Below are positions 1 to 64,000 of a DNA stretch of 64,000 nucleotides, one piece after another; within the stretch, counting starts at the first letter, position 1; every line of letters starts with the position of its first letter. The DNA is taken from contig NZ_PYFT01000001.1 of NCBI RefSeq assembly GCF_003023845.1, positions 372,001 through 436,000 on the forward strand, written 5' to 3'. The translations under genes and the position numbers were made by a program. The notes below the pieces were generated by a model. That model searched no databases and was not told where the DNA came from. It saw nothing but the letters and a program-made list of their open reading frames with translations. This DNA is from Adhaeribacter arboris (GTDB taxonomy: Bacteria; Bacteroidota; Bacteroidia; Cytophagales; Hymenobacteraceae).

Positions 1-468
1 GGCTTTTTTGTCGTCGACTGATAACCCAATTCCCCAGATATTATCAACAGGACTTGCCTCTACAAGTATTCTATCTTTAGTATTTATTAAGAATTCTTGC
101 AAGTCTTGATGCTGTCCGAATTTTTGGAGGCTTCCATTGACCACAATTTCAAAGCGTTGTTCTTCCCAAACAGAATCATCGAAGTTTTTGACCTCACGTC
201 CGATGGCTTTGGCTTCACCAGGTGTTCTTGCTTTTACTATTTTATCAAAAGCATCACTGTCACCAAACAGGTGTGCTTTCTGAGCCATCATCCAATGCTC
301 TGCGGTTTTATAAACTACATTATCAACCGTAAAAGGGGCAACCCACCACTGGCTAAAACAAGAGGCTGTAATTTCTTTTTTATTTGACTGGTGACCCCAG
401 AAGTAGAGATATTTAAATCTTTTTCCTTCTTCCAAGTTTCTTTTAAGCCATTCAATACTGTAATTCAT
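1..468 (-). CDS. NADAR-family protein (YbiA-like), C-terminus cut by window edge
   Basis: Reading the minus strand from the ATG at 468 gives an uninterrupted frame to base 1 (156 codons, no stop), so the gene is partial. Visible family hallmarks are a FWGH motif near residue 24, a WMMAQKA segment around the middle, and an EASPVDNIWGIGL block near the end. These match the NADAR/YbiA superfamily, whose members hydrolyse N-glycosidic bonds in reactive riboflavin intermediates or act on ADP-ribose derivatives. It is the most distal visible member of the minus-strand cassette-like array. An attC-like palindrome lies just upstream (482-552). The family assignment is firm. The substrate cannot be told from sequence. 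Confidence 0.85.
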   Translation of the reverse strand, partial: MNYSIEWLKRNLEEGKRFKYLYFWGHQSNKKEITASCFSQWWVAPFTVDNVVYKTAEHWMMAQKAHLFGDSDAFDKIVKARTPGEAKAIGREVKNFDDSVWEEQRFEIVVNGSLQKFGQHQDLQEFLINTKDRILVEASPVDNIWGIGLSVDDKKA

Positions 469-481
469 TTTTCTTTCAATT

Positions 482-552
482 GCCCCTAACGGCCTCGTGC
501 ATGAGGCGTGCAAGGCCGTCGGCCGTTGCATGGCTTATGCACCTTGTTAGCC
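482..552. repeat. attC-like imperfect palindrome 1
   Basis: A 71-base imperfect palindrome bounded by CTAAC and GTTAG, with inner arms GTGCAT/ATGCAC and GGCCG/CGGCC. It separates the NADAR gene from the DUF4288 gene. The architecture (outer RYYYAAC/GTTRRRY-like boxes, long folded interior, one per gene) resembles integron attC recombination sites, but the consensus match is imperfect and no integrase gene is in the window. Confidence 0.55.
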
Positions 553-577
553 AAAGTAATTTTTTTATTTTTTAAAT

Positions 578-979
578 CTATTCTTTCTTCTTCACTTTGC
601 TTGCAGCCTCAATCCATTCTTCTTTTGGCTTTATGAATTTGTCGGCACTCTTTGCGCTAATTTGACCATAGTCTGTCCAGAGTATTTCTGCGCCGTCTTC
701 TAAGTCCTCGTAAAGCGGGAGAAAATCACCGATTCCAACAAAGGAAATTTCCATTTCTACTCCTTGGTCATTCTTGAAGGTATAGTTGTAGTCGGCTCCC
801 AGCTTTTCTGCCTTGTCGTATGCTTCTTCTAGGGAATCCGCTTTCACGAGGTGGTAGTTGCCCCACACAGTGCATCTTCTATTCGGCTTAGTTTTGTCTG
901 TATCGGCTGGCTCTGTCCTTTCGATTATCTCAGCTATGAACCAATTGCCTTTGTTGATTATCTTTTCCACTGGTTTCAT
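578..979 (-). CDS. DUF4288 domain protein
   Basis: A 133-residue soluble protein that matches the DUF4288 family over its whole length. It has an N-terminal WFIAEIIER strand, a NRRCTVWGNYHLVKA block at about residues 33-47, and a SLEEAYDKAEKLG helix. The family is small and of unknown function, common in Bacteroidota accessory regions. The gene is a single-gene unit flanked on both sides by attC-like palindromes (482-552 and 992-1057) and lies on the same strand as its neighbours, as expected of a cassette. No catalytic motif or membrane segment is visible. The start at 979 follows the upstream palindrome by a short gap. Confidence 0.75.
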   Translation of the reverse strand: MKPVEKIINKGNWFIAEIIERTEPADTDKTKPNRRCTVWGNYHLVKADSLEEAYDKAEKLGADYNYTFKNDQGVEMEISFVGIGDFLPLYEDLEDGAEILWTDYGQISAKSADKFIKPKEEWIEAASKVKKKE

Positions 980-991
980 AGTTCTTATATT

Positions 992-1057
992 GGCTAACGG
1001 TTGGTATATGCAAAGCCCGTAGCGGAGCGAGGGTTTTGCATATGCAGTGTTAGAGGG
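992..1057. repeat. attC-like imperfect palindrome 2
   Basis: A 66-base imperfect palindrome with GGCTAAC at one end and GTTAGAGGG at the other. The inner arms are ATATGCAAA/TTTGCATAT followed by CCC/GGG. It lies between the DUF4288 and higA genes and has the same outer boxes as palindrome 1 with a different interior, as attC sites in an array usually do. Confidence 0.55.
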
Positions 1058-1066
1058 TGTTTTCTT

Positions 1067-1432
1067 TTAGTATTCCTGAATAAGCACATTCGTCGGAATA
1101 TTTAAGGTTTTATGCAGGTTCCTTATCATTTCCAATGTGAGTTTTCTTTTCCTGTTCAACACTTCGCTTACCCTACTCTTGAAACCTAGAACTTCGGCCA
1201 AGTCTTTCTGCTTTATTCCAAGTTGTTCCATTCTGAACTTCACCGCCTCAATCGGGTCTGGTGCCTCTATTGGGAAGTGTTCCTTCTCATAGGAATCAAT
1301 CAGGAAAGAAAGCACCTCCAATTCATCGCCTTCGTGTGTATCAGGCTCTGCATCAAATATCACTTCCAGCCTCTGAAGGGCCAGTTGGTAATCTCCCTCT
1401 GTTTTTATTAATTTAATATTCATCTCTTCCAA
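1067..1432 (-). CDS. higA: HigA-type antitoxin (XRE/Cro helix-turn-helix)
   Basis: A 121-residue protein with an acidic N-terminal half (about residues 1-65) and a C-terminal helix-turn-helix (about 70-115, containing QKDLAEVLGFKSRVSEVLNRKRKL). The order matches HigA antitoxins that pair with HigB RelE-like toxins. By family knowledge it binds HigB and represses the shared promoter. The higB gene lies immediately upstream on the same strand, 2 bases apart, in toxin-first order. The ATG at 1432 is used here, but Met4 (1423) is an equally possible start. A palindromic operator candidate is present upstream of higB. Confidence 0.88.
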   Translation of the reverse strand: MEEMNIKLIKTEGDYQLALQRLEVIFDAEPDTHEGDELEVLSFLIDSYEKEHFPIEAPDPIEAVKFRMEQLGIKQKDLAEVLGFKSRVSEVLNRKRKLTLEMIRNLHKTLNIPTNVLIQEY

Positions 1433-1434
1433 GT

Positions 1435-1728
1435 TTAGATTTTAGTTGCGTCAACTTTATCGTATTCTGCGTGGGTGCCTACGAAGCGAATCCATACAAT
1501 TCCGTACTTGTAGTTGATTCTTACAATTAACCTGTAATTATTTCCCTTTATATTGAAGACCATCCTATGGTCCTCCAAGATGCTTGCAGAAGGATAATCC
1601 TTCTTTATGTCGTTCGGGGACTTCCAGTCTGCTTGCTCCGCTTCATTGTACCAGGATTTTAATTGCTGTTCGCTATCGGCATGCTTTTCCCAGAAATCCC
1701 GCAGGGTCCGTTTTGCAATTACTCTCAC
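1435..1728 (-). CDS. higB: HigB-type mRNA interferase toxin
   Basis: A 97-residue basic protein of the HigB/RelE fold. It opens with MRVIAKRTLRDFWEKH and ends with a YRLIVRINYKYGIVWIRFVGTHAEYD segment, the typical HigB core with the terminal THAEYD signature. By family knowledge it cuts mRNA at the ribosome and is neutralised by the downstream HigA. It is the first gene of the two-gene operon. A TATATTTG promoter element and an operator-like palindrome lie 18-55 bases upstream of its start. Confidence 0.9.
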   Translation of the reverse strand: MRVIAKRTLRDFWEKHADSEQQLKSWYNEAEQADWKSPNDIKKDYPSASILEDHRMVFNIKGNNYRLIVRINYKYGIVWIRFVGTHAEYDKVDATKI

Positions 1729-1745
1729 TTCTTTCTTTTATAACT

Positions 1746-1783
1746 CAAATATAAAGAAAATAGTTACCATGCTGGTAACTATT
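1746..1783 (-). promoter_or_regulatory. higBA promoter with palindromic operator
   Basis: On the minus strand a TATATTTG box (1753 to 1746) fits the Bacteroidota -7 consensus TAnnTTTG. Just upstream, positions 1759-1783 form a palindrome with 10-base perfect arms (inner part GTTACC and GGTAAC) around a 5-base centre. The palindrome covers the region where the -33 element should be, the expected place for HigA autorepression. Confidence 0.6.
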
Positions 1784-1805
1784 ACTTGCATTTATTTTTA
1801 AATAC

Positions 1806-1860
1806 CCTTTAACGGGCCGCGGCTAAAAAGCGTTTTAATGCTTTTTAGGTATTGTTGGCA
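1806..1860. repeat. attC-like hairpin element 3
   Basis: Bounded by TTTAAC and GTTGGCA, with a central hairpin GCTAAAAAGC / GCTTTTTAGG around a TTTTAAT-containing loop. It separates the HigBA unit from the HepT/MntA unit. The outer boxes are weaker than in palindromes 1 and 2. The loop is shared with the hairpin at 2841-2865. Confidence 0.4.
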
Positions 1861-1867
1861 TTAGTGC

Positions 1868-2203
1868 TTATTTAGTCAGTTTGTGTACTTCTGCTTTCAG
1901 CTTTGGTAAATGGTTGATGATAATAGCCCAGATATTCTCATCTGAAATATTATCATAAGCGTGGATTATTTGATTTCTTAGACCTACTATTCTTCTTGCA
2001 TTTCCAATCGGAAAATCAGGTTCTCTTACCAGAATGCGGTTCATCGCTTCCCCAATAATCTCCAAGTTTCTTTCTATTGCCCGGCGAAGGATGATGTTGG
2101 ACTGGAACGAATGAAAGGATTTAGGATAAGTATCAAAATAATGTTCTATTTCGTCTATAGCCGATAGTATATCAAGCAGCCACTTTTCTATCCTCTCGTC
2201 CAT
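1868..2203 (-). CDS. hepT: HepT-like HEPN ribonuclease toxin (DUF86)
   Basis: A 111-residue helical HEPN protein. The catalytic RNxxxHxY motif is intact (R76, N77, H81, Y83 in RNQIIHAY), so an active RNase is expected. By family knowledge the toxin is silenced when its MntA partner adds AMP groups to the motif tyrosine. The gene overlaps the 3' end of the nucleotidyltransferase gene by 32 bases, in antitoxin-first order on the same strand. It is followed downstream by the attC-like element 3, making the pair look like one exchangeable unit. Confidence 0.88.
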   Translation of the reverse strand: MDERIEKWLLDILSAIDEIEHYFDTYPKSFHSFQSNIILRRAIERNLEIIGEAMNRILVREPDFPIGNARRIVGLRNQIIHAYDNISDENIWAIIINHLPKLKAEVHKLTK

Positions 2204-2495
2204 AGATTAATTTTTTGTTTCTATCGATTGACTTCTTTAGGATAGGATTCTTAATGGTCTGCTCTTCTACTAAGTCCACAGATCGCTGCAATAGATTTTC
2301 CAACGATTCCTTGAACTCCATGTAATTGTCGAAATAAGAGTAAAGAGCAACGTTTCCAAATTTAACCAAGAAATCTATATCACTTTCTGCATGAAATTTA
2401 TCTGATAGAATGGAGCCAAAAACAGATAGCCTGTCAACTTTATGAAGCTGGCATAGCTCTAAAATCGAATTTATATTTTGTTCCACTACGTTCAT
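2172..2495 (-). CDS. mntA: MNT-type minimal nucleotidyltransferase antitoxin
   Basis: A 107-residue minimal nucleotidyltransferase of the polymerase-beta fold. The active-site pattern is GS followed by DxD (G27, S28, D39, D41 in the segment FGSILSDKFHAESDIDF). By family knowledge it AMPylates and so neutralises the HEPN partner encoded by the overlapping hepT gene. Its ATG overlaps the stop codon of a short upstream reading frame (2492-2707) by 4 bases, which suggests translational coupling. The length is normal for the family. Confidence 0.88.
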   Translation of the reverse strand: MNVVEQNINSILELCQLHKVDRLSVFGSILSDKFHAESDIDFLVKFGNVALYSYFDNYMEFKESLENLLQRSVDLVEEQTIKNPILKKSIDRNKKLIYGREDRKVAA

Positions 2496-2707
2496 AAAGC
2501 AATGTAATTATTTATCATCTGTTTAGCGGCTGTTTTTCCTAAAAGATTTCCTTGCATTGATGCCAACTCCCAAATATACGGAGTTGTTCCGGTTATTTGC
2601 ACTATGTAAGGAGTAGATGTATCTGCTTTTATGAGGCCTGGAATGGCTTTTTTAGCGGTTGTAGCTACTCGGTTCATGCTAGAAGTAATATACAGAAAAT
2701 TCACCAA
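2492..2707 (-). CDS. small hypothetical protein upstream of mntA
   Basis: A 71-codon frame that starts with TTG at 2707, or more plausibly with the ATG at codon 11 (2677), and ends in a 4-base overlap with the mntA start. The composition looks protein-like (ITGTTPYIWELASMQGNLLGK) but I do not recognise it. Directly upstream on the same strand an ATG at 2817 opens a 38-codon basic frame rich in Lys and Arg that ends at 2701. Tight packing argues that one or both may be translated with the toxin-antitoxin pair. They could equally be decayed remnants. Confidence 0.35.
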   Translation of the reverse strand: MVNFLYITSSMNRVATTAKKAIPGLIKADTSTPYIVQITGTTPYIWELASMQGNLLGKTAAKQMINNYIAL

Positions 2708-2840
2708 TTATCTTGCCAGCCGCGCTTTTCCTTTTTTAGTACACTTCTACCTAGAACAAATTTTCTTTTCAGGGCTAATTGTAGTCTTCTATCCCGTTTT
2801 TTCTTAGCCATAGGCATGGCATTTACTTCAAATTAGAGGA

Positions 2841-2865
2841 GCTAAATGGGTTTTAATGCCCATCC
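2841..2865. repeat. hairpin related to attC-like element 3
   Basis: GCTAAATGGG and GCCCATCC arms around the loop TTTTAAT, the same loop as in the hairpin at 1821-1849. Together the two hairpins bracket the HepT/MntA unit. Confidence 0.35.
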
Positions 2866-3010
2866 AAAGAGCTTATCAGCGTAAATAAACGTTTATAGCC
2901 GTTTATAAACGGATAGTACACGGCTAAGAAGCCTTAAGAGGAGAAATCCGGTAAGTTCCGGATTGGTTTAAGCTAGAAAAATTGCAAAAAATCTGTCTCA
3001 GGAAACGACG

Positions 3011-4688
3011 GTGGCTGTTGCACAACCCCTTGATTGAAGTTAATCGTTGAAGAAGGATAGGACTATTTTTTAAGGTTATGCAAGGCAGAAAGGTTTTGGA
3101 AGATGAAAAGGCGTTGCTTTTTTCGCTCTCGGCACATGTACCAGAACACAACTTCTATCGCCGCTTGAAACAGCAGTTGAATTTGGATTTTCTCTACGAG
3201 CTTACCCAACCTTACTACGGACGATGTGGTCAGCAGTCGATCGATCCGGTAGTCTTCTTTAAGCTCTGCTTGGTGGGTTACCTGGAGAATATTGTTTCCG
3301 ACCGCCAACTGATCGAGCACTGTAGCCTCCGACTAGATCTGCTTTACTTTTTAGACTACCAAATAGATGAGCCCTTGCCCTGGCACTCCACGGTTTCTCG
3401 TACTCGGCAGCTTTACCCGGAGAAGTTGTTTGAGCTACTGTTTGATAGAGTCTTTCGCTTATGTGTCGAGAAAGGCATGGTAGCCGGTCATCGGCAGGCG
3501 ATTGACTCCGCCCCCATTAAGGCCAATGCTTCGATGGATAGCCTGCTTTTAAAACAATCACCCGAGTCGGTGAAAAAGCACTTAACGAAGGTTATCCTCG
3601 AGAATGAAGCGGTAGTAAAGAAGTCCAACCAGAATAAAGAGGGAAAGCCAGAACAGTTCCTCTCGGCTCCGGAGTACCAGTTAAGAAAACTGGAAAAGCA
3701 CCAAGATCAGCTGAAAGCATCTCCCAAAGGCTTAGGCGGTAAGCACGAGAAGGCCCGCCTGGTCAGCAATAAAACGCACTACAGTTCCACCGATCCGGAT
3801 GCCCGCATATCGGTCAAACCGGGCAAAGCCAGACAACTTAACTATTATTGCAGCCTGGCGGTGGATACAGCCAAAGGCGTTATCAGCCATGTTCAAGCGG
3901 ATTTGGCTGATGGGCGGGACAGCCAATATTTGCCGGCTATCACGCTGAGATTGCAGCGACGGCTACTAGATAATGAACTACGTCTAAAGGAACTGCTAGC
4001 GGATGGTGGCTATTCTAACGGTAGCAACTACGCCTTTTTAGAGCAAAGAAAGATAACGGGCTGGATACCCGTATTTGGCCAGTACAAGTCCGAGATAGAA
4101 GGTTTTCCTTATGACCAACAAGCTGACTATTTCACCTGTCCGACCGGGAAGATACTCGCCTTTAAGACCTATGACACCAATGCGGAGGGAGGTTTGCTAA
4201 AAATCTACCGGGCTACCTACCAGGACTGTAAACATTGCCCGCTCAAATCTTCTTGCGTTCCCAAAAGCCAATGCCGCCAAATCACCCGTACTGCATACGA
4301 TTCGGAATATCGACGAGCATTAGAAAGACAGCAAAGTAGAAAAGGTAAACGGATGAAGCGAGTTCGACAAAGCACGGTAGAGCCGGTCTTCGGCAGCTTA
4401 ATTCATTACTATGGTCTCCGGAAAATAGGAGTGCGGGGTAAAGCCGGGGCTCACAAGGTGATGCTGCTGGCCACCACTGCTTTTAACTTGAAGAAATATC
4501 TGAAGTTTAAACCGGTGAAAGCGGTCAGCCAAGCTTTGGCACTTCAAAAGAATCAAGAATCTGCTTTTAGCAGCTATTCTTTTGCTTTTACTAAGCTGTT
4601 TTTCCACTAAGAGAGCACTATTAGGAGCAGCATTGAGTTCAGATAGGGAAATAGGACGCGGCTCAAAAGGGAGTTGTGCAACAGCCAC
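3011..4688 (+). mobile_element. IS1182-family insertion sequence, complete
   Basis: The ends are inverted repeats. GTGGCTGTTGCACAAC at 3011-3026 matches in inverse GTTGTGCAACAGCCAC at 4673-4688, giving an element of about 1.68 kb. It contains one intact transposase gene. I could not define a clear target-site duplication. It lies at the edge of the cassette-like array and may mark its boundary. Confidence 0.85.
3078..4610 (+). CDS. IS1182-family DDE transposase
   Basis: A 510-residue transposase. The N-terminal DUF772/InsH-type domain (about residues 20-110) is followed by a DDE catalytic core with D143 (AIDSAPIKA), D309 (LLADGGYSN) and E435 (STVEPVFG). A Cys-containing stretch (CKHCPLKSSC) near residue 385 is typical of the family. 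The frame is intact and of normal length, so the element could still be active. It begins 52 bases inside the left inverted repeat and ends 62 bases before the start of the right repeat. Confidence 0.92.
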   Translation: MQGRKVLEDEKALLFSLSAHVPEHNFYRRLKQQLNLDFLYELTQPYYGRCGQQSIDPVVFFKLCLVGYLENIVSDRQLIEHCSLRLDLLYFLDYQIDEPLPWHSTVSRTRQLYPEKLFELLFDRVFRLCVEKGMVAGHRQAIDSAPIKANASMDSLLLKQSPESVKKHLTKVILENEAVVKKSNQNKEGKPEQFLSAPEYQLRKLEKHQDQLKASPKGLGGKHEKARLVSNKTHYSSTDPDARISVKPGKARQLNYYCSLAVDTAKGVISHVQADLADGRDSQYLPAITLRLQRRLLDNELRLKELLADGGYSNGSNYAFLEQRKITGWIPVFGQYKSEIEGFPYDQQADYFTCPTGKILAFKTYDTNAEGGLLKIYRATYQDCKHCPLKSSCVPKSQCRQITRTAYDSEYRRALERQQSRKGKRMKRVRQSTVEPVFGSLIHYYGLRKIGVRGKAGAHKVMLLATTAFNLKKYLKFKPVKAVSQALALQKNQESAFSSYSFAFTKLFFH

Positions 4689-5128
4689 AACCGTTTACCG
4701 AGCGGTATTTTACTACTTCATAAACCAGCTGTTTTCGCCTGATAACTATTCTAAAAAGCTATCTCTCAAATTAAATTGAAAATATAGTATTCTGAGATGG
4801 CTTTATGATAAGTACCAACAAGGTAGATACCGCTAAAAAATATATTACCCCAGCGAAAATGAAATAACCGTCAGGCTGATTTAGATGCTGGTAATACTAA
4901 TTTTGAATTGTAGCTTTAACCAATGTCCGGAAAGAATTTAAATAGGTATTTTACCATTAGCTATTTTTTAATAGAATCTTAAGTAGAAGGGCAAAAACGA
5001 GCCCTAAGCAATGATTTTAACAACTCTCCAAAATAATCGCCCTGCTTTTTGGTATTTACGCCATCAAACTATTAAGTTGCTAACCTAAGCCGGTAGCGGG
5101 TAAAGAGGTTAATTTAATTCGGGCATGC
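4689..5128. other. intergenic, no gene seen
   Basis: A gap of 440 bases between the IS and the dehydrogenase gene. I see no open frame with coding character, no tRNA-like fold and no strong hairpin. Confidence 0.5.
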
Positions 5129-6076
5129 ATGAAAATTGCTTTTTTAGATACTAAAACCATGGGGGATATTCCGAATCTGAAAGATTTGGAAAAATTTGGC
5201 AAAGTAAATTATTACGCAACTACCAACCCATCCGAAACGCTGGGCCGTTGCCTCGACCAGGATATTGTTATCTTGAACAAAGTAGAACTGGACCGGTCCA
5301 TTATAGAAAAATGCGCGCAGCTGAAACTTATCTGTGTGGCGGCTACCGGCACGAATAACATAGATGTAACCGCCGCCCAGGAGAAAGGAATCAGGGTAAA
5401 AAATGTAGTGGATTATTCTACAAACAGTGTGGCCCAATTAACCTTTGCTATTTTGCTACAATTAATCCATAATGTTCCGTATTTTAATAATTATGTTAAA
5501 TTGAGTAAGTATTCGCGGAATGATATTTTCACGCACTTAGGACCCTCTTTCTCGGAAATCGCCGGCAAACGTTTTGGTATAATTGGTTTAGGTAACATTG
5601 GCCGCCAGGTTGCTAAAATTGCTGTTGCTTTTGGGGCAGAGGTAGTGTATTACTCTACTTCCGGAAAAAATAGTAATCCGGAATACCCGCGTCTGGAATT
5701 ACCGGAATTTCTGGCAACCTGCGACATTATTTCCATTCATGCGCCTTTAAACGAGCATACCCGCAATCTGATCGCTTACCCACAACTCCGGCAAATGAAG
5801 CCAACTGCCCTATTAATAAATGCGGGGAGGGGAGGCATAGTGCAGGAAGCGGATTTAACCCAAGCTTTAAACGAAGACCTGATTGCCGGCGCCGGACTAG
5901 ATGTTTTTGAAAAGGAACCTATTCAGGCAGATAATCCGCTTTTAAAAATAACTAACCCCCAAAAACTTGTTTTAACTCCCCACGTTGCCTGGTCGAGCCG
6001 CGAAGCCCGCACTTTGCTCATGGAAAAAGTAATTCAGAATATAGAGCAATTTTTAGAGGGTGAAGCAGGCACTTAA
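5129..6076 (+). CDS. D-isomer 2-hydroxyacid dehydrogenase (glycerate/hydroxypyruvate reductase-like)
   Basis: A 315-residue NAD-dependent dehydrogenase with the Rossmann motif GLGNIG at residues 153-158. The catalytic triad is R234 (NAGRGG), E263 (DVFEKEP) and H285 (TPHVAWSS). By family knowledge it interconverts 2-hydroxy and 2-oxo acids in the cytoplasm. The glycerate kinase gene next door on the same strand suggests glycerate/hydroxypyruvate as the substrate, that is, tartronate or serine-type carbon entering glycolysis. Length and motifs are normal. The 145-base gap to the kinase gene leaves operon membership open. Confidence 0.88.
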   Translation: MKIAFLDTKTMGDIPNLKDLEKFGKVNYYATTNPSETLGRCLDQDIVILNKVELDRSIIEKCAQLKLICVAATGTNNIDVTAAQEKGIRVKNVVDYSTNSVAQLTFAILLQLIHNVPYFNNYVKLSKYSRNDIFTHLGPSFSEIAGKRFGIIGLGNIGRQVAKIAVAFGAEVVYYSTSGKNSNPEYPRLELPEFLATCDIISIHAPLNEHTRNLIAYPQLRQMKPTALLINAGRGGIVQEADLTQALNEDLIAGAGLDVFEKEPIQADNPLLKITNPQKLVLTPHVAWSSREARTLLMEKVIQNIEQFLEGEAGT

Positions 6077-6221
6077 AAGGTAAATCTTACCAGAGGAATA
6101 TAGATGTATCTAAAAAGCGGTATTTGAATAAACTTTCTATTAATAATTGATGAGAATGGAGAGTTAAGGTAGGGCTATAATTTTCTGACGAACGGACTTT
6201 TTTTTATTTTCCGGCTTATTT

Positions 6222-7385
6222 ATGCAAATAGTTATTTCGCCCAATGCCTTTAAGCACAGTTTGTCGGGTTTAGAGGTTGCTACAGCTATTCAGAAAGGTT
6301 TAGAAGCTAGTGGTTTAACTGCTAACTACACCTTGTGTCCGGTGGCCGATGGGGGAGAAGGTATGATGGAAATTCTGGTAAAATTCTGGCAAGGCACTTA
6401 CCACACCAATACCGTGCAAGACCCGCTAAACCGTCCTATAGAGGCAGTATTTGGGTTAATTAATCATGGGCAAACGGCTATTATTGAATTGGCTCAAGCT
6501 TCGGGACTTAAACACCTGGCTACTCCGGAACGAAACCCCCTGCGGGCATCTACCTTTGGTACCGGCCAGCTCTTAAAAGTTGCTTTGGATGCCGGTGCCC
6601 GTCATCTTATCATTGGCGTAGGAAACAGCGCAACCGTAGATGGTGGTACGGGGTTATTACAAGCTTTAGGAGTAGAATTCTACGATGCCAACCACCAGCT
6701 CTTAGCCCCCGGAGCAGCAGCGTTAGCCGACCTAGCCCGCATTGAGGTAAATCATTTAGATCCCCGCATAGACCAAAGTAAAATAACGGTAGTATGCGAC
6801 GTAGATAATTACTTACTCGGCGAAAAAGGAGCTGCCCGGGTATTTGGTCCGCAAAAAGGTGCCGATGCCGCTATGGTAGAAGTGCTGGAAAAAAACTTAA
6901 CCCACTTGGCAGCTATTATTCAAAGAGACTTAGGCAAAGATATTACTATTTTGCCGCACGGGGGAGCAGCGGGCGGCACCGCCGCAGGATTAGCCGGTGT
7001 TCTAAATGCTGATTTAGTGCCGGGCACCGAATTTATATTGCATCAAATCCAATTTACCGAAATTATAAAAAATGCCGATTTATTAATTACCGCCGAAGGG
7101 GGCCTCGACGAACAAACCCTGGGCGGAAAAGGACCTTACGTAGTAGCCAAAGTAGCCAAAGAGTACCACGTACCGGTAATTGCTTTGGTTGGTCAGCTGC
7201 CGATTGGTTTAGATTTAAGTAAATTTAAATATTTTGATGCGGTTCTACCCATTGGCACCGGACCCGTTTCTTTACAGGAAGCTTTAACTCAAACCGCTAC
7301 TAATTTGCAACGTACCGCTTGCCAGGTGGGTAAACTTTGGCAGTTGCCATTAAACCGGTTACAGAACAGACGGTTTATTTGGTAA
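6222..7385 (+). CDS. glycerate 2-kinase
   Basis: A 387-residue GlxK/GarK-type glycerate kinase. It opens with MQIVISPNAFKHSLSG and has CPVADGGEG near residue 41, GVGNSATVDGGTG near 128 and the HGGAAGGTAAGL nucleotide-binding block near 247-258. It phosphorylates glycerate, in this family usually at the 2-position, to feed 2-phosphoglycerate to lower glycolysis. The preceding 2-hydroxyacid dehydrogenase would supply glycerate from hydroxypyruvate. The length is typical and all expected blocks are present. Confidence 0.93.
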   Translation: MQIVISPNAFKHSLSGLEVATAIQKGLEASGLTANYTLCPVADGGEGMMEILVKFWQGTYHTNTVQDPLNRPIEAVFGLINHGQTAIIELAQASGLKHLATPERNPLRASTFGTGQLLKVALDAGARHLIIGVGNSATVDGGTGLLQALGVEFYDANHQLLAPGAAALADLARIEVNHLDPRIDQSKITVVCDVDNYLLGEKGAARVFGPQKGADAAMVEVLEKNLTHLAAIIQRDLGKDITILPHGGAAGGTAAGLAGVLNADLVPGTEFILHQIQFTEIIKNADLLITAEGGLDEQTLGGKGPYVVAKVAKEYHVPVIALVGQLPIGLDLSKFKYFDAVLPIGTGPVSLQEALTQTATNLQRTACQVGKLWQLPLNRLQNRRFIW

Positions 7386-7612
7386 TTAAAAGGTAGATAA
7401 CAGCTAAAAAAGGATGCTTTCATTAGATTAATTGAGAAAAAGTAAATGTAATAAGAGAACTAATCTTAAAATTTAAGACAAGGGTAAACAATAGATTTAA
7501 TTTCGCTTTCTCTAAGTCCGAAAAAATTTATTAATTGTAACTAACCTTTATTTGGATAGGTAATAGAACGAGATGGATAAAAGTTTTGCGTCTACTAAAT
7601 TTCTGCTGAGCT

Positions 7613-8542
7613 ATGAATAACGCGCCTACTTTAGTTGTATTAGCCGCCGGCATGGGTAGCCGCTACGGCGGCCTGAAGCAGCTGGATACTTTTGGCCCCA
7701 ACGGGGAGACGATTATGGATTACTCGGTATACGATGCTATACGGGCGGGTTTTAAAAAAATTATTTTTGTTATCCGGCGAAATCTGGAAGAAGAATTTAA
7801 AGAAGCTATTCTTGCTAAACTGCCGCGCAGCCTTGCCGTGGAATTAGCCTTTCAGGACATCCATCAGGTGCCGGGAGAAATTGCAGTACCCTCCAACCGG
7901 AAGAAGCCCTGGGGAACCGGCCACGCCGTCTGGACGGTAGCACCCCAAGTTCAAGAGCCTTTTGCCGTTATTAATGCCGACGATTTTTATGGCGCCGAGG
8001 CCTATGAGCAAATGGTAAATTTCTTAAAAAATACAAATGTATCCGGTAGTTTGCCGGCCTGGTGCTTATCAGGGTATGCTTTGGTGAATACTCTTTCGAA
8101 AAACGGCACGGTATCCCGGGGATTGTGCGAAGTAAATGAAGAAAATAAATTGCTTTCGGTACGAGAATTAAAAGAAGTTCAAAGCACCGAGCATGAAATT
8201 GTGGCCAATTTGCCCGAAGGAAAAAAAATGATTTTAACCGGTCAGGAAACTATTTCCATGAATTTTTGGGGATTCACTCCGGCTATTTTCCCTATTTTAG
8301 ACGAATATCTAATTCAATTTTTACAGAAGGCGGCTACTTCCGAAAAAGAAGAATTTTACTTATCCGAAGCCATTAACCGGATGCTAATGGAAAAACGAGC
8401 AACCGTTCAGGTGCTTACTTCCAGCGAACAATGGATGGGCGTTACCTACCCGGAAGACAAAATGGAAGTGAAGCAACAGCTCACCCAGCTAATTACCCAG
8501 GGCCGTTATCCGCAGCAACTTTGGGCTGCTTCTGTTAACTGA
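7613..8542 (+). CDS. NTP-transferase-type sugar-phosphate nucleotidyltransferase
   Basis: A 309-residue nucleotidyltransferase of the GT-A-like fold. The signature LAAGMGSRYGGLKQ lies at residues 10-23, and a NADDFYG metal-binding segment lies around residue 121. Enzymes of this fold join a sugar phosphate to a nucleotide, making NDP-sugars. The exact sugar is not evident. The gene is followed after 2 bases by a CBM9-like gene, so the two are probably co-transcribed. The start at 7613 puts the signature in the usual N-terminal position. Confidence 0.82.
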   Translation: MNNAPTLVVLAAGMGSRYGGLKQLDTFGPNGETIMDYSVYDAIRAGFKKIIFVIRRNLEEEFKEAILAKLPRSLAVELAFQDIHQVPGEIAVPSNRKKPWGTGHAVWTVAPQVQEPFAVINADDFYGAEAYEQMVNFLKNTNVSGSLPAWCLSGYALVNTLSKNGTVSRGLCEVNEENKLLSVRELKEVQSTEHEIVANLPEGKKMILTGQETISMNFWGFTPAIFPILDEYLIQFLQKAATSEKEEFYLSEAINRMLMEKRATVQVLTSSEQWMGVTYPEDKMEVKQQLTQLITQGRYPQQLWAASVN

Positions 8543-8544
8543 TA

Positions 8545-9234
8545 ATGGCCAATTTAGCTATCGATAAATTACCAGCAAGTTCATCCCAACCGGCTTTGCA
8601 CGTGCCCTTTTTGCCACTAGAGGCAAAAATAACCAATATAAATGCGGTTTCTCAGACCTTAGATAGGTTACCCCGGCAAGTCATGGCGGTTCAGCCTTGG
8701 CCGGCATTTACTTATCAGCCTGAAGTAAAATTTACGGTTGCGCATAATTTTACCGGAGTTTTTTTAAAATACTACGTTACCGAAGAATTTGTCCGGATTA
8801 GTCATTTTAATCCAAACGACCTGGTTTACCAGGATTCTTGCGTCGAGTTTTTTATTTCCTTCGGGAAAGATTTAAACTATTATAATTTAGAATTTAATGC
8901 TTTAGGAGTTTGCCGGGCGGGTTACGGACCAGATCGGGAAAATAGAATTTTATTAGAACCAACACAATTAAATTGTATTCAAACCAATACCACTCTGAGC
9001 CGCTTAGATACTACTAACAAGCAAAATTTTCATTGGCAGTTAACAGTAGTCATACCAGTATCCATTTTTAGGCACCACCGTATTGCTTCGCTTAATGGAA
9101 TGAAAGCTAAAGGAAATTTCTACAAATGCGGGGATGACTTACCCCAGCCGCATTTTTTAAGCTGGAACTATATACAGGCACCCCATCCTAATTTTCATTT
9201 ACCCGCTTACTTTGGCGATATCTTTTTTGAATAG
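8545..9234 (+). CDS. carbohydrate-binding family 9-like protein
   Basis: A 229-residue protein with the CBM9-like pattern: YHxxxxF-type strands, VYQDSCVEFFISF at about residues 94-106 and YYNLEFNALG at about 112-121. No signal peptide is visible, which is common for this Bacteroidota branch. It is translationally close to the upstream nucleotidyltransferase (TGATAATG junction). The fold suggests binding of a carbohydrate or a derived ligand. No catalytic residues are evident. Confidence 0.75.
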   Translation: MANLAIDKLPASSSQPALHVPFLPLEAKITNINAVSQTLDRLPRQVMAVQPWPAFTYQPEVKFTVAHNFTGVFLKYYVTEEFVRISHFNPNDLVYQDSCVEFFISFGKDLNYYNLEFNALGVCRAGYGPDRENRILLEPTQLNCIQTNTTLSRLDTTNKQNFHWQLTVVIPVSIFRHHRIASLNGMKAKGNFYKCGDDLPQPHFLSWNYIQAPHPNFHLPAYFGDIFFE

Positions 9235-9395
9235 GGGACTAATTGTAATTTGGGACAATTTTGATCCCGATAAAGTAAGAGAAAAGGATATTTTACCTGA
9301 ATTTGCAATTTGTTTTTATTCTTGAAAATAAAGCGGATGAATAAAGTGCCTCTTTTAAATAATAGTAATTACTTGACTTGTTAAAGCCATAAAGC

Positions 9396-10175
9396 ATGAA
9401 TCTGAAATTAGACGGAAAAATAATATTAGTAACGGGCGGAGCCAAAGGTATTGGAGCGGGCATTTCGCGAGCTTTAGCGGCGGAGGGAGCATTGCCCGTT
9501 ATTGTGGGCCGTAACGAACAAGATAACTTGGCCATGGTTCAGGAAATTGTGGACGCTGGCGGCCAAGCCGACCAAATAGTTGCCGAATTAATTAACCCAG
9601 ACTCAAGCCGAACGGCAGTAGAAATGGCTTTAGCCCGTCACCACCGCTTAGATGGTTTGATAAATAACGCCGGTGTAAACGATGGAGTAGGTCTGGAAAA
9701 TGGAGATTACGATCGCTTCATGCTGTCGCTGCACCGCAACGTGGTTCATTATTATTTGATGGCTCATTATGCCTTACCCGCGTTAAAAGAAAGCAAAGGC
9801 TCCATTGTAAATATTGGTTCCAAAACGGCCGAAACAGGACAAGGAGGCACTTCGGCTTACGCCGCGGCCAATGGCGCCCGTAATGCCTTAACCCGCGAGT
9901 GGGCCGTAGAATTGCTGCCCTACGGCATCCGGGTGAATGCCTTGATTGTAGCCGAAGCTTGGACGCCTTTGTACCAGGAATGGATTAAAACCTTTCCGAA
10001 CCCGGAAGAAAAACTTACAAATATCACCGCTAAAATTCCACTGGAAAATCGTATGACTACTTGCGATGAAATTGCCAACATGGTTGTATTCTTACTATCT
10101 CCCAAATCCAGCCATACTACCGGCCAACTCATTCACGTCGATGGCGGCTACGTACACCTGGACCGAGCACTTTAG
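9396..10175 (+). CDS. SDR-family oxidoreductase, L-fucose dehydrogenase-like, lacking the usual catalytic Lys
   Basis: A 259-residue classical short-chain dehydrogenase. The NAD(P) motif TGGAKGIG lies at residues 13-20, NNAG at 90-93 and the catalytic Ser at about 142. The active-site YxxxK motif reads Y155-AAA-N159, so the canonical lysine is an asparagine. The rest of the protein, including GQLIHVDGGY at the C-terminus, resembles fucose-dehydrogenase-like SDRs of Bacteroidota. If the Lys is truly absent the enzyme may be slow or use another residue; K143 directly after the Ser is a candidate. It is a single gene with no obvious operon partner. Confidence 0.85.
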   Translation: MNLKLDGKIILVTGGAKGIGAGISRALAAEGALPVIVGRNEQDNLAMVQEIVDAGGQADQIVAELINPDSSRTAVEMALARHHRLDGLINNAGVNDGVGLENGDYDRFMLSLHRNVVHYYLMAHYALPALKESKGSIVNIGSKTAETGQGGTSAYAAANGARNALTREWAVELLPYGIRVNALIVAEAWTPLYQEWIKTFPNPEEKLTNITAKIPLENRMTTCDEIANMVVFLLSPKSSHTTGQLIHVDGGYVHLDRAL

Positions 10176-10416
10176 CCAGCTAACCGTTATAATGAAACAG
10201 CTAGTACTATAGTAAAGCAGGATTAGGGTTCGCATATTTTTAAAGATATCTAAGCGCAAAGTGTTTGTGGAGAAAATATTTTATCCGGTAAGTTTTACTT
10301 TAAACTAGAAGTAAAAAGGTGTTGGATTAAAAGATAAGTAATAAAGAAGATTGATACATTACTAACCTGAACAGTTACAATTAATTTAATAAGATAACCA
10401 CCTTAAAAATTAATAG

Positions 10417-11505
10417 ATGGATAGTATTTCTTTAAACCGGTTCAACGCCTTGTTATTGTTCTTTATATTATTAGTAGTAGCCTTGTATTTTGGCCGCTTG
10501 TTTTTAGTTCCGTTTACTTTTGGAACGTTACTAGCCATGTTGTTAGTACCGGTTTGTCGCTGGTTAGAAAAACACCACATCAATCGGGTACCAGCCGTAT
10601 TTATCAGCTTGTTTTTAGTTCTACTTTTTATTATTGGCCTCTTTGCGATTATTTCCGCCCAAATCGTAAATTTTTCGAATGAGTTGCCGCAAATGCAGCA
10701 GCGATTAGGAGAAACTTTAAACACCTTGCAAAAATGGGTGGAACAGCAGTTGGGCGTTGAACCCCAGAAACAAATTCAGTTATTAAAAAAAGCGGCCAGC
10801 AACTTATTTAAATCCGCTAACTCACAGGCTACTGCTTTGGTGTCGGGGGTGGTGGGAGGTTTCACCAATTTTGCCATTGTAGTAATTTACGTCTTCTTTC
10901 TCTTGTGGAAGCGCGAAAAATACGAATCCTTTGTTCTGCAATTAACCGAAAAAGAGCACCATAGCCAGGTAAAAGATACCTTATATGAAATTACGAAAGT
11001 AGCCAGCGAATATTTGGGCGGGCGTTTACTTTCGATGGCCATGCTGGCAGTAATCTACGTGGTTGGTTTTAGTATAATTGGGTTAAAAAATGCCGTACTG
11101 CTAGGCTTGATAGCCGTTATTCCAACCATAATTCCGTACGTAGGGCCACTAATTGGAGCTTTTTTTCCTTTAGTCATGGCTTTAACTTCCGGCGACACCG
11201 GTGCTTTTGTTCCCGTGGTATTAGTGTTAGTAGCCGCCCAAGCGATGGATAATTATTTTATTGAACCTTTTGTACTAGGCTCTAATCTAAGTCTGAGTCC
11301 TTTCATGACTATTGTGAGTATTGTCATCGGGGAGTTAATATGGGGAGTAGCCGGAATGATTTTGTTTATTCCGCTTTTCGCTATTATTAAGATTGTGTGC
11401 GATCATATTCCTGTCTTACAACCGTATGGTTTTCTGCTTGGAGAGGACGATGATGGTAAACCAGCCTGGATAGATAAAATCAAAAAATTATTAAAAAAAA
11501 AGTAA
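10417..11505 (+). CDS. AI-2E family transporter (permease)
   Basis: A 362-residue inner-membrane protein with about seven or eight hydrophobic segments. It begins with a hairpin at residues 10-50, then LFLVLLFIIGLFAIISAQ at about 65-82, a central soluble helical region (about 85-135), and a C-terminal cluster around residues 205-330 including the conserved VLGLIAVIPTIIPYVGPLIGA-type block. This is the AI-2E/PerM/TqsA superfamily. Real substrates differ among members, so autoinducer export should not be assumed. The gene converges with the next gene onto a shared terminator. Confidence 0.87.
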   Translation: MDSISLNRFNALLLFFILLVVALYFGRLFLVPFTFGTLLAMLLVPVCRWLEKHHINRVPAVFISLFLVLLFIIGLFAIISAQIVNFSNELPQMQQRLGETLNTLQKWVEQQLGVEPQKQIQLLKKAASNLFKSANSQATALVSGVVGGFTNFAIVVIYVFFLLWKREKYESFVLQLTEKEHHSQVKDTLYEITKVASEYLGGRLLSMAMLAVIYVVGFSIIGLKNAVLLGLIAVIPTIIPYVGPLIGAFFPLVMALTSGDTGAFVPVVLVLVAAQAMDNYFIEPFVLGSNLSLSPFMTIVSIVIGELIWGVAGMILFIPLFAIIKIVCDHIPVLQPYGFLLGEDDDGKPAWIDKIKKLLKKK

Positions 11506-11564
11506 GAAATTACTGCCCGCCACCTATTAAATAATAAGGTAATAACTGGGAATATAGTAATAAT

Positions 11565-11598
11565 AAAAAAGCCTTTGCAAGAATGCAAAGGCTTTTTT
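11565..11598. terminator. bidirectional rho-independent terminator
   Basis: A perfect hairpin with 15-base arms (AAAAAAGCCTTTGCA and its complement) and a 4-base loop. A-tracts and T-tracts on both sides let it work in both directions. It sits between the convergent permease and T9SS protein genes. Confidence 0.92.
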
Positions 11599-11614
11599 AT
11601 TATTAAGGTTGATC

Positions 11615-14600
11615 TTATTGGGTATGCATTACTCTTAGATGTTGTACTGCCTGCTTATTGGTTAATTTAATAATATAAATTCCATTTTTGTTCTGGCTGG
11701 CATTCCAGGAAACTTGAACTGTTTCGCCGGCAACTGCCTTGCCGCTCTTTAAAAGACTAACTAATTCACCGCTTAAGTTATATACTTCTAATTTATAATC
11801 TTCTTCCTGAGCAAAAGTAAATTGAATGGTTGTTTGGTTCTGGAAAGGGTTCGGGAAACTGGTAAGTGAAGCTGGTTTAGCTGCGTTAACTTCAGGCATT
11901 TTGTGGCCGTTAGTTATAGAAGAATTAGCGTTTGAAGTAGAATCAACTTGGCTAATAGTAGAATAGTTTATTGCTGCGCTGGTAGCCTGGTTAATAATTT
12001 TAAAGTTAACGGTTAAAGGCGTTCCAGCAGTTCCTGAACCATTGCTTCCGGAGTAAGGAGTAGATTTTAGAGTATAATCGCCGGTAGGTAAGGCAAGGCC
12101 GCCATAATTAACAGTTCCATTACTGTATTTCTCGTCGCCGAATAAAGTATAAGGAGCACCTTCAGTTTTGTTTATTGTCCATCTGCCGCTTAAAGCTAAT
12201 TTAACGCTGCCTACGCCAGTGGCGCTGGTATTAATGCGAATATTTAAGTTTTTAGTCGGTAAGGTTGCCAGGTTTAAAACAATACCTTCGGTAATCGTTA
12301 GAATATCTTTATCTGTATCGCCATTAATTAAAGTTAAACTCACTATTTGCGAATTAGAGCTTGTGTTATTGTTTACAATTACAGACACATAATCGGCCGC
12401 ACTAACGGCGCTTTGATTATCGGTTACTACTAAGCTAAAAACATAGGTACCCGCTGCAAGGCCGGAAGCAACCGGATTAGCTACCAGGGAGTTGCTTAAT
12501 TTAGCCGTATTGGGGCCACTTACCTGGTTCCAGATATATTGTTTGATGGTGCCATCTTTATCCGTTCCGGTACCACTTAAAGTTAGGGTGTTCGTAGGCA
12601 AAGTTACGGTTATATCTGAGCCGGCATTGGCCACAGGTGCTGCGTTGGTAGTAGTACTGTTTACAATTACATTTATGAAATCGGCGGCGCTTACGTTGCT
12701 CTGACTGTCCGTAACTACTAAGCTAAACACGTAGGTACCCGCTACTAATCCTGAAACTACCGGGTTTGCTACCAGGGTGTTGCTAATTTTAGAGGCAGAT
12801 GGGCCGCTTACCTGATTCCAGATATATTGTTTAATAGTTCCATCAGTATCGGTTCCGGTACCGCTTAAAGTTACCGTATTAGTGGGTAAAGTCACGGTTA
12901 CATCTGTACCGGCATTAGCAATTGGTGAGCCATCGGTACTAGTCGGTTGGTCGATTACAGTGAAACTTACTACTAAAGGCGTTCCTACAGTGTCACTGTC
13001 GGAGGTAGTAGAATAAGTAGTTCCGGTTAAGGAATAATTACCAAGTATTGGTATCCAGGCATTGTAGTTAGTACCAACGGCTCCAAACAAAATATAAGGA
13101 GCGTTCCGTTCGCCAATATGTAAGGTATCCGCTCCGCTTAAATGAAATACCACGCTATCCAAAGAATTAGTACTGGTATTGGCCCGAATGTTTAAGTTAC
13201 GGGTAGGTAGCGTGGCTAAATTAAGGGTAGATCCACTCGCTAAGGTCTGAATATCTTGTTCCGTATCGGCATTTACTAAGGTAAAGCTATCTACTTGCTG
13301 GTTTAAAACCGGAGGCTGTTCTTTACCACCGTTAGCCATATTTACCAACCAGAAATCAGTTTCCCCTTTAGAACTGCTCGACTTATCGGCGCCTGTAGCG
13401 GAAGAGGTAGTGCCGGCCAGAATAATAGAACCGGAAGTTGTTTGCTGCACCGAGCGCAAATTTTCGTAATCTGTGCCGCCAATGGTTTTGTCCCAGATTT
13501 TAAGACCTTTAGCATCGGTTTTTACCAGCCAGAAATCGGAGTTGCCGTTAGAATTAGTAGTTTTATCACCACCCAGAGGAGAGTTAGAAGTACCTCCTAA
13601 CAGAATACCACCGTCGTTGGTAGCGGTAATAACTTGCAGGTAGTCGTTATTTAAGCCCCCAATAGTTTTATCCCATTGTTTATTGCCGGCGGCATCTAAC
13701 TGTACCAGCCAATAATCGCCAAAACCTTTTGATGCTTCCGATTTATCGCCATTAAGCCCTGATTTAGAAATTCCCCCTAATACATAACCGTTATCTTTCG
13801 TAAGTAAAATTCCCACTAAGGTTTCATCCAGATTGCCACCTAAAGTTTTATCCCATTGTTTATTGCCGCTACCATCCGTTTTTACAATCCAGTAATCACC
13901 AAATCCTTTAGAAGCCGAAGATTTGCTGCCAGTGGCTCCGGAGTAAGATTGACCTCCAATAATGTAACCGCCATCAGTAGTTACCTGAATATCCTGTAAA
14001 AAATCGTAGCTGCTTCCGCCAATAGTTTTATCCCATTGTTTAATACCGTTGGCATCCATTTTAACTACCCAGTAATCGTTTTCGCCGATTTGAGCGGTCG
14101 TTTTATTGAAACCGGTTTTGCCGCTAACGGGTGAGTCGGAAGAACCACCTAAAATATAGCCGCCATCGGTTGTTAACCGGATAACTTTCAGATATTCATT
14201 AGAACTACCGCCGTACATTTTGTCCCAAAGTTTATTGCCCGAAGCATCTACTTTTACTACCCAATAATCAAATTTACCGGAAGCGGCGGCGGTTTTATCG
14301 CCACTAACCGGCGAGTCGGAGGTGCCGGCAAAAATATAACCACCATCGGCAGTAGGTTGTACATCCTGTAAAAAATCAAAACCGGAGCCGCCAAAAGTTT
14401 TATCCCATTGTTTATTGCCGCTAGCATCTATTTTAACAATCCAGAAATCCTGATTTCCTTTGGTACCTATTGTTTTTGAACCGCTAACCGGCGAATTAGA
14501 AGTACCGCCCAGAATATAGCCACCATCTTTGGTCGGACGATGAATTTGTAATATGTCCGCATTATTTCCCCCAAAAGTTACATCCCACACTTTCGAGAAG

Positions 14601-14680
14601 CTTTCTTGCGCAAAACTAATTTGGGTAAAATTGAAAAAAACGAATACTATAAGGAAAAACGGCGTAAATATTTTTTTCAT
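11615..14680 (-). CDS. T9SS-secreted propeller and PKD-domain protein
   Basis: Started at the ATG at 14680, because a clear signal peptide begins there (MKKIFTPFFL, ending in FAQ); a longer frame to 14767 adds 29 unlikely residues. The mature protein has seven repeats of about 60 residues (pattern DGGYIxGGxSxS, DYWxVKxDxxGNKQWDKT, GG), probably a seven-bladed propeller. These are followed by a domain with SFTLVNADTEQDI, two PKD/Ig-like repeats, a second copy of that domain, and a C-terminal type A sorting domain for type IX secretion. The domain before the PKD pair recurs in the lyase at 62904. It is likely surface-attached or secreted; the ligand is unknown. Confidence 0.85.
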   Translation of the reverse strand: MKKIFTPFFLIVFVFFNFTQISFAQESFSKVWDVTFGGNNADILQIHRPTKDGGYILGGTSNSPVSGSKTIGTKGNQDFWIVKIDASGNKQWDKTFGGSGFDFLQDVQPTADGGYIFAGTSDSPVSGDKTAAASGKFDYWVVKVDASGNKLWDKMYGGSSNEYLKVIRLTTDGGYILGGSSDSPVSGKTGFNKTTAQIGENDYWVVKMDANGIKQWDKTIGGSSYDFLQDIQVTTDGGYIIGGQSYSGATGSKSSASKGFGDYWIVKTDGSGNKQWDKTLGGNLDETLVGILLTKDNGYVLGGISKSGLNGDKSEASKGFGDYWLVQLDAAGNKQWDKTIGGLNNDYLQVITATNDGGILLGGTSNSPLGGDKTTNSNGNSDFWLVKTDAKGLKIWDKTIGGTDYENLRSVQQTTSGSIILAGTTSSATGADKSSSSKGETDFWLVNMANGGKEQPPVLNQQVDSFTLVNADTEQDIQTLASGSTLNLATLPTRNLNIRANTSTNSLDSVVFHLSGADTLHIGERNAPYILFGAVGTNYNAWIPILGNYSLTGTTYSTTSDSDTVGTPLVVSFTVIDQPTSTDGSPIANAGTDVTVTLPTNTVTLSGTGTDTDGTIKQYIWNQVSGPSASKISNTLVANPVVSGLVAGTYVFSLVVTDSQSNVSAADFINVIVNSTTTNAAPVANAGSDITVTLPTNTLTLSGTGTDKDGTIKQYIWNQVSGPNTAKLSNSLVANPVASGLAAGTYVFSLVVTDNQSAVSAADYVSVIVNNNTSSNSQIVSLTLINGDTDKDILTITEGIVLNLATLPTKNLNIRINTSATGVGSVKLALSGRWTINKTEGAPYTLFGDEKYSNGTVNYGGLALPTGDYTLKSTPYSGSNGSGTAGTPLTVNFKIINQATSAAINYSTISQVDSTSNANSSITNGHKMPEVNAAKPASLTSFPNPFQNQTTIQFTFAQEEDYKLEVYNLSGELVSLLKSGKAVAGETVQVSWNASQNKNGIYIIKLTNKQAVQHLRVMHTQ

Positions 14681-15412
14681 ATAAGAGCTTGTTATTAAGT
14701 AGTTTTTTGAATTAAAGAGTAGATAGTTATTAGCAGAATGTAGTGATTGAGGAATGTTACTGGTCATTTTTAGCTTAAAGGCAAATAAGGCAATGATTTT
14801 GGTATTAATTGAAGTAAGCTAATAAGCTAAACCAGAAAAGAAAATTTATTTGCTAAAAGAGAGGAAGAAGAAAAATTATAATTAAGTAAGTAAAACATTT
14901 TCAGCATATAATTGTGTTTTATTGAACTTGCTTATTTGTGTAATTAACATTAATAAGGTGAAAAGTTCGTTTTTAGCTTATTTTAATCAAATTAATTCCG
15001 CTATAGCTTAATTTTTTTGATGATACAAATATCGGCAGTATTCTAATATTGTTCATTATACAAAGTTGCGTATTTAAGTTTTTTATTTTATCTACTTGGA
15101 AAAGTTATATTTATAAATAAGATTAAGAATGTATAGAATCTTTATATGTTTTGGTTGTTTTTTGTACTGGAATACAGAGGAAGAAAAAAGCGGTTTAACA
15201 ATGTGAAGAGGAAAATACGAGGTTGCCGGATAGCATTTTATCTCTATCTGTTTAAAGAGGCAATGCACTATTCTTCTTATTAGGTTATCAGCAGGGAACA
15301 TTCCCTGTACGCATGCTGAAACAAAGAAAATCATAATTTAGGATGAAGTAAATTCAAACTAATCCAAATATCTTTCCGGCAATAAATTTCCTTACCTTTA
15401 AATAACCTTGAA
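14681..15412. other. intergenic between divergent genes
   Basis: An AT-rich gap of about 730 bases between the divergent T9SS-protein and beta-helix genes. It should hold both promoters. A TACCTTTA box at 15393-15400 lies only 12 bases before the ATG of the right-hand gene and could give a near-leaderless transcript. No convincing gene is seen. Confidence 0.4.
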
Positions 15413-16021
15413 ATGCTTTTGATTGACTCATTTATCTTTCAATTCTCCTCTATTCTTCCGTCTCAGCAGCAAGCGTTGCCTTGGAATCTTACGAAAAATC
15501 TGACAACTATTTTACTTAAAATTATGGCGGATTTGGATAGCAACTACTCCGTGATAAATAATGTGGCTATTCATAAAACAGCGGTGGTTGAAAGTACGGC
15601 TGTTTTAAAAGCTCCGATTATTATTGGTAAAAATTGTTTTGTTGGGGCAAACGCTTATTTGAGAGGTGGGGTTTATTTAACAGAGTATGTTACCGTAGGT
15701 ACCGGTTGCGAAATAAAATCGAGTATTATTTTCCCGCACAGTGCGGTGGCTCATTTTAATTTTATTGGTGATAGCATAATTGGCAGTTACGTAAATTTTG
15801 AAGCGGGTTCTATCACTGCGAATCACCATAACGACCGGGTAGATAAACAAATATCGGTAGTTCACAATTCGATACTTTTAAAAACGGGTACCGAAAAGTT
15901 TGGCGCGTTGGTGGGCGATCATTCTAAAATAGGGGCGAATGCCGTTTTGTCTCCCGGCACCCTCTTACCCCCGAATACTATTGTGAAAAGATTAGAACTA
16001 ATCGAACAAAAGCTATATTAA
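15413..16021 (+). CDS. left-handed beta-helix (hexapeptide) protein, LpxA/GlmU-C-like
   Basis: A 202-residue protein. The N-terminal helical part (residues 1-40, including PWNLTKNLTTILLKI) precedes a hexapeptide-repeat left-handed beta-helix, with repeats visible from IHKTAVVESTAVLKAPIIIG onwards and a conserved AHFNFIGDSIIGS / EAGSITANHHNDR / GALVGDHSKIGANAVLSPGT series. The fold is that of acyl- or acetyl-transferases acting on nucleotide sugars. Bacteroidota proteins with this arrangement are usually annotated as UDP-N-acetylglucosamine-type transferases, and the precise substrate is not known. The first ATG is kept because the N-terminal helix region is typical of the family. Confidence 0.8.
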   Translation: MLLIDSFIFQFSSILPSQQQALPWNLTKNLTTILLKIMADLDSNYSVINNVAIHKTAVVESTAVLKAPIIIGKNCFVGANAYLRGGVYLTEYVTVGTGCEIKSSIIFPHSAVAHFNFIGDSIIGSYVNFEAGSITANHHNDRVDKQISVVHNSILLKTGTEKFGALVGDHSKIGANAVLSPGTLLPPNTIVKRLELIEQKLY

Positions 16022-16086
16022 CAGATAACCTATCATTCTGCATTTGCACTTCGCTCCAGCAAAAATTAGAAATTAAACTTTTAAAA

Positions 16087-16971
16087 TTAAGGTAATTTTA
16101 CTTTTAAGATATTTCCGGCTTCTTTTTTACCTTCATTAGAAATAAACAAGTCGCCGGTAGGGCTAAAAGTTAAACCTTCGGGTTGCGAAAACTCCGCCGT
16201 ATTTAAAATTAACAGGTTTTTAATTTTACCTGAATTATCTAAAATCAGGAGCTTCGGTTTGGTGGCTTCCGTTAAGTAAATATCGCCGGTAACCGGGTGC
16301 ACATTTATTTCGGAAGGCTGCATGTGGGCATTCGGTTTTTTAGATGATATACTGGCAAAAGTTGGATCGCGGAGGTCTATTTTGTAAATTGGTTCCGATT
16401 TTAATTTTTTGCTGGCTAAATCAAAAGCATAAATTCCTTTAAAGTTCGGGTCGTTGATTTCAGAACCTTTAATCGCCAGCAATAAGCGATTCTGCTTTTT
16501 ATCGTAGCACAAGCCTTCCACATTTTGCTCCGCCGTTAAAGAAGTAACATACGTTTTAACCTTGGGTTTATCTTGTTCCAGGTCAGCTATTTCGTATAAT
16601 TTACCGTCGCTGCTAACCACATAAGCCGATTCACCCGTTACCGTGATTCCTTCGTAGTCGCCGGAACCGCCAAAAGGTATTTGTTTTTCAATTTGAGAAG
16701 TAGCGGTGTTGTAAATAAAAATGGTTCCCGCTTCGTCCTGCACGCAGGCAAAGCGATTGGGGCCTAAATACGCAATACCGGATACTTCTTTTAAAACCGC
16801 CGGCATATCCCATTTATCTAAAATTTGCACTTCGGAAGATGCCGCTACTCTTTTATCTTTTTTCTTTTTCCCTTTATCCTGTTTCGAGTCGTGCGCTTTA
16901 GATGCGTTTTCGCAGAATATAAGACCGAAACAAGTACAAAAGGTTAATAGTAGAACGAATAGTTTTTTCAT
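16087..16971 (-). CDS. SdiA-regulated family beta-propeller protein, exported
   Basis: A 294-residue exported protein. The N-terminal hydrophobic signal ends around Cys20 (LIFC, an imperfect lipobox), followed by a Lys-rich linker and then a propeller starting at about residue 48 with WDMPAVLKEVSGIAYLGPNRF. SGIAY and PEGLTFSPTGDLFISNEGK are typical of the SdiA-regulated/phytase-like propeller family. It is probably envelope-located. The enzymatic function, if any, is unproven. It faces away from the M48 protease gene across a 419-base divergent gap. Confidence 0.75.
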   Translation of the reverse strand: MKKLFVLLLTFCTCFGLIFCENASKAHDSKQDKGKKKKDKRVAASSEVQILDKWDMPAVLKEVSGIAYLGPNRFACVQDEAGTIFIYNTATSQIEKQIPFGGSGDYEGITVTGESAYVVSSDGKLYEIADLEQDKPKVKTYVTSLTAEQNVEGLCYDKKQNRLLLAIKGSEINDPNFKGIYAFDLASKKLKSEPIYKIDLRDPTFASISSKKPNAHMQPSEINVHPVTGDIYLTEATKPKLLILDNSGKIKNLLILNTAEFSQPEGLTFSPTGDLFISNEGKKEAGNILKVKLP

Positions 16972-17390
16972 TGTGGTTAGAGGTCAGGAAATAATTTTAC
17001 GGTTAAAATTTCTGTTAGGCTTCAAAGGCTTTAAAAGTAACAGGTTCTTTTAAACCCCAAAAAAACTAAATTGTTGCTTCTGCAGCTAGGCAAATGGTTC
17101 TATTCTTACCAAGAGTATATAAATAACCCTGCTAAAAATCCTGTTGGGGAAGTAATAATCCAGTGAATCCCAGGTAATAATTGTAACCGTTATTTTCTGT
17201 AACTGCATTTTTTTACCTTTATTTACCAGCTAATAATGTTATAAATAGAGACCGCCGGTATACTTATCTAGGGCCAAATTGGTTTGGTTGAGGCGTAAAG
17301 CTGGGCAACTTATCTGTGGTTACCACGTTTCAATTAGTATAAATTTTCTAAGAGAAAGGTACTTTAATTTCTATTATAAGCTGCGGCTAC
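16972..17390. other. divergent intergenic region
   Basis: A gap of 419 bases expected to carry the promoters of the divergent propeller and protease genes. A TACCTTTA box on the plus strand at 17214-17221 is a candidate -7 element for the protease. Nothing else stands out. Confidence 0.4.
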
Positions 17391-18872
17391 ATGAAAAAAA
17401 TATTAACTAAGTTTAACGTAAGCGGTTTACTAGCAGCTACGCTACTTATTTGCCATTCTTGCGCGACCAACCCGGTAACCGGTAAAAAAGATATTTCTTT
17501 TGTATCAAAACAACAGGAAATTGCCATGGGCCAACAAGCCGATCCGGAAGTTATTAACCAGTTTGGATTATACCCGAACGCTCAATTACAAAAATTTATC
17601 AATGAAAAAGGCCAGAAAATGGTAGCTGTTTCGCACCGGAAAGATCTGAAATATGAATTTAAAATTATTGATTCGCCGGTGTTAAATGCGTTTGCCGTTC
17701 CGGGTGGTTACGTTTATTTTACGCGGGGCATTATGGCGCATTTTAACAACGAGGCGCAGTTTGCCGGCGTATTAGGTCACGAAATCGGGCATATTGCCGC
17801 CCGGCATTCGGCGCAGCAGCAAAGTAAAACCATGCTGGCGCAATTAGGTCTGGTAGTCGGAATGGTAATCTCGCCGGAATTTGCCCAGTTTGGCGAACAA
17901 GCGCAGCAAAGCCTGGCATTGCTTTTTTTAAAGTTTGGCCGCGACGATGAACGCCAATCCGATGAGTTGGGTGTGGAATATTCTACCAAAATTGGGTACG
18001 ACGCAACGCAAATGGCCGATTTTTTTCTAACCTTAAAGCGCGAACAAGAGAAAAGCGAAACCGAACCTATTCCGGATTTTCTGTCTACGCATCCCAATCC
18101 CGCCGACCGCTACGAAACGGTAAAAGAACTCGCTGCCGAATGGAAGCAAAAAGTTAAAACCCCCAATTTGCAGGTTAACCGCAACTCTTACCTGAAAATG
18201 ATTGATGGGATTGTGTACGGCGAAGATCCGCGGCAAGGCTTTGTGGAAAGTAACGTATTCTATCACCCCGAACTTAAATTTCAGTTTCCGGTTCCTACCG
18301 GCTGGGCCTATCAAAATTCGCCGCAACAATTTCAGATGGCCGCTAAAGACGGCAAAGCCATAATGGCTTTAACTTTAGTACCGGGTAAAACGCTGGAGGA
18401 AGCAGCCCAACAATTATTGCAAAAGTATCAACTGCAAGCTTTGGAGTCGAAAAAAGAAACGGTGAATGGTTTACCCGCTTATGCCCTGGTAGCGGACCAA
18501 AAACCTCAGCAAGAGCAGCAACAGCAACAACAGCAGCAAACGCCAACCATTCGGACTTTAACCTACCTTATTCAGTACAACGGTACTATTTACAGCTTAA
18601 TGGGAATTTCGGCTAGCACCGATTTCGAGAATTATTTTACCGCTTTTAGCTCTACCATGCAGCAATTCCGGAAACTTACCGATCCGGCAATATTAAACCG
18701 CCAAGCCGAGCGGGTACGGGTGAAAACCGTGGCGAAAGCCGGAACTTTGGCGCAAGTCTTACGCCAATACAATGTGCCCGAAAAACGACTAACCGAAATG
18801 GCAATTTTAAACGGAATGGAATTAAATGAGTCTGTAACAGCTGGCTCCTTAGTAAAAGTGGTGCAGCGATAG
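17391..18872 (+). CDS. M48-family zinc metalloprotease lipoprotein (BepA-like)
   Basis: A 493-residue predicted lipoprotein. The signal peptide ends in a Cys-containing lipobox (CHSCATNP, about residues 22-29). The zinc site HEIGH lies at residues 130-134, and a downstream RQSDELGVEY supplies the third ligand. By analogy with BepA/YfgC it would act in the periplasm on outer-membrane proteins. A poly-Gln tract follows near residue 375, then a C-terminal segment with a LysM-like character (AGTLAQVLRQYNVPEKRLTEMAILNG). The gene is monocistronic as far as can be seen. Confidence 0.9.
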   Translation: MKKILTKFNVSGLLAATLLICHSCATNPVTGKKDISFVSKQQEIAMGQQADPEVINQFGLYPNAQLQKFINEKGQKMVAVSHRKDLKYEFKIIDSPVLNAFAVPGGYVYFTRGIMAHFNNEAQFAGVLGHEIGHIAARHSAQQQSKTMLAQLGLVVGMVISPEFAQFGEQAQQSLALLFLKFGRDDERQSDELGVEYSTKIGYDATQMADFFLTLKREQEKSETEPIPDFLSTHPNPADRYETVKELAAEWKQKVKTPNLQVNRNSYLKMIDGIVYGEDPRQGFVESNVFYHPELKFQFPVPTGWAYQNSPQQFQMAAKDGKAIMALTLVPGKTLEEAAQQLLQKYQLQALESKKETVNGLPAYALVADQKPQQEQQQQQQQQTPTIRTLTYLIQYNGTIYSLMGISASTDFENYFTAFSSTMQQFRKLTDPAILNRQAERVRVKTVAKAGTLAQVLRQYNVPEKRLTEMAILNGMELNESVTAGSLVKVVQR

Positions 18873-18977
18873 TTTTAGTAAAAGATAAAAAGCAAGAAGT
18901 AATTTCTTACCAAACGGATCGGGTCAGCTATTGGGCATACCCCAACTGATTTTTCCCGAAAACTTAGATTAAAAATT

Positions 18978-19283
18978 TTACGAATTAAAAGAAATGGCCT
19001 TAAGGTAATTTAAACCTTTCTGGCTGACAACGAACTTTTGTTTGGGCGATTGCGGGTGGCGAATATCCGTGTAATTTAAATACCGCTCATTGATTAACTT
19101 AAGAATGAATTTTTTATAATTCTCGTAATTTTCGGTAATCCCTAAATATTGTAGAATCGCGCTACGCGATTGTGCTTCCTGGCAAAATTGCAATATGTCT
19201 TTGCGGTATTTGTCAAATAATTTCTGCTCCGCCGAAAGCAATTGATGGGAGTATTTTTGGTAATTATTTAAATTTAAGTTCAT
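18978..19283 (-). CDS. small winged-helix-like protein
   Basis: A 101-residue protein, mostly helical, ending in a segment reading LINERYLNYTDIRHPQSPKQKFVVSQKGLNYL. That pattern resembles the C-terminal winged-helix of RecG-like or Fic-associated proteins, which typically ends in a T/S-x-x-G-x-x-Y/L motif. It stands alone on the minus strand between the protease gene and the eCIS locus. The function is unknown. Its position before the first eCIS promoter makes a regulatory role conceivable, but nothing in the sequence proves it. Confidence 0.6.
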   Translation of the reverse strand: MNLNLNNYQKYSHQLLSAEQKLFDKYRKDILQFCQEAQSRSAILQYLGITENYENYKKFILKLINERYLNYTDIRHPQSPKQKFVVSQKGLNYLKAISFNS

Positions 19284-19584
19284 CCGTAAAGCTTCCCTAC
19301 TATAATTTAAATTACTATAAAAACGGAAAACTGTAAATTAGGTTTTGTATTTAACCATTAAAAATGAAGCTTTATACCTGCTTTCATAAAATTATTCTCA
19401 GAAAGTAGAGTTGTTTTAGGTAAAAGATAAATTCCGGTAAGCAGGTACTATTTGTTTGAGTAAAAATTTGCCGCATTAGAAGCCTTGTATTCGAATAAAA
19501 TTGACACTCTAAGTTCTTATTCTCTCCAAATTTTAGGTTTTCTTATTTTGCTTACCTGCTTCAATCAAATTTTACCTTAAAAAA

Positions 19585-19631
19585 TACTGAAAAATCAGTA
19601 TTGACCCTGCCTTCCTTAAAGTCTACCTTTA
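19585..19631 (+). promoter_or_regulatory. eCIS block 1 promoter with palindromic operator
   Basis: A perfect 16-base palindrome TACTGAAAAATCAGTA at 19585-19600 is followed 23 bases later by TACCTTTA (19624-19631), a fit to the Bacteroidota -7 box. The same palindrome recurs with the same 23-base spacing to TACCTTAG before the sheath gene. It lies about 130 bases upstream of the first gene of the locus. Confidence 0.65.
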
Positions 19632-19764
19632 ACCGCAGAAATAATACAATGGACCCTGGTGATTAGGGGTAGTCAGAAAGTCTTTGATCTTTCTTTAATA
19701 GAAAATCAAGCAAAAAGTAATATTCTGGATTTAAGAAGTAATTGAAAATTGATTAGGAAAGTAG

Positions 19765-20778
19765 ATGTCGACCTTACAGATGCTGGACGTATTTATAGGT
19801 ATAATTTTTTTATACCTGTTGCTGAGCTTTATCTGCAGTGCTATTAACGAAATAGTAGAAGGAATATTAAAAAGAAGAGCCGCCGATTTGCACCGGGGCA
19901 TTCATGAACTATTGCATAACAACCAGGATAACCGTTTACTGGATAAATTATACACCCACCCGTTAATTGCCAGCTTGTACCGGGGAAAATATAACAGCCG
20001 ATCGAAGAAAAATTTACCTTCCTACATTCCGGCAAGCAATTTTGCCTGGGCTTTGTTAGACATTATTTTGCCCGCCAGTTCTACAACCGTATCGGGAGCA
20101 GCCGGAGGCGGAACGCCAGAATCTGAAATTACCGGCAATGTTAGTTCTTTAAAATCCTTACGCAAAGCAGTTTTAGATTATCCCAATTTTCCGGTTCAGC
20201 AAGCTGTTTTAGCTTTGATTGATGCCGCCGAGGGCGATATAAATAAAGTGCGGCAAAACATAGAATCATGGTACAACAGCTCAATGGACCGGGTAGCCGG
20301 GTGGTACAAACGGCGGGTGCAAATGATACTTTTGTTTTTAGGGATTTTCCTCGCGGTAGCCATGAACGCCGATACCATTTCTATTTTTAAAAGTTTAGCC
20401 AACGATCCGGCTTTGCGGAACTCATTGGTTAGTGCCTCCGCCGAGTACGCTAAAACCACCGTTGCCGACGCTCAAGCAGGTAAACCAGAAGAAAGAATTG
20501 AAGCCAACTTACAAAAAATAAATGCCTTACGCCTGCCTATTGGTTGGGATTGGCAAGATAACCGCAAAGTAGGACTACATCAATCAAATGCGAGTCTGGC
20601 TATTCCAAATTCTGTTTCCGGCTGGGTGAGCAAAGTAATTGGTTGGGTTATTACCGGGTTGGCCGTTTCCCTCGGCGCACCGTTCTGGTTTGATTTACTA
20701 AACAAAATGATGGTGATTCGCTCTACGGTGAAACCGCACGAAAAGAGTCAGGAAGAAGCATCCGAAGACCGTCAGTAA
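19765..20778 (+). CDS. membrane protein at the head of the eCIS locus
   Basis: A 337-residue protein with three predicted membrane segments: residues about 8-28 (FIGIIFLYLLLSFICSAINEI), about 190-205 (MILLFLGIFLAVAM) and about 290-312 (VIGWVITGLAVSLGAPFWF). Between them lie soluble stretches, the larger of which may sit in the periplasm. I cannot assign a family function. It is the first gene after the shared palindromic promoter and precedes an amidase gene, so it may serve release, anchoring or envelope passage of the particles. No catalytic motif is seen. Confidence 0.7.
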   Translation: MSTLQMLDVFIGIIFLYLLLSFICSAINEIVEGILKRRAADLHRGIHELLHNNQDNRLLDKLYTHPLIASLYRGKYNSRSKKNLPSYIPASNFAWALLDIILPASSTTVSGAAGGGTPESEITGNVSSLKSLRKAVLDYPNFPVQQAVLALIDAAEGDINKVRQNIESWYNSSMDRVAGWYKRRVQMILLFLGIFLAVAMNADTISIFKSLANDPALRNSLVSASAEYAKTTVADAQAGKPEERIEANLQKINALRLPIGWDWQDNRKVGLHQSNASLAIPNSVSGWVSKVIGWVITGLAVSLGAPFWFDLLNKMMVIRSTVKPHEKSQEEASEDRQ

Positions 20779-20959
20779 TTAAGGTAAAATGTTACTGTAG
20801 GCTTTAAATAAAGTATTTAGAATGAGTGTGGGGAGGATGTCCTTTATCTTCCATTCTTATTAAAAAAGCGGAAATTGCCTTAGAATAACCAGTTGTTACT
20901 ATTTGGTGAAGATTAAATGGAGTAAGAAGTAAGCTTTAAAATTTAAAAATTAATAAAAA

Positions 20960-21535
20960 ATGGCTGGCTGGAAAGGAATAGTGGGCAACAATTACGTTGC
21001 CGCCTCATTTGATAATTATTGCCATGAACTGGCCTGGACGGCTTGGCGGCCATCTTTTATCGTGCTGCACAATACGGCTATTCCTTCGCTGGCGCAACGC
21101 CCCAAGGGGTTTACCACCGAACACATGAGCGGACTGGAAAGCTTTTACCGGGATAAACAAGGCTGGAAAGGCGGGCCGCATTTATTTGTGGACGACCGGC
21201 AGATTTGGGTATTTACGCCTTTAACGGTATCCGGCACACATTCGCCTTCCTGGAATAAAGTGGCCTTGGGAATTGAAATGCTGGGCGATTACGAAAACGA
21301 ACCTTTTGATAAAGGGCGGGGCTTAGCCGTGCGAAAAAATGCTGTGTCCGCTATTGCTACTTTGAGCGCCATTTTAGGGCTTGATCCGCATTTGATGCGC
21401 TTGCACCGCGAAGACCCCTTAACCACCCACGCGTGCCCCGGTAAACACGTCCGGAAACTGGAGATTATTCAGGAAGTACAGGATTTGATGGTACAACGCC
21501 ACGCCGGCGAACACCCTATTAAACCAGTGGCTTAA
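20960..21535 (+). CDS. N-acetylmuramoyl-L-alanine amidase (Amidase_2/PGRP fold)
   Basis: A 191-residue zinc amidase. H37 (VLHNTA), H157 and C159 (THACPGK) form the PGRP-type zinc site. It has no signal peptide. Amidases of this fold cut the bond between muramic acid and the peptide stem. Within an eCIS locus it would most simply act as a lysis or release enzyme for particles made in the cytoplasm, or as a wall-opening factor at the target. It follows the membrane protein gene by 181 bases and precedes the DUF4255 gene. Confidence 0.85.
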   Translation: MAGWKGIVGNNYVAASFDNYCHELAWTAWRPSFIVLHNTAIPSLAQRPKGFTTEHMSGLESFYRDKQGWKGGPHLFVDDRQIWVFTPLTVSGTHSPSWNKVALGIEMLGDYENEPFDKGRGLAVRKNAVSAIATLSAILGLDPHLMRLHREDPLTTHACPGKHVRKLEIIQEVQDLMVQRHAGEHPIKPVA

Positions 21536-21765
21536 GAAGTTATAAGTTGTAGGTTATGGGTTGTGCGTTGTTTGGTTTAAAAAACTTTTTATCAGGCTTT
21601 TACACTTTGTCTAATTTAAATTTGATTGTATTCTGTTGTTTTTAGTAAGAAGATAAAATCAAGGCTTATTACGGTGAAGCGAAGTGCCTGGCTAGCAAAT
21701 ATTAATAAACGTATAACCTACTACTTACTTCGTTACAAATCAAAAGCAATCCTATAATTTCATAA

Positions 21766-21808
21766 GTCTAGTATCTAACATCTAACATCTAATATCTAAC
21801 ATCTAGAT
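21766..21808. repeat. 7-base tandem repeat (TCTAACA)
   Basis: Five near-perfect tandem copies of a 7-base unit (TCTAACA, TCTAATA) directly before the DUF4255 gene. A related GTT-containing 7-base periodicity lies just downstream of the amidase gene at about 21545-21575. Confidence 0.7.
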
Positions 21809-21816
21809 TCAGGGCC

Positions 21817-22428
21817 ATGATTGATAATGCGTTAAAAGTTACTGCCAACGAAGTGAACCGGTACCTTGTCCGGAAACTCGACCCGGACCGGGACCCTTCT
21901 ACCACGAAGCGGGTAGCTACCGGCAATGTGGCCAAAGCGCAGGACGCGGATGCCTCCGGTTCCCGGGCCGATTCTATTTCGTCGCCGGGCATTCTCACGC
22001 TCGTGAACCTGGAAGAGGAAAGAAACGTGCGCAACCCTAATAATTACGTAAAACTGAACGATAAAATAGAATACCGCAACCCCAAGTTATTTATAAATTT
22101 ATACTGCCTGTTTTCGGTTAATCACAGTTCTTACGATACGGCTTTGCAGTATTTATCGCTCATTCTGCAGTTTTTCCAGTACAAAAATGTAATTACCCCG
22201 AAAAATACGCCGGCCGATAATGGTTTAGCCCTCGACCCAAAAATTGAAAAGCTCATATTCGAAATGGTGTCCATGAACGCCGAACAAGTTAACCATTTAT
22301 GGGCTACTCTGGGGGGCAAATACCTGCCTTCGGTTTTGTACAAAGTGCGCCTGATTACCATTGAAGAAGATATAGCCGAAATGCAAGCAGAGCCGGTGTC
22401 TGGAATTTATATCAATCATCCCGCTTAA
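21817..22428 (+). CDS. DUF4255 tube-terminator/cap protein (Afp16/Pvc16-like)
   Basis: A 203-residue protein with the DUF4255 (Pvc16 N-terminal) pattern: an early helix MIDNALKVTANEVNRYL, the SPGILTLVNLEEERNVRNP strand region at about 55-73, and NPKLFINLYCLFSVNHSSYDTALQYLSLILQFFQYKNV in the middle. In eCIS particles the family caps the end of the tube and sheath far from the baseplate and sets the stop of tube growth. The next gene starts 11 bases later, so they are co-transcribed. Confidence 0.88.
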   Translation: MIDNALKVTANEVNRYLVRKLDPDRDPSTTKRVATGNVAKAQDADASGSRADSISSPGILTLVNLEEERNVRNPNNYVKLNDKIEYRNPKLFINLYCLFSVNHSSYDTALQYLSLILQFFQYKNVITPKNTPADNGLALDPKIEKLIFEMVSMNAEQVNHLWATLGGKYLPSVLYKVRLITIEEDIAEMQAEPVSGIYINHPA

Positions 22429-22439
22429 TGTAAAAAAGC

Positions 22440-23819
22440 ATGCTCCGAAATTACAGCCGATTTTTCTCGATTGAACTGGCGCACGAGTACTATCTAAACC
22501 GAAAGTGCCTGGACCTGGAAATAATTCCGGCCCCGGATTGTCTGGCCCTTTTTAAACGGCTCAACATTCATTACCGGCAAACCGAGCATCAATTTGTTAC
22601 CTTAATCAACGAAAATGAGGCGCACGAGCCTTTTATGAACGTGCCGCCGCGTAAATATTACCGCACCGATTTTGGCCAGGCAGTTTTCCGGTTTTATGTA
22701 ACCCTGAAGAACCCGCTTTTTTTAAATTATACGAACATCCAAAATACGTTGCGTAAGACTTTTTACTTCAGCAACCTGGCTAATAACGCCGAAAACAACT
22801 TTTTATATTTAACCTTACCCATCGCAGAATTCGCGAACGGGCAAGAATACCTGCCGGGTAATCTGGTCCGCGATGCCCGTTCCGGCCAAGTGTACGAAGC
22901 CAACAAAAAGCACCTGAGCAAGAAAAAAAACGACTTGGCCGATTCCACTCTTTGGTCTCCGAAAGGATTCAATCATTTGCCGGTTCCTGTTCCGGAATTC
23001 AGCCCCGGAAAAGCCTACCAGGCCGGGGATTTGGTAAGAGAACCTAAGTCAGAGAATGTATTGGAAGCGGCCCGCAAGCACACCAGTGCTACCGAAAAAC
23101 AATTAAGCGATACTACTTTATGGATTGCCCGCGGCCAAGGTCAGTTACAATATCCCACGGACCAGGACCAGGTAGATTACAGCAGCGGTAATTACAGCGT
23201 TACCCTTACCGATCCGACAAAGAAAGCCGATATTAGTATATTCGGTTTTAATTACCAGCCTTCGGCTCCAGCGTACGATATTCCTAAGGGGTCACCAGAA
23301 ATGAAGTTTTTTGAGCAGCCCGTTACACAAATTCCGGTGAAGCTAGTTCACTTGAAGCCCGGTAAATACCAAATTAAAGTAAATAAAGAAATTTTTAACG
23401 TGTATTACGACCCGCTCCTTGGGGCCGGAAAAACTTTGGGCGTTATTGAAATTTTTAATTACTTACTCGGCAAAGATTCTTACGCGCTCTTAACCGACGA
23501 GGAAAAAATTAAAAAAATAAATTACAGCATCTTGTTCCCCACGCGTCGCGTATTATGGAAATACATCCGGAAAGATGCTCGGGCTCAAACCATTACCGAT
23601 ACCGGTTCTACGGATTATAAGTTTAATTTATCCGGCGATGATTTTATTTCGGCGCTTCCCATACCCTTATCGGAAGGAGTACTGAAAACTCTGAAATTAG
23701 AATTTAATACCGCTGACTTTAAGCTGTCGCCTTTACCTAATCCACCGGTACAGCGTTTCAGCAAGTGTACCCAGGACGATTACGATTACATTTGTTCGGA
23801 GATGTACCTGAATTATTAG
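22440..23819 (+). CDS. unrecognised eCIS-locus protein with two CBM5/12-like modules
   Basis: A 459-residue soluble protein; I do not recognise a full-length family. Around residues 135-240 it carries two related modules of about 45 residues with the pattern Y-xx-GxLVR-x(9)-VYEA-x(16)-TLW (YLPGNLVRDARSG...STLW and YQAGDLVREPKSE...TTLW). This resembles the CBM5/12 chitin-binding fold. The C-terminal half (residues 250-459) has a mixed strand pattern. Immediate coupling to the tube-terminator gene suggests a structural role at the cap end, perhaps as adaptor or surface-binding decoration. This is inference from position. Confidence 0.6.
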   Translation: MLRNYSRFFSIELAHEYYLNRKCLDLEIIPAPDCLALFKRLNIHYRQTEHQFVTLINENEAHEPFMNVPPRKYYRTDFGQAVFRFYVTLKNPLFLNYTNIQNTLRKTFYFSNLANNAENNFLYLTLPIAEFANGQEYLPGNLVRDARSGQVYEANKKHLSKKKNDLADSTLWSPKGFNHLPVPVPEFSPGKAYQAGDLVREPKSENVLEAARKHTSATEKQLSDTTLWIARGQGQLQYPTDQDQVDYSSGNYSVTLTDPTKKADISIFGFNYQPSAPAYDIPKGSPEMKFFEQPVTQIPVKLVHLKPGKYQIKVNKEIFNVYYDPLLGAGKTLGVIEIFNYLLGKDSYALLTDEEKIKKINYSILFPTRRVLWKYIRKDARAQTITDTGSTDYKFNLSGDDFISALPIPLSEGVLKTLKLEFNTADFKLSPLPNPPVQRFSKCTQDDYDYICSEMYLNY

Positions 23820-23949
23820 GGCTTCGCCCAATTATGAATTAGAAATTATGAATTAAAAATTAGACCCAAGGATTCAAGCTAGTACTTCTTTTTTAATACA
23901 TATTAGAATAAAACTTCTTACTAAAGTAAATGGGGATGGTAAAATAAAA

Positions 23950-26900
23950 ATGTTCTCTACCGCCGAAAAAACCGTTAAATCCGCGCCCGCCATTCAACAG
24001 AAAGCGGCGGGTACCAGCTTCTTTAAGAAGGCGGGCGAGGAAGGTTTTTTCGGTGCTAAGGAAACGGCTAAACCAGAAAATGCTTCTTTCTTTAACGCTC
24101 CGGTGCAAGCCAAACTCAAAGTAAGCAGTCCGGACGACCCGCAGGAAAAAGAAGCCGATGCCGTAGCGGAACAAGTGATGCGGATGCCGGAACCCATAGT
24201 AAGTGCCTCGGTAGAAAATAAAAAGGAAGAAAAACTCGCTCGTAAAGAAGAGGAAGAAGTACAAAGTAAATCCGAAATTTCCGAAATTAATAGCATTCAG
24301 GCTAAAGAAGAACCCGAGCCCAAACTAGCAGCCAAGTTATCTTCCTCGGCTATAAAATTGGCCCGACAAGCCACCGAACAGCAGGAATCTAGTGGGAATA
24401 AGAGTGATACAGAATATGCGGTAAGCAGAAAAAATAACCCACTTTATCCTGCCAGTATCCTACAGCGTAGCGGACGAGGTTCGCCGCCGGGAGCAGCTCC
24501 GTTTGAACAAACCTTAGCTGCTTCGAAAGGGGAAGGCACAGCTATGCCCGATTCTACCCGGCAGTTTATGGAAAACCGTTTCCAGGCCGATTTCAGTGGC
24601 GTTCGCATTCATACAGGTTCAACGGCAGAGAGCTTAAGCAGCAGCATTCAGGCGCAGGCTTTTGCGCACGGCAACGATATTTATTTTAATAAAGGTAAGT
24701 TCTCCCCGGACTCTACTGCCGGCCGGACTTTGCTGGCTCATGAGCTTACCCACACCATTCAGCAGGGTGCCAGTAAAACGAATGTTCCTGCCGCTAAAAG
24801 GAGTTCGGTAGCTACTAAGAAAAGTTTTCCGTCTCCGGTAGTTTCCCGGTTACCTTCTAACTTATCTGCTGGTCAGGCAATCAGAGCACCGGAAGAGGCA
24901 AGTTGTCATCAGGAACCAAAAATTCAGCTAAAAGACGAAGCCGACCTAACACCTAAAAAAGCGCCGGAAATAGGTGCTTTACCAACAAAAACAGAATTAA
25001 GTACTTGGCAGGTAAACCACAAAGGTAAATTACAGCCAGCCGGGAATACTGCTGTTCCTGAACGAACCGCAATAGAAGAAATTCAGCCGAAAGAAGAAGC
25101 GCAGGAAAAAGAAAATGCAACGGATAGTTCGCCTCCCTTTCTTCAAAAACAACCAGTAGTCGAAACCCCGGCAATAAGCACAGCATTTAGGTCTGCTACA
25201 GAACCAAATAGTACTTTGTCGGTAGAACCAACTTCCATAGCGGTTCCTTCCATTTCTCCTACAAGTGCCCAGCCCATATCTGCTCCGGAAAATAGCTTAA
25301 GCTCGCGGGCGCCCCCCATTGGGCAGATTTCCCAAAATGCTAGCCAAAATGTAGTACAATGCGCTTTGTACGACAATGCTTTGGCGCGGGTAAGTGAATT
25401 TTTAACGGATTTACCCGGACTAGCCGATTTAGCGGACCCGAAAGGTTGGTTATTAGGTAAAGTACGGCAGTTTGCTTCGTATATTCCCGGTTACCGGGCT
25501 TTAGGTGTTATTCTGGGCCACGACCCTATCACGGGTCAGGAAATCCCCCGCAGTGGCCGCAACTTCCTGGAAGCAGGTTTAGACATTATTCCGGGCGGTA
25601 ATCTCTTAAAACAAAAATTAGAAGAACTAGGTATTCTGGAGCAGGCTGCCGCATGGATCGATACCCAAATTGATACCATAAAAGGCATTGTTGAAAGTGT
25701 CCGGTCAGAATTTACCAATGCCTGGAATGCCATTGATGCGGGCAGCATTCTGGATGGCCCGATGGCTATTGTCCGCAACCTTGGTAATATTCTCGAAAGA
25801 GCATTAAACAACATTATTGATTTTGCCCGCCGGGCCGCCGGCGAACTGCTCGATATAATAAAAAAATTCCTGCTCACCCACATTGTCAGCTTCATTAAAG
25901 AACATACTTCCGCCTACGAACTGTTAAAAGTTATTCTAGGGAAAGATCCGATAACCGATGAACCGGTAGAGCGCAACGGCACGAATATATTAAATGCCTT
26001 GCTGGAGCTAGGCGGCGAAGAAGGTCGGGAACAACGCAAACAAATGCAGGAAACCGGCACTTTCCAAAAAGCCGTCGCTTGGATCGACCGGGGTATTGCC
26101 GTGTTCGGCAATTTATACGCTACTATCCGCAGTAATTTTAATTTAATCTGGAATGTGGTATCCATTGAAAGCTTACTGCACCCGGTAGATACTTTCAATC
26201 GTATTTACGAAACCTTTGCCGCTCCTGTAAGGCAAGTGCTTGATTTTGTACGAGATGCCCTGGTAGCTATTCTAGGCTTTATTAAAGAAGCCTTAATGAG
26301 CCGCTTAAGTACCTGGGCCAAAACCGTAAAAGGCTACAGCTTGGTAACCGTTATTATCGGTAAAGATCCCTTTACCAACCAAACCGTTCCCCGCACCGTC
26401 GAAAATATGATTCATGGCTTTATGAGCCTCATGGACGGCGGGGAAGAACAATTTAATCAGATGAAGGAATCGGGTGCTATTGCCCGGGCCGAACAACGCG
26501 TGAAAGCAGCGGTAGATCGATTAAATATGACCCCGCAATATGTCGTGCAGTTGTTCCTGGATTTATGGAATTCTTTCAGCTTTGCCGACTTAGCCAATCC
26601 TATTGCCGCCTTCCAGCGGATATTAGACCGGTTCGGCGAACCTATTGGCCGTTTGATTGCCTTTGTGGTAGAAATTATCCGGATTGTAATAGATATTCTG
26701 CTGCAAGTCATGCAGTTCCCCACTGATTTAATTCAGAATATCGTGGCCAAGGCCATGCAGGCCATTGAGATGATTAAACGCGATCCGATTGGTTTCCTGA
26801 AGAATTTGCTGCGCGCTATTAAAGAAGGTTTCCTGCAATTTTTCGGCAATATCCTGACACATCTTTGGAATGGATTGAAAGCCTGGTTCCTGTCGGAGGT

Positions 26901-28851
26901 GCAAGCCGCCGGTATCCCGATACCTACCGATTTTACCGTGATGGGCATTATTAAATGGCTGCTGGCCGTGTTGGATGTTACCATGGATAAAATCTGGAAA
27001 AAGCTGGAAGAAAAAATTGGTAAAGAAAAAGTAGATAAAATTCGCAAGTTTATAGATAAAGCCGAGCAAATCGCGAATGCCGCCGGTGAGGCCTACGAAT
27101 TTGTGCAGGATGTACGTAAGCGGGGCTTTATGGTAGTTATCGTCGAAAAAATAAAAGAAAAGTTAACAAACGTGTGGGATTTGGTACTCGATTCGGTGAA
27201 AAGCTTTGTGATGGATCAGATTATAAATAAAGCCATCCAGAAGGTATTGAGCATGTTAGATCCTACCGGAATTATGGCCGTGATTAACAGCGCCATTGCC
27301 TTGTACAAAGCCATTCAAAGCTTTATTCGTTACTTGCGGCAAATGCTGGAAATTGTAAACTCGTTCGTGGAAGGAACCTTGGAAATTGCCAAAGGCGCCA
27401 CCAAAAAAGCCGCTAACTTCCTGGAAAATTCTTTGGGCCGCGGGGTCCCCATTGTTATTGGCTTCCTGGCGAACCAGATTGGCTTAAACCTGAGCAGTCG
27501 CCTGCGCGATGCCTTAACTACGGTACGGGAAAAAGTAGATGCCGGACTTACCTGGCTGATTGGTAAGTTGGTAACGATTGTGGAGAAGGTGGTGGAACTG
27601 GGAAGAGCAGCAGCGAAAGCCTTGTTAGAATGGTGGAAGGCCAAAACTAAATTTACAGCAGAAGATCAAGAAGAGCATACCATTTATTTTGAAGGAAGTG
27701 AATCAAATGCTACCCTGATTATTAGGAGTGAGCCTAAACCCTATACTAAGTTTTTAGATAAGTATGAAGAAGAGTTAGGTAGTCAGAAACTTACCAAAGC
27801 TCAAGAAAAAGCGCTGAGCGACGCTCGAAAGAAATCAAAAGAAATTGAAAGAAGACAGCAAGATGAAATTGGAGGAACCACAGACGCCCAAAAAGAGAAA
27901 AACAAACAAAAAAAAGCGGATGACATTCAAAAATTAGTGGATGAGTTAGGTGTTCTTTCTAAACCATTATTTGGTTCGGAAAAACCGAAGGATTGGGAAA
28001 TTAGCCATAATGGCGATGATTCAACATTTGCTACCAAAATGGAAGCTAAACGAATTTATAAAATAGCAGCTATTACGGATAAAGGCTCGGCTCCTACTAA
28101 GAAAGCGCACCCAATATTTGATAAGTTGGCTCTTCGAACCAAAGGTAATGGTTTTTACTATGTTAGAGGACACTTGCTAAATGACAATCTCGGTGGGCCA
28201 GGCCAGTGGAATAATATGACCGCCTTATCTATCAAAGGAAACAGCAATCATATTAGTTCAGTAGAAAGTTTAGTGAAAGCTGCCTTTGATATGAGCGCTG
28301 TGATTCACTACAAGGTAGAACCAAGAGGTACTCATGCCGCCAAAGTTCCAACCAGCAGGGATAAACCTAAGTTTACCCGTATCAGTGACATCGAACTGCA
28401 ATTTTCAAAAGTAAAGGATATTGTTACAGCGGAATCAAAGATCTGTAAGCAATTAAAATGTTCTGCCCATACCATGAAAAAGGAAGGAAATAAGTGGGTA
28501 GACGATAAAGAAATTGTGACTAGCACCGTGGATAATCCCATTGAAACCGATTATTCTACTTACGAAGTTGGGGATTCCATTCCGCTACCAACCGTTAATC
28601 TTACCACGGGAGCAAATAGAGCTAAATTGGCGGATGTAATTGATTTTAGCGGCAACAAAGCAAGTTTCGCGCAAAAAGTATGGAGAATGGTAGATCATAA
28701 AATTGAAACGACAGAAGTAGGATTTGGCACGTATGAAGGCTTGGCTAATTACCAAATAGTAAAAGGTGACGCGGTTGTTTTGAAATTTACAACTGCTGAG
28801 AAAAACTATATCAATGATGAGCTTAAAAATAACAAGAATGTTGTCTTATAA
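23950..28851 (+). CDS. DUF4157 eCIS cargo protein 1 with C-terminal DNA/RNA nuclease-like domain
   Basis: A 1633-residue protein. Residues 1-110 form a leader nearly identical to cargo 2 (FF-containing motifs, then DDPQEKEADAVAEQVMRMPEP). The DUF4157 domain (about 197-272) has an intact HELTH at 264-268. Residues about 450-950 contain three helical repeats of about 141 residues, each with an I/LG-x-DPxT motif (at 520, 661 and 801). A conserved HTIYFEG segment at 1243 precedes the variable end. That end contains RGH (H1408) and LGGPGQWNN...NSNH, the pattern of DNA/RNA non-specific (beta-beta-alpha metal) endonucleases. A putative immunity gene follows after 9 bases. It is probably loaded in the tube lumen. 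Confidence 0.82.
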   Translation: MFSTAEKTVKSAPAIQQKAAGTSFFKKAGEEGFFGAKETAKPENASFFNAPVQAKLKVSSPDDPQEKEADAVAEQVMRMPEPIVSASVENKKEEKLARKEEEEVQSKSEISEINSIQAKEEPEPKLAAKLSSSAIKLARQATEQQESSGNKSDTEYAVSRKNNPLYPASILQRSGRGSPPGAAPFEQTLAASKGEGTAMPDSTRQFMENRFQADFSGVRIHTGSTAESLSSSIQAQAFAHGNDIYFNKGKFSPDSTAGRTLLAHELTHTIQQGASKTNVPAAKRSSVATKKSFPSPVVSRLPSNLSAGQAIRAPEEASCHQEPKIQLKDEADLTPKKAPEIGALPTKTELSTWQVNHKGKLQPAGNTAVPERTAIEEIQPKEEAQEKENATDSSPPFLQKQPVVETPAISTAFRSATEPNSTLSVEPTSIAVPSISPTSAQPISAPENSLSSRAPPIGQISQNASQNVVQCALYDNALARVSEFLTDLPGLADLADPKGWLLGKVRQFASYIPGYRALGVILGHDPITGQEIPRSGRNFLEAGLDIIPGGNLLKQKLEELGILEQAAAWIDTQIDTIKGIVESVRSEFTNAWNAIDAGSILDGPMAIVRNLGNILERALNNIIDFARRAAGELLDIIKKFLLTHIVSFIKEHTSAYELLKVILGKDPITDEPVERNGTNILNALLELGGEEGREQRKQMQETGTFQKAVAWIDRGIAVFGNLYATIRSNFNLIWNVVSIESLLHPVDTFNRIYETFAAPVRQVLDFVRDALVAILGFIKEALMSRLSTWAKTVKGYSLVTVIIGKDPFTNQTVPRTVENMIHGFMSLMDGGEEQFNQMKESGAIARAEQRVKAAVDRLNMTPQYVVQLFLDLWNSFSFADLANPIAAFQRILDRFGEPIGRLIAFVVEIIRIVIDILLQVMQFPTDLIQNIVAKAMQAIEMIKRDPIGFLKNLLRAIKEGFLQFFGNILTHLWNGLKAWFLSEVQAAGIPIPTDFTVMGIIKWLLAVLDVTMDKIWKKLEEKIGKEKVDKIRKFIDKAEQIANAAGEAYEFVQDVRKRGFMVVIVEKIKEKLTNVWDLVLDSVKSFVMDQIINKAIQKVLSMLDPTGIMAVINSAIALYKAIQSFIRYLRQMLEIVNSFVEGTLEIAKGATKKAANFLENSLGRGVPIVIGFLANQIGLNLSSRLRDALTTVREKVDAGLTWLIGKLVTIVEKVVELGRAAAKALLEWWKAKTKFTAEDQEEHTIYFEGSESNATLIIRSEPKPYTKFLDKYEEELGSQKLTKAQEKALSDARKKSKEIERRQQDEIGGTTDAQKEKNKQKKADDIQKLVDELGVLSKPLFGSEKPKDWEISHNGDDSTFATKMEAKRIYKIAAITDKGSAPTKKAHPIFDKLALRTKGNGFYYVRGHLLNDNLGGPGQWNNMTALSIKGNSNHISSVESLVKAAFDMSAVIHYKVEPRGTHAAKVPTSRDKPKFTRISDIELQFSKVKDIVTAESKICKQLKCSAHTMKKEGNKWVDDKEIVTSTVDNPIETDYSTYEVGDSIPLPTVNLTTGANRAKLADVIDFSGNKASFAQKVWRMVDHKIETTEVGFGTYEGLANYQIVKGDAVVLKFTTAEKNYINDELKNNKNVVL

Positions 28852-28860
28852 TTAAAATCT

Positions 28861-29490
28861 ATGCTTATGGAATATAAACAAGTTATCAAAGATTTTAACA
28901 AGGAATTTACTTTGAATTTTAATTTGAACTATACGGATAAAACTTTATCTGAACCAAGTGAGAAGTCGAAAGATGTTCTGAAGAAAAACGGCAAGAATGT
29001 ACATTCATCCTTTATAAAATTTTATTCAGAAGTAGGATCTTATAGTCTGGATTGGCAAAATACCATTGAATTAGAAGCAGATGTAGCGGGTTCCGTTAAA
29101 ATACTGCAGCCGGAAAAAGTCTTATCAGATTGGAAAGAGGTAATTTATTTTGAGGACGATTCTTCTCTTAAGTACTTTAAGGTTTTTGATCAATTTAGTG
29201 AAGATGCTTGCTGCGGCTTTTATACGACAGAATCAAAGTCAGAACCGCACCATGTTTTGTATTACTATGATTTTCATAATGAAGCTTTTTCCTTGCATTT
29301 AGACCTGGAAGGTTATATTCAAATGATGATACTTTCAAAAGGGTTTTTATACTGGCAAAAAGTTTTGCTTGATTATCTAATGAAAAAGGAATCAGGAAAT
29401 ACAAAGTTGATGAAAAATAATCTGCATAAAGTATTTGAAGATTTTGATTTTAAAAATTTTATAGAAAAGTATAAAGCAATTAAACTATAA
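28861..29490 (+). CDS. SUKH (SMI1/KNR4)-like putative immunity protein
   Basis: A 209-residue soluble acidic protein. Its pattern is that of the SUKH superfamily: an F-x-x-FYSEVGSYSLDW segment at about 56-70, a GSVKILQPEKVLSDWKE segment at about 77-94, YFKVFDQFSEDACCGFY at about 103-120, and a late YIQMMILSKGFLYW helix. Many SUKH proteins are immunity proteins that bind nuclease toxins. The gene begins 9 bases after the nuclease-type cargo gene and ends 20 bases before cargo 2, a classical toxin-immunity arrangement. The alternative is a chaperone for cargo loading. The ATG at 28867 (codon 3) could also be the start. Confidence 0.6.
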   Translation: MLMEYKQVIKDFNKEFTLNFNLNYTDKTLSEPSEKSKDVLKKNGKNVHSSFIKFYSEVGSYSLDWQNTIELEADVAGSVKILQPEKVLSDWKEVIYFEDDSSLKYFKVFDQFSEDACCGFYTTESKSEPHHVLYYYDFHNEAFSLHLDLEGYIQMMILSKGFLYWQKVLLDYLMKKESGNTKLMKNNLHKVFEDFDFKNFIEKYKAIKL

Positions 29491-29510
29491 AAATTATTTC
29501 TATTATTTAA

Positions 29511-32500
29511 ATGTTCTCTACCACCGAAAAAACAAGTAAATCTACTCCCGCCATCCAGCAAAAAGCGGCGGATACCAGCTTCTTTAAGAAGACGGGCGAG
29601 GAAGGTTTTTTCGGTAGGAAGGAAACGGCTAAACCAGAGAATACTGCTTTCTTTAACGCGCCGGTGCAAGCCAAATTAAAAGTAAGCAGTCCGGACGACC
29701 CGCAGGAAAAAGAAGCCGATGCCGTAACGGCACAAGTGATGCGGATGCCGGAACCCGTAGTAAGTGCCTCGGTAGAAGAGAAAAAAGAAGAAAAACTTGC
29801 TCGGAGAGAAGAGAAAGAAGTTCAAAGGAACCCGGAAGAACCAACGGTAGTTCCCATTCAAGCCAAAGAAGAAGCGGAACCCAAACTAGCTGCTAAATTA
29901 TCGGCTACGGTTCAACGTTTAGCGCGTAAAGCCGCGGAACAGCAGGATATTTTGGGAAGTAAGGCCAATGCAGATTATACCGTTAATAGAAAAACCAGCT
30001 CGTATTATCCAGCAGAGATAGAACCGCATAGCGGTCGGGGTTCGCCAAATAACGTTGATAAATTTGAACAAACTTTAGCCGCTTCGAAAGGGGGAGGCAG
30101 TGCCTTGCCCAATTCTACCCGGCAGTTTATGGAAAATCGCTTTGGGGCGGATTTCAGTGGCGTACGGATTCATACAGGTTCAACGGCAGAAAACTTAAGC
30201 TCCAGCATTCAGGCGCAGGCTTTTGCGCACGGCAACGATATTTATTTTAACCAAGGTAAGTTCTCCCCGGATTCTGCTTCAGGCTGCACTTTACTGGCGC
30301 ATGAGCTTACCCACACCATTCAGCAAAATTCCAGTTATAAAAATAAAAATATCTCTACCAAACAAACTGCTCAGGCTATTTCAACTAGCAAACTTGCCTT
30401 GCCTTCACAAGCAAGCTTAGTTACAAAACGGGAAATTTCCAGAAAGCAAAGTGATTTATTATATCGGGCACCGGCAGCCGAAACTTCTACTTCTCAATCA
30501 ACTGAAACTGTAGATATATCCAATAAATCAGGAGGTTCGCCTTTACCTGCCGACGCCCAAGAATTTTTTCAGGATTCGTACGGAGCCGATGTGCGTGATA
30601 TCCGTGTGCATGTAGATGCCGAAGCCGCCGCTATCTGCCGGGCCCGGCGGGTTCCGGCTTTTACCCAAGGAGGGCATATTTGTTTCGAACCAGCGCGGTA
30701 TGCCCCAACTACCGAAGAAGGTGGAGCCTTACTGGCGAAACAGGTGTCTCATTCCTTAGCGCAGCGGTCTGTTGCCATTCCCGGTTTACTAAACCAGATT
30801 AATACCGCCCGGCAAGCCGACCATTCGACCAGTGCTCCCGCTAAAAGTAAGCAACCCGAAAACAAGGAACGTACAACCGCAAAAGATAAAAATAAAGCCG
30901 CGTCCAAAGAAAAAGAAGTAAAACCAGCAAAAGGTGTTAGCGTTAAACCCAAGGGCAAACGCCGGCCCAATCAATTGGATGGTCCACCGGTGAAATCCGT
31001 TAAGGCTAATCCCAAGAAATCACCTACTACTCCCGAAGAAGACCCCGCTTTTCAAAAAGCCGTAGGCAAAGCAAAAGCCGCCGCGAAAAATCAAAAACAG
31101 CACGAACCCGCCGACGCCAAAGCGACGGATGCCCAAAAAGCAGCCCCGGCGGCGCCAAAAGAAGCAGAAAGCAAAGCGCAAGAAAGAAAAACCGGTGGCC
31201 TGGATGCGGCCGGAAAAAACGAAAAACCTTTTGATGAAAAATCTTTTAAAGCAGATTTGCTAAAGAAAATTGAGGAAATAACCCCTGAAACCTTAGAGGA
31301 AGCCACCGAATTTAAAGAAAATAATAAAATTGGGGAAGTCAAAAATGTAATGGGAGAAAAAGTCTCTCACGAAAAACAAGCCACCACCGGTCCGGTAACG
31401 CAGGCAGCGGAACAACCCTTGCAAGTAAACGAGGCTGATTCTAAAAAACCTCTGCCTTTGCCGCCTACGCATCCGGGAACAATCCCGGGTAAACCAGTTG
31501 CCCAGGACGCAGCACCAAAACCAAAATTGAACAACGAAATTTCTCTTCAGGAACAAAGTAAATCTTTAGATGATGAGATGAAAGCTCATAACGTTACCGA
31601 AGAGCAATTAACTAAGAGTAACGAACCCAGTTTTGCCGCCGCGCTCTCTGAAAAAAAAGGCGCCCAAAAAGATGCCGCCGAAAAACCGCAACAGTACCGC
31701 AAAGCCGAAGGTTTACTCCTGAACCAGGCCAAGGCTACTGTGCAGGCAGAATCCATTCGTTCGGTAACAAGTATGCATACTGCCCGGGGTAAAAATTTCA
31801 ATGCTGTTGTTCAGCATCAGCAAACTACTAAACAAAAAGACCAGGAACGCCGGGCTGCCGTAGCCAAAGAAATTGAAGCTAAATACGCCGCGACGGAAGA
31901 AAAAGTAAAAAAAGCTTTAGAAGCGGCTGATACCGAGTCGAACCAACTATTTGAGGCGGGTTCGGAAGCTGCTCGCAAAGAATTTGAAGATTATGTGGCC
32001 GAAAGAATGAGCGCCTATAAACGGCGGCGCTACTCCGGCTTTTGGGGTGGTTTACGCTGGGCGAAAGATAAAATCTTTGGGATGCCCGATGAGGTAAACG
32101 CGTTTTATACCCAAGGCCGGCAATTATACCTGAACAAAATGGATCAGGTAATTACCCAGGTAGCGCATACAGTTACCACCAAGCTGAACGAAGCCAAGCA
32201 AGCCATTACCGACGGAAAAAAAGCCATCGACGAGTATGTGAGTCAGTTGCCCAAAGACTTGGTTGAGGTAGGGAAAGAAGCTGCCTCTACTATCCAGGAT
32301 AAATTCGAGGCGCTGGAACAAAGCGTGAATGACAAGCGGGACGAGTTAATAGAGGGCTTGGCTAAGAAATACGTGGACAATGTAAAAAAGCTGGACGACC
32401 GCATTACCGAAATGAAGGAAGCCAATCAAGGCCTGATTGATAAGGCCATCGGCTTCTTGAAGAAAGTCTGGCAGATAATAAAAGATTTGACCAATTTGTT

Positions 32501-34385
32501 TACCAGTATTTTTGCCAAATTAGCCTCTATTATTGGTGTAGTGCTGAGCGACCCGGGTGGTTTCTTCGATAACCTGGGCAAAGCATTTAGCCTGGGCTTC
32601 AACAATTTCAAAAAGAATTTCTTAGGTTACCTGGAACAAGGGTTAATGGATTGGCTGAAAACTAACTTAGGCATTGCCGGTCTAGAAATTCCCAAAAAAT
32701 TTGATCCGGCCGCTATTTTCAGTTTGGCTTTGCAGGTAATGGGCATTACCAAAGAACACATTCGGGAAAGAGCGGTGGCCTTGCTCGGCAAAAGAAAAGT
32801 AGAGTTGCTGGAGGGCGGCGGCGAATTGTTAGCCCGAATTTACAAGGAAGGTTTAGGCGTTATCTGGGATATCATCTACGAAAAGCTCCGCGATTTTAAA
32901 GAAATAGTGTGGGAAGCCATTAAATCTTTCCTGCAAACCAAAATAATTGAAGCCGCCCTCACCTTCTTATTAAGCATGCTGAATCCAATAGGCGCTTTTA
33001 TAAAAGTGTGCATGGCCATTTACGATTTTCTGATGATGCTCGTCCGGTTTAAAGACCGCATTATGGAATTATTGGATACCATTTTAAACGCCGTAACTAA
33101 TATTGCCTCCGGTGCCATTGATGGAGCGGCCAAAGCTATTGAAGGCGCCTTTGCTAAATCTATTCCGGTTATTATTGGTTTCCTGGCCGCCCTCTTGCAT
33201 CTGAACGATATTGCCGCCAAAATAAGAGACATTATTATGCGCGTAAAAGGTAGAGTAGAAAAAGCTATTGATTGGGTTTTGCAAAAAGCAGTTGGGTTAG
33301 TGAAAGGAGTAGGAGGAGCCGTAAAAACAGGAGTGAAAGGATTGCTAAACTGGTTAGGTCTGCGGAAAACTTTTACCAGCGGCACCGCTACTCACACTAT
33401 TTACTTTGCTGGTAACCCTGAAAATCCAGAGTTAATGATTGCCACTAATCCTAAAACCTTTGCGCAAGCCGTAACCGACAGACGGACGGAATTGAGTAAT
33501 GATGATACCATGGACCGGAGTAAAAAAAGTAATTTCCGGAGAAAACTTACCGACGCCGAGAAAACTTATACGGCTATGAATGTACTTAAAGATAGCCTGA
33601 AACAATCCACGGATGAAAAGGAAAAATCGGCTACGCAACGAGAAGTATTCCGGCTAGTAGATAAGATTATAGAAATATTGGTCGAAGTGGGCGTAACCGA
33701 ACACGACGTGAAACGCGAAGTACTTACGGCGCCGGTGCAGGTAGGTGATTTTGTAAAACAAGGCAGCAAGGAGTACGAAATAAAAGAATTAAATGATGCC
33801 GAACAAAGAGTAAAAGCTTTATACTTGGCGGAAGCGGGTGGTACCGCCAACTTTTTATATATCGATTACGGTAAAAGTTACAGCAAAATTCCGCAACCTT
33901 CTCAAATGCCGGTGGACGAGAAATTCCTGAAGTTAAATGCTCAAACGGCCTGGGATTCGTACGCGGAGGCCAACAAAGTGTTGAACTACCGCCGAAGCGG
34001 CTTCCAGCTGAATAACGATGATAATTACCAATGGGAACATACCGTAGAACACAGCACCTTGCGAAATGGTATATTCTCCTCGCGACAAGTTAATTCTCAA
34101 ACGAATTTAGCCTGGGCTTCCACTTCGATTAACCAGGAAGTTAACCGGCTTTATACCACTTACGACCGAAGTAAAATTGATTTTTTACCTAATAACTTAA
34201 AATCCCGGCTTAAAAGACCGAATGACCAGGGAATAGACGAACTGATAAGTATCCGGGAGTATCTTTTGCTAAGCCGGAATTTTGCCGAGCACGAAGAGTT
34301 TAAACGAGCTTATTACCGTTCAAAAGGAGTTTCGGTTAAACCCGGTACTTCTAAGGGCTTTGGCTTTTACCAAGTATTGAGTTAG
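29511..34385 (+). CDS. DUF4157 eCIS cargo protein 2, two DUF4157 copies, unknown C-terminal domain
   Basis: A 1624-residue paralogue of cargo 1. The leader (1-110) and first DUF4157 domain (HELTH at 264-268) are almost the same. A second DUF4157-like domain follows (about 340-420) in which the zinc motif has decayed to KQVSH (410-414). Next comes a Lys/Ala/Pro-rich linker (about 430-700), coiled-coil and helical regions (about 720-1270), and the HTIYF segment at 1295 also found in cargo 1. The end is unrelated to cargo 1 and contains WEH followed by EH (near 1508) and a conserved-looking NSQTNLAW. A nuclease or other His-based enzyme is possible but unproven. No immunity gene follows. Confidence 0.75.
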   Translation: MFSTTEKTSKSTPAIQQKAADTSFFKKTGEEGFFGRKETAKPENTAFFNAPVQAKLKVSSPDDPQEKEADAVTAQVMRMPEPVVSASVEEKKEEKLARREEKEVQRNPEEPTVVPIQAKEEAEPKLAAKLSATVQRLARKAAEQQDILGSKANADYTVNRKTSSYYPAEIEPHSGRGSPNNVDKFEQTLAASKGGGSALPNSTRQFMENRFGADFSGVRIHTGSTAENLSSSIQAQAFAHGNDIYFNQGKFSPDSASGCTLLAHELTHTIQQNSSYKNKNISTKQTAQAISTSKLALPSQASLVTKREISRKQSDLLYRAPAAETSTSQSTETVDISNKSGGSPLPADAQEFFQDSYGADVRDIRVHVDAEAAAICRARRVPAFTQGGHICFEPARYAPTTEEGGALLAKQVSHSLAQRSVAIPGLLNQINTARQADHSTSAPAKSKQPENKERTTAKDKNKAASKEKEVKPAKGVSVKPKGKRRPNQLDGPPVKSVKANPKKSPTTPEEDPAFQKAVGKAKAAAKNQKQHEPADAKATDAQKAAPAAPKEAESKAQERKTGGLDAAGKNEKPFDEKSFKADLLKKIEEITPETLEEATEFKENNKIGEVKNVMGEKVSHEKQATTGPVTQAAEQPLQVNEADSKKPLPLPPTHPGTIPGKPVAQDAAPKPKLNNEISLQEQSKSLDDEMKAHNVTEEQLTKSNEPSFAAALSEKKGAQKDAAEKPQQYRKAEGLLLNQAKATVQAESIRSVTSMHTARGKNFNAVVQHQQTTKQKDQERRAAVAKEIEAKYAATEEKVKKALEAADTESNQLFEAGSEAARKEFEDYVAERMSAYKRRRYSGFWGGLRWAKDKIFGMPDEVNAFYTQGRQLYLNKMDQVITQVAHTVTTKLNEAKQAITDGKKAIDEYVSQLPKDLVEVGKEAASTIQDKFEALEQSVNDKRDELIEGLAKKYVDNVKKLDDRITEMKEANQGLIDKAIGFLKKVWQIIKDLTNLFTSIFAKLASIIGVVLSDPGGFFDNLGKAFSLGFNNFKKNFLGYLEQGLMDWLKTNLGIAGLEIPKKFDPAAIFSLALQVMGITKEHIRERAVALLGKRKVELLEGGGELLARIYKEGLGVIWDIIYEKLRDFKEIVWEAIKSFLQTKIIEAALTFLLSMLNPIGAFIKVCMAIYDFLMMLVRFKDRIMELLDTILNAVTNIASGAIDGAAKAIEGAFAKSIPVIIGFLAALLHLNDIAAKIRDIIMRVKGRVEKAIDWVLQKAVGLVKGVGGAVKTGVKGLLNWLGLRKTFTSGTATHTIYFAGNPENPELMIATNPKTFAQAVTDRRTELSNDDTMDRSKKSNFRRKLTDAEKTYTAMNVLKDSLKQSTDEKEKSATQREVFRLVDKIIEILVEVGVTEHDVKREVLTAPVQVGDFVKQGSKEYEIKELNDAEQRVKALYLAEAGGTANFLYIDYGKSYSKIPQPSQMPVDEKFLKLNAQTAWDSYAEANKVLNYRRSGFQLNNDDNYQWEHTVEHSTLRNGIFSSRQVNSQTNLAWASTSINQEVNRLYTTYDRSKIDFLPNNLKSRLKRPNDQGIDELISIREYLLLSRNFAEHEEFKRAYYRSKGVSVKPGTSKGFGFYQVLS

Positions 34386-34534
34386 AGAGGAAAGCTTTAC
34401 GGGAGGTCACTAAGTTAAAGGAAGCTCCTCACGATAGTTTGTACCAGTATTATTTATCGTATTCATTTTACTGAGATAAAGATTTAGTATTTAAATGCTT
34501 TGGTGAAGAAAACTTAATAGAAATATTTATAATC

Positions 34535-35815
34535 ATGAAACTAGCTTATGCCCGTCGTTATCGCCGCCCGGTATCCCGATCCCGGGAAACCGCCAAAAAA
34601 GACAACCAACAGGAGCCCGCTTTTTTTGCGGCCCCTTCGCCTCAGAGCTTCTTTAAACCAAATGCAGCCCTTCAACGGAAATGTGACCATTGCGCAGCCG
34701 AAGACAAAAAAGTAAGGCGCCAAACCGATGTAAAGGAAGAAAAGAAACTCCAAAAAATGAGCGACAAAAAAGAAGAGGAGAAAAAACTGCAAAAAATGAC
34801 GGATAAGAAAGAAGAAGAAAAAAAGATTCAAAAGGTAGAAGAGAAAAAAGAAGAAAAGAAACTGCAAAAACAGGACGAGAAAAAAGAAGAAAAGACCTTA
34901 GCTAAAAAAAACGAGGCGCCCGAGGAAAAGAAATTAGATAAAAAAGAAAGTAATACATCTACTACTGCTTTAGCCCAAACCAGTAATTATGTGGCTTCGC
35001 TTGGCAGCAAAGGCAGCGCTTTGCCCGCCGAAACGCAGCAGTTTTTTGCTCAGCGCATGGGTTACGATTTTAGCCAGGTAAGAATCCATACCAATACTGA
35101 AGCCGAACAATCCGCCAAAGATATGAACGCGAAAGCGTATGCGGTAGATAATCATGTCGTGTTTAATCAAGGGCAATACAATCCGAATTCGCAGGCAGGA
35201 AAAAAACTATTGGCCCACGAGCTTACCCACGTGGTGCAGCAAAAGAATAATAACCAGGAACTGGTAAGCAGAGCTACCGAAAAAGCCTTGAATCGAATGG
35301 CCGAAAGCCAAACTAGCAGCAGTAACGGTAAGGCAACAAATACCCCAAATAAAATTGCCTACGGTTGCGAAGGAGTAGAGGTAGAAGGTAAAACCGAAGC
35401 CAACTATACCGATTCGTATACTTCTACGGGCACCACCACGCCCTCCACGAAGTGTGAAGATTGTCCCGATGACTGTGTTTCGGCGAATGGTAACGTACTA
35501 TCGGACTTTAAAGCTAACCCGGTGGTTACGTTGCCGGATGTGCCCGATGGTTTAAGCGAATGCGAAACTAAAGCCGTGGCTAAATTCATTAACACCACCC
35601 TAAAGAACCACGAATTAAAGCACGTGGCCGCGTTTAAGACCTATAATGGCAAGGTAAAAACCCCTTATAAGTACCTGGGCTGTCAGAGTGGACTGGACGC
35701 GCATATTCAATCCATCCACGAAGATTTAAATACCAAACGAACAGAAGCGGCCAACGCCAAAAGCGACAAACTAGACCCATTTCATCCGACAATTCCCTGT
35801 AAATGCGATGAGTAA
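34535..35815 (+). CDS. DUF4157 cargo protein 3 with a second HExxH motif
   Basis: A 426-residue protein. The N-terminus carries a FF-containing leader and a CDHC motif (about residues 50-53), then a long Lys/Glu-rich repeat (about 65-140) of the type KKEEKKLQK that should form a charged helix. A DUF4157 domain with HELTH at 228-232 follows. The C-terminal part has two CxxC-like pairs and a second zinc-protease-type motif HELKH at 359-363, reminiscent of DUF922-like peptidases. It could be a protease effector or a processing enzyme for the larger cargoes. It lies between cargo 2 and the AAA+ ATPase gene. Confidence 0.75.
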   Translation: MKLAYARRYRRPVSRSRETAKKDNQQEPAFFAAPSPQSFFKPNAALQRKCDHCAAEDKKVRRQTDVKEEKKLQKMSDKKEEEKKLQKMTDKKEEEKKIQKVEEKKEEKKLQKQDEKKEEKTLAKKNEAPEEKKLDKKESNTSTTALAQTSNYVASLGSKGSALPAETQQFFAQRMGYDFSQVRIHTNTEAEQSAKDMNAKAYAVDNHVVFNQGQYNPNSQAGKKLLAHELTHVVQQKNNNQELVSRATEKALNRMAESQTSSSNGKATNTPNKIAYGCEGVEVEGKTEANYTDSYTSTGTTTPSTKCEDCPDDCVSANGNVLSDFKANPVVTLPDVPDGLSECETKAVAKFINTTLKNHELKHVAAFKTYNGKVKTPYKYLGCQSGLDAHIQSIHEDLNTKRTEAANAKSDKLDPFHPTIPCKCDE

Positions 35816-35821
35816 GTATTA

Positions 35822-36026
35822 GGTTACAGGTTTCAAGTTGCAGGTTGGAAAGTTGGCATTTATAAGTTTTCTTTTTGACAGAACACAATAAACTACACCA
35901 GATCAAACAATTGCCCTAATCTTATGCTTACTTTTTACCGGAAACCTATAACTTACAACCTATAACCTGCAACTTTCCAACCTGGCAACTTTTCAACTTT
36001 CCAATTTGTAACCTGCAACTTACCAC
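35822..36026. repeat. inverted tracts of 7-base-period GTTGCAGG-like repeats
   Basis: Downstream of cargo 3 a tract GTTACAGGTTTCAAGTTGCAGG runs with a period near 7. Upstream of the ATPase gene (about 35945-36024) the complementary form appears (CAACCTATAACCTGCAACTT and so on). The two tracts could fold into one long stem-loop. Confidence 0.55.
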
Positions 36027-36027
36027 A

Positions 36028-37383
36028 ATGTCAAACGTGCTTCACCCTGAAATAGTCGCCCCGCATGCTCTGGAAAAGATGATTACTGACTTACGCCAGA
36101 TCATTATTCAACGGTTAGAATCTTATTTTCAGCAAAATTCTTTAGCTTTTGATCATTGGTTAACGCAGAATTACTCAAATATCTTAGCGAGACATGAGAT
36201 CATCCGGCTAATACCCCAATTAAAAACAACGGAGGAATATTTTGTACTGCTACTGGCTTTAGTGCCCCATTTGCAGCCCAATTTCTTTGAGACCATTATG
36301 GCGGAACATTTACCCACTGGCGGCGACTTTCCGGAGTTTGGCGGCGTAAAAGGAACCAATCATCGGGGTATTCTGCCTACCGGCGAAACCGCGCAATTTA
36401 TTTTGGGCGGCACGGACATTAGCAAGCGGCTGGTCGTTCAGGCTTTGTTCGACGAGCAGCATTTTTTTTATCAAAACGATATTATCTGGTTAGAATCGGT
36501 GCGGGAAGGAGAGCCCAGCATGAGCGGCCGGATTATCTTAGCGCTGGAATGGGTAAATACTCTGTTAAGCGGTACCGATGTAAAACCAAAATTCAGCCCC
36601 GATTTTCCGGCTAAATTGGTGCAAACGAAAATGAATTGGGACGACCTGGTATTGCATCCTTTCACGGCCGAACAAATAGAAGATATCAAGCGTTGGTTTC
36701 GCTACCATGCTATTTTGGAGACGGATGCCAACTTGTCGCGAAAAATTAAACAAGGCTACCGGGTCTTATTTCACGGGCCGCCCGGTACGGGCAAAACCCT
36801 CACCGCCGGTCTCATGGGCAAAGAATTTAACAAAGATGTGTACCGCGTGGATTTATCGCAGATAGTATCTAAATACATCGGCGAAACCGAAAAAAACCTG
36901 AGCAAAATTTTTGACCGAGCCGAACACAAAGATTGGATTTTGTTTTTCGACGAAGCGGATGCCTTGTTCGGTAAACGGACGAACGTTCAAAGCTCCCACG
37001 ATAAATACGCTAACCAGGAAGTATCTTTTTTATTGCAACGGGTCGAAGATTTTGGGGGATTACTCATTTTGGCCTCGAATTATAAAGCCAACATGGACGA
37101 AGCCTTTCTTCGTCGTTTTCATTCCATCGTGCATTTCCCGATGCCCAACGCGCAGGAACGCTTAAAACTGTGGCAGCAATCGCTTCCAACTTCTATCCAA
37201 TTTCATAACCAACTAAACTTAGCGCAACTAGCCGATGCCCACGAATTAAGCGGCGCTTCTATCCTCAATATCGTGCAATTTGCCTCCCTCAAAGCTCTAA
37301 GCCGTCCCGACCAAACCCTGTACCAGGAAGATTTGCTGCTCGGTATTCGCCGGGAATTCCGCAAAGAAGAAAAATCGGTTTAA
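36028..37383 (+). CDS. AAA+ ATPase of the eCIS (Afp15/Pvc15-like)
   Basis: A 451-residue ATPase. An N-terminal family-specific region (1-225) precedes an AAA+ module with Walker A GPPGTGKT (250-257), Walker B FFDEAD (D308, E309) and a sensor/arginine-finger region ending in DEAFLRRFHSIVHFP. In Afp- and PVC-type systems this ATPase is needed for particle assembly or cargo loading and is not part of the finished particle. It is the last gene of block 1. The 793-base gap that follows contains the second palindromic promoter. Confidence 0.9.
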   Translation: MSNVLHPEIVAPHALEKMITDLRQIIIQRLESYFQQNSLAFDHWLTQNYSNILARHEIIRLIPQLKTTEEYFVLLLALVPHLQPNFFETIMAEHLPTGGDFPEFGGVKGTNHRGILPTGETAQFILGGTDISKRLVVQALFDEQHFFYQNDIIWLESVREGEPSMSGRIILALEWVNTLLSGTDVKPKFSPDFPAKLVQTKMNWDDLVLHPFTAEQIEDIKRWFRYHAILETDANLSRKIKQGYRVLFHGPPGTGKTLTAGLMGKEFNKDVYRVDLSQIVSKYIGETEKNLSKIFDRAEHKDWILFFDEADALFGKRTNVQSSHDKYANQEVSFLLQRVEDFGGLLILASNYKANMDEAFLRRFHSIVHFPMPNAQERLKLWQQSLPTSIQFHNQLNLAQLADAHELSGASILNIVQFASLKALSRPDQTLYQEDLLLGIRREFRKEEKSV

Positions 37384-38176
37384 ACCTGGATATTCTCCTT
37401 ACTTGAAAGTAAATCTGGAAGAGATTAATTATTTTAATTTTTACAGAATTTCAATGAAGTTGGACTTATAATTTAAGAAGCTTATTAGAGAAGTCAGAAC
37501 TATTAAGTCGTCTGTTGAGAAAGCTGGCGCGAGCGTCTCCGCTCGTGTCTACTATTGGGGTCTCTGGCCGGGCGAACCAGAATACCTTTTATAGAACTTA
37601 AAATAATATTTTCTACGAACAAGAAGCCAGAAAACTTATCACGGTCGCATCAATTTATTTCATCTCTTCTTCCCAATGAGATCTACAATCTACTTAGTTT
37701 AAAAATTGCCTACTAAGTCACTATCCTATAGTTCGCCTCAACATTACCTAGTACAAGCAATTGATAATTAAGAGAATGTACCCGGTATTATATTAGACTT
37801 ACCCAAAAAATACTGAAAAATCAGTATTTTTTTCTGCTTCGCCACCTTGTACCTTAGCAGTATTAAAGGTAAAGGCAAAACAGCAGTATAGTAATGAAAG
37901 CTTAGCTGTTTCTTTTCCCTAGAACACCCCGAAGCTCAGAATTCGAGTCTTTTTTATTCCGTTTTACTCTTTGTTTCTCCTACTATTATGAAGCATTTTT
38001 CTAACCCGGGTAGTTTTTCTTTCTCGAACAGTTCCTGATTATCGGCTAACCTAAATGTAATTCATGCGGGCTATTCGGCCTCTTTCAACAGTTTTCAACT
38101 GATGCGGCTATTCTTTTGCCTCATCCCGAACAAAGTAATTGTCTCAAATTTAATTCACCATACTAATTCATGAAAA
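37384..38176. other. 793-base intergenic region between the eCIS blocks
   Basis: Holds a single REP-like palindrome half (CGCGAGCGTCTCCGCTCGTG at 37528-37547, followed by a GGCCGGGC segment) and the palindromic promoter at 37811-37857. The remaining 320 bases up to the sheath gene form a long leader with no clear gene. Confidence 0.5.
37811..37857 (+). promoter_or_regulatory. eCIS block 2 promoter with palindromic operator
   Basis: The palindrome TACTGAAAAATCAGTA at 37811-37826 is identical to the one at 19585-19600, with TACCTTAG starting 23 bases after its end (37850-37857). Here the palindrome is extended by an A-tract and a T-tract, so on its own it could also act as a terminator for block 1. 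The conserved spacing favours an operator. Confidence 0.65.
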
Positions 38177-39778
38177 ATGGCAACCACAAGTTATAAAACG
38201 CCCGGGGTTTACATAGAAGAAATAACCACCTTGCCGCCGTCGGTGGCTGAAGTGGAAACGGCTATCCCCATCTTTATTGGTTACACCGAATTAGGTACCC
38301 GCAACGATCCTACCCGTATTTCTTCGCTGGTCGAGTACCAGGATTATTTTGGATTCGGGGAACTGGAGCGCAGTATTTCGGTAACCGTAGAAAAAAATGC
38401 CAATAACCCGCTGGAAGCAAGAGTAATTGGCGTATCCATTGATCCGGCGGCTAAATCGAGAAATGTATTGTACTACGCTTTGCAGCTGTACTTTGCCAAC
38501 GGGGGCGGGCCTTGTTACATTGTTTCCACGGGTACGTACCCGGATAGCGCCAATAATCCCCGCGAAGCTTACGGCGAAGCGCTAAGGGCTAGCTCGAAAG
38601 AAGACGAGCCTACATTATTGGTTTTTCCGGATGCACCATTCCTGCTGAACCCCGATGATTATTACAGCCTCATGAACGATGCGCTTTTAGAGTGCTCCCG
38701 TTTAGGCGACCGGTTTACTATTGTGGATGTACTGAATGTGAATGGCGATACCCAAGCCTCAGTTGCCGCTTTCAGAGACCGCATTTCGGCTAATTTAACG
38801 GAAACAAAATACGGAGCCGCTTATTACCCTTATTTAAATACCAGTTTGGATTACCGCTATAATCCGGAAGATGTAACCGTGCTGTTAGCTGGTGATGATA
38901 CCGCGGCCCGGGCCGTGGAAGATTCCCGCCAAAGTGCGATAGTAGCCCGGCGCGACGCCGATAGCGCCCGCGCCGAAGCTGACCGGCTGAAACAAGCCGC
39001 GGATGCGGAGGGAGCGGATGCCGCGGCCAAAAAAGCTTTCACGGAAGCCGACCGCCGGGCGAAAGACCTGGAAGGCAAAGCTACCACCGCCCAGGCCGCC
39101 GCTGATGCCGCCGGCAAAGCAGTTAGCCGGCAAACCTGGCAAGATCAGAATAATGCCGTGCAAAACCAGATAAAAAAATTGATTAGCAACCTGGGGGTTC
39201 AACTAACTCCCTGCGCGGCGGTGGCGGGCGTGTACGCCGGGGTAGATAGTACCCGGGGCGTCTGGAAAGCGCCGGCCAACGTGAGTTTAAATTATATTAC
39301 CTCCACCGCGGCCCGGATCACCGACGAAGACCAGCGGGATTTAAATATTGATGTGGTGGCCGGTAAATCCGTGAATGCCATCCGCTCTTTTGTGGGCATG
39401 GGTACTAAAATTTGGGGCGCCCGCACGCTAGCCGGTAACGATAACGAATGGCGGTACGTGAATGTGCGCCGGTTCTTTAACATGGTCGAAGAATCGATTA
39501 AAAAATCGACGTACTGGGCTGTTTTTGAACCGAATGATATTAATACCTGGGTGCGGGTACGGGCCATGATCGAGAATTACCTGCTGTTAAAATGGAAAGA
39601 CGGCGCCCTGGCCGGAGTAAAACCCGACGATGCTTTTTACGTGCGGGTGGGCTTAGGCACTACCATGTCGCCGATGGATATTTTAGAAGGCCGGATGATT
39701 ATTGAAATTGGTTTAGCCGCGGTACGGCCGGCTGAATTTATCATTATCCGCTTCTCGCATTTTCTTCAAAAATCATAA
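38177..39778 (+). CDS. contractile tail sheath protein with inserted Ala-rich helix
   Basis: A 533-residue sheath subunit. The N-terminus TPGVYIEEITTLPPSVAEVETAIPIFIG and the C-terminal domain (VRRFFNMVEESIKKSTYWAVFEPND onwards, about residue 430) are typical of eCIS and phage sheath proteins. The core motif AVAGVYAGVDSTRGVWKAPAN is intact. Between LLAGDD (240) and the core, about 78 residues are inserted that are rich in Ala, Asp, Lys and Arg and should form a surface helix or coiled coil. Only one sheath gene exists here, unlike the three of the Serratia Afp. It is the first gene of block 2. Confidence 0.92.
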   Translation: MATTSYKTPGVYIEEITTLPPSVAEVETAIPIFIGYTELGTRNDPTRISSLVEYQDYFGFGELERSISVTVEKNANNPLEARVIGVSIDPAAKSRNVLYYALQLYFANGGGPCYIVSTGTYPDSANNPREAYGEALRASSKEDEPTLLVFPDAPFLLNPDDYYSLMNDALLECSRLGDRFTIVDVLNVNGDTQASVAAFRDRISANLTETKYGAAYYPYLNTSLDYRYNPEDVTVLLAGDDTAARAVEDSRQSAIVARRDADSARAEADRLKQAADAEGADAAAKKAFTEADRRAKDLEGKATTAQAAADAAGKAVSRQTWQDQNNAVQNQIKKLISNLGVQLTPCAAVAGVYAGVDSTRGVWKAPANVSLNYITSTAARITDEDQRDLNIDVVAGKSVNAIRSFVGMGTKIWGARTLAGNDNEWRYVNVRRFFNMVEESIKKSTYWAVFEPNDINTWVRVRAMIENYLLLKWKDGALAGVKPDDAFYVRVGLGTTMSPMDILEGRMIIEIGLAAVRPAEFIIIRFSHFLQKS

Positions 39779-39806
39779 TCGCTAAAACTTTTTATAAAGA
39801 TAAAAT

Positions 39807-40241
39807 ATGGCAGCATATCCCTTAGCCGTCTTTCACTTTCGGGTAGAATGGGGCGGCAAAAATGTTGGTTTTTCCGAAGTTTCCGGTCTCACGCAAGAAG
39901 CCCAGTTAATTGAATACCGCGACGGCAGCAGCAACGATTTTTCCACGATTAAAATGCCCGGCTTGCGCAAATACAATAATATTACCCTGAAGCGGGGGGT
40001 TATCAAAGGCGATAACGATTTCTTTACCTGGTTAAAAACCGTGAGCAATTTAGGTACGGTGGAGCGGCGCGATTTAACCATTAACCTGCTGAACGAAAAT
40101 CATGAACCGGTAATGGTCTGGAAAGCGCATAATTGCTGGCCGGTAAAAGTAGAGGGTCCGGGTTTAAAAGCGAATGGCAACGAAGTAGCCGTTGAATCCA
40201 TCGAAATTGCTCACGAAGGGGTAACCCTGCAAAACGACTAA
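39807..40241 (+). CDS. inner tube protein 1 (gp19-like)
   Basis: A 144-residue protein of the T4 gp19-like tube family. It opens with YPLAVFHFRVEWGGKNVGFSEVSGLTQEAQLIEYRDG, has the GLRKYNNITLKRGV motif at about 50-65 and ends in VAVESIEIAHEGVTL. Rings of this protein form the rigid tube driven through the target membrane, with cargo in the lumen. It starts 28 bases after the sheath stop and is probably the bulk tube subunit, being next to the sheath gene and of the Afp1-like type. Confidence 0.92.
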   Translation: MAAYPLAVFHFRVEWGGKNVGFSEVSGLTQEAQLIEYRDGSSNDFSTIKMPGLRKYNNITLKRGVIKGDNDFFTWLKTVSNLGTVERRDLTINLLNENHEPVMVWKAHNCWPVKVEGPGLKANGNEVAVESIEIAHEGVTLQND

Positions 40242-40284
40242 GTTAACCGAATGTAGTTGACTTAAGCGTGCTTTTCTCAGAATT

Positions 40285-40725
40285 ATGGCTGCATATTATC
40301 CCCCGGTAGGTTTTCATTTTAAAGTAGATATACCAGGGGTGGGGGCGGGCGATAAAGACATGCGGTTTCAGGAAGTGACCGGGTTAACCGCGGAGATAGG
40401 AGTGGAGGAATTAACCGTAGGGGGCGAAAACCGGTTTACCTACCGTTTACCTACCCGCGCCAAATACGCCAATGTAGTATTAAAGCGCGGCATGTTAAAC
40501 GACTCCGGCTTGATTAAATGGTTCCGGAACGCAATCGAAAACTTTGAATTTCAGCCGGTTGATATTAGTGTTCATTTGCTGAATGAAAAACACGAGGTGC
40601 TCAGTTCCTGGGAATTCCGGCAAGCGTATCCGGTTAAATGGGTAATTTCTGATTTTAAAGCTTTGGAAAATTCTATAGTGGTAGAAACCATCGAACTGGC
40701 TTACCAATACTTTTCCCGGAAATAG
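40285..40725 (+). CDS. inner tube protein 2 (gp19-like)
   Basis: A 146-residue second tube protein, clearly related to the first but diverged (FHFKVDIPGVGAGDKDMRFQEVTGLTAEIGVEELTVGGEN, then RAKYANVVLKRGML). In eCIS particles a minor tube paralogue (Afp5-like) usually forms the first ring and connects tube to spike complex; that role is inferred here. It is followed by a REP-like palindrome in the gap before the DUF5908 gene. Confidence 0.9.
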   Translation: MAAYYPPVGFHFKVDIPGVGAGDKDMRFQEVTGLTAEIGVEELTVGGENRFTYRLPTRAKYANVVLKRGMLNDSGLIKWFRNAIENFEFQPVDISVHLLNEKHEVLSSWEFRQAYPVKWVISDFKALENSIVVETIELAYQYFSRK

Positions 40726-40803
40726 GTTTCAAGGTTTGAAAGTTGAAAAGTTGGAAGGTTAGCAAGTTAGAAAATTAGGTGGTTTTAAAACGATTATTCC
40801 TAT

Positions 40804-40943
40804 CGCGAGCACGCTTCGCTCGTGATGCCCATCGTCCGGCCTCTGGCCGGTAGTAAATTGTTGCTGAATTGATTTGAGAAAGATTTATCGTTTTGCCCGG
40901 CCAAAGGCCTACCAGATGGTAGCTACGAACGAAGACACTCGCG
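40804..40943. repeat. REP-like palindromic doublet A
   Basis: A 140-base element whose ends are inverted relative to each other (CGCGAGCACGCTTCGCTCGTG at the left, ACGAACGAAGACACTCGCG at the right). The inner segment CATCGTCCGGCCTCTGGCCGG is shared with the 139-base element at 56273-56411. Confidence 0.8.
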
Positions 40944-41056
40944 CCAGCTAAGCGGCATAGTTTAATAAAATTTGACCATGGTTCCAACGGAATCAACCTG
41001 CAACTTGTAACCTGCAACCTTCAAACCTTTTAACCTTTAAACTTTCTAACTAAAAA

Positions 41057-41230
41057 ATGCCGGTACAGATTAATGAGATGATTATTCGGGCCAACATTAC
41101 GGAGAGCGCGGTTCCTGAAAAAAAAGGAGGGAATGCCCCCGCCGCTCCGGCCGCGGTAAATAAAGACGAAATAGTTCGGGAGTGCGCCGCCTTAGTTCTG
41201 GAAATGCTCAACGATAAAAAGCAACGGTAA
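41057..41230 (+). CDS. DUF5908 small protein
   Basis: A 57-residue protein. It begins MPVQINEMIIRANITE and ends in a helix KDEIVRECAALVLEMLNDKKQR, the DUF5908 pattern seen as a tiny gene between tube and LysM-adaptor genes of Bacteroidota contractile injection loci. The function is unknown; an assembly chaperone or small tail component is plausible. Its stop overlaps the start of the next gene in a TAATG junction, so translation is coupled. Confidence 0.8.
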   Translation: MPVQINEMIIRANITESAVPEKKGGNAPAAPAAVNKDEIVRECAALVLEMLNDKKQR

Positions 41231-41946
41231 TGGCCGAAACCAACTTAAAAATAATTGCTTACGGCAAGCCCAAAGACAGCGATCCGTCGAAAGAAATCGG
41301 CAGTTTTTCGGTGGATTTTAACCCGAACACGTTTGCGGTCAGCAATAAAATTGAGTACAAGCAACCCGACGCCAAAGGACAAACCGGCGGCGATCCGGTT
41401 TTTGAGAAAATCCCGCCCCTAGAGTTTAGTTTGGAGTTTACCATCGATGGCACCGGCGTAGCCGTGGGGAATTTATCGCAGGAAAAGAAAAACGACTTTA
41501 AAAGCAAAAAACACGATTACGTAAAAACGCAGATTAGCAAATTACGGGAAGTGACCGGCAGCGGTATTAACGGCGATATTCACCGGCCCAATTACCTGGC
41601 TTTGTTGTGGGGTACGTTTCGGTTGGAATGTGTTATTACCGCTTTAAATATCACTTATAATCTTTTCGATGCCGATGGAACGCCCTTACGCGCCAAAGTT
41701 ACCTGCAATTTTCTGGAACGGATTGGTCCCGGGAAAGGTGGCCGGCAATCGAGGCTCGAATCGCCGGACCTCACCAAATACCAGGTGGTGCGCGAAGGCG
41801 ATATTTTACCGCTAATTGCGCGCAACAACTACGAAGATTCAACTTATTATTTACAGTTGGCCCGGGTAAACAAACTCAAAAATTTTAGAAACCTACCCCC
41901 CGGCGTAACCTTAGTATTGCCCCCAATGATCGAGAAAGATGCCTAA
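41230..41946 (+). CDS. LysM-domain tail adaptor (Afp7-like)
   Basis: A 238-residue protein. Residues 1-180 form the gp53/Afp7-like adaptor part (ETNLKIIAYGKPKDSDPSKEIGSFSVDFNPNTFAVSNKIEYK). The C-terminus is a LysM domain (YQVVREGDILPLIARNNYEDSTYYLQLARVNKL, about 182-215). In this family LysM helps join the spike hub to the tube rather than bind peptidoglycan. It is translationally coupled to DUF5908 upstream and overlaps the spike gene by 8 bases downstream. Confidence 0.88.
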   Translation: MAETNLKIIAYGKPKDSDPSKEIGSFSVDFNPNTFAVSNKIEYKQPDAKGQTGGDPVFEKIPPLEFSLEFTIDGTGVAVGNLSQEKKNDFKSKKHDYVKTQISKLREVTGSGINGDIHRPNYLALLWGTFRLECVITALNITYNLFDADGTPLRAKVTCNFLERIGPGKGGRQSRLESPDLTKYQVVREGDILPLIARNNYEDSTYYLQLARVNKLKNFRNLPPGVTLVLPPMIEKDA

Positions 41947-43708
41947 CGAGAACGGTAATGCCTTAGCCACCCGCGAGCAGCCCACGGATCTGGTAAACTT
42001 TAAAATAAAGTTGAATGGCACCGATATGAACGGCGAATACGCTCTGGTAGGGTTAACTGTATTTAAAAGTTTTAATAAAATAGCGTATGCCAAAGTAACG
42101 CTTTCGGATGGCGATCCGGCCAAGCAGGATTTTGAAATCAGCAGTAAAGAAGATGCTTTGGTTCCTGGCAGCGAAATAGAAATCGCGATGGGTTACCACG
42201 AACAGGCTAAAACGGTTTTTAAAGGTTTGATTATTAAACACGCCCTGCGTTCGGGTAAAAACAAAAAGTCTTTTCTCACCATTGAAGCCAAAGATAAAGC
42301 CATTAAACTGGTAGCCGGCCGCAAAAACTTTTGTTACCTCGAGCAAACGGATAAAGAAATTATTCAGAAAATAACCAAGCGGGCCGGCCTGAGCGGGGGT
42401 GATCTGGTAATGGACGATACACCCGTAAAACACGCGCAGATGGTGCAATACAATGCCGTGGATTGGGATTTTGTGGTAGCCCGGGCCGAAATGAACGGGT
42501 TGTTGGTTTTGCCGGACGATAATAAATTACTGATTCAAAAACCCAATACCAACCAGGAACCCGCCAAAGATATTACTTACGGGGTAGATGTGATTGAATT
42601 TGAAAGTGAGATAGACGCCGGTTCGCAGCTTAAACAAGTAAAAGCCCAGGCCTGGAATGTTAAAGATCAGAAAATAGAAGAATCGCCGGAGGCCAAGGTA
42701 AGCTTTAAAGAAAACGGTAACCTGAAAGCCGACCAGTTAGCCGAAGCCGTAAACCGGCAGGAAGATAATCTGGTGCACGGGGGTAGTTTAACGACCGACG
42801 AACTAAAAGCCTGGAGCGAAGCCCGCTTATTAAAAAGCCGCTTAGCCAAAACCATTGGGCGCATTAAATTAAAAGGAACTACCGAATTAAAACCCGGCCA
42901 AGTTTTAAAATTAAACGGCTTTAGCAAAAGATTTAATGGTAACGTTTTCATTACGGGCATCCGGCACAGTTACGAACTATCCGTTTGGGAAACTGATATT
43001 CAGTTTGGCTTGCCCGAAAACTGGTTTTACCAGCGCGAAGATATTCTGGAAAAACCGGCCGCCGGTTTAATTCCCGGCATTAATGGGTTACAAATTGCCT
43101 TAGTTACGCAACTGGAAGATGATCCCGAGCAACAAGACCGGATAAAAATTCAACTGCCTTTAATTGACCGCAAAGAAGCGATTTGGGCCCGTATAGCCAG
43201 TCTGGATGCCGGCAAGGAGAGAGGCGCCTTTTTCCGGCCCGAAATTAACGACGAAGTAGTAGTCGGTTTTTTAAATGACGACCCGCGTTACCCGGTTATT
43301 CTGGGCATGTTAAACAGTAGTAAAAACCCCGCTCCCATTTCGGCCAAAGACACCAACCACGACAAAGGCTTTGTTACTCGGAGCAAAATGAAACTAACGT
43401 TTAACGATGAAAAAAAGATAATAAACCTGGAAACCCCGAAAGGCAAGAAGATAGAAATAAACGACGACAAAGACGCCATTGTACTTTCCGATCAAAACAA
43501 CAATAAAATTACGCTGGATTCCGCCGGAATAAAAATAGAGAGCGCGAAAGACATTGTGTTAAAAACGGCTAGTGGTACCATAAAAATGGAAGCTGCCAAT
43601 ATCAACGGCAAAGCCACTGCTAAATTTAGCGCCGAAGGCAGCGCCACTGCCTCGCTTCAGTCCTCCGGTCAAACGGTAGTTAAAGGCTCAATTGTAAATA
43701 TTAATTAG
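41939..43708 (+). CDS. VgrG-like baseplate spike hub (Afp8-like)
   Basis: A 589-residue spike protein. The N-terminal gp27-like hub (about 1-370) is followed by a gp5-like OB domain (LQIALVTQLEDDPEQQDRIKIQLPLI, about 383-408, through NDEVVVGFLNDDPRYPVILGMLNSS). A beta-helix tail follows with short repeats (KGKKIEINDDKDAIVLSDQNNNKITLDSAGIKIES). Trimers puncture the target and carry the PAAR tip encoded downstream. It has no added effector domain. A 431-base gap separates it from the PAAR gene. Confidence 0.92.
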   Translation: MPNENGNALATREQPTDLVNFKIKLNGTDMNGEYALVGLTVFKSFNKIAYAKVTLSDGDPAKQDFEISSKEDALVPGSEIEIAMGYHEQAKTVFKGLIIKHALRSGKNKKSFLTIEAKDKAIKLVAGRKNFCYLEQTDKEIIQKITKRAGLSGGDLVMDDTPVKHAQMVQYNAVDWDFVVARAEMNGLLVLPDDNKLLIQKPNTNQEPAKDITYGVDVIEFESEIDAGSQLKQVKAQAWNVKDQKIEESPEAKVSFKENGNLKADQLAEAVNRQEDNLVHGGSLTTDELKAWSEARLLKSRLAKTIGRIKLKGTTELKPGQVLKLNGFSKRFNGNVFITGIRHSYELSVWETDIQFGLPENWFYQREDILEKPAAGLIPGINGLQIALVTQLEDDPEQQDRIKIQLPLIDRKEAIWARIASLDAGKERGAFFRPEINDEVVVGFLNDDPRYPVILGMLNSSKNPAPISAKDTNHDKGFVTRSKMKLTFNDEKKIINLETPKGKKIEINDDKDAIVLSDQNNNKITLDSAGIKIESAKDIVLKTASGTIKMEAANINGKATAKFSAEGSATASLQSSGQTVVKGSIVNIN

Positions 43709-44139
43709 TTGGAAGGTTGGAAAGTGGAATGGTTTAAAAGTTACAGGTAAAAACGTTGGAGTTTATAAGGTTTTAAGAACTTATTGATAAACTCAAATTA
43801 TTGATCTGAAATAGCTAGCAGTAAAAACCAAAAATTTCTGTTCCTCCTAAACTTAGGGGGAGAGCTTTATAAACAATTACCATATACTAATAATAAACTG
43901 TATGTACAAATATGAAAGATTTAATCAGCAATATTTTACTCAGACTGGCTGGTAAACGATTAACCTTAGCCACATGTAGAGCCTGACGATTTAGTGTTTG
44001 AGCGGGGTGAGTTGAAAATGTACCGTAAGACTTATTAAGCTTTAAAGAGAACAGGTTTTAAATAGAAATGCCGCCTCTCCTTTCCTGTTTTTAGGGGAGG
44101 TTCCGCAGGGGGAGGGGTCAAACCTTAATAAACAAAAAA
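43709..44139. repeat. repeat-bearing gap between spike and PAAR genes
   Basis: Contains a 7-base-period GTTGGAAG tract at the left end, a hairpin CCTCCTAAAC/TTAGGGGGAG near 43845-43863, and a C-rich/G-rich pair (CCTCTCCTTTCC and GGGGAGG...GGGGGAGGGG) at about 44070-44120 just before the PAAR gene. The last two look like parts of one dispersed repeat. No gene is seen. Confidence 0.5.
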
Positions 44140-44430
44140 ATGCCTTTTGCCGCCAGAATTACCGATATGCATACTTGTCCCATGGTAACCGGTTTGGTTC
44201 CGCACGTGGGTGGACCCATTTTGCCACCCGGTAACCCAACGGTATTTATTGGGGGCTTACCGGCTGCTACGGTGGGAGATATGCTGGTTTGTGCCGGCGG
44301 TCCCGATTCAATTATTAAAGGTTCGGCTACGGTGCTCATTGGGAAAAAGCCGGCGGCGCGCATGGGCGATAATACCGCGCACGGGGGAATAATAGTATTG
44401 GGTTGTGTAACCGTAAACATTGGAGGTTAA
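44140..44430 (+). CDS. PAAR-domain spike tip protein (Afp10-like)
   Basis: A 96-residue PAAR protein. It shows the repeated short Gly-rich strands and metal-binding residues (ITDMHTCPM, GLVPHVGGPILPPGNPTVFIGGLPAAT, CAGGP, GDNTAHGG). PAAR proteins cap the spike with a sharp zinc-stabilised cone. There is no effector extension. It lies 3 bases before the gp25 gene. Confidence 0.94.
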   Translation: MPFAARITDMHTCPMVTGLVPHVGGPILPPGNPTVFIGGLPAATVGDMLVCAGGPDSIIKGSATVLIGKKPAARMGDNTAHGGIIVLGCVTVNIGG

Positions 44431-44433
44431 ACG

Positions 44434-44853
44434 ATGGAAACTTATCTGCAAAATTTTACGGGGACCGGCTGGAAATTTCCGGTAGAGTTTAATAAAGATC
44501 TGAAAACCGTAGTGCTATTAACCGGCCACGAAGATATCCGGAATAGTTTGGAAGTATTGTTTGCTACGCGGGTAGGGGAGCGTATTATGCATTCCCGGTA
44601 CGGTTCTTCGTTGGCAACTTTTCTATTTATGCCCATGAATAAAAGTACTTTAACCTATATGGAGGCCATTGTGCGCGACGAAATTTTGTTCAACGAACCG
44701 CGCATTGTGGTAACTGACATCGAAATCCAACCTTCCGCCGCCGAACCAGCTCGACTGGATATAACCATTGAATACAAGATTACCGCTACGAATAACCGCT
44801 ACAATTACGTCTATCCTTTCTACTTGAAGGAGGCGACGAACTTAGAATGGTAG
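44434..44853 (+). CDS. gp25-like baseplate wedge protein (Afp9-like)
   Basis: A 139-residue gp25/lysozyme-like baseplate wedge protein. It has the conserved pattern LTGHEDIRNSLEVLFATRVGERIMHSRYGSSLATFLFMPM at about 28-67, which includes the GER/RYG residues that in gp25 link sheath to baseplate. Proteins of this group have no lysozyme activity. The close 5' spacing to the PAAR gene suggests one transcript. Confidence 0.93.
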   Translation: METYLQNFTGTGWKFPVEFNKDLKTVVLLTGHEDIRNSLEVLFATRVGERIMHSRYGSSLATFLFMPMNKSTLTYMEAIVRDEILFNEPRIVVTDIEIQPSAAEPARLDITIEYKITATNNRYNYVYPFYLKEATNLEW

Positions 44854-45098
44854 TATTAGGTTGCAGGTTGAAAGTTAGAAGGTTAGAAGGTTGAAAAAGT
44901 ATGAATAAGCTGACGTACTTGATACGAACTGAATGAGATGTTTTTTGAACAGGCAAGTTGTACGCTGTTTAAGAAGATAACAGTATTTAAATCACTAGCA
45001 GTTAAAGGTGGACCATAACCAACAAGAGCAAGGGCGCTCGCTTTAAAACTTAAATTTCAACTTTTAAACCTTCCAACTTTTCAACCTTTCAACCAACC
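44854..45098. repeat. inverted 7-base-period tracts between gp25 and baseplate genes
   Basis: GGTTGCAGGTTGAAAGTTAG and onward (period 7) at 44856-44895, and the complementary CTTCCAACTTTTCAACC type at about 45058-45097. They can pair across the gap. Confidence 0.6.
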
Positions 45099-48000
45099 GT
45101 GAACAAAGATCTGAGAAGCATCGGCAATATATTAAAACAGGAAGGCACCTCCCGGTACGAAAGGTATTTGCCCGCGCTGGACCCGCAATCCGTTTTAATC
45201 GACGACCGGAAATTACAAGACTTCATCTCTTACGCGCAGCGTTACGCCAAACAAGTTTGGTACGTGCATGCCAACGGCGAAAACGACAACCTGACCGAAA
45301 GTTGGGAATATTTTTTTAAGAACGATATTGTTTTGCTACTGGCCAACATTGCCACTAAAAATGTAAAGTATTACAAAGAAACCTACGACCAGTTACAGGA
45401 ATTCTTTAACCAGGAGCCACTGCTGGCCAACTTTATTGATCTATTAGAATTTACTTTTGCCCGGTTTAAAAAAATAAATAGTTGGTACTATGCTTCGGCG
45501 CTGGATAGTACCTTAAATTTCGATCTTAAACTATACATTGGCTCTTACCTGCGGCGCGAACTGGAAAGCTTGCAGGAAATGATATTGTACGCGCGTAACC
45601 TGACCGGGAAAAATTACCGCCTCGCCGACTTTAAAGTAGATTTCTTTTCTACGCACAACCAGCCCAACGCGAATGAACGGGAAATAAACGAAATCCTGCA
45701 AAAATACGGCCTCTCCGGCCGGACCTTTACCAGTCCTGCATTGCTGGAAAAAGTAAATGAGATAATAAACCAGGATAACGTTTGGGATGTAACCGACCGG
45801 GAAAATATCCGGGCGCGCGAACGGCTCTTTGCCGGTACCAACGACGAAGAAAAACTCAGAAGCGCCGCCCTGCGGCTGAATAAAATTTTCGATGCCATTT
45901 ACCACGCTACCGAAAATATTGTGAACAACAGCCAAAGCTATTTCGAAGAAGCTATTCACCAGAAACAAGATCATTTGCCGCACATGGCTTTGTTTATTTC
46001 TTTTATCAAACTCTTCGGCTATGCCCGGCAAGAACTAAATAAACTTCCGCAAAAACACCTGGATTTTTATTACAAAGATGTGCTGCGCATAAAAACCAAA
46101 TTAGCCGTTCCCGACAAAACGTACGTGGTATTGGAGCTGGCCAAAGGCTTTGAATTTAGCCCGGTAAAAAAAGGCACCGCTTTACTGGCCGGAAAAGACA
46201 AATATAATAACGAGCTCCACTATGAAACAGACGAAGATATACTGGTAAATAAAGCGCAGATTGCCGCCGTAGAAACAATTTTTATTCAACAAAATGCCGA
46301 TAAGCAAACGCTTAATTATTATACCGAGTCAATAACCAGTGATGCTAACGCGACCGAAGAAGTTGCTCCTTCCTGGAAAATGTTTGGCGAACCAAAAGTG
46401 GCAAATACAGCCGAGATTGGTTTTGGCATGGCATCGACGCAATTTTACCTGTCAAAAGGCGAAAGAAATGTTGTAGTAACGTTCACTTCAGAAGAACCTA
46501 TTGCTTATGAGCAATTTAATACCCGCTTGTTGCGCCTACTGTTAACCGGCGAAAAAGGCTGGCTCAACAGCGACGATCCGAAAAGTGGTATTTTTATTAA
46601 TTCTTTAACTCGCACCAGCCCTACTACTTTAGAATTAAATTTTAGCGTTGCCCTTACTCAGAAATCGGCTATTGTGGCGTTTGATCCAACTCTTCACGCG
46701 GGCAATTTTAACACAACTTTGCCGGTGGCGCAATATGTATTAAAATACCCCCGTCGGCAATTATTACCCGAAGATCCGCAATACAGTAATTTTCAAGATA
46801 GTGTTCAGCAGCTTAATACCTTACAAAATTTAAAAATTACTCAATCTACCATCCGGGTGCAGGTGGGTAGTTTAAATGCTTCGTTCAGTTTAGATGGCGT
46901 AAAAGATTTAGTTTTAGAAAACACCGAAGCCACCCTGGATAGTAAAAAACCATTCTATCCCTTTACCGCCATACCCAAAGTAGGCTCCGCTTTTTACATT
47001 GGCTGCAAAGATTTGTATCACAAAAATATTGATAAGCTCACCGTAAATCTGGAGTGGCTTTTACCCGATAACTTCAGAGCCTATTATAATAAGTATTTAC
47101 CGCCCTACGATTCAAATAAGTTTAAAGCGGCTTTTAGTGTTTTAAAAAACAAGCGTTGGCAGAAAATCAACGATGTTTCGGTAATTGATAAAGACTCCAT
47201 TGATCCTAAATACCGGACCATTCGCCTCGATTTTAGTAAACTGAAACAGGTTACCGAAGCAGATTCAGCCGATAGCGAAATTTCCATTGATAACGAACGG
47301 CAGGACGGTACATTAATGCTCAAGCTCAATTACCCGGATTTTGGGCATGGCATCTATCCGCAGTTAATTACTACGGCCATGATGGAAAAAGCGGCCTCCA
47401 AATACGGATCGGTGGATTTTTACAAAATTGTAAAAAAGCAACTGCACGATTCGGTTATCTCCATTAAACTGCCCGATGATATTAACCAGCGCCAAGGTTC
47501 GTTGCGGGTAGTAGTATACGATATTTTAGAAAAAGTTAAAAACAACGACCAGGCCCGCACCATGATGACCAACGGCCTGAGCGAATTAATCCGGCGCATA
47601 AACGGCAGCAACGTTATTACCCGTAAACCCCCGCCAACTACCGCCGAAGCCGAAGAAACCGCACCAGCGGATCAGGACCGGGTGCTGGTGAACGACGAAA
47701 ACTACATCGAGCGCATTTTACGGTTCCTGAAAAAAGTAAGGTTAATTGATAAAGAAATTCACTACGACCAAGACATGCAGGATACCGACCAGGTAGTGGA
47801 TCGAGTAAAAGATAAAGTAAATACCAGCGCTGATTTTATTTTGCCTTCGGACCAGGAATTGGTGGGAGTTATCATGAACGAAGCCAACAACGCCATAAAT
47901 AAAACGGTCGCCAACGTGGTAGACGAGATTCTCACTTTTCGGGAAACTAACCGGCTTCCGGACCCGGAGACCGTGGCCGCTTTACTCACCCAGGAATTTA

Positions 48001-49466
48001 ACGAAGCCAACGAGGTAATCAACGACATGATTGCCCGGAAAATTGCCATTTTGCTTTCGGCCAACGAAATACCACCACCTCCTTATGCGCCAGTGGTAAA
48101 CGCCATTTCCCTTAGCTATACGGCCAGTAAATCTTCTGCCGAAGGCGATGAGTTTTTTCACATTACCCCGCTTGGCGTTTTTCCCATTAAGGTAGCGGGT
48201 TATAGTAATCAGGGAGCTTTACCCACCGGGAAACTCTTAAAAACCGCCTCCATTTTTCCGCAGTCTATTTTAGATAATCCTAACCGTCCCGATATAATGC
48301 CGGGAATGCTGTTTATAGGAGTCCGGGATTTAGTACCTCCGCAAAATTTGTCGGTGTTGGTGCAGGTAGCGGAAGGTTCCCGGTTAAACGATAAAAAACC
48401 ACCTAAGGTCCATTGGTGGTATTTGCATAATTACGAATGGCTCCAGTTAAAAGACGAAGCTATTATTTCGGATAGCACCTATGGCTTGCAAACTACCGGC
48501 CTCCTGCAATTTTCCATTCCATCGGCGGCCAATAACGTAGGTAATCTTTTCGCAGCCAATGGTTTGTTTTGGTTATGCGCCAGTGTAGCCCGCGATCCGG
48601 ATGCTTTTCCGCGGCTGGTAAGTTTAAAAGCTCAAGTTGTGCGGGTTACCTTTAAAGATCAGGACAACGATCCGCGGCACCTGGCATTGCCGCTAGAAGC
48701 GAACAAAATTAAAAGCCTGGTAGATCAAAATCCGCAAATTAAAAAAGTAAGTCAGCCGGTAGCCTCTTTCCTGGGGCAAGTGCAGGAGAACAGTTCCACG
48801 TATTATGTGCGGGTGAGTGAACGTTTGCGCCACAAAGGCCGGGCCATTACCAACTGGGATTACGAACGCCTAGTGCTGCAAAATTTTTCTGCGGTTTTTA
48901 AAGTAAAATGCCTGAATAATTACCACAACGGCCAGTTTGTAACCGGGCACGTAACCGTTGTGCCCGTTTCGGATTTACGCAATAAAAACTACTACGGCAG
49001 CAACGTGCTTATTCCGAAAACCAGTTACATCGATCTCCGGAAAATAGAAGAATTACTAAGTGCCTGTTCTTCGCCGTTCGTGAAAGTACACGCCCAAAAT
49101 CCGCAGTTAGACCAGATATTGATCCGGTGCAAAGTTAAATTTTATACGGGGGTTGATCAGGGGTATTATTTACAGCGCCTAAACGAAGATTTAATTCAGT
49201 TTTTAACTCCCTGGGCAAGTGGTAATGCGAATGCTTTATCTTTTTCGGCCAAAATCTACGCTTCGTCTATTATTAATTTTATTGATCAACGCGATTACGT
49301 GGATTATGTCGTGGACTTGATTATGCAGCAATACACCGAAACCGAAAGCGGGGAGAAAATATTCGCGGTAAATCCGGATCAGTTAACATCGCTGGTAGAA
49401 ACCAAATTCACCACCGGGCATTCGATCTTAGTATCGGCTCCCAAACATGAAATTGAGTTAATGTAA
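45099..49466 (+). CDS. baseplate J-like protein (Afp11-like)
   Basis: A 1455-residue baseplate protein. A large helical N-terminal region (about 1-340) precedes a beta-rich middle (about 345-750) and a C-terminal baseplate-J-like part (about 1230-1455, with FLGQVQENSSTYYVRVSERLRHKGRAITNWDYERLVLQNF). It is the largest wedge component. It fits Afp11-type genes by position after gp25 and before the second large baseplate gene. The ATG is not certain: the frame shown begins with GTG at 45099, and no earlier ATG is closer to the tract upstream. Confidence 0.85.
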   Translation: MNKDLRSIGNILKQEGTSRYERYLPALDPQSVLIDDRKLQDFISYAQRYAKQVWYVHANGENDNLTESWEYFFKNDIVLLLANIATKNVKYYKETYDQLQEFFNQEPLLANFIDLLEFTFARFKKINSWYYASALDSTLNFDLKLYIGSYLRRELESLQEMILYARNLTGKNYRLADFKVDFFSTHNQPNANEREINEILQKYGLSGRTFTSPALLEKVNEIINQDNVWDVTDRENIRARERLFAGTNDEEKLRSAALRLNKIFDAIYHATENIVNNSQSYFEEAIHQKQDHLPHMALFISFIKLFGYARQELNKLPQKHLDFYYKDVLRIKTKLAVPDKTYVVLELAKGFEFSPVKKGTALLAGKDKYNNELHYETDEDILVNKAQIAAVETIFIQQNADKQTLNYYTESITSDANATEEVAPSWKMFGEPKVANTAEIGFGMASTQFYLSKGERNVVVTFTSEEPIAYEQFNTRLLRLLLTGEKGWLNSDDPKSGIFINSLTRTSPTTLELNFSVALTQKSAIVAFDPTLHAGNFNTTLPVAQYVLKYPRRQLLPEDPQYSNFQDSVQQLNTLQNLKITQSTIRVQVGSLNASFSLDGVKDLVLENTEATLDSKKPFYPFTAIPKVGSAFYIGCKDLYHKNIDKLTVNLEWLLPDNFRAYYNKYLPPYDSNKFKAAFSVLKNKRWQKINDVSVIDKDSIDPKYRTIRLDFSKLKQVTEADSADSEISIDNERQDGTLMLKLNYPDFGHGIYPQLITTAMMEKAASKYGSVDFYKIVKKQLHDSVISIKLPDDINQRQGSLRVVVYDILEKVKNNDQARTMMTNGLSELIRRINGSNVITRKPPPTTAEAEETAPADQDRVLVNDENYIERILRFLKKVRLIDKEIHYDQDMQDTDQVVDRVKDKVNTSADFILPSDQELVGVIMNEANNAINKTVANVVDEILTFRETNRLPDPETVAALLTQEFNEANEVINDMIARKIAILLSANEIPPPPYAPVVNAISLSYTASKSSAEGDEFFHITPLGVFPIKVAGYSNQGALPTGKLLKTASIFPQSILDNPNRPDIMPGMLFIGVRDLVPPQNLSVLVQVAEGSRLNDKKPPKVHWWYLHNYEWLQLKDEAIISDSTYGLQTTGLLQFSIPSAANNVGNLFAANGLFWLCASVARDPDAFPRLVSLKAQVVRVTFKDQDNDPRHLALPLEANKIKSLVDQNPQIKKVSQPVASFLGQVQENSSTYYVRVSERLRHKGRAITNWDYERLVLQNFSAVFKVKCLNNYHNGQFVTGHVTVVPVSDLRNKNYYGSNVLIPKTSYIDLRKIEELLSACSSPFVKVHAQNPQLDQILIRCKVKFYTGVDQGYYLQRLNEDLIQFLTPWASGNANALSFSAKIYASSIINFIDQRDYVDYVVDLIMQQYTETESGEKIFAVNPDQLTSLVETKFTTGHSILVSAPKHEIELM

Positions 49467-49559
49467 ACTTACTTCCTATCTGTTAAGAGCTTCAATCAGA
49501 ATACAAAAGTAAAAAGGATAAAATGAAACAAACAGTAACTAAGAGAAGATGACATCAGT

Positions 49560-49740
49560 TTGGCTATGGAGGGCCTTCTAAGGTTCCGGTGCGTAGCATT
49601 CCGACGCAGGAGGAAAGGAAGCTTAGACCAGCCCGGAAGAGTCAAACGGGCACGCCGGCCTTTGAGGCAAACGGGTTACGGTTCAAATAAAGTTAGTACC
49701 GCCAAATGGAGACGGGAACCGGCTCCAAGAAAAACGCTGG
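49560..49740 (+). ncRNA. putative structured RNA, copy A
   Basis: A GC-rich island in an AT-rich gap. It shares with copy B (61739-61920) the blocks CTTCTAAGGTTCCGGT, GCCGGCC, AAACG followed by a TTACGGTTCAAAT-like segment, and TGGAGAC, in the same order and over about the same length. Visible stems are GCCCG/CGGGC, GCGT/ACGC, CGGT/ACCG and GGAG/CTCC. It lies 89 bases upstream of the second large baseplate gene on the same strand. The family is unknown. Confidence 0.55.
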
Positions 49741-49828
49741 ATAGAGGATTGGTGTCCTAATCGTAGCTCCAACACCAGTTGTTAGGGCCTTTAAACTAAA
49801 ATTTAAAACTTTAAAATACTTACCTGAT

Positions 49829-52800
49829 ATGCCCGCATCGGTAACCATCGATAAAGAAAATAAGCTGTCGCCGGCCGAAGATTATAACTTTTTGCGCAAA
49901 GAAGGCATCCGGTTAATTCAGGACTTATCCGGTAAAATCTGGACCGACTACAACACGCACGATCCGGGGATTACCTTGCTGGAAGCTTTGTGTTATGCGC
50001 TTACCGATTTAGGTTATCGTACCAATTTTGATATTAAGGATATTCTTACTCCGGCGGATATTACGTCCGCAACCTGGCAAAATTCTTTTTATACCGCCCG
50101 CCAGGTTTTACCCAGCCACCCGCTTACCATCAACGATTACCGTAAATTAATTATCGACATGGAGGGCGTGCGCAATGCCTGGCTGGAAGTTAGCGACGAT
50201 TCGGAAATGCTGATGTATTGGCAAACTAATGGCAGTGAAACCGATGCCGGCGAACCTGCGGCTCAACTCAGCTACGAGGCCGACAATTCCGGGGAGCTTT
50301 TGCGTTTAAAAGGTTTATATAAAGTTTTTGTGGAATACGAAAGCGACGTTATTTACCAGCAAAACGAAGAAGAAGTAGCGCAAAAAATTAAAGAAAGGCT
50401 TTACGCGCACCGCAACCTGTGCGAAGATTTCATCAATGTAACTTCCATTGAATACGAATATTTTAAAATGGAAGCCGAGATTCAGGTGAGTGAAGGCATG
50501 GACATTGAGAAGATTAACGCCCGGATTTACGAGGTTATTTACAACTTTTTCTCGCCGCCCATTACTTTTTACAGCCTGGAACAAATGCTGACCAAAGGCT
50601 ACTCAGCCGAAGAAATTTTTGCGGGTCCTTTATTGCGCCATGGGTTTATTGAGAATGCTGAATTAGAGAAATCGGAAAAATACAAAGACGTTCACCTTTC
50701 CGATATCATGCGCCTGATTTCGGGAATTGAGGGTGTTATTGCCATCAAAAAATTTACTTTACCCACCGAATCACAATCCGCTTTCTCGGATTTTACGCAG
50801 TGGTTAACCAATGTAAAAGACAGCCAACGCGCCCCCCGGTTAGACGTTAATAATTCCCGCATTACGTTCGTCCGCAGCGGCGACCGGCACCGCAATGCCG
50901 CCGAAAAAGAGCCGAATAAAGAACGAGTTCTAGCCATGTTCTCGTTTTTTCAATCGGCTAATTTTAAGTCGCGGTTAAAAGGAGCGAGCAAAGATTTGCC
51001 GGTGCCCACGGGAGATTTCATGAACATTACGGAGTATTTCCCCGTCCAGAAAAGTTTGCCGGCGGTTTACGGTTTGTCCGAATCCTACCTGGAACCACCC
51101 GTTGACCAATTAACTTTGCTCCGGGCAGCTTACGATTTGCTCGATGCCCAGGTGGGGCTTACCCTGCGCGAAGTTCTCGATAATTTACGCCGCGAAAAAC
51201 CCGATGATACCTATGTGCGGGAGAGAATAAACGAGTTACTCTCCCCGGATGTAAAGCCGGAAGAAGTAGAGGTTATTCTGCAGGAAATTTCGTCGGATAA
51301 AACCAACGCGGCCATTCTTACCCGCCACTTAGCCATTATTTTACCCGATGAAGCTGGCTCTTCGCTCGATGACCTGATCAGCCAACTATTAGTTAAACAC
51401 CGTCGGTTTCCGGTAAGTATATCTGCCTCTACGCAAAATTTACAACGGGTAGCGCAGCAAACAATAAGTTTGTCTTTATTTCAGATTACCCAGGAAGAAG
51501 ATATTCGCCGGCTACGCGAAGCGTATCGCCTGGACCAATTAAAGCACCTGGATACCCGGCAAAGGTTGGTGCTGCAATTACGCGGTTTCCTGATGGTGTT
51601 CGAACAACTTTTAGCCGATTATTTAGGGCAATTGGCCAGCCTGAGCGATACCTTATCCTTTAAAGATACGCTCCAACAAACCTTTTTTCCGCAGTTGCTG
51701 GAAGAGATCCCCGATCGGGCAGCAATGTTCCTGGATTTTGATAAATACCAGGAAGAACAACTGCGCCTGGGCGAAACCGAAGAAGCTTTTACTACCCGGC
51801 GCAACCGTATTTTAGATCATTTAATGGCTCGTTACGGGGAAGATATGAACCGGTACGCCAATTATCTGCAAACCGCCAATGGTAAATTAGCGGGTAAGCA
51901 GTTAATTACCGATAAAATTGCCTTTCTACAAGACTTAGTAGGAATTACCACTTACCGCGGTCAGGGTTTTAATTACAGCGATCCCGATCAAATTTGGGAC
52001 AGTACCAACGTGAGCGGCACCAAGAAACGTATTTGCCGCTTATTGGGGATGAAAGATTACGCTAAAAAGTTTATCGCCAACGATGCTATTTTTATTCAAG
52101 AAATAACGGCGGATGATAAAGTGCAACGCTATGTGGTAGTATTAACGGATCCCGCGGACCGAAATTCAGTTTTACTCCGGAGTTTGGAATACGAGTTTGA
52201 AAACGAAGCTCAGGAAATTTTAAATTATATTTTAACGCACGGAGCCGAAATAGCGCTTTACGAGCAAGAAGGCCGCCGCGATAAATGGAATTATCACCTG
52301 AAAAGAATTACCCAGGAAAACGATTACGAAATTATTGCCAGCCAATCTTTCCCCACCCAAAAAGTTGCCGAAACAGCCTTTGATCTGACTATTCAAACCC
52401 TACGGGATTTTTCCGAGGCCGAAAATTTTCACTTGGTAGAGCATATTTTACTGCGGCCCAAAGTTTCGCCGCGGGAACGGTCCGGTAAGAGAGGCAGCGC
52501 CCTTAATTCGGATGCCGTGGATTTTTTATCGGTAAATGCTGTTGCCGCCGGCGAAGCCACCACGCGCTTACGACCCGAAAGCACCACCTATAAATTTCGG
52601 ATTTTGAACACGAAAAACGAAGGCAAAACCAACTGGCGCTTAACCTTAAACAAAGACGATAAAGACGAAATACTAATTGTAAACGAAGATTTTGTTTTTT
52701 ACCGGCACTTAACCCGGCGCATCGAGCAAATCCGGCAATTTGCTTCCGACCGGTCTAATTACTCCGTAGATCAAAATGCCGATGGTTATTATATTTTTCG

Positions 52801-53227
52801 TTTGCTGGATGTGGGCCGGACCTTAGCAGCAAGTAAAAAACGTTACCGCCAACAAGAAGAAATGGAAGCCGAGTTAAACAGCTTGATTACTTTTTTTTCG
52901 CACGAACAAATACCCGTTTCCGAAGAGTCCGAAGAAGAAAACCCCTTAATAGCTCAGGCCGATCCTTATTCTTTTCAGATTTCGATTCTCATTCCGGATT
53001 GGCCGGCTAAGTTCAGAAACAAAACTTTTAAGCATTTGCTCGAGAAAACCATTTACATGGAAACGCCGGCGCACATTTATCCGCAAGTGTACTGGTTAGA
53101 TCATAAGCAAATGCGCCAGTTTGAAGAAGCCTACAAGCTGTGGCTAGAAGAATTACCCCAGGCCGAAATTTCAAATACCGAAGTCGTGAATAATTTAATT
53201 TACCAGTTGAACGAATTGCGGAAATAA
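49829..53227 (+). CDS. large baseplate wedge protein (Afp12-like)
   Basis: A 1132-residue protein with the characteristic start EDYNFLRKEGIRLIQDLSGKIWTDYNTHDPGITLLEALCYALTDLGYR (about residues 17-62), as in the second large baseplate protein of Bacteroidota CIS loci. It should pair with the preceding J-like protein to build the wedge ring. The C-terminal part (about 985-1132) ends in PAHIYPQVYWLDHKQMRQFEEAY. It is followed 7 bases later by the tape-measure gene. The putative RNA A lies in its leader. Confidence 0.87.
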   Translation: MPASVTIDKENKLSPAEDYNFLRKEGIRLIQDLSGKIWTDYNTHDPGITLLEALCYALTDLGYRTNFDIKDILTPADITSATWQNSFYTARQVLPSHPLTINDYRKLIIDMEGVRNAWLEVSDDSEMLMYWQTNGSETDAGEPAAQLSYEADNSGELLRLKGLYKVFVEYESDVIYQQNEEEVAQKIKERLYAHRNLCEDFINVTSIEYEYFKMEAEIQVSEGMDIEKINARIYEVIYNFFSPPITFYSLEQMLTKGYSAEEIFAGPLLRHGFIENAELEKSEKYKDVHLSDIMRLISGIEGVIAIKKFTLPTESQSAFSDFTQWLTNVKDSQRAPRLDVNNSRITFVRSGDRHRNAAEKEPNKERVLAMFSFFQSANFKSRLKGASKDLPVPTGDFMNITEYFPVQKSLPAVYGLSESYLEPPVDQLTLLRAAYDLLDAQVGLTLREVLDNLRREKPDDTYVRERINELLSPDVKPEEVEVILQEISSDKTNAAILTRHLAIILPDEAGSSLDDLISQLLVKHRRFPVSISASTQNLQRVAQQTISLSLFQITQEEDIRRLREAYRLDQLKHLDTRQRLVLQLRGFLMVFEQLLADYLGQLASLSDTLSFKDTLQQTFFPQLLEEIPDRAAMFLDFDKYQEEQLRLGETEEAFTTRRNRILDHLMARYGEDMNRYANYLQTANGKLAGKQLITDKIAFLQDLVGITTYRGQGFNYSDPDQIWDSTNVSGTKKRICRLLGMKDYAKKFIANDAIFIQEITADDKVQRYVVVLTDPADRNSVLLRSLEYEFENEAQEILNYILTHGAEIALYEQEGRRDKWNYHLKRITQENDYEIIASQSFPTQKVAETAFDLTIQTLRDFSEAENFHLVEHILLRPKVSPRERSGKRGSALNSDAVDFLSVNAVAAGEATTRLRPESTTYKFRILNTKNEGKTNWRLTLNKDDKDEILIVNEDFVFYRHLTRRIEQIRQFASDRSNYSVDQNADGYYIFRLLDVGRTLAASKKRYRQQEEMEAELNSLITFFSHEQIPVSEESEEENPLIAQADPYSFQISILIPDWPAKFRNKTFKHLLEKTIYMETPAHIYPQVYWLDHKQMRQFEEAYKLWLEELPQAEISNTEVVNNLIYQLNELRK

Positions 53228-53234
53228 GCGCGCG

Positions 53235-56102
53235 ATGCAAACCATAGCTATCAATAAGGAAATTTTTGAATTTACCTGCTCCCAGGAGGAGATAGCAAAG
53301 CGCGTGCGCCAGGAATTTGTAAATTACGTAGCCCCGCAACTACACGAATTAGTTTCTAAAATTATTACCGAACAGCTTCAAGGGCAAAATAGCCTGCGAA
53401 TTGATAAAATTGAAATTGATTTAGGCGATGTATGCTGGCCGGAGTTTGGCGAAGCAGAAATGCTGCAGAAATTTGAACAAGATTTTACCCAGCAAATTGC
53501 TCGTTTCCAGAATCAACCGGTTAGTGATCTTGCTTTGGCAAATGCAGCTAAAAATGCCGTGCAAAGCGAATTAGATAGGGAGCGTCCGCACCAGGCTTTT
53601 GATTCCGAAAAGTTAAACTATTATTATTCAACAAATCCAACTAGCGTTTCTCCGTCAGGATTTAGCCATTCTTTAACTAGTATTTGGGTTGATGATTGGG
53701 AATTGGTGCAAACTTTTTTAACTAAAGGTATTTTGCCTTGGTGGGCCGAACAAGTAAAGCCAACCGAAATCGATAAAGCAATACAGCGTTTAATTAATTA
53801 TCAGCCGCAACTTTTTCACAACTTCTTGAGCCAACAACAACCTGATGCCGGGGTGTGGCAGCGGCTGGCCACGCACGTAAAACCTGCTACGCAAACTTTG
53901 TTGCAAGAGCTTTTTGCGGCCCACGAGCAGCCGGTACCCGTTCCGATTTTTAAGAAAAGCCAGGTACAAAAAGCCGGTTTTCCTATTCCTATTTTAAACT
54001 TTACCAAAGAGCAACTTACAAAACTAAAAACTTTTTTTCAGCGCCTTCCTTTTGTTTCGACGGATACCCGAAAAGCCCGGTCCCTGCGGAAAATAATGCA
54101 GTTAAACGGATTAAACTGGATTCAACAGGCCGCTCTTTTTGATTGGCTACCCGAAGCCGAGTTTAAAACAATACAACTGTATTTCCGTCCGGAAAATCGA
54201 ACAGAGAATTGGGTGGATAGACCAAACGTAGAAGCTGCCCTCCGGTTGCTTACTCCGGTGCAAATGGAATTCTTATTGAATCCTGCTATCTCCACAGATA
54301 TTTCTACTTATTACGAGTCTAAAGAATTATTTAACCAAACACCGTCCCTAAACGATCCGGAACCGGAAAGTTACCCCAACCCGGAGCTGCCTCAAAACGA
54401 AGATAATTCCCATTTACCTGCCGAGGTGGTAAAAAATACCTTTCCCACCTCAGAGGAGGGCAACCCTAATAATCTTTCGCCGGTTCCGGATAAATCCACG
54501 CCGGATTCACCGCTTATGGATAATGCTCCTGATCCGCGGACGAAAAATCTTGATGCATTTTCTACTAAAAATGAACCGAATAGCACTCTAAATATTAAGG
54601 AGCATGGGTTTAGTAACCAAACGCAAGAGACTATCCGCCAAAAAATGAATATTGTTCCTGACTGGGAGATAAGCCTAAAAACAGCAGTAAAAAGTAAAGC
54701 TATTGTTAAAAGATTACTTTTATATCAACCTTTAGCGGAGCTAAAAAACGGAAATAATTTTCGAGTACTAGCCCAGGAAAAAGCCGCTTTTCAAAAGGAG
54801 GTGGCAGGTGAAGAATTAGCAATACTAGCGGCAGAGAAAGAAGAAGAGAAAGCAAATTTTGACCAACTAATCAGGAAATTTTACCCAGCGAAAAGCGCTA
54901 CACCCTTTGCGGAAAACCAGGCGGCGGAAAAAAGTCAGCACATCATTTCCGTTCTTCAAAATCTATCGCTTTCCAGCCAGGTAATTTCCAGATGGTTGCA
55001 ACAGCTATCCCTGCCGGAATTACAACAGCTACAAGCAACAGTTACTAAAACCATTGTGCCCACGCGGGAGCGTGGTAAGTTAATACAACACCTGATTAAC
55101 CATCCTTATTTACTGCAATATAATTTAGTAAGCGTTTTAGCTAGTATTTCAACTGCCTATACTTCTGTCGTTAATGTAACCGGGAAGTCAACCACGGATT
55201 TTACCGGAAATTCCGCAATTTCTGCTGAGAAAGAACCTTTTACGCTAGATGCAGCAGCGCCTGCTCCGCCATTTCGAAATTACACTGGGGAAAAAGACCC
55301 AGAGAACCAGCTAGATGTACTACACAGGCAATTAGTACAAGTAGTAAATAATTTATCCCGGAAAGAAGCGGTTATTATGCAGCATATTCTCTCGAAAGCG
55401 GCCTGGCAGACGCAAAGTGAAAAAAGCAGTTTGCAGCGGTTTATGGCAAAATTGCCCACGGAAAGTTTACTTTTCTTACGCGCGTTAACCGATCTGCCCG
55501 AAGCCGAACTCCAACAATTAACAACTAATACACCTGCATTATCCCATTTTTCGCCCCCGAGTAAAGAACAGGAACACCAAACGGAATCGCCGGAAGAAAC
55601 AACAGGTAAAATTTACGTAGAAAATGCGGGTTTGTGTTTGCTCGCCCCCTATCTGCCGAGCGTATTTAACCGATTACATTACCTAGAAAAACAGCAATTT
55701 AAAAATAGTTATGTGGCTACCCGGGCATTGCAGGTCACGCAGTATTTAGTTACGGGTAAACGCCGAAATCCGGAATATGTATTAGCCTTTAATAAACTAT
55801 TATGCAATGTTAAATCAGATGTTGCGCTATCCGGGGGCATTCAATTAACTAAAAAAGAAATTTCGGAAGCCAATGACCTGCTGGAGTCTCTTATTGAGCA
55901 TTGGCAAGCTTTAAAAAGTACTTCGCCGCAGGGTTTCCGGGAATCTTTTTTGCAGCGGAAAGGAATTTTGACCGAAAGCAGTACGCGCTGGACTTTGCAG
56001 GTAGAAAGAAAAGGCCACGATTTGTTATTAAATACAATCCCGTGGGGCTTTACCCTGATACGATTACCCTGGATGAAAAAAGCGCTGCAAGTAGAATGGT
56101 AG
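53235..56102 (+). CDS. contractile injection system tape-measure protein
   Basis: A 955-residue protein matching the Bacteroidota CIS tape-measure family. The N-terminus reads LRIDKIEIDLGDVCWPEF near residue 55-72. The long variable middle is rich in Pro, Ser, Asn and Glu. The C-terminal domain (about 780-955) contains NAGLCLLAPYLPSVFNRLHYL, RALQVTQYLVTGKRRNPEYVLAFNKLLCN and LLLNTIPWGFTLIRLPWMK. In this family the length of the middle region sets tube length. The start is taken at the ATG 7 bases after the baseplate gene's stop. Confidence 0.88.
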   Translation: MQTIAINKEIFEFTCSQEEIAKRVRQEFVNYVAPQLHELVSKIITEQLQGQNSLRIDKIEIDLGDVCWPEFGEAEMLQKFEQDFTQQIARFQNQPVSDLALANAAKNAVQSELDRERPHQAFDSEKLNYYYSTNPTSVSPSGFSHSLTSIWVDDWELVQTFLTKGILPWWAEQVKPTEIDKAIQRLINYQPQLFHNFLSQQQPDAGVWQRLATHVKPATQTLLQELFAAHEQPVPVPIFKKSQVQKAGFPIPILNFTKEQLTKLKTFFQRLPFVSTDTRKARSLRKIMQLNGLNWIQQAALFDWLPEAEFKTIQLYFRPENRTENWVDRPNVEAALRLLTPVQMEFLLNPAISTDISTYYESKELFNQTPSLNDPEPESYPNPELPQNEDNSHLPAEVVKNTFPTSEEGNPNNLSPVPDKSTPDSPLMDNAPDPRTKNLDAFSTKNEPNSTLNIKEHGFSNQTQETIRQKMNIVPDWEISLKTAVKSKAIVKRLLLYQPLAELKNGNNFRVLAQEKAAFQKEVAGEELAILAAEKEEEKANFDQLIRKFYPAKSATPFAENQAAEKSQHIISVLQNLSLSSQVISRWLQQLSLPELQQLQATVTKTIVPTRERGKLIQHLINHPYLLQYNLVSVLASISTAYTSVVNVTGKSTTDFTGNSAISAEKEPFTLDAAAPAPPFRNYTGEKDPENQLDVLHRQLVQVVNNLSRKEAVIMQHILSKAAWQTQSEKSSLQRFMAKLPTESLLFLRALTDLPEAELQQLTTNTPALSHFSPPSKEQEHQTESPEETTGKIYVENAGLCLLAPYLPSVFNRLHYLEKQQFKNSYVATRALQVTQYLVTGKRRNPEYVLAFNKLLCNVKSDVALSGGIQLTKKEISEANDLLESLIEHWQALKSTSPQGFRESFLQRKGILTESSTRWTLQVERKGHDLLLNTIPWGFTLIRLPWMKKALQVEW

Positions 56103-56272
56103 TTCTTCGCTTAATTAAAAATTAGAAATTAGGAATTAGAAATGAAGATGAAATGCTTCTTTATTTTAATAACTAGAGCAGTAGGTAGCAAGTGATTTTA
56201 AAAATTGAACTAATTAACAAATCCCCTTTGGGAGAGTAGGGCCATTATAATCTTTTTTAAAAACTGCTATAA

Positions 56273-56411
56273 CGCGAGCGTCCTCGCTCGTGTTGTGCAT
56301 CGTCCGGCCTCTGACCGGTAGAAACAGGCTGATGAATGCAATATAAATAGTCTTTTGGGTTTGTCCGGCCGGAGGCTTCCTGAATAATCTTCACGAGCGA
56401 AGACGCTCGCG
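56273..56411. repeat. REP-like palindromic doublet B
   Basis: 139 bases with CGCGAGCGTCCTCGCTCGTG at the left and its near inverse CACGAGCGAAGACGCTCGCG at the right. The inner CATCGTCCGGCCTCTGACCGG matches doublet A. The length and symmetry resemble REPIN-type elements. Confidence 0.8.
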
Positions 56412-56569
56412 AAAGCAGGTATTCATTTGAACGTAACGGGCCTACCTTTAAAGGGGACAAAAACTTTAAAATTTAGTCGGTTAACTCGATTTAGCTGCTT
56501 ATAAGAGGAAATTTCAAACTTAAAGCTCCATTTAGCTAGCAGGAGCTACTTATATATAACGATTAAATC

Positions 56570-57517
56570 ATGGCCAAAATTAGAAAATGGGTCTGCCTCA
56601 CCGACGATGCGCACGTTTTTGATGAGCCGACCGAAGATGGTTACTGCCACATAGGCATGGCTTACCACGGCATTTTAGAAGAAAGAATAATAGGAGATCC
56701 GGGACCGTTTCCACCCCCGCCGCCACCTCCTCCACCCCCGCCCAGCAACGAAGTAGGCTTGTGCGTTTTTTTAATGGATGCTTCTTCGTCGATGACGGAC
56801 CAGGCTTTTCCGGGAACCAAGCCTACCAAAATGGATTTAATTGCCACCAGTGCGGCCAGTGGTATTTTTGATTTAGAACGCATGCAGAACAACCCGAACG
56901 CCTACGTAGCCGCTTTTAAATTTGATGACCGGGTAGAATTGATGTTTGTGGATACGGTAGCCAATTTGCTGCAGCGGTTTAATAAAGACGTGAAAAAATT
57001 TGCGAATTACTTGTACGAGGAGCTGTATGGGATGCAGGGCGGCACCGATATTAATCGGGCCTTGCAGCAGGCGTATTCTTTCGTGGATAAGTTTTTAAAA
57101 AAGCAATTACCCGATTTTAAAGTCCACGATTATACGCCCATGCGCCAGATTATTCTGGATAGCAATGGTAATTCCTTATCTATCGCCAACGTTCGGGTTT
57201 TGATTTATACCGATGGCATGCAGTACGACGCAGCTAAAAATAAAATATTGCAAGATAATCCTTTTAAAGTAAATCCGCTCGCCGGTTTGAACCACGACAT
57301 TGTTATTGGGGCATTTTTCGGGAAAGAAACCGACGAAGGTTGTCAGGAATTACAAAGTTTGCTGAGTCCTTGCCCCATTCACGATGAGCTGCAATTTTTC
57401 TTACTCGATAATCCCGCCCGGATAAACATCTTAAAAAATTTGTTTCGGATGGCTTCCGGTGCTTCCGGTTTTTGTCCCCGCTGCCTCGAAAAACAATTAA
57501 CTCGTAAAATTATTTAA
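56570..57517 (+). CDS. von Willebrand factor A domain protein with poly-Pro hinge
   Basis: A 315-residue soluble protein. A short N-terminal region (1-48) leads into a run of eleven prolines, then a vWA domain (about 62-290). The metal-ion site DxSxS is intact (D70 in MDASSSM), with GGTD near 156 and IYTDGM near 220. A CxxC pair (CPRC) lies near the C-terminus. It is followed 4 bases later by a PP2C-like gene and then a kinase-like gene. Such vWA/PP2C/kinase trios act in phosphorylation-controlled processes, for example TerY-type systems and T6SS post-translational control. Here they would act on the eCIS. Confidence 0.82.
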   Translation: MAKIRKWVCLTDDAHVFDEPTEDGYCHIGMAYHGILEERIIGDPGPFPPPPPPPPPPPSNEVGLCVFLMDASSSMTDQAFPGTKPTKMDLIATSAASGIFDLERMQNNPNAYVAAFKFDDRVELMFVDTVANLLQRFNKDVKKFANYLYEELYGMQGGTDINRALQQAYSFVDKFLKKQLPDFKVHDYTPMRQIILDSNGNSLSIANVRVLIYTDGMQYDAAKNKILQDNPFKVNPLAGLNHDIVIGAFFGKETDEGCQELQSLLSPCPIHDELQFFLLDNPARINILKNLFRMASGASGFCPRCLEKQLTRKII

Positions 57518-57521
57518 AAAA

Positions 57522-59228
57522 ATGCGCGCCCTTGCCTTTTCGGTTTGTCTCACTAGTCTCCTGGTAGGTGCTTCGTTAGCGTTTGCCTTACCAATCAATG
57601 TTCCGGGTAAAGCGCAAACCGAAAAAAAATTACTTTCTATCGCCGCATTTAATTCGTCCTACATTAATAATAAGAAAAACGACTCAACCTCCATCCTTAA
57701 AAAATCCGTTGAAAAAGGACGAAAACCAGAAAAATATTCTTCGGAAAAGGCAAGAAAGTTGTTGTTCCGGGTGGAGCCCATAACCAAACCTACAAACTTA
57801 CCGGCAGAAGATTCCGCTTACTTGCTAGTACCGGTCCTTTCCTCTCGGCAGAATAAGCCTGTAGTTTGGAAACTTCGCCTGATTTACCCCGATAGCTCGG
57901 GTAGGAAAGCCCGCGACTACCGTTTAATTCTGGATTCTCCCGAAAACTTGGTAACGGAAGCATTCAACGTCAGCGATAGTTCGACTTCGTACGGGGCTTA
58001 TTTGCGGGTAATTGATGATAAAGATAAAGCGGTTCCGGTTACATTAACTAATGCCACCAAGGTTAGTATTCCTGCTCCGAATGTTTCGGGTTTAAAACCC
58101 ATACCTAACAACAGCAGCTCTATTTGGCAAACATTCTTATTTTGGGGCAGCGGTTTAGCCGGTATATTCTGTTTATTGTGGGCTACGAGCCGGTTCCTGG
58201 TTTTTACCGTGAGTGTCAAGCCCGATAATACTGTTTCTGCCATTACCGAAAAAAACCGCAACTTAGATGCTACCATTATTCCGGCTTCATTCCAAGGAGA
58301 AGAGAAGCAAATTCAGGAGGATATCCAATTGCCGACGGATATAGGAGCGCCGGAAGAAAATTTATCTTCCCCGGCAATAGAACCGGATGAGGTAAGTACT
58401 CCTCTAATAGGCCGGTATTTTTCTACGGAAATTTTACTAACGGCGGGTCCCCGGAAGAAATACATGAGCGACCCGGATGCGGATAAAGACTTAGGCGAAG
58501 ATGCTTGTGGAATGGTGGCCAACCACCAGCAATTGTTACTCTGGGTACTCGATGGCACTTCGGATCAGTATTGTTTGCATAACCCGGTAGATAGGCGGGA
58601 GTATTTTTCGAGTAGATTATTGGCGCAGGGAATATCTAATCAGCTACGCCTGGCATTTGACCAAGTGGCTACTACTTCGCTCGATGTCCTGCTCCTGCAA
58701 GCCGTTCAAGCCGTTAAAAGTGATTGGTTGCGGCAAATTCAAGCTTTACCCTCCGACGAGCAAGCCGTACTGCGAGCCAACATTGAACAAAAGAATATTC
58801 CGGAATGTGCCACCACGCTGTTAATTAGTACGCTTTCAGTTAAAGGCGACCTTACGGCGTATCGCTCCGGCGATTGCAAAATGGTGCTGTATACTACCCA
58901 ATCCAACCGCAAGCTTAAAATTATAAACACCCCTTTATCGAGCAAAAACGACAACAGCAACGACCGATTATTTTTTCGGTTGGTGCTTAACCCGCGCGGA
59001 GAATTGGATATTCAGCATAATACGCCAAAGTACGAAATTATAAAACAAGCCAATGTGCCATCCCTAATTGCCTTTACCGACGGAATTGGACTAGAATCCG
59101 AAGCTCTCCTGAATAAACCTGGCGCTAAATCTTTTGCTGCCTTAAGAGAAGAAATAGTGTATCATTTACAGGGCACCGCCGATGATAAGGCTATTTGTTT
59201 TATTCAAATAAAATCTGGAAAAGAATAA
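57522..59228 (+). CDS. membrane-anchored PP2C-like phosphatase
   Basis: A 568-residue protein. A hydrophobic N-terminal signal (residues 1-22) precedes an extracytoplasmic domain (about 25-200) and one membrane helix (about 206-232). The cytoplasmic C-terminal PP2C domain (about 305-565) keeps the metal-binding pattern D323 (DLGEDACGM), D344 (WVLDGTSD), YRSGDCKM, FTDGIG and TADDKAI, so it is probably an active Ser/Thr phosphatase. It should counteract the kinase-like protein encoded 79 bases downstream, and its outside domain could sense an envelope signal. Confidence 0.8.
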   Translation: MRALAFSVCLTSLLVGASLAFALPINVPGKAQTEKKLLSIAAFNSSYINNKKNDSTSILKKSVEKGRKPEKYSSEKARKLLFRVEPITKPTNLPAEDSAYLLVPVLSSRQNKPVVWKLRLIYPDSSGRKARDYRLILDSPENLVTEAFNVSDSSTSYGAYLRVIDDKDKAVPVTLTNATKVSIPAPNVSGLKPIPNNSSSIWQTFLFWGSGLAGIFCLLWATSRFLVFTVSVKPDNTVSAITEKNRNLDATIIPASFQGEEKQIQEDIQLPTDIGAPEENLSSPAIEPDEVSTPLIGRYFSTEILLTAGPRKKYMSDPDADKDLGEDACGMVANHQQLLLWVLDGTSDQYCLHNPVDRREYFSSRLLAQGISNQLRLAFDQVATTSLDVLLLQAVQAVKSDWLRQIQALPSDEQAVLRANIEQKNIPECATTLLISTLSVKGDLTAYRSGDCKMVLYTTQSNRKLKIINTPLSSKNDNSNDRLFFRLVLNPRGELDIQHNTPKYEIIKQANVPSLIAFTDGIGLESEALLNKPGAKSFAALREEIVYHLQGTADDKAICFIQIKSGKE

Positions 59229-59307
59229 AAAAGAGTGGCCGCTTTACAAGCCGGAAAGGCAGCTTAATACCATCCGGGAGTTTAACTCTTCCCATCCTCG
59301 CCAACAG

Positions 59308-61644
59308 ATGGTAATCTTAAGTTTTCGGCCAAAACAGGAATACAGTTTTAAAATGAAAAGAACAGAAACTTTAAGTAGCCCAGTAATTATGAAAGTAGTT
59401 ATTAAAGAAAAAGAGCACGAGTATCAGTCCGACTATCCCCAAGGTTGGCTCTTTGCCTCCGGAGATCCTTTTAAGTTTCCTGTTTCTATCGGAAGATATA
59501 CGTGTTTTGTAAAACGCTTCGAGAAGAAAAGTCCTGCGGATATTTCCGGCTGGAGTTTGATGCAGCAAGTCAAAGATAAGTTTGAACCCGATTTGCCCCG
59601 GATTTACGATGTAGTAGAAGCAGAAGAAAACGGCCGATCCATTTATTATGTTTTTTACGAGCACTTAACCGGCGAAACCCTGGAAGCCGCCGTTAACCGC
59701 AACGCCGATTTAAACTTACGCCGCCTGACCGACGATCTGTTCAAAGGCTTAAATGCCTTGCATAACAAGCATTTCTGGTTCATGGACTTTTGCGAAAAGA
59801 ATATTTTCTGCGAATCCAGCGGTCGTTTTTTATTTATTGATTTAGATAGTGTGCAGCCGGAATCCCAGAGACCCCATAACCACATGGACGGGGATAAACA
59901 ATATTGGGCATTAGTTTTTACTTTTTACAAAGAACAGCTAGGCTATAAAGACTTGAAACCAGGTGATTTGAGCGGACCCATGCTCAATTACCTGCAACTG
60001 ATTTTTTTAGTATTACGTTTAAAAATTTCCTTAACCGACAAACGATACGACTACAAATCACCGGTTTTATACGATAACTTACCGGCGCTTTTGGCGGAAA
60101 CAGATCCTGGTTTTAAAGATTTATTTGTTCGGGCTTCTGAAGAAAGTCAAAAAGAACAGCAGTTGTTGTCGGGTTCCGAAGTAAAAGAGTTTATTCTTCG
60201 TAATATTATTCAAAACGACCGGGTTCCTTATCAACCTACCGTTACGGAGCCGGTGATTTCTTCTTTCGAGGCTAGTGCCACGGACATAGAACCGGGTCAA
60301 ACCTTTTCGCTTTCCTGGGAGGTAGCCCATACTACTCGTTTAGAACTGCATCGCAACGGCCGGTTGCACCAGGAAATCCAGAACACGGCGAACAGCCTGG
60401 ATATTCGGGAAGCTTACGATGGTAAACCTAAAAAAGTAGTTTACCAATTAGTAGCGATGAACAGCTCGGGCGAGAAAAAGAGTGAACCTATTACGGTAAG
60501 TATTGCGGAGGCCATCATTCCGGAAACTTCAGAAGTAGAAATTACCCATTCACAACCAATAATAGAGCCGGAAGAAGTAATTCTTGAGGAAACCAGTACC
60601 CAAAATAAGGCGCAAACCGAAATCAATACGCGAACAAACGATACTTCTACCCACGTAACTAATGATCCGGAACCTGTAATTATTCCGAAAATTAAACCGG
60701 ACCCTAAGAAACTACGATCCATCCGAATAGCTTTACTTGTTTTATTTCTGGCCATTGCGGCAGTTTTAACGGTAGTGGCTTTTAGCTTGTTTGCCGACAA
60801 AAAAATAAAAGTAGCTACTTTAAAAGCGTCGGTGAAGGAAGGAGATGCTTTTATTATTCCGGGTAAAAACTTTCCGGTGAAACCGGGTGTGCTGCTAGTG
60901 TTCTTCAATAATTTTAGAAGTACTGTTATAGCTGTAACCAGCGATACCCTGCGGGTTTTAGTGCCGGAAATGAACACGACCACCGATAGTATTCCGGCTA
61001 GATTAGCCTTATTGGTCAATAAAGATACTGTTTTTACTGCTGCTAACATTACTGTCCGAAGAAATGAACCCATTGCAATTGCGGGTACTAAAACGGTGTC
61101 CTCCACTACTAAACCCGATACTATTGTTCCGGTACTACCTAAACGGGATAGTATTCCGGATGATGCGGGCAGGGTTGCTGCCTCCCAAACGTTAACCGCT
61201 ACTACAGGGAAACCTATCTCCGGCGGAAAAAGCAAGTCTGGAAATAGTCAGAAAACAAACAAAACCAAGCCTGCAAAAATAAATCCGGTAAAACCCGATC
61301 CTAAAAAATTGGAACCTGACCCGACATATCCTACCACCCCGCCAGACGTAGATCTCAATAAATTGGTTACTGTTAGTAGTAATGTAATCGCCAATCAAAA
61401 ACGGAAAGGAACGAAAGATTTACAAATAACCATCCAAAACAGCTCACCTTACGATTTAGATAATGTAAACGTTGAAGTTAACTATAAGAAGAAGAACGGA
61501 AAACTGCTGCACAAGGAAATTTTAACCTTTACCAAAGTACGGGCTCATACCAGCCAAACCCAAACGGCCCCCGACGATGAGCAAAGTAAGAAAGTAGATT
61601 TTAAAATTGTAGCTATTAATTCGAAGCAAATACAACTTTATTAA
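59308..61644 (+). CDS. membrane-spanning kinase-like protein with Ig and IPT domains
   Basis: A 778-residue protein. The N-terminal kinase-like region (about 28-300) has a Lys (K69, FVKRF), a catalytic-loop equivalent DFCEKN (D160, N165) and a DLD in place of DFG (D178), but no clear Gly-rich loop, so it is either a minimal kinase or a pseudokinase. An Ig-like domain (about 313-400), a linker, one membrane helix (472-495) and an IPT/TIG-like domain (about 500-585) follow, then a Lys/Pro-rich linker and a last beta domain. Translation may start at codon 16 or 28 instead. With the vWA and PP2C proteins it likely forms a signalling unit. Confidence 0.75.
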   Translation: MVILSFRPKQEYSFKMKRTETLSSPVIMKVVIKEKEHEYQSDYPQGWLFASGDPFKFPVSIGRYTCFVKRFEKKSPADISGWSLMQQVKDKFEPDLPRIYDVVEAEENGRSIYYVFYEHLTGETLEAAVNRNADLNLRRLTDDLFKGLNALHNKHFWFMDFCEKNIFCESSGRFLFIDLDSVQPESQRPHNHMDGDKQYWALVFTFYKEQLGYKDLKPGDLSGPMLNYLQLIFLVLRLKISLTDKRYDYKSPVLYDNLPALLAETDPGFKDLFVRASEESQKEQQLLSGSEVKEFILRNIIQNDRVPYQPTVTEPVISSFEASATDIEPGQTFSLSWEVAHTTRLELHRNGRLHQEIQNTANSLDIREAYDGKPKKVVYQLVAMNSSGEKKSEPITVSIAEAIIPETSEVEITHSQPIIEPEEVILEETSTQNKAQTEINTRTNDTSTHVTNDPEPVIIPKIKPDPKKLRSIRIALLVLFLAIAAVLTVVAFSLFADKKIKVATLKASVKEGDAFIIPGKNFPVKPGVLLVFFNNFRSTVIAVTSDTLRVLVPEMNTTTDSIPARLALLVNKDTVFTAANITVRRNEPIAIAGTKTVSSTTKPDTIVPVLPKRDSIPDDAGRVAASQTLTATTGKPISGGKSKSGNSQKTNKTKPAKINPVKPDPKKLEPDPTYPTTPPDVDLNKLVTVSSNVIANQKRKGTKDLQITIQNSSPYDLDNVNVEVNYKKKNGKLLHKEILTFTKVRAHTSQTQTAPDDEQSKKVDFKIVAINSKQIQLY

Positions 61645-61738
61645 AAATAAAATAACTGTTCAATTGGTCAAAATTGACGTGTGTGGGAAGACTCAAGTCT
61701 AGTTTCTAGTTAGTTTCTAAATTTAGGTCAACTTTGTT

Positions 61739-61920
61739 TTCAATCAGATGGATCTTCTAAGGTTCCGGTACTTTAGCGTTGAGATAAAATGTAAGAACGT
61801 GCTACGGCACGTTTCTGCCCGCCGGCCAAGAAACAAACGAGCTACAGGTCAAATCGCATCCGCGTCAAAACTGGAGACTGGAAAAGGTTACATAGATAAA
61901 CGGCCAAAGTACGTCTTACC
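61739..61920 (+). ncRNA. putative structured RNA, copy B
   Basis: The counterpart of copy A, sharing CTTCTAAGGTTCCGGT, GCCGGCC, AAACG, an AGGTCAAAT segment and TGGAGAC in order. The stems here are CGTGC/GCACG around a TACG loop, and GTACTTT (after the first block) with AAAGTAC near the 3' end. It begins 95 bases after the kinase gene on the same strand. A small frame spans it, but spacing differences of one base between conserved blocks break any common reading frame with copy A. Confidence 0.55.
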
Positions 61921-62903
61921 TATTTCAATCTAGTATAATATTCTAAGTAATTCAAGGTAAAAAGCTACTACTTAGTAATTTTTCAATAGTTTACCCGGAA
62001 GAATTTAAATTTTAAATTAATTTGTTTTAAATCATATAGTTCATCTATCTTCTGTCTTATTATTTTAACCCCACTTTATTTAATATCTATACTCCTTCTC
62101 TTTTCACATACCAAAAAAATACTACTCACCTATTAAGGCGATACTTTTTGATTTCGGCGGTATAAAAAATCTAAGAAAAAATATGGGGAGTAGTACTGTA
62201 GATTCCTGCTACATAGTGTAGAAAAATTCCCCATATTTTTTAGTGTATAATTTAAAAAAGGTTGTGAAGTGTTGATTAAACATTTATAAACCTTTTTGCG
62301 ATAAAATTGGCATAAAAATGGCTAAGCGGTTCGGTTTTGTTTAATTATTAAGACGGTGATTTATTCTTTTTAATAAACCAACCTTAAATTAAATTTAAAA
62401 AGTACAATTATTATAAAAATATATAATTAAGCAGCCTAAATTAAAATACAAGTATAATCCAATTATTAATTTTTTTGAAAAATTAAATTTCTATATAATA
62501 TTATAATTTATTGATCCATGCGGTTATGAATAAGATAATGATTAAATACGCTTTAAAGGAAATAATGTAGTATTTTTTGTAAAATTATTAATAAATAATA
62601 GGATATTTACAATATAATTAAAAAAAATTTGGTAGGTAAGTAAATATATTCTAAGTTTGAGCCATAAATCAAATATTTAAAAAGGTTGCAAGGTATTAGA
62701 TTTATTATATTGAATACTTTATAGTCAGTGATATTTTAATTGATTTTTAACTATTATTTTTTGTACTATAGTAAATAATTTAAGTTAAGTTTTTAAACCT
62801 TGAAATTAAATATACAATTTAGTCAGTCTATATTTTTGCTTGCTAGCTAGTTGTTAAATTGTAAATTTTTAATTTAAACTATTTTCAACTTTAATCGAAC
62901 TTT
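61921..62903. other. AT-rich gene-free region with a long inverted repeat
   Basis: About 980 bases of very AT-rich sequence. It contains a perfect 14-base inverted repeat (AAAAAATATGGGGA at 62176-62189 and its complement at 62228-62241) spaced by 38 bases. The nearby ACTACTC at 62113-62119 can also pair with GAGTAGT. No open frame of coding character is seen. Confidence 0.5.
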
Positions 62904-64000
62904 ATGAAAACTAAACTACTCTTGTCAATTTCCTTACTGTCCTTGTTTACAGCAGCCTGTGAGACGGAAGAATTAGTTCAGCCAGAAACCGTGGCTAAAT
63001 CAGAAGTAGAATTAACCGGTGCCAGCAATGTTACTTCTGTAGACTCTTACAGGAGCAATCTTATGGTAGAACAACGGTTTGAATCTTCTGTCATGAGCCC
63101 TTTTAATAAACAAGTATATACTTCGCATGGCTTTGCCATTTCGGGTGCGACTGCCCGTACAGGCTCTAAATCCGTGCGTTTGGAATTAAGAAAAGCTGAT
63201 AATAAATTACGTTCCGAGATATTATTACCGGCGGAAACATCCAGTAATCGTTGGTATGGCTTTAGTATGAACTTGCCAAGTGGTTATTGGCAAAACAGCA
63301 TGAATTCTGATACTTGGGATATTATTGCCCAGTGGCACGCCATGGAAGACAGAGGAGAACCAGCTCGTTTTCCCCCCATCGCTTTAGTAGTTAGCAAAGG
63401 CCGGTTAAATGTGGTGATGTATTGGGCTACTCGTGCTTCTAATACAAATTCTTCTATCAGCGGCAAGAAAGTATTTGATTTAGGCCCGGTAATTAAAGAT
63501 AAGTGGCTTGATTTTGTGTTCCACATAAATTTTTCTCATCAATCAGATGGGGTAATGGAAGTTTGGTTAAACGGTACTAAAGTGGTTAGCTTCCGGGGCC
63601 CAAATAGTTACAATGATAATGAATATCCGTATTTCAAAACGGGTATTTACAAAAGAGAGTGGGGTAGCATCAGCAAGCGAGCTCTATTTATAGATGATAT
63701 TCGTACGGCAACCGGCAGCGCTTCCTATAAAGATGTTGCTCCTTCCGGTTCTGGCTCCAGTAATCCTAACCCTCCAGTAGAAGAAGAGGAAGATGGCGGT
63801 ACTTCTGGTCAAAAATTAACAAGTTTTACCTTAATTAATGCGGATACGGATCGGGACATCATGACCATTTCAAATGGCGCTACCATTGATTTATCGAACC
63901 TAGGAACCCGTAACCTGAATGTCCGCGCGAATACCTACCCTGCGGCCGTTGGTAGTGTCGGCTTTGCCTTAACTGGAGCACATAGTCTAACAACTGCGCA
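62904..64000 (+). CDS. lipoprotein polysaccharide lyase, C-terminus beyond the window
   Basis: A partial frame of 365 codons from the ATG at 62904. The signal peptide ends in a lipobox (LFTAACE, Cys at about residue 19). The following domain (about 50-280) fits the polysaccharide-lyase jelly-roll family: RSEILLPAE, RWYGFSMNLP, DIIAQWHAMED, and KWLDFVFHINFSHQSDGVMEVWLNG. A Pro/Glu/Gly linker leads into a domain beginning LTSFTLINADTDRDIM that also occurs twice in the T9SS protein at 11615. It is a surface enzyme cleaving an acidic polysaccharide; the substrate is not evident. Confidence 0.8.
   Translation, partial: MKTKLLLSISLLSLFTAACETEELVQPETVAKSEVELTGASNVTSVDSYRSNLMVEQRFESSVMSPFNKQVYTSHGFAISGATARTGSKSVRLELRKADNKLRSEILLPAETSSNRWYGFSMNLPSGYWQNSMNSDTWDIIAQWHAMEDRGEPARFPPIALVVSKGRLNVVMYWATRASNTNSSISGKKVFDLGPVIKDKWLDFVFHINFSHQSDGVMEVWLNGTKVVSFRGPNSYNDNEYPYFKTGIYKREWGSISKRALFIDDIRTATGSASYKDVAPSGSGSSNPNPPVEEEEDGGTSGQKLTSFTLINADTDRDIMTISNGATIDLSNLGTRNLNVRANTYPAAVGSVGFALTGAHSLTTA

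Follow-up and report, generated by a model that had tools for sequence, protein, structure and literature searches.

The window, a 64,000-nucleotide stretch at bases 372001–436000 of a contig of Adhaeribacter arboris, contains an eCIS locus whose structural genes (AAA ATPase, sheath, two tubes, CIS tube protein, baseplate V, gp25, tape measure and others) occupy positions 36028..56102 of the forward strand. Three genes for proteins with the eCIS core domain precede them on the same strand: cargo 1 (23950..28851; 1633 aa), delimited by its ORF and domain matches; cargo 2 (29511..34385), in which domain search and comparison revealed a cargo 1-like N-terminus, two eCIS core domains and an unrelated C-terminus; and a third protein of 426 aa (34535..35815), recognized by domain search. 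The 7.25-Mb genome has four eCIS core matches, all of them at this locus. Between the two cargo genes, again on the forward strand, lies an ORF for a putative immunity protein (28861..29490; 209 aa, pI 5.6), to which an AlphaFold model gives the SUKH fold; 9 bases separate the stop codon of cargo 1 from its ATG. Further upstream, an Amidase_2 gene (20960–21535), weakly similar to phage endolysins and possibly serving in lysis or particle release, is found just upstream of a Pvc16-like gene, and a 459-aa protein encoded between Pvc16 and cargo 1 (22440–23819) has only sub-threshold matches to PEGA and CBM_5_12. After the eCIS genes, vWA, PP2C-phosphatase and kinase-like (below cut-off) genes are arranged in a row (56570–61644), possibly forming a phosphorylation switch.

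Cargo 1 is recognizable as an eCIS cargo and polymorphic nuclease toxin by its eCIS core (DUF4157) domain at residues 199–274 (24544..24771, forward strand; PF13699, E 1.4e-30; HELTH at 264) and by its place among eCIS structural genes. Domain searches also returned PT-TG pre-toxin matches, and a pre-toxin stretch present in both cargos spans about residues 951–1300 (26800..27849, forward strand). A DNA/RNA non-specific nuclease fold was assigned by motif, alignment and model to residues 1346–1532 (27985..28545, forward strand) and is followed by a C-terminal tail (28546..28848, forward strand) defined by alignment and the AlphaFold model; in the relative L066, the part equivalent to this tail scores as helix-hairpin-helix (HHH_3). 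The first-pass annotation had described a nuclease-type cargo ending in RGH...N...NxxH, and R1406-G1407-H1408, N1422, N1431 and H1434 indeed occupy these positions. The residues H1408, N1422, N1431 and H1434 are invariant in an alignment of 25 hand-chosen rows from nuclease loci, while the final His is missing in a few rows of a wider nuclease list, such as L086 and L101. PF13930 (Endonuclea_NS_2) was matched by 14/14 members of the nuclease-domain alignment; cargo 1 alone reached 16.7 and 21.3 bits, below the Pfam cut-off of 27, which was attained by 6 of the 10 whole relatives checked (L058, L066, L078, L099, L125 and L033). The AlphaFold model of the domain matches EndA, NucA and EndoG, and the 36 best PDB entries among the matches listed are all non-specific nucleases of the same fold, which bears out the nuclease assignment. 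From this model and the conserved residues, we infer that the C-terminus of cargo 1 is a nuclease of the EndA/NucA (beta-beta-alpha metal) type, with catalysis to be expected accordingly. EsaD and the EndA/NucA nucleases have this fold in common with cargo 1 but differ in delivery, and the immunity protein of EsaD, EsaG, is not known to be a SUKH protein.

The two large cargos show a constant N-terminus and a variable C-terminus, as is characteristic of polymorphic toxins. Their DNA identity is 65–93% over residues 1–250, whereas protein identity is 25–36% over residues 951–1300 and about 20% or less over residues 1401–1600. The unassigned C-terminal domain of cargo 2 carries EH and N-rich motifs; it has no Pfam match above the cut-off and no plasmid match. 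In contrast to cargo 1, the gene 3' of cargo 2 encodes another eCIS-core protein and is not immunity-like. A comparable arrangement is described in passages of the AlgoCIS paper considered here (PMC8894135), where the two DUF4157 cargos Cgo1 and Cgo2 likewise resemble each other at the N-terminus and differ at the C-terminus; Cgo1 has an inhibitory effect on the growth of E. coli, but its C-terminus is a predicted metalloprotease, unlike the nuclease of cargo 1, and the word 'immunity' is absent from the main text of that paper. The G+C content is 29.8% in the SUKH-fold gene and 30% over the last 33 residues of cargo 1, against 42.6% in the window, and the toxin domain was found in 0/58 other genomes sampled from the genus, family and order. 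Given this low G+C, the shared cargo N-termini with unlike ends and the absence from those relatives, the cargo 1 tip and its partner were probably acquired together.

The neighbouring gene had been called SUKH-like from its sequence, and its AlphaFold model (pLDDT 93) agrees: the fold is that of Knr4, YobK, Tdi1, Tdi2 and RhsPI, although the Pfam SUKH models miss it. None of 23 family members (the neighbour and 22 relatives) matches SMI1_KNR4, SUKH-4, SUKH_5, SUKH_6 or the other Pfam SUKH models at E up to 5, and no Pfam or NCBIfam model matches the neighbour itself; three members of its family touch the YrhA family NF038335, with E 0.013 at best. Profile comparison by hhalign gave 73–88% when 39 SUKH sequences were used, where the null did not exceed 1.8%, and only 28–44% with 28 SUKH sequences; SUKH-4 profile comparison gave nothing. 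A PDB sequence search with the neighbour returned no sensible match, and searches of PHROGs and a phage collection returned no match. The neighbour appears, by its predicted fold, to belong to the SUKH superfamily outside Pfam's named families. It shares the fold with the solved structures of YobK, Tdi1, Tdi2 and RhsPI at 9–14% identity over the aligned parts. The toxin pairing of Tdi1, Tdi2 and RhsPI was read from their PDB entry titles; their toxin partners are nucleases, YobK also pairs with a toxin, and LXG toxins are among the partners of this set. Tdi1, Tdi2 and RhsPI partner T6SS or Rhs toxins, whereas the protein encoded here is located with an eCIS toxin. The partner proteins are acidic (pI 4.3–5.6 in 23/23), and the nuclease parts have a pI above 8 in 18/25.

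A species scan, in which the best 80 of 100 confirmed nuclease candidates were kept, gave 79 distinct loci; some separately fetched loci overlap these, being the same contigs (L080/L036, L096/L038 and L101/L039, for example). A gene of the neighbour family is located directly 3' of the nuclease in 20 of the 79 (19 intact) and is lacking in 56, while three end too early. The 20 partnered loci comprise 12 from Bacteroidota, 4 from Cyanobacteriota, 3 from Actinomycetota and 1 from Chloroflexota (L122), where both nuclease and partner look degraded; the partner was found in 0/14 nuclease loci from Pseudomonadota. A Streptomyces plasmid encodes the pair with 45 bases between the genes and an eCIS-core domain in the same toxin; in the 24.6 kb examined, there were no eCIS structural genes among those listed, the gene table being incomplete. 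Of the 41 ORFs of the family that were scanned, 30 lie outside L012–L015, and 28 of these follow such a nuclease, most of the 30 having been picked for their nuclease. The other 11, in L012, L013, L014 and L015 (one to five family genes each) of the same-family genomes G023, G015 and G027, have no nuclease alongside and are candidate orphan immunity islands. A search of 345 genomes with a family profile, built mostly from nuclease-linked members, detected the family in four, A. arboris included, with five ORFs; four of these directly follow a nuclease of such kind, and the fifth follows a nuclease-like fragment, from which a small ORF separates it. The cargos at L171 and L172, from this search, end in more distant nuclease subfamilies.

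Several variants of the arrangement were also observed. At L172 (8600–9826), a 408-aa protein with apparently two copies of the neighbour's domain follows the nuclease-ended cargo. At L050, a further eCIS locus in a same-class genome (2377–11484), a cargo with a similar nuclease is followed by a Pfam-recognized SUKH_6 gene (36.8 bits against a cut-off of 27), from a different SUKH family, and then by another cargo, so that the gene order is that of the window. L098 (492–8447) encodes a single protein of 2651 aa in which two eCIS core matches are combined with two tandem nuclease motifs, and at L084 (100–3628), the upstream cargo is spread over two overlapping ORFs, of which the second is nuclease-like, and a family member comes next.

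The partner family is unnamed and recurs in several phyla, the kind of pair itself being already known. That the neighbour might be there by chance, or that an orphan gene entered between the cargo genes, would fit its low G+C and the occurrence of the family without an adjacent nuclease. Such an origin is, however, highly improbable, since the same gene order is kept in 20/79 loci from three phyla, plus one degraded case among these 20, and also on the Streptomyces plasmid, and we rejected it on these grounds.

The partner is not confined to eCIS cargos. Three solo nuclease cassettes of relatives (L078, L088 and L051) start in the pre-toxin stretch, which resembles that of cargo 1, lack the eCIS core and have a partner each, as in classical polymorphic toxins; no solo toxin–immunity cassettes were seen within the window. 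In 16 of the 21 pairs, those with a recognizable core, the divergence of the partner follows that of the nuclease (partial r 0.59, 0/2000 permutations) and not that of the eCIS core (partial r 0.15, p 0.096), an outcome favoured by the shorter and therefore noisier core stretch; in 10 non-redundant pairs, the values are 0.45 (p 0.0035) for the nuclease and 0.08 (p 0.33) for the core. These observations bear on whether the neighbour could serve the cargo as an adaptor or as a chaperone for loading. Adaptors are common in machines related to eCIS, and the neighbour is tightly coupled to an eCIS cargo gene, but a partner that also pairs with core-less solo cassettes, tracks the nuclease instead of the core, is lacking at 56 of the 79 loci that encode the same nuclease and folds like nuclease immunity proteins is a poor candidate for such a role, which we consider improbable and have rejected. 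The neighbour is most likely an immunity protein, and the toxin plus immunity pair proposed in the first-pass annotation is, given the recurrence in 20/79 loci, the SUKH fold and the co-divergence with the nuclease, most likely correct. While the anatomy of the locus, both predicted folds, the recurrence of the pair and its co-divergence with the nuclease were obtained by computation, an eCIS toxin–immunity pair is, with high confidence, their best explanation; by the same reasoning, the neighbour would bind and neutralize the nuclease of cargo 1.

Partnered and partnerless loci are intermingled on the nuclease tree. The tree (81 rows, 78 of them labelled, and 147 columns; L122 and a false motif row of L111 excluded) is weak; on it, the partner label changes 15 times, compared with 18.8 times on average after shuffling (13/500 as low), only four of the 15 changes being forced by well-supported branches. 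On visual inspection, nucleases with and without a partner both show the GH and Asn residues, and in 12 partnerless loci, an eCIS ATPase gene starts within 400 bases.

It had also been claimed that known eCIS carry no immunity genes, which proves too strong. In the passages considered here, Zhang 2012 (PMC3482391) already describes PVC-metallopeptidase toxins as polymorphic and reports 'a notable proportion' of PVC systems, not all, as lacking immunity genes. Its Tox-NucA row, with a GH, N, N, E nuclease of the HNH/EndoVII type like that of the window pair, lists PVC among the export routes and Imm-SUKH among the immunity proteins, which implies pairs, but it pools routes and immunity types and does not tie SUKH to the PVC cases. 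The partner clade found here differs from that Imm-SUKH in being outside all Pfam SUKH models. The corresponding passages of Geller 2021 (PMC8213781) present the first eCIS toxin–immunity pairs, with one rescue experiment, and call the lack of immunity genes in most antibacterial eCIS toxins an intriguing mystery. The pair rescued in E. coli, the RES-like toxin EAT5 and an Xre-like antitoxin, is also eCIS-linked with an adjacent immunity gene, but the toxin is of the RES type (NADase) and the immunity gene is located upstream of it (PMC8213781). A 2023 review (PMC10598620) states that immunity proteins to antibacterial eCIS toxins had yet to be identified, which conflicts with the passages from Geller 2021. 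Background on eCIS cargos is given in parts of Danov 2024 (PMC11297309). Of the titles and abstract starts listed from the open-licence literature, none dealt with SUKH partners of eCIS nucleases; in PMC12998442, the one CIS-titled match to 'SUKH', the word is part of an author's name.

In the mechanism that we propose, the constant N-terminal part of cargo 1, with the eCIS core domain, would serve in loading and be followed by the pre-toxin stretch, and the C-terminal nuclease would cleave nucleic acid inside the cell that is injected, H1408 serving as general base. The acidic SUKH-fold partner would bind the nuclease in the cytoplasm of the maker while the cargo is made and loaded, and would also shield sister cells struck by particles. 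An immunity gene implies a toxin able to harm its maker and says nothing about whom it is fired at. The partner could accordingly protect the maker only, silencing the nuclease during production and loading of a particle directed against eukaryotic cells or other distant ones. Any maker would have to silence a nuclease that acts regardless of species, and eukaryotic cell lines are killed by a nuclease that MACs inject, as stated in part of PMC8213781. However, such silencing does not seem to be generally needed, because 56/79 loci make the same nuclease without the partner, and the nuclease-free copies in G015, G023 and G027 fit defence against the toxins of others, so we regard protection of the maker alone as rather unlikely. 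Other bacteria would be the most likely target cells. A broader scheme, which we offer tentatively and which is somewhat doubtful, is that the unnamed SUKH clade is a dedicated immunity partner of eCIS nucleases across phyla, that the cargos are cassette-swapping kin-discrimination weapons and that the presence or absence of the partner marks, for each locus, whether related bacteria or others are the targets.

Taken as a whole, the assignment of cargo 1 and its neighbour as a toxin–immunity pair is well supported. Pairs of this kind are known, but the partner family is nameless in Pfam and NCBIfam, and annotation therefore misses the partner. Because partnered (20/79) and partnerless (56/79) loci of one nuclease family are intermingled, they allow a comparison of the same toxin chemistry in the presence and absence of immunity, a useful natural contrast in which the partnerless loci make it testable why many eCIS toxins need no immunity. 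The solo cassettes that have partners of their own suggest that tip-swapping, as in classical polymorphic toxins, is how eCIS cargos evolve.
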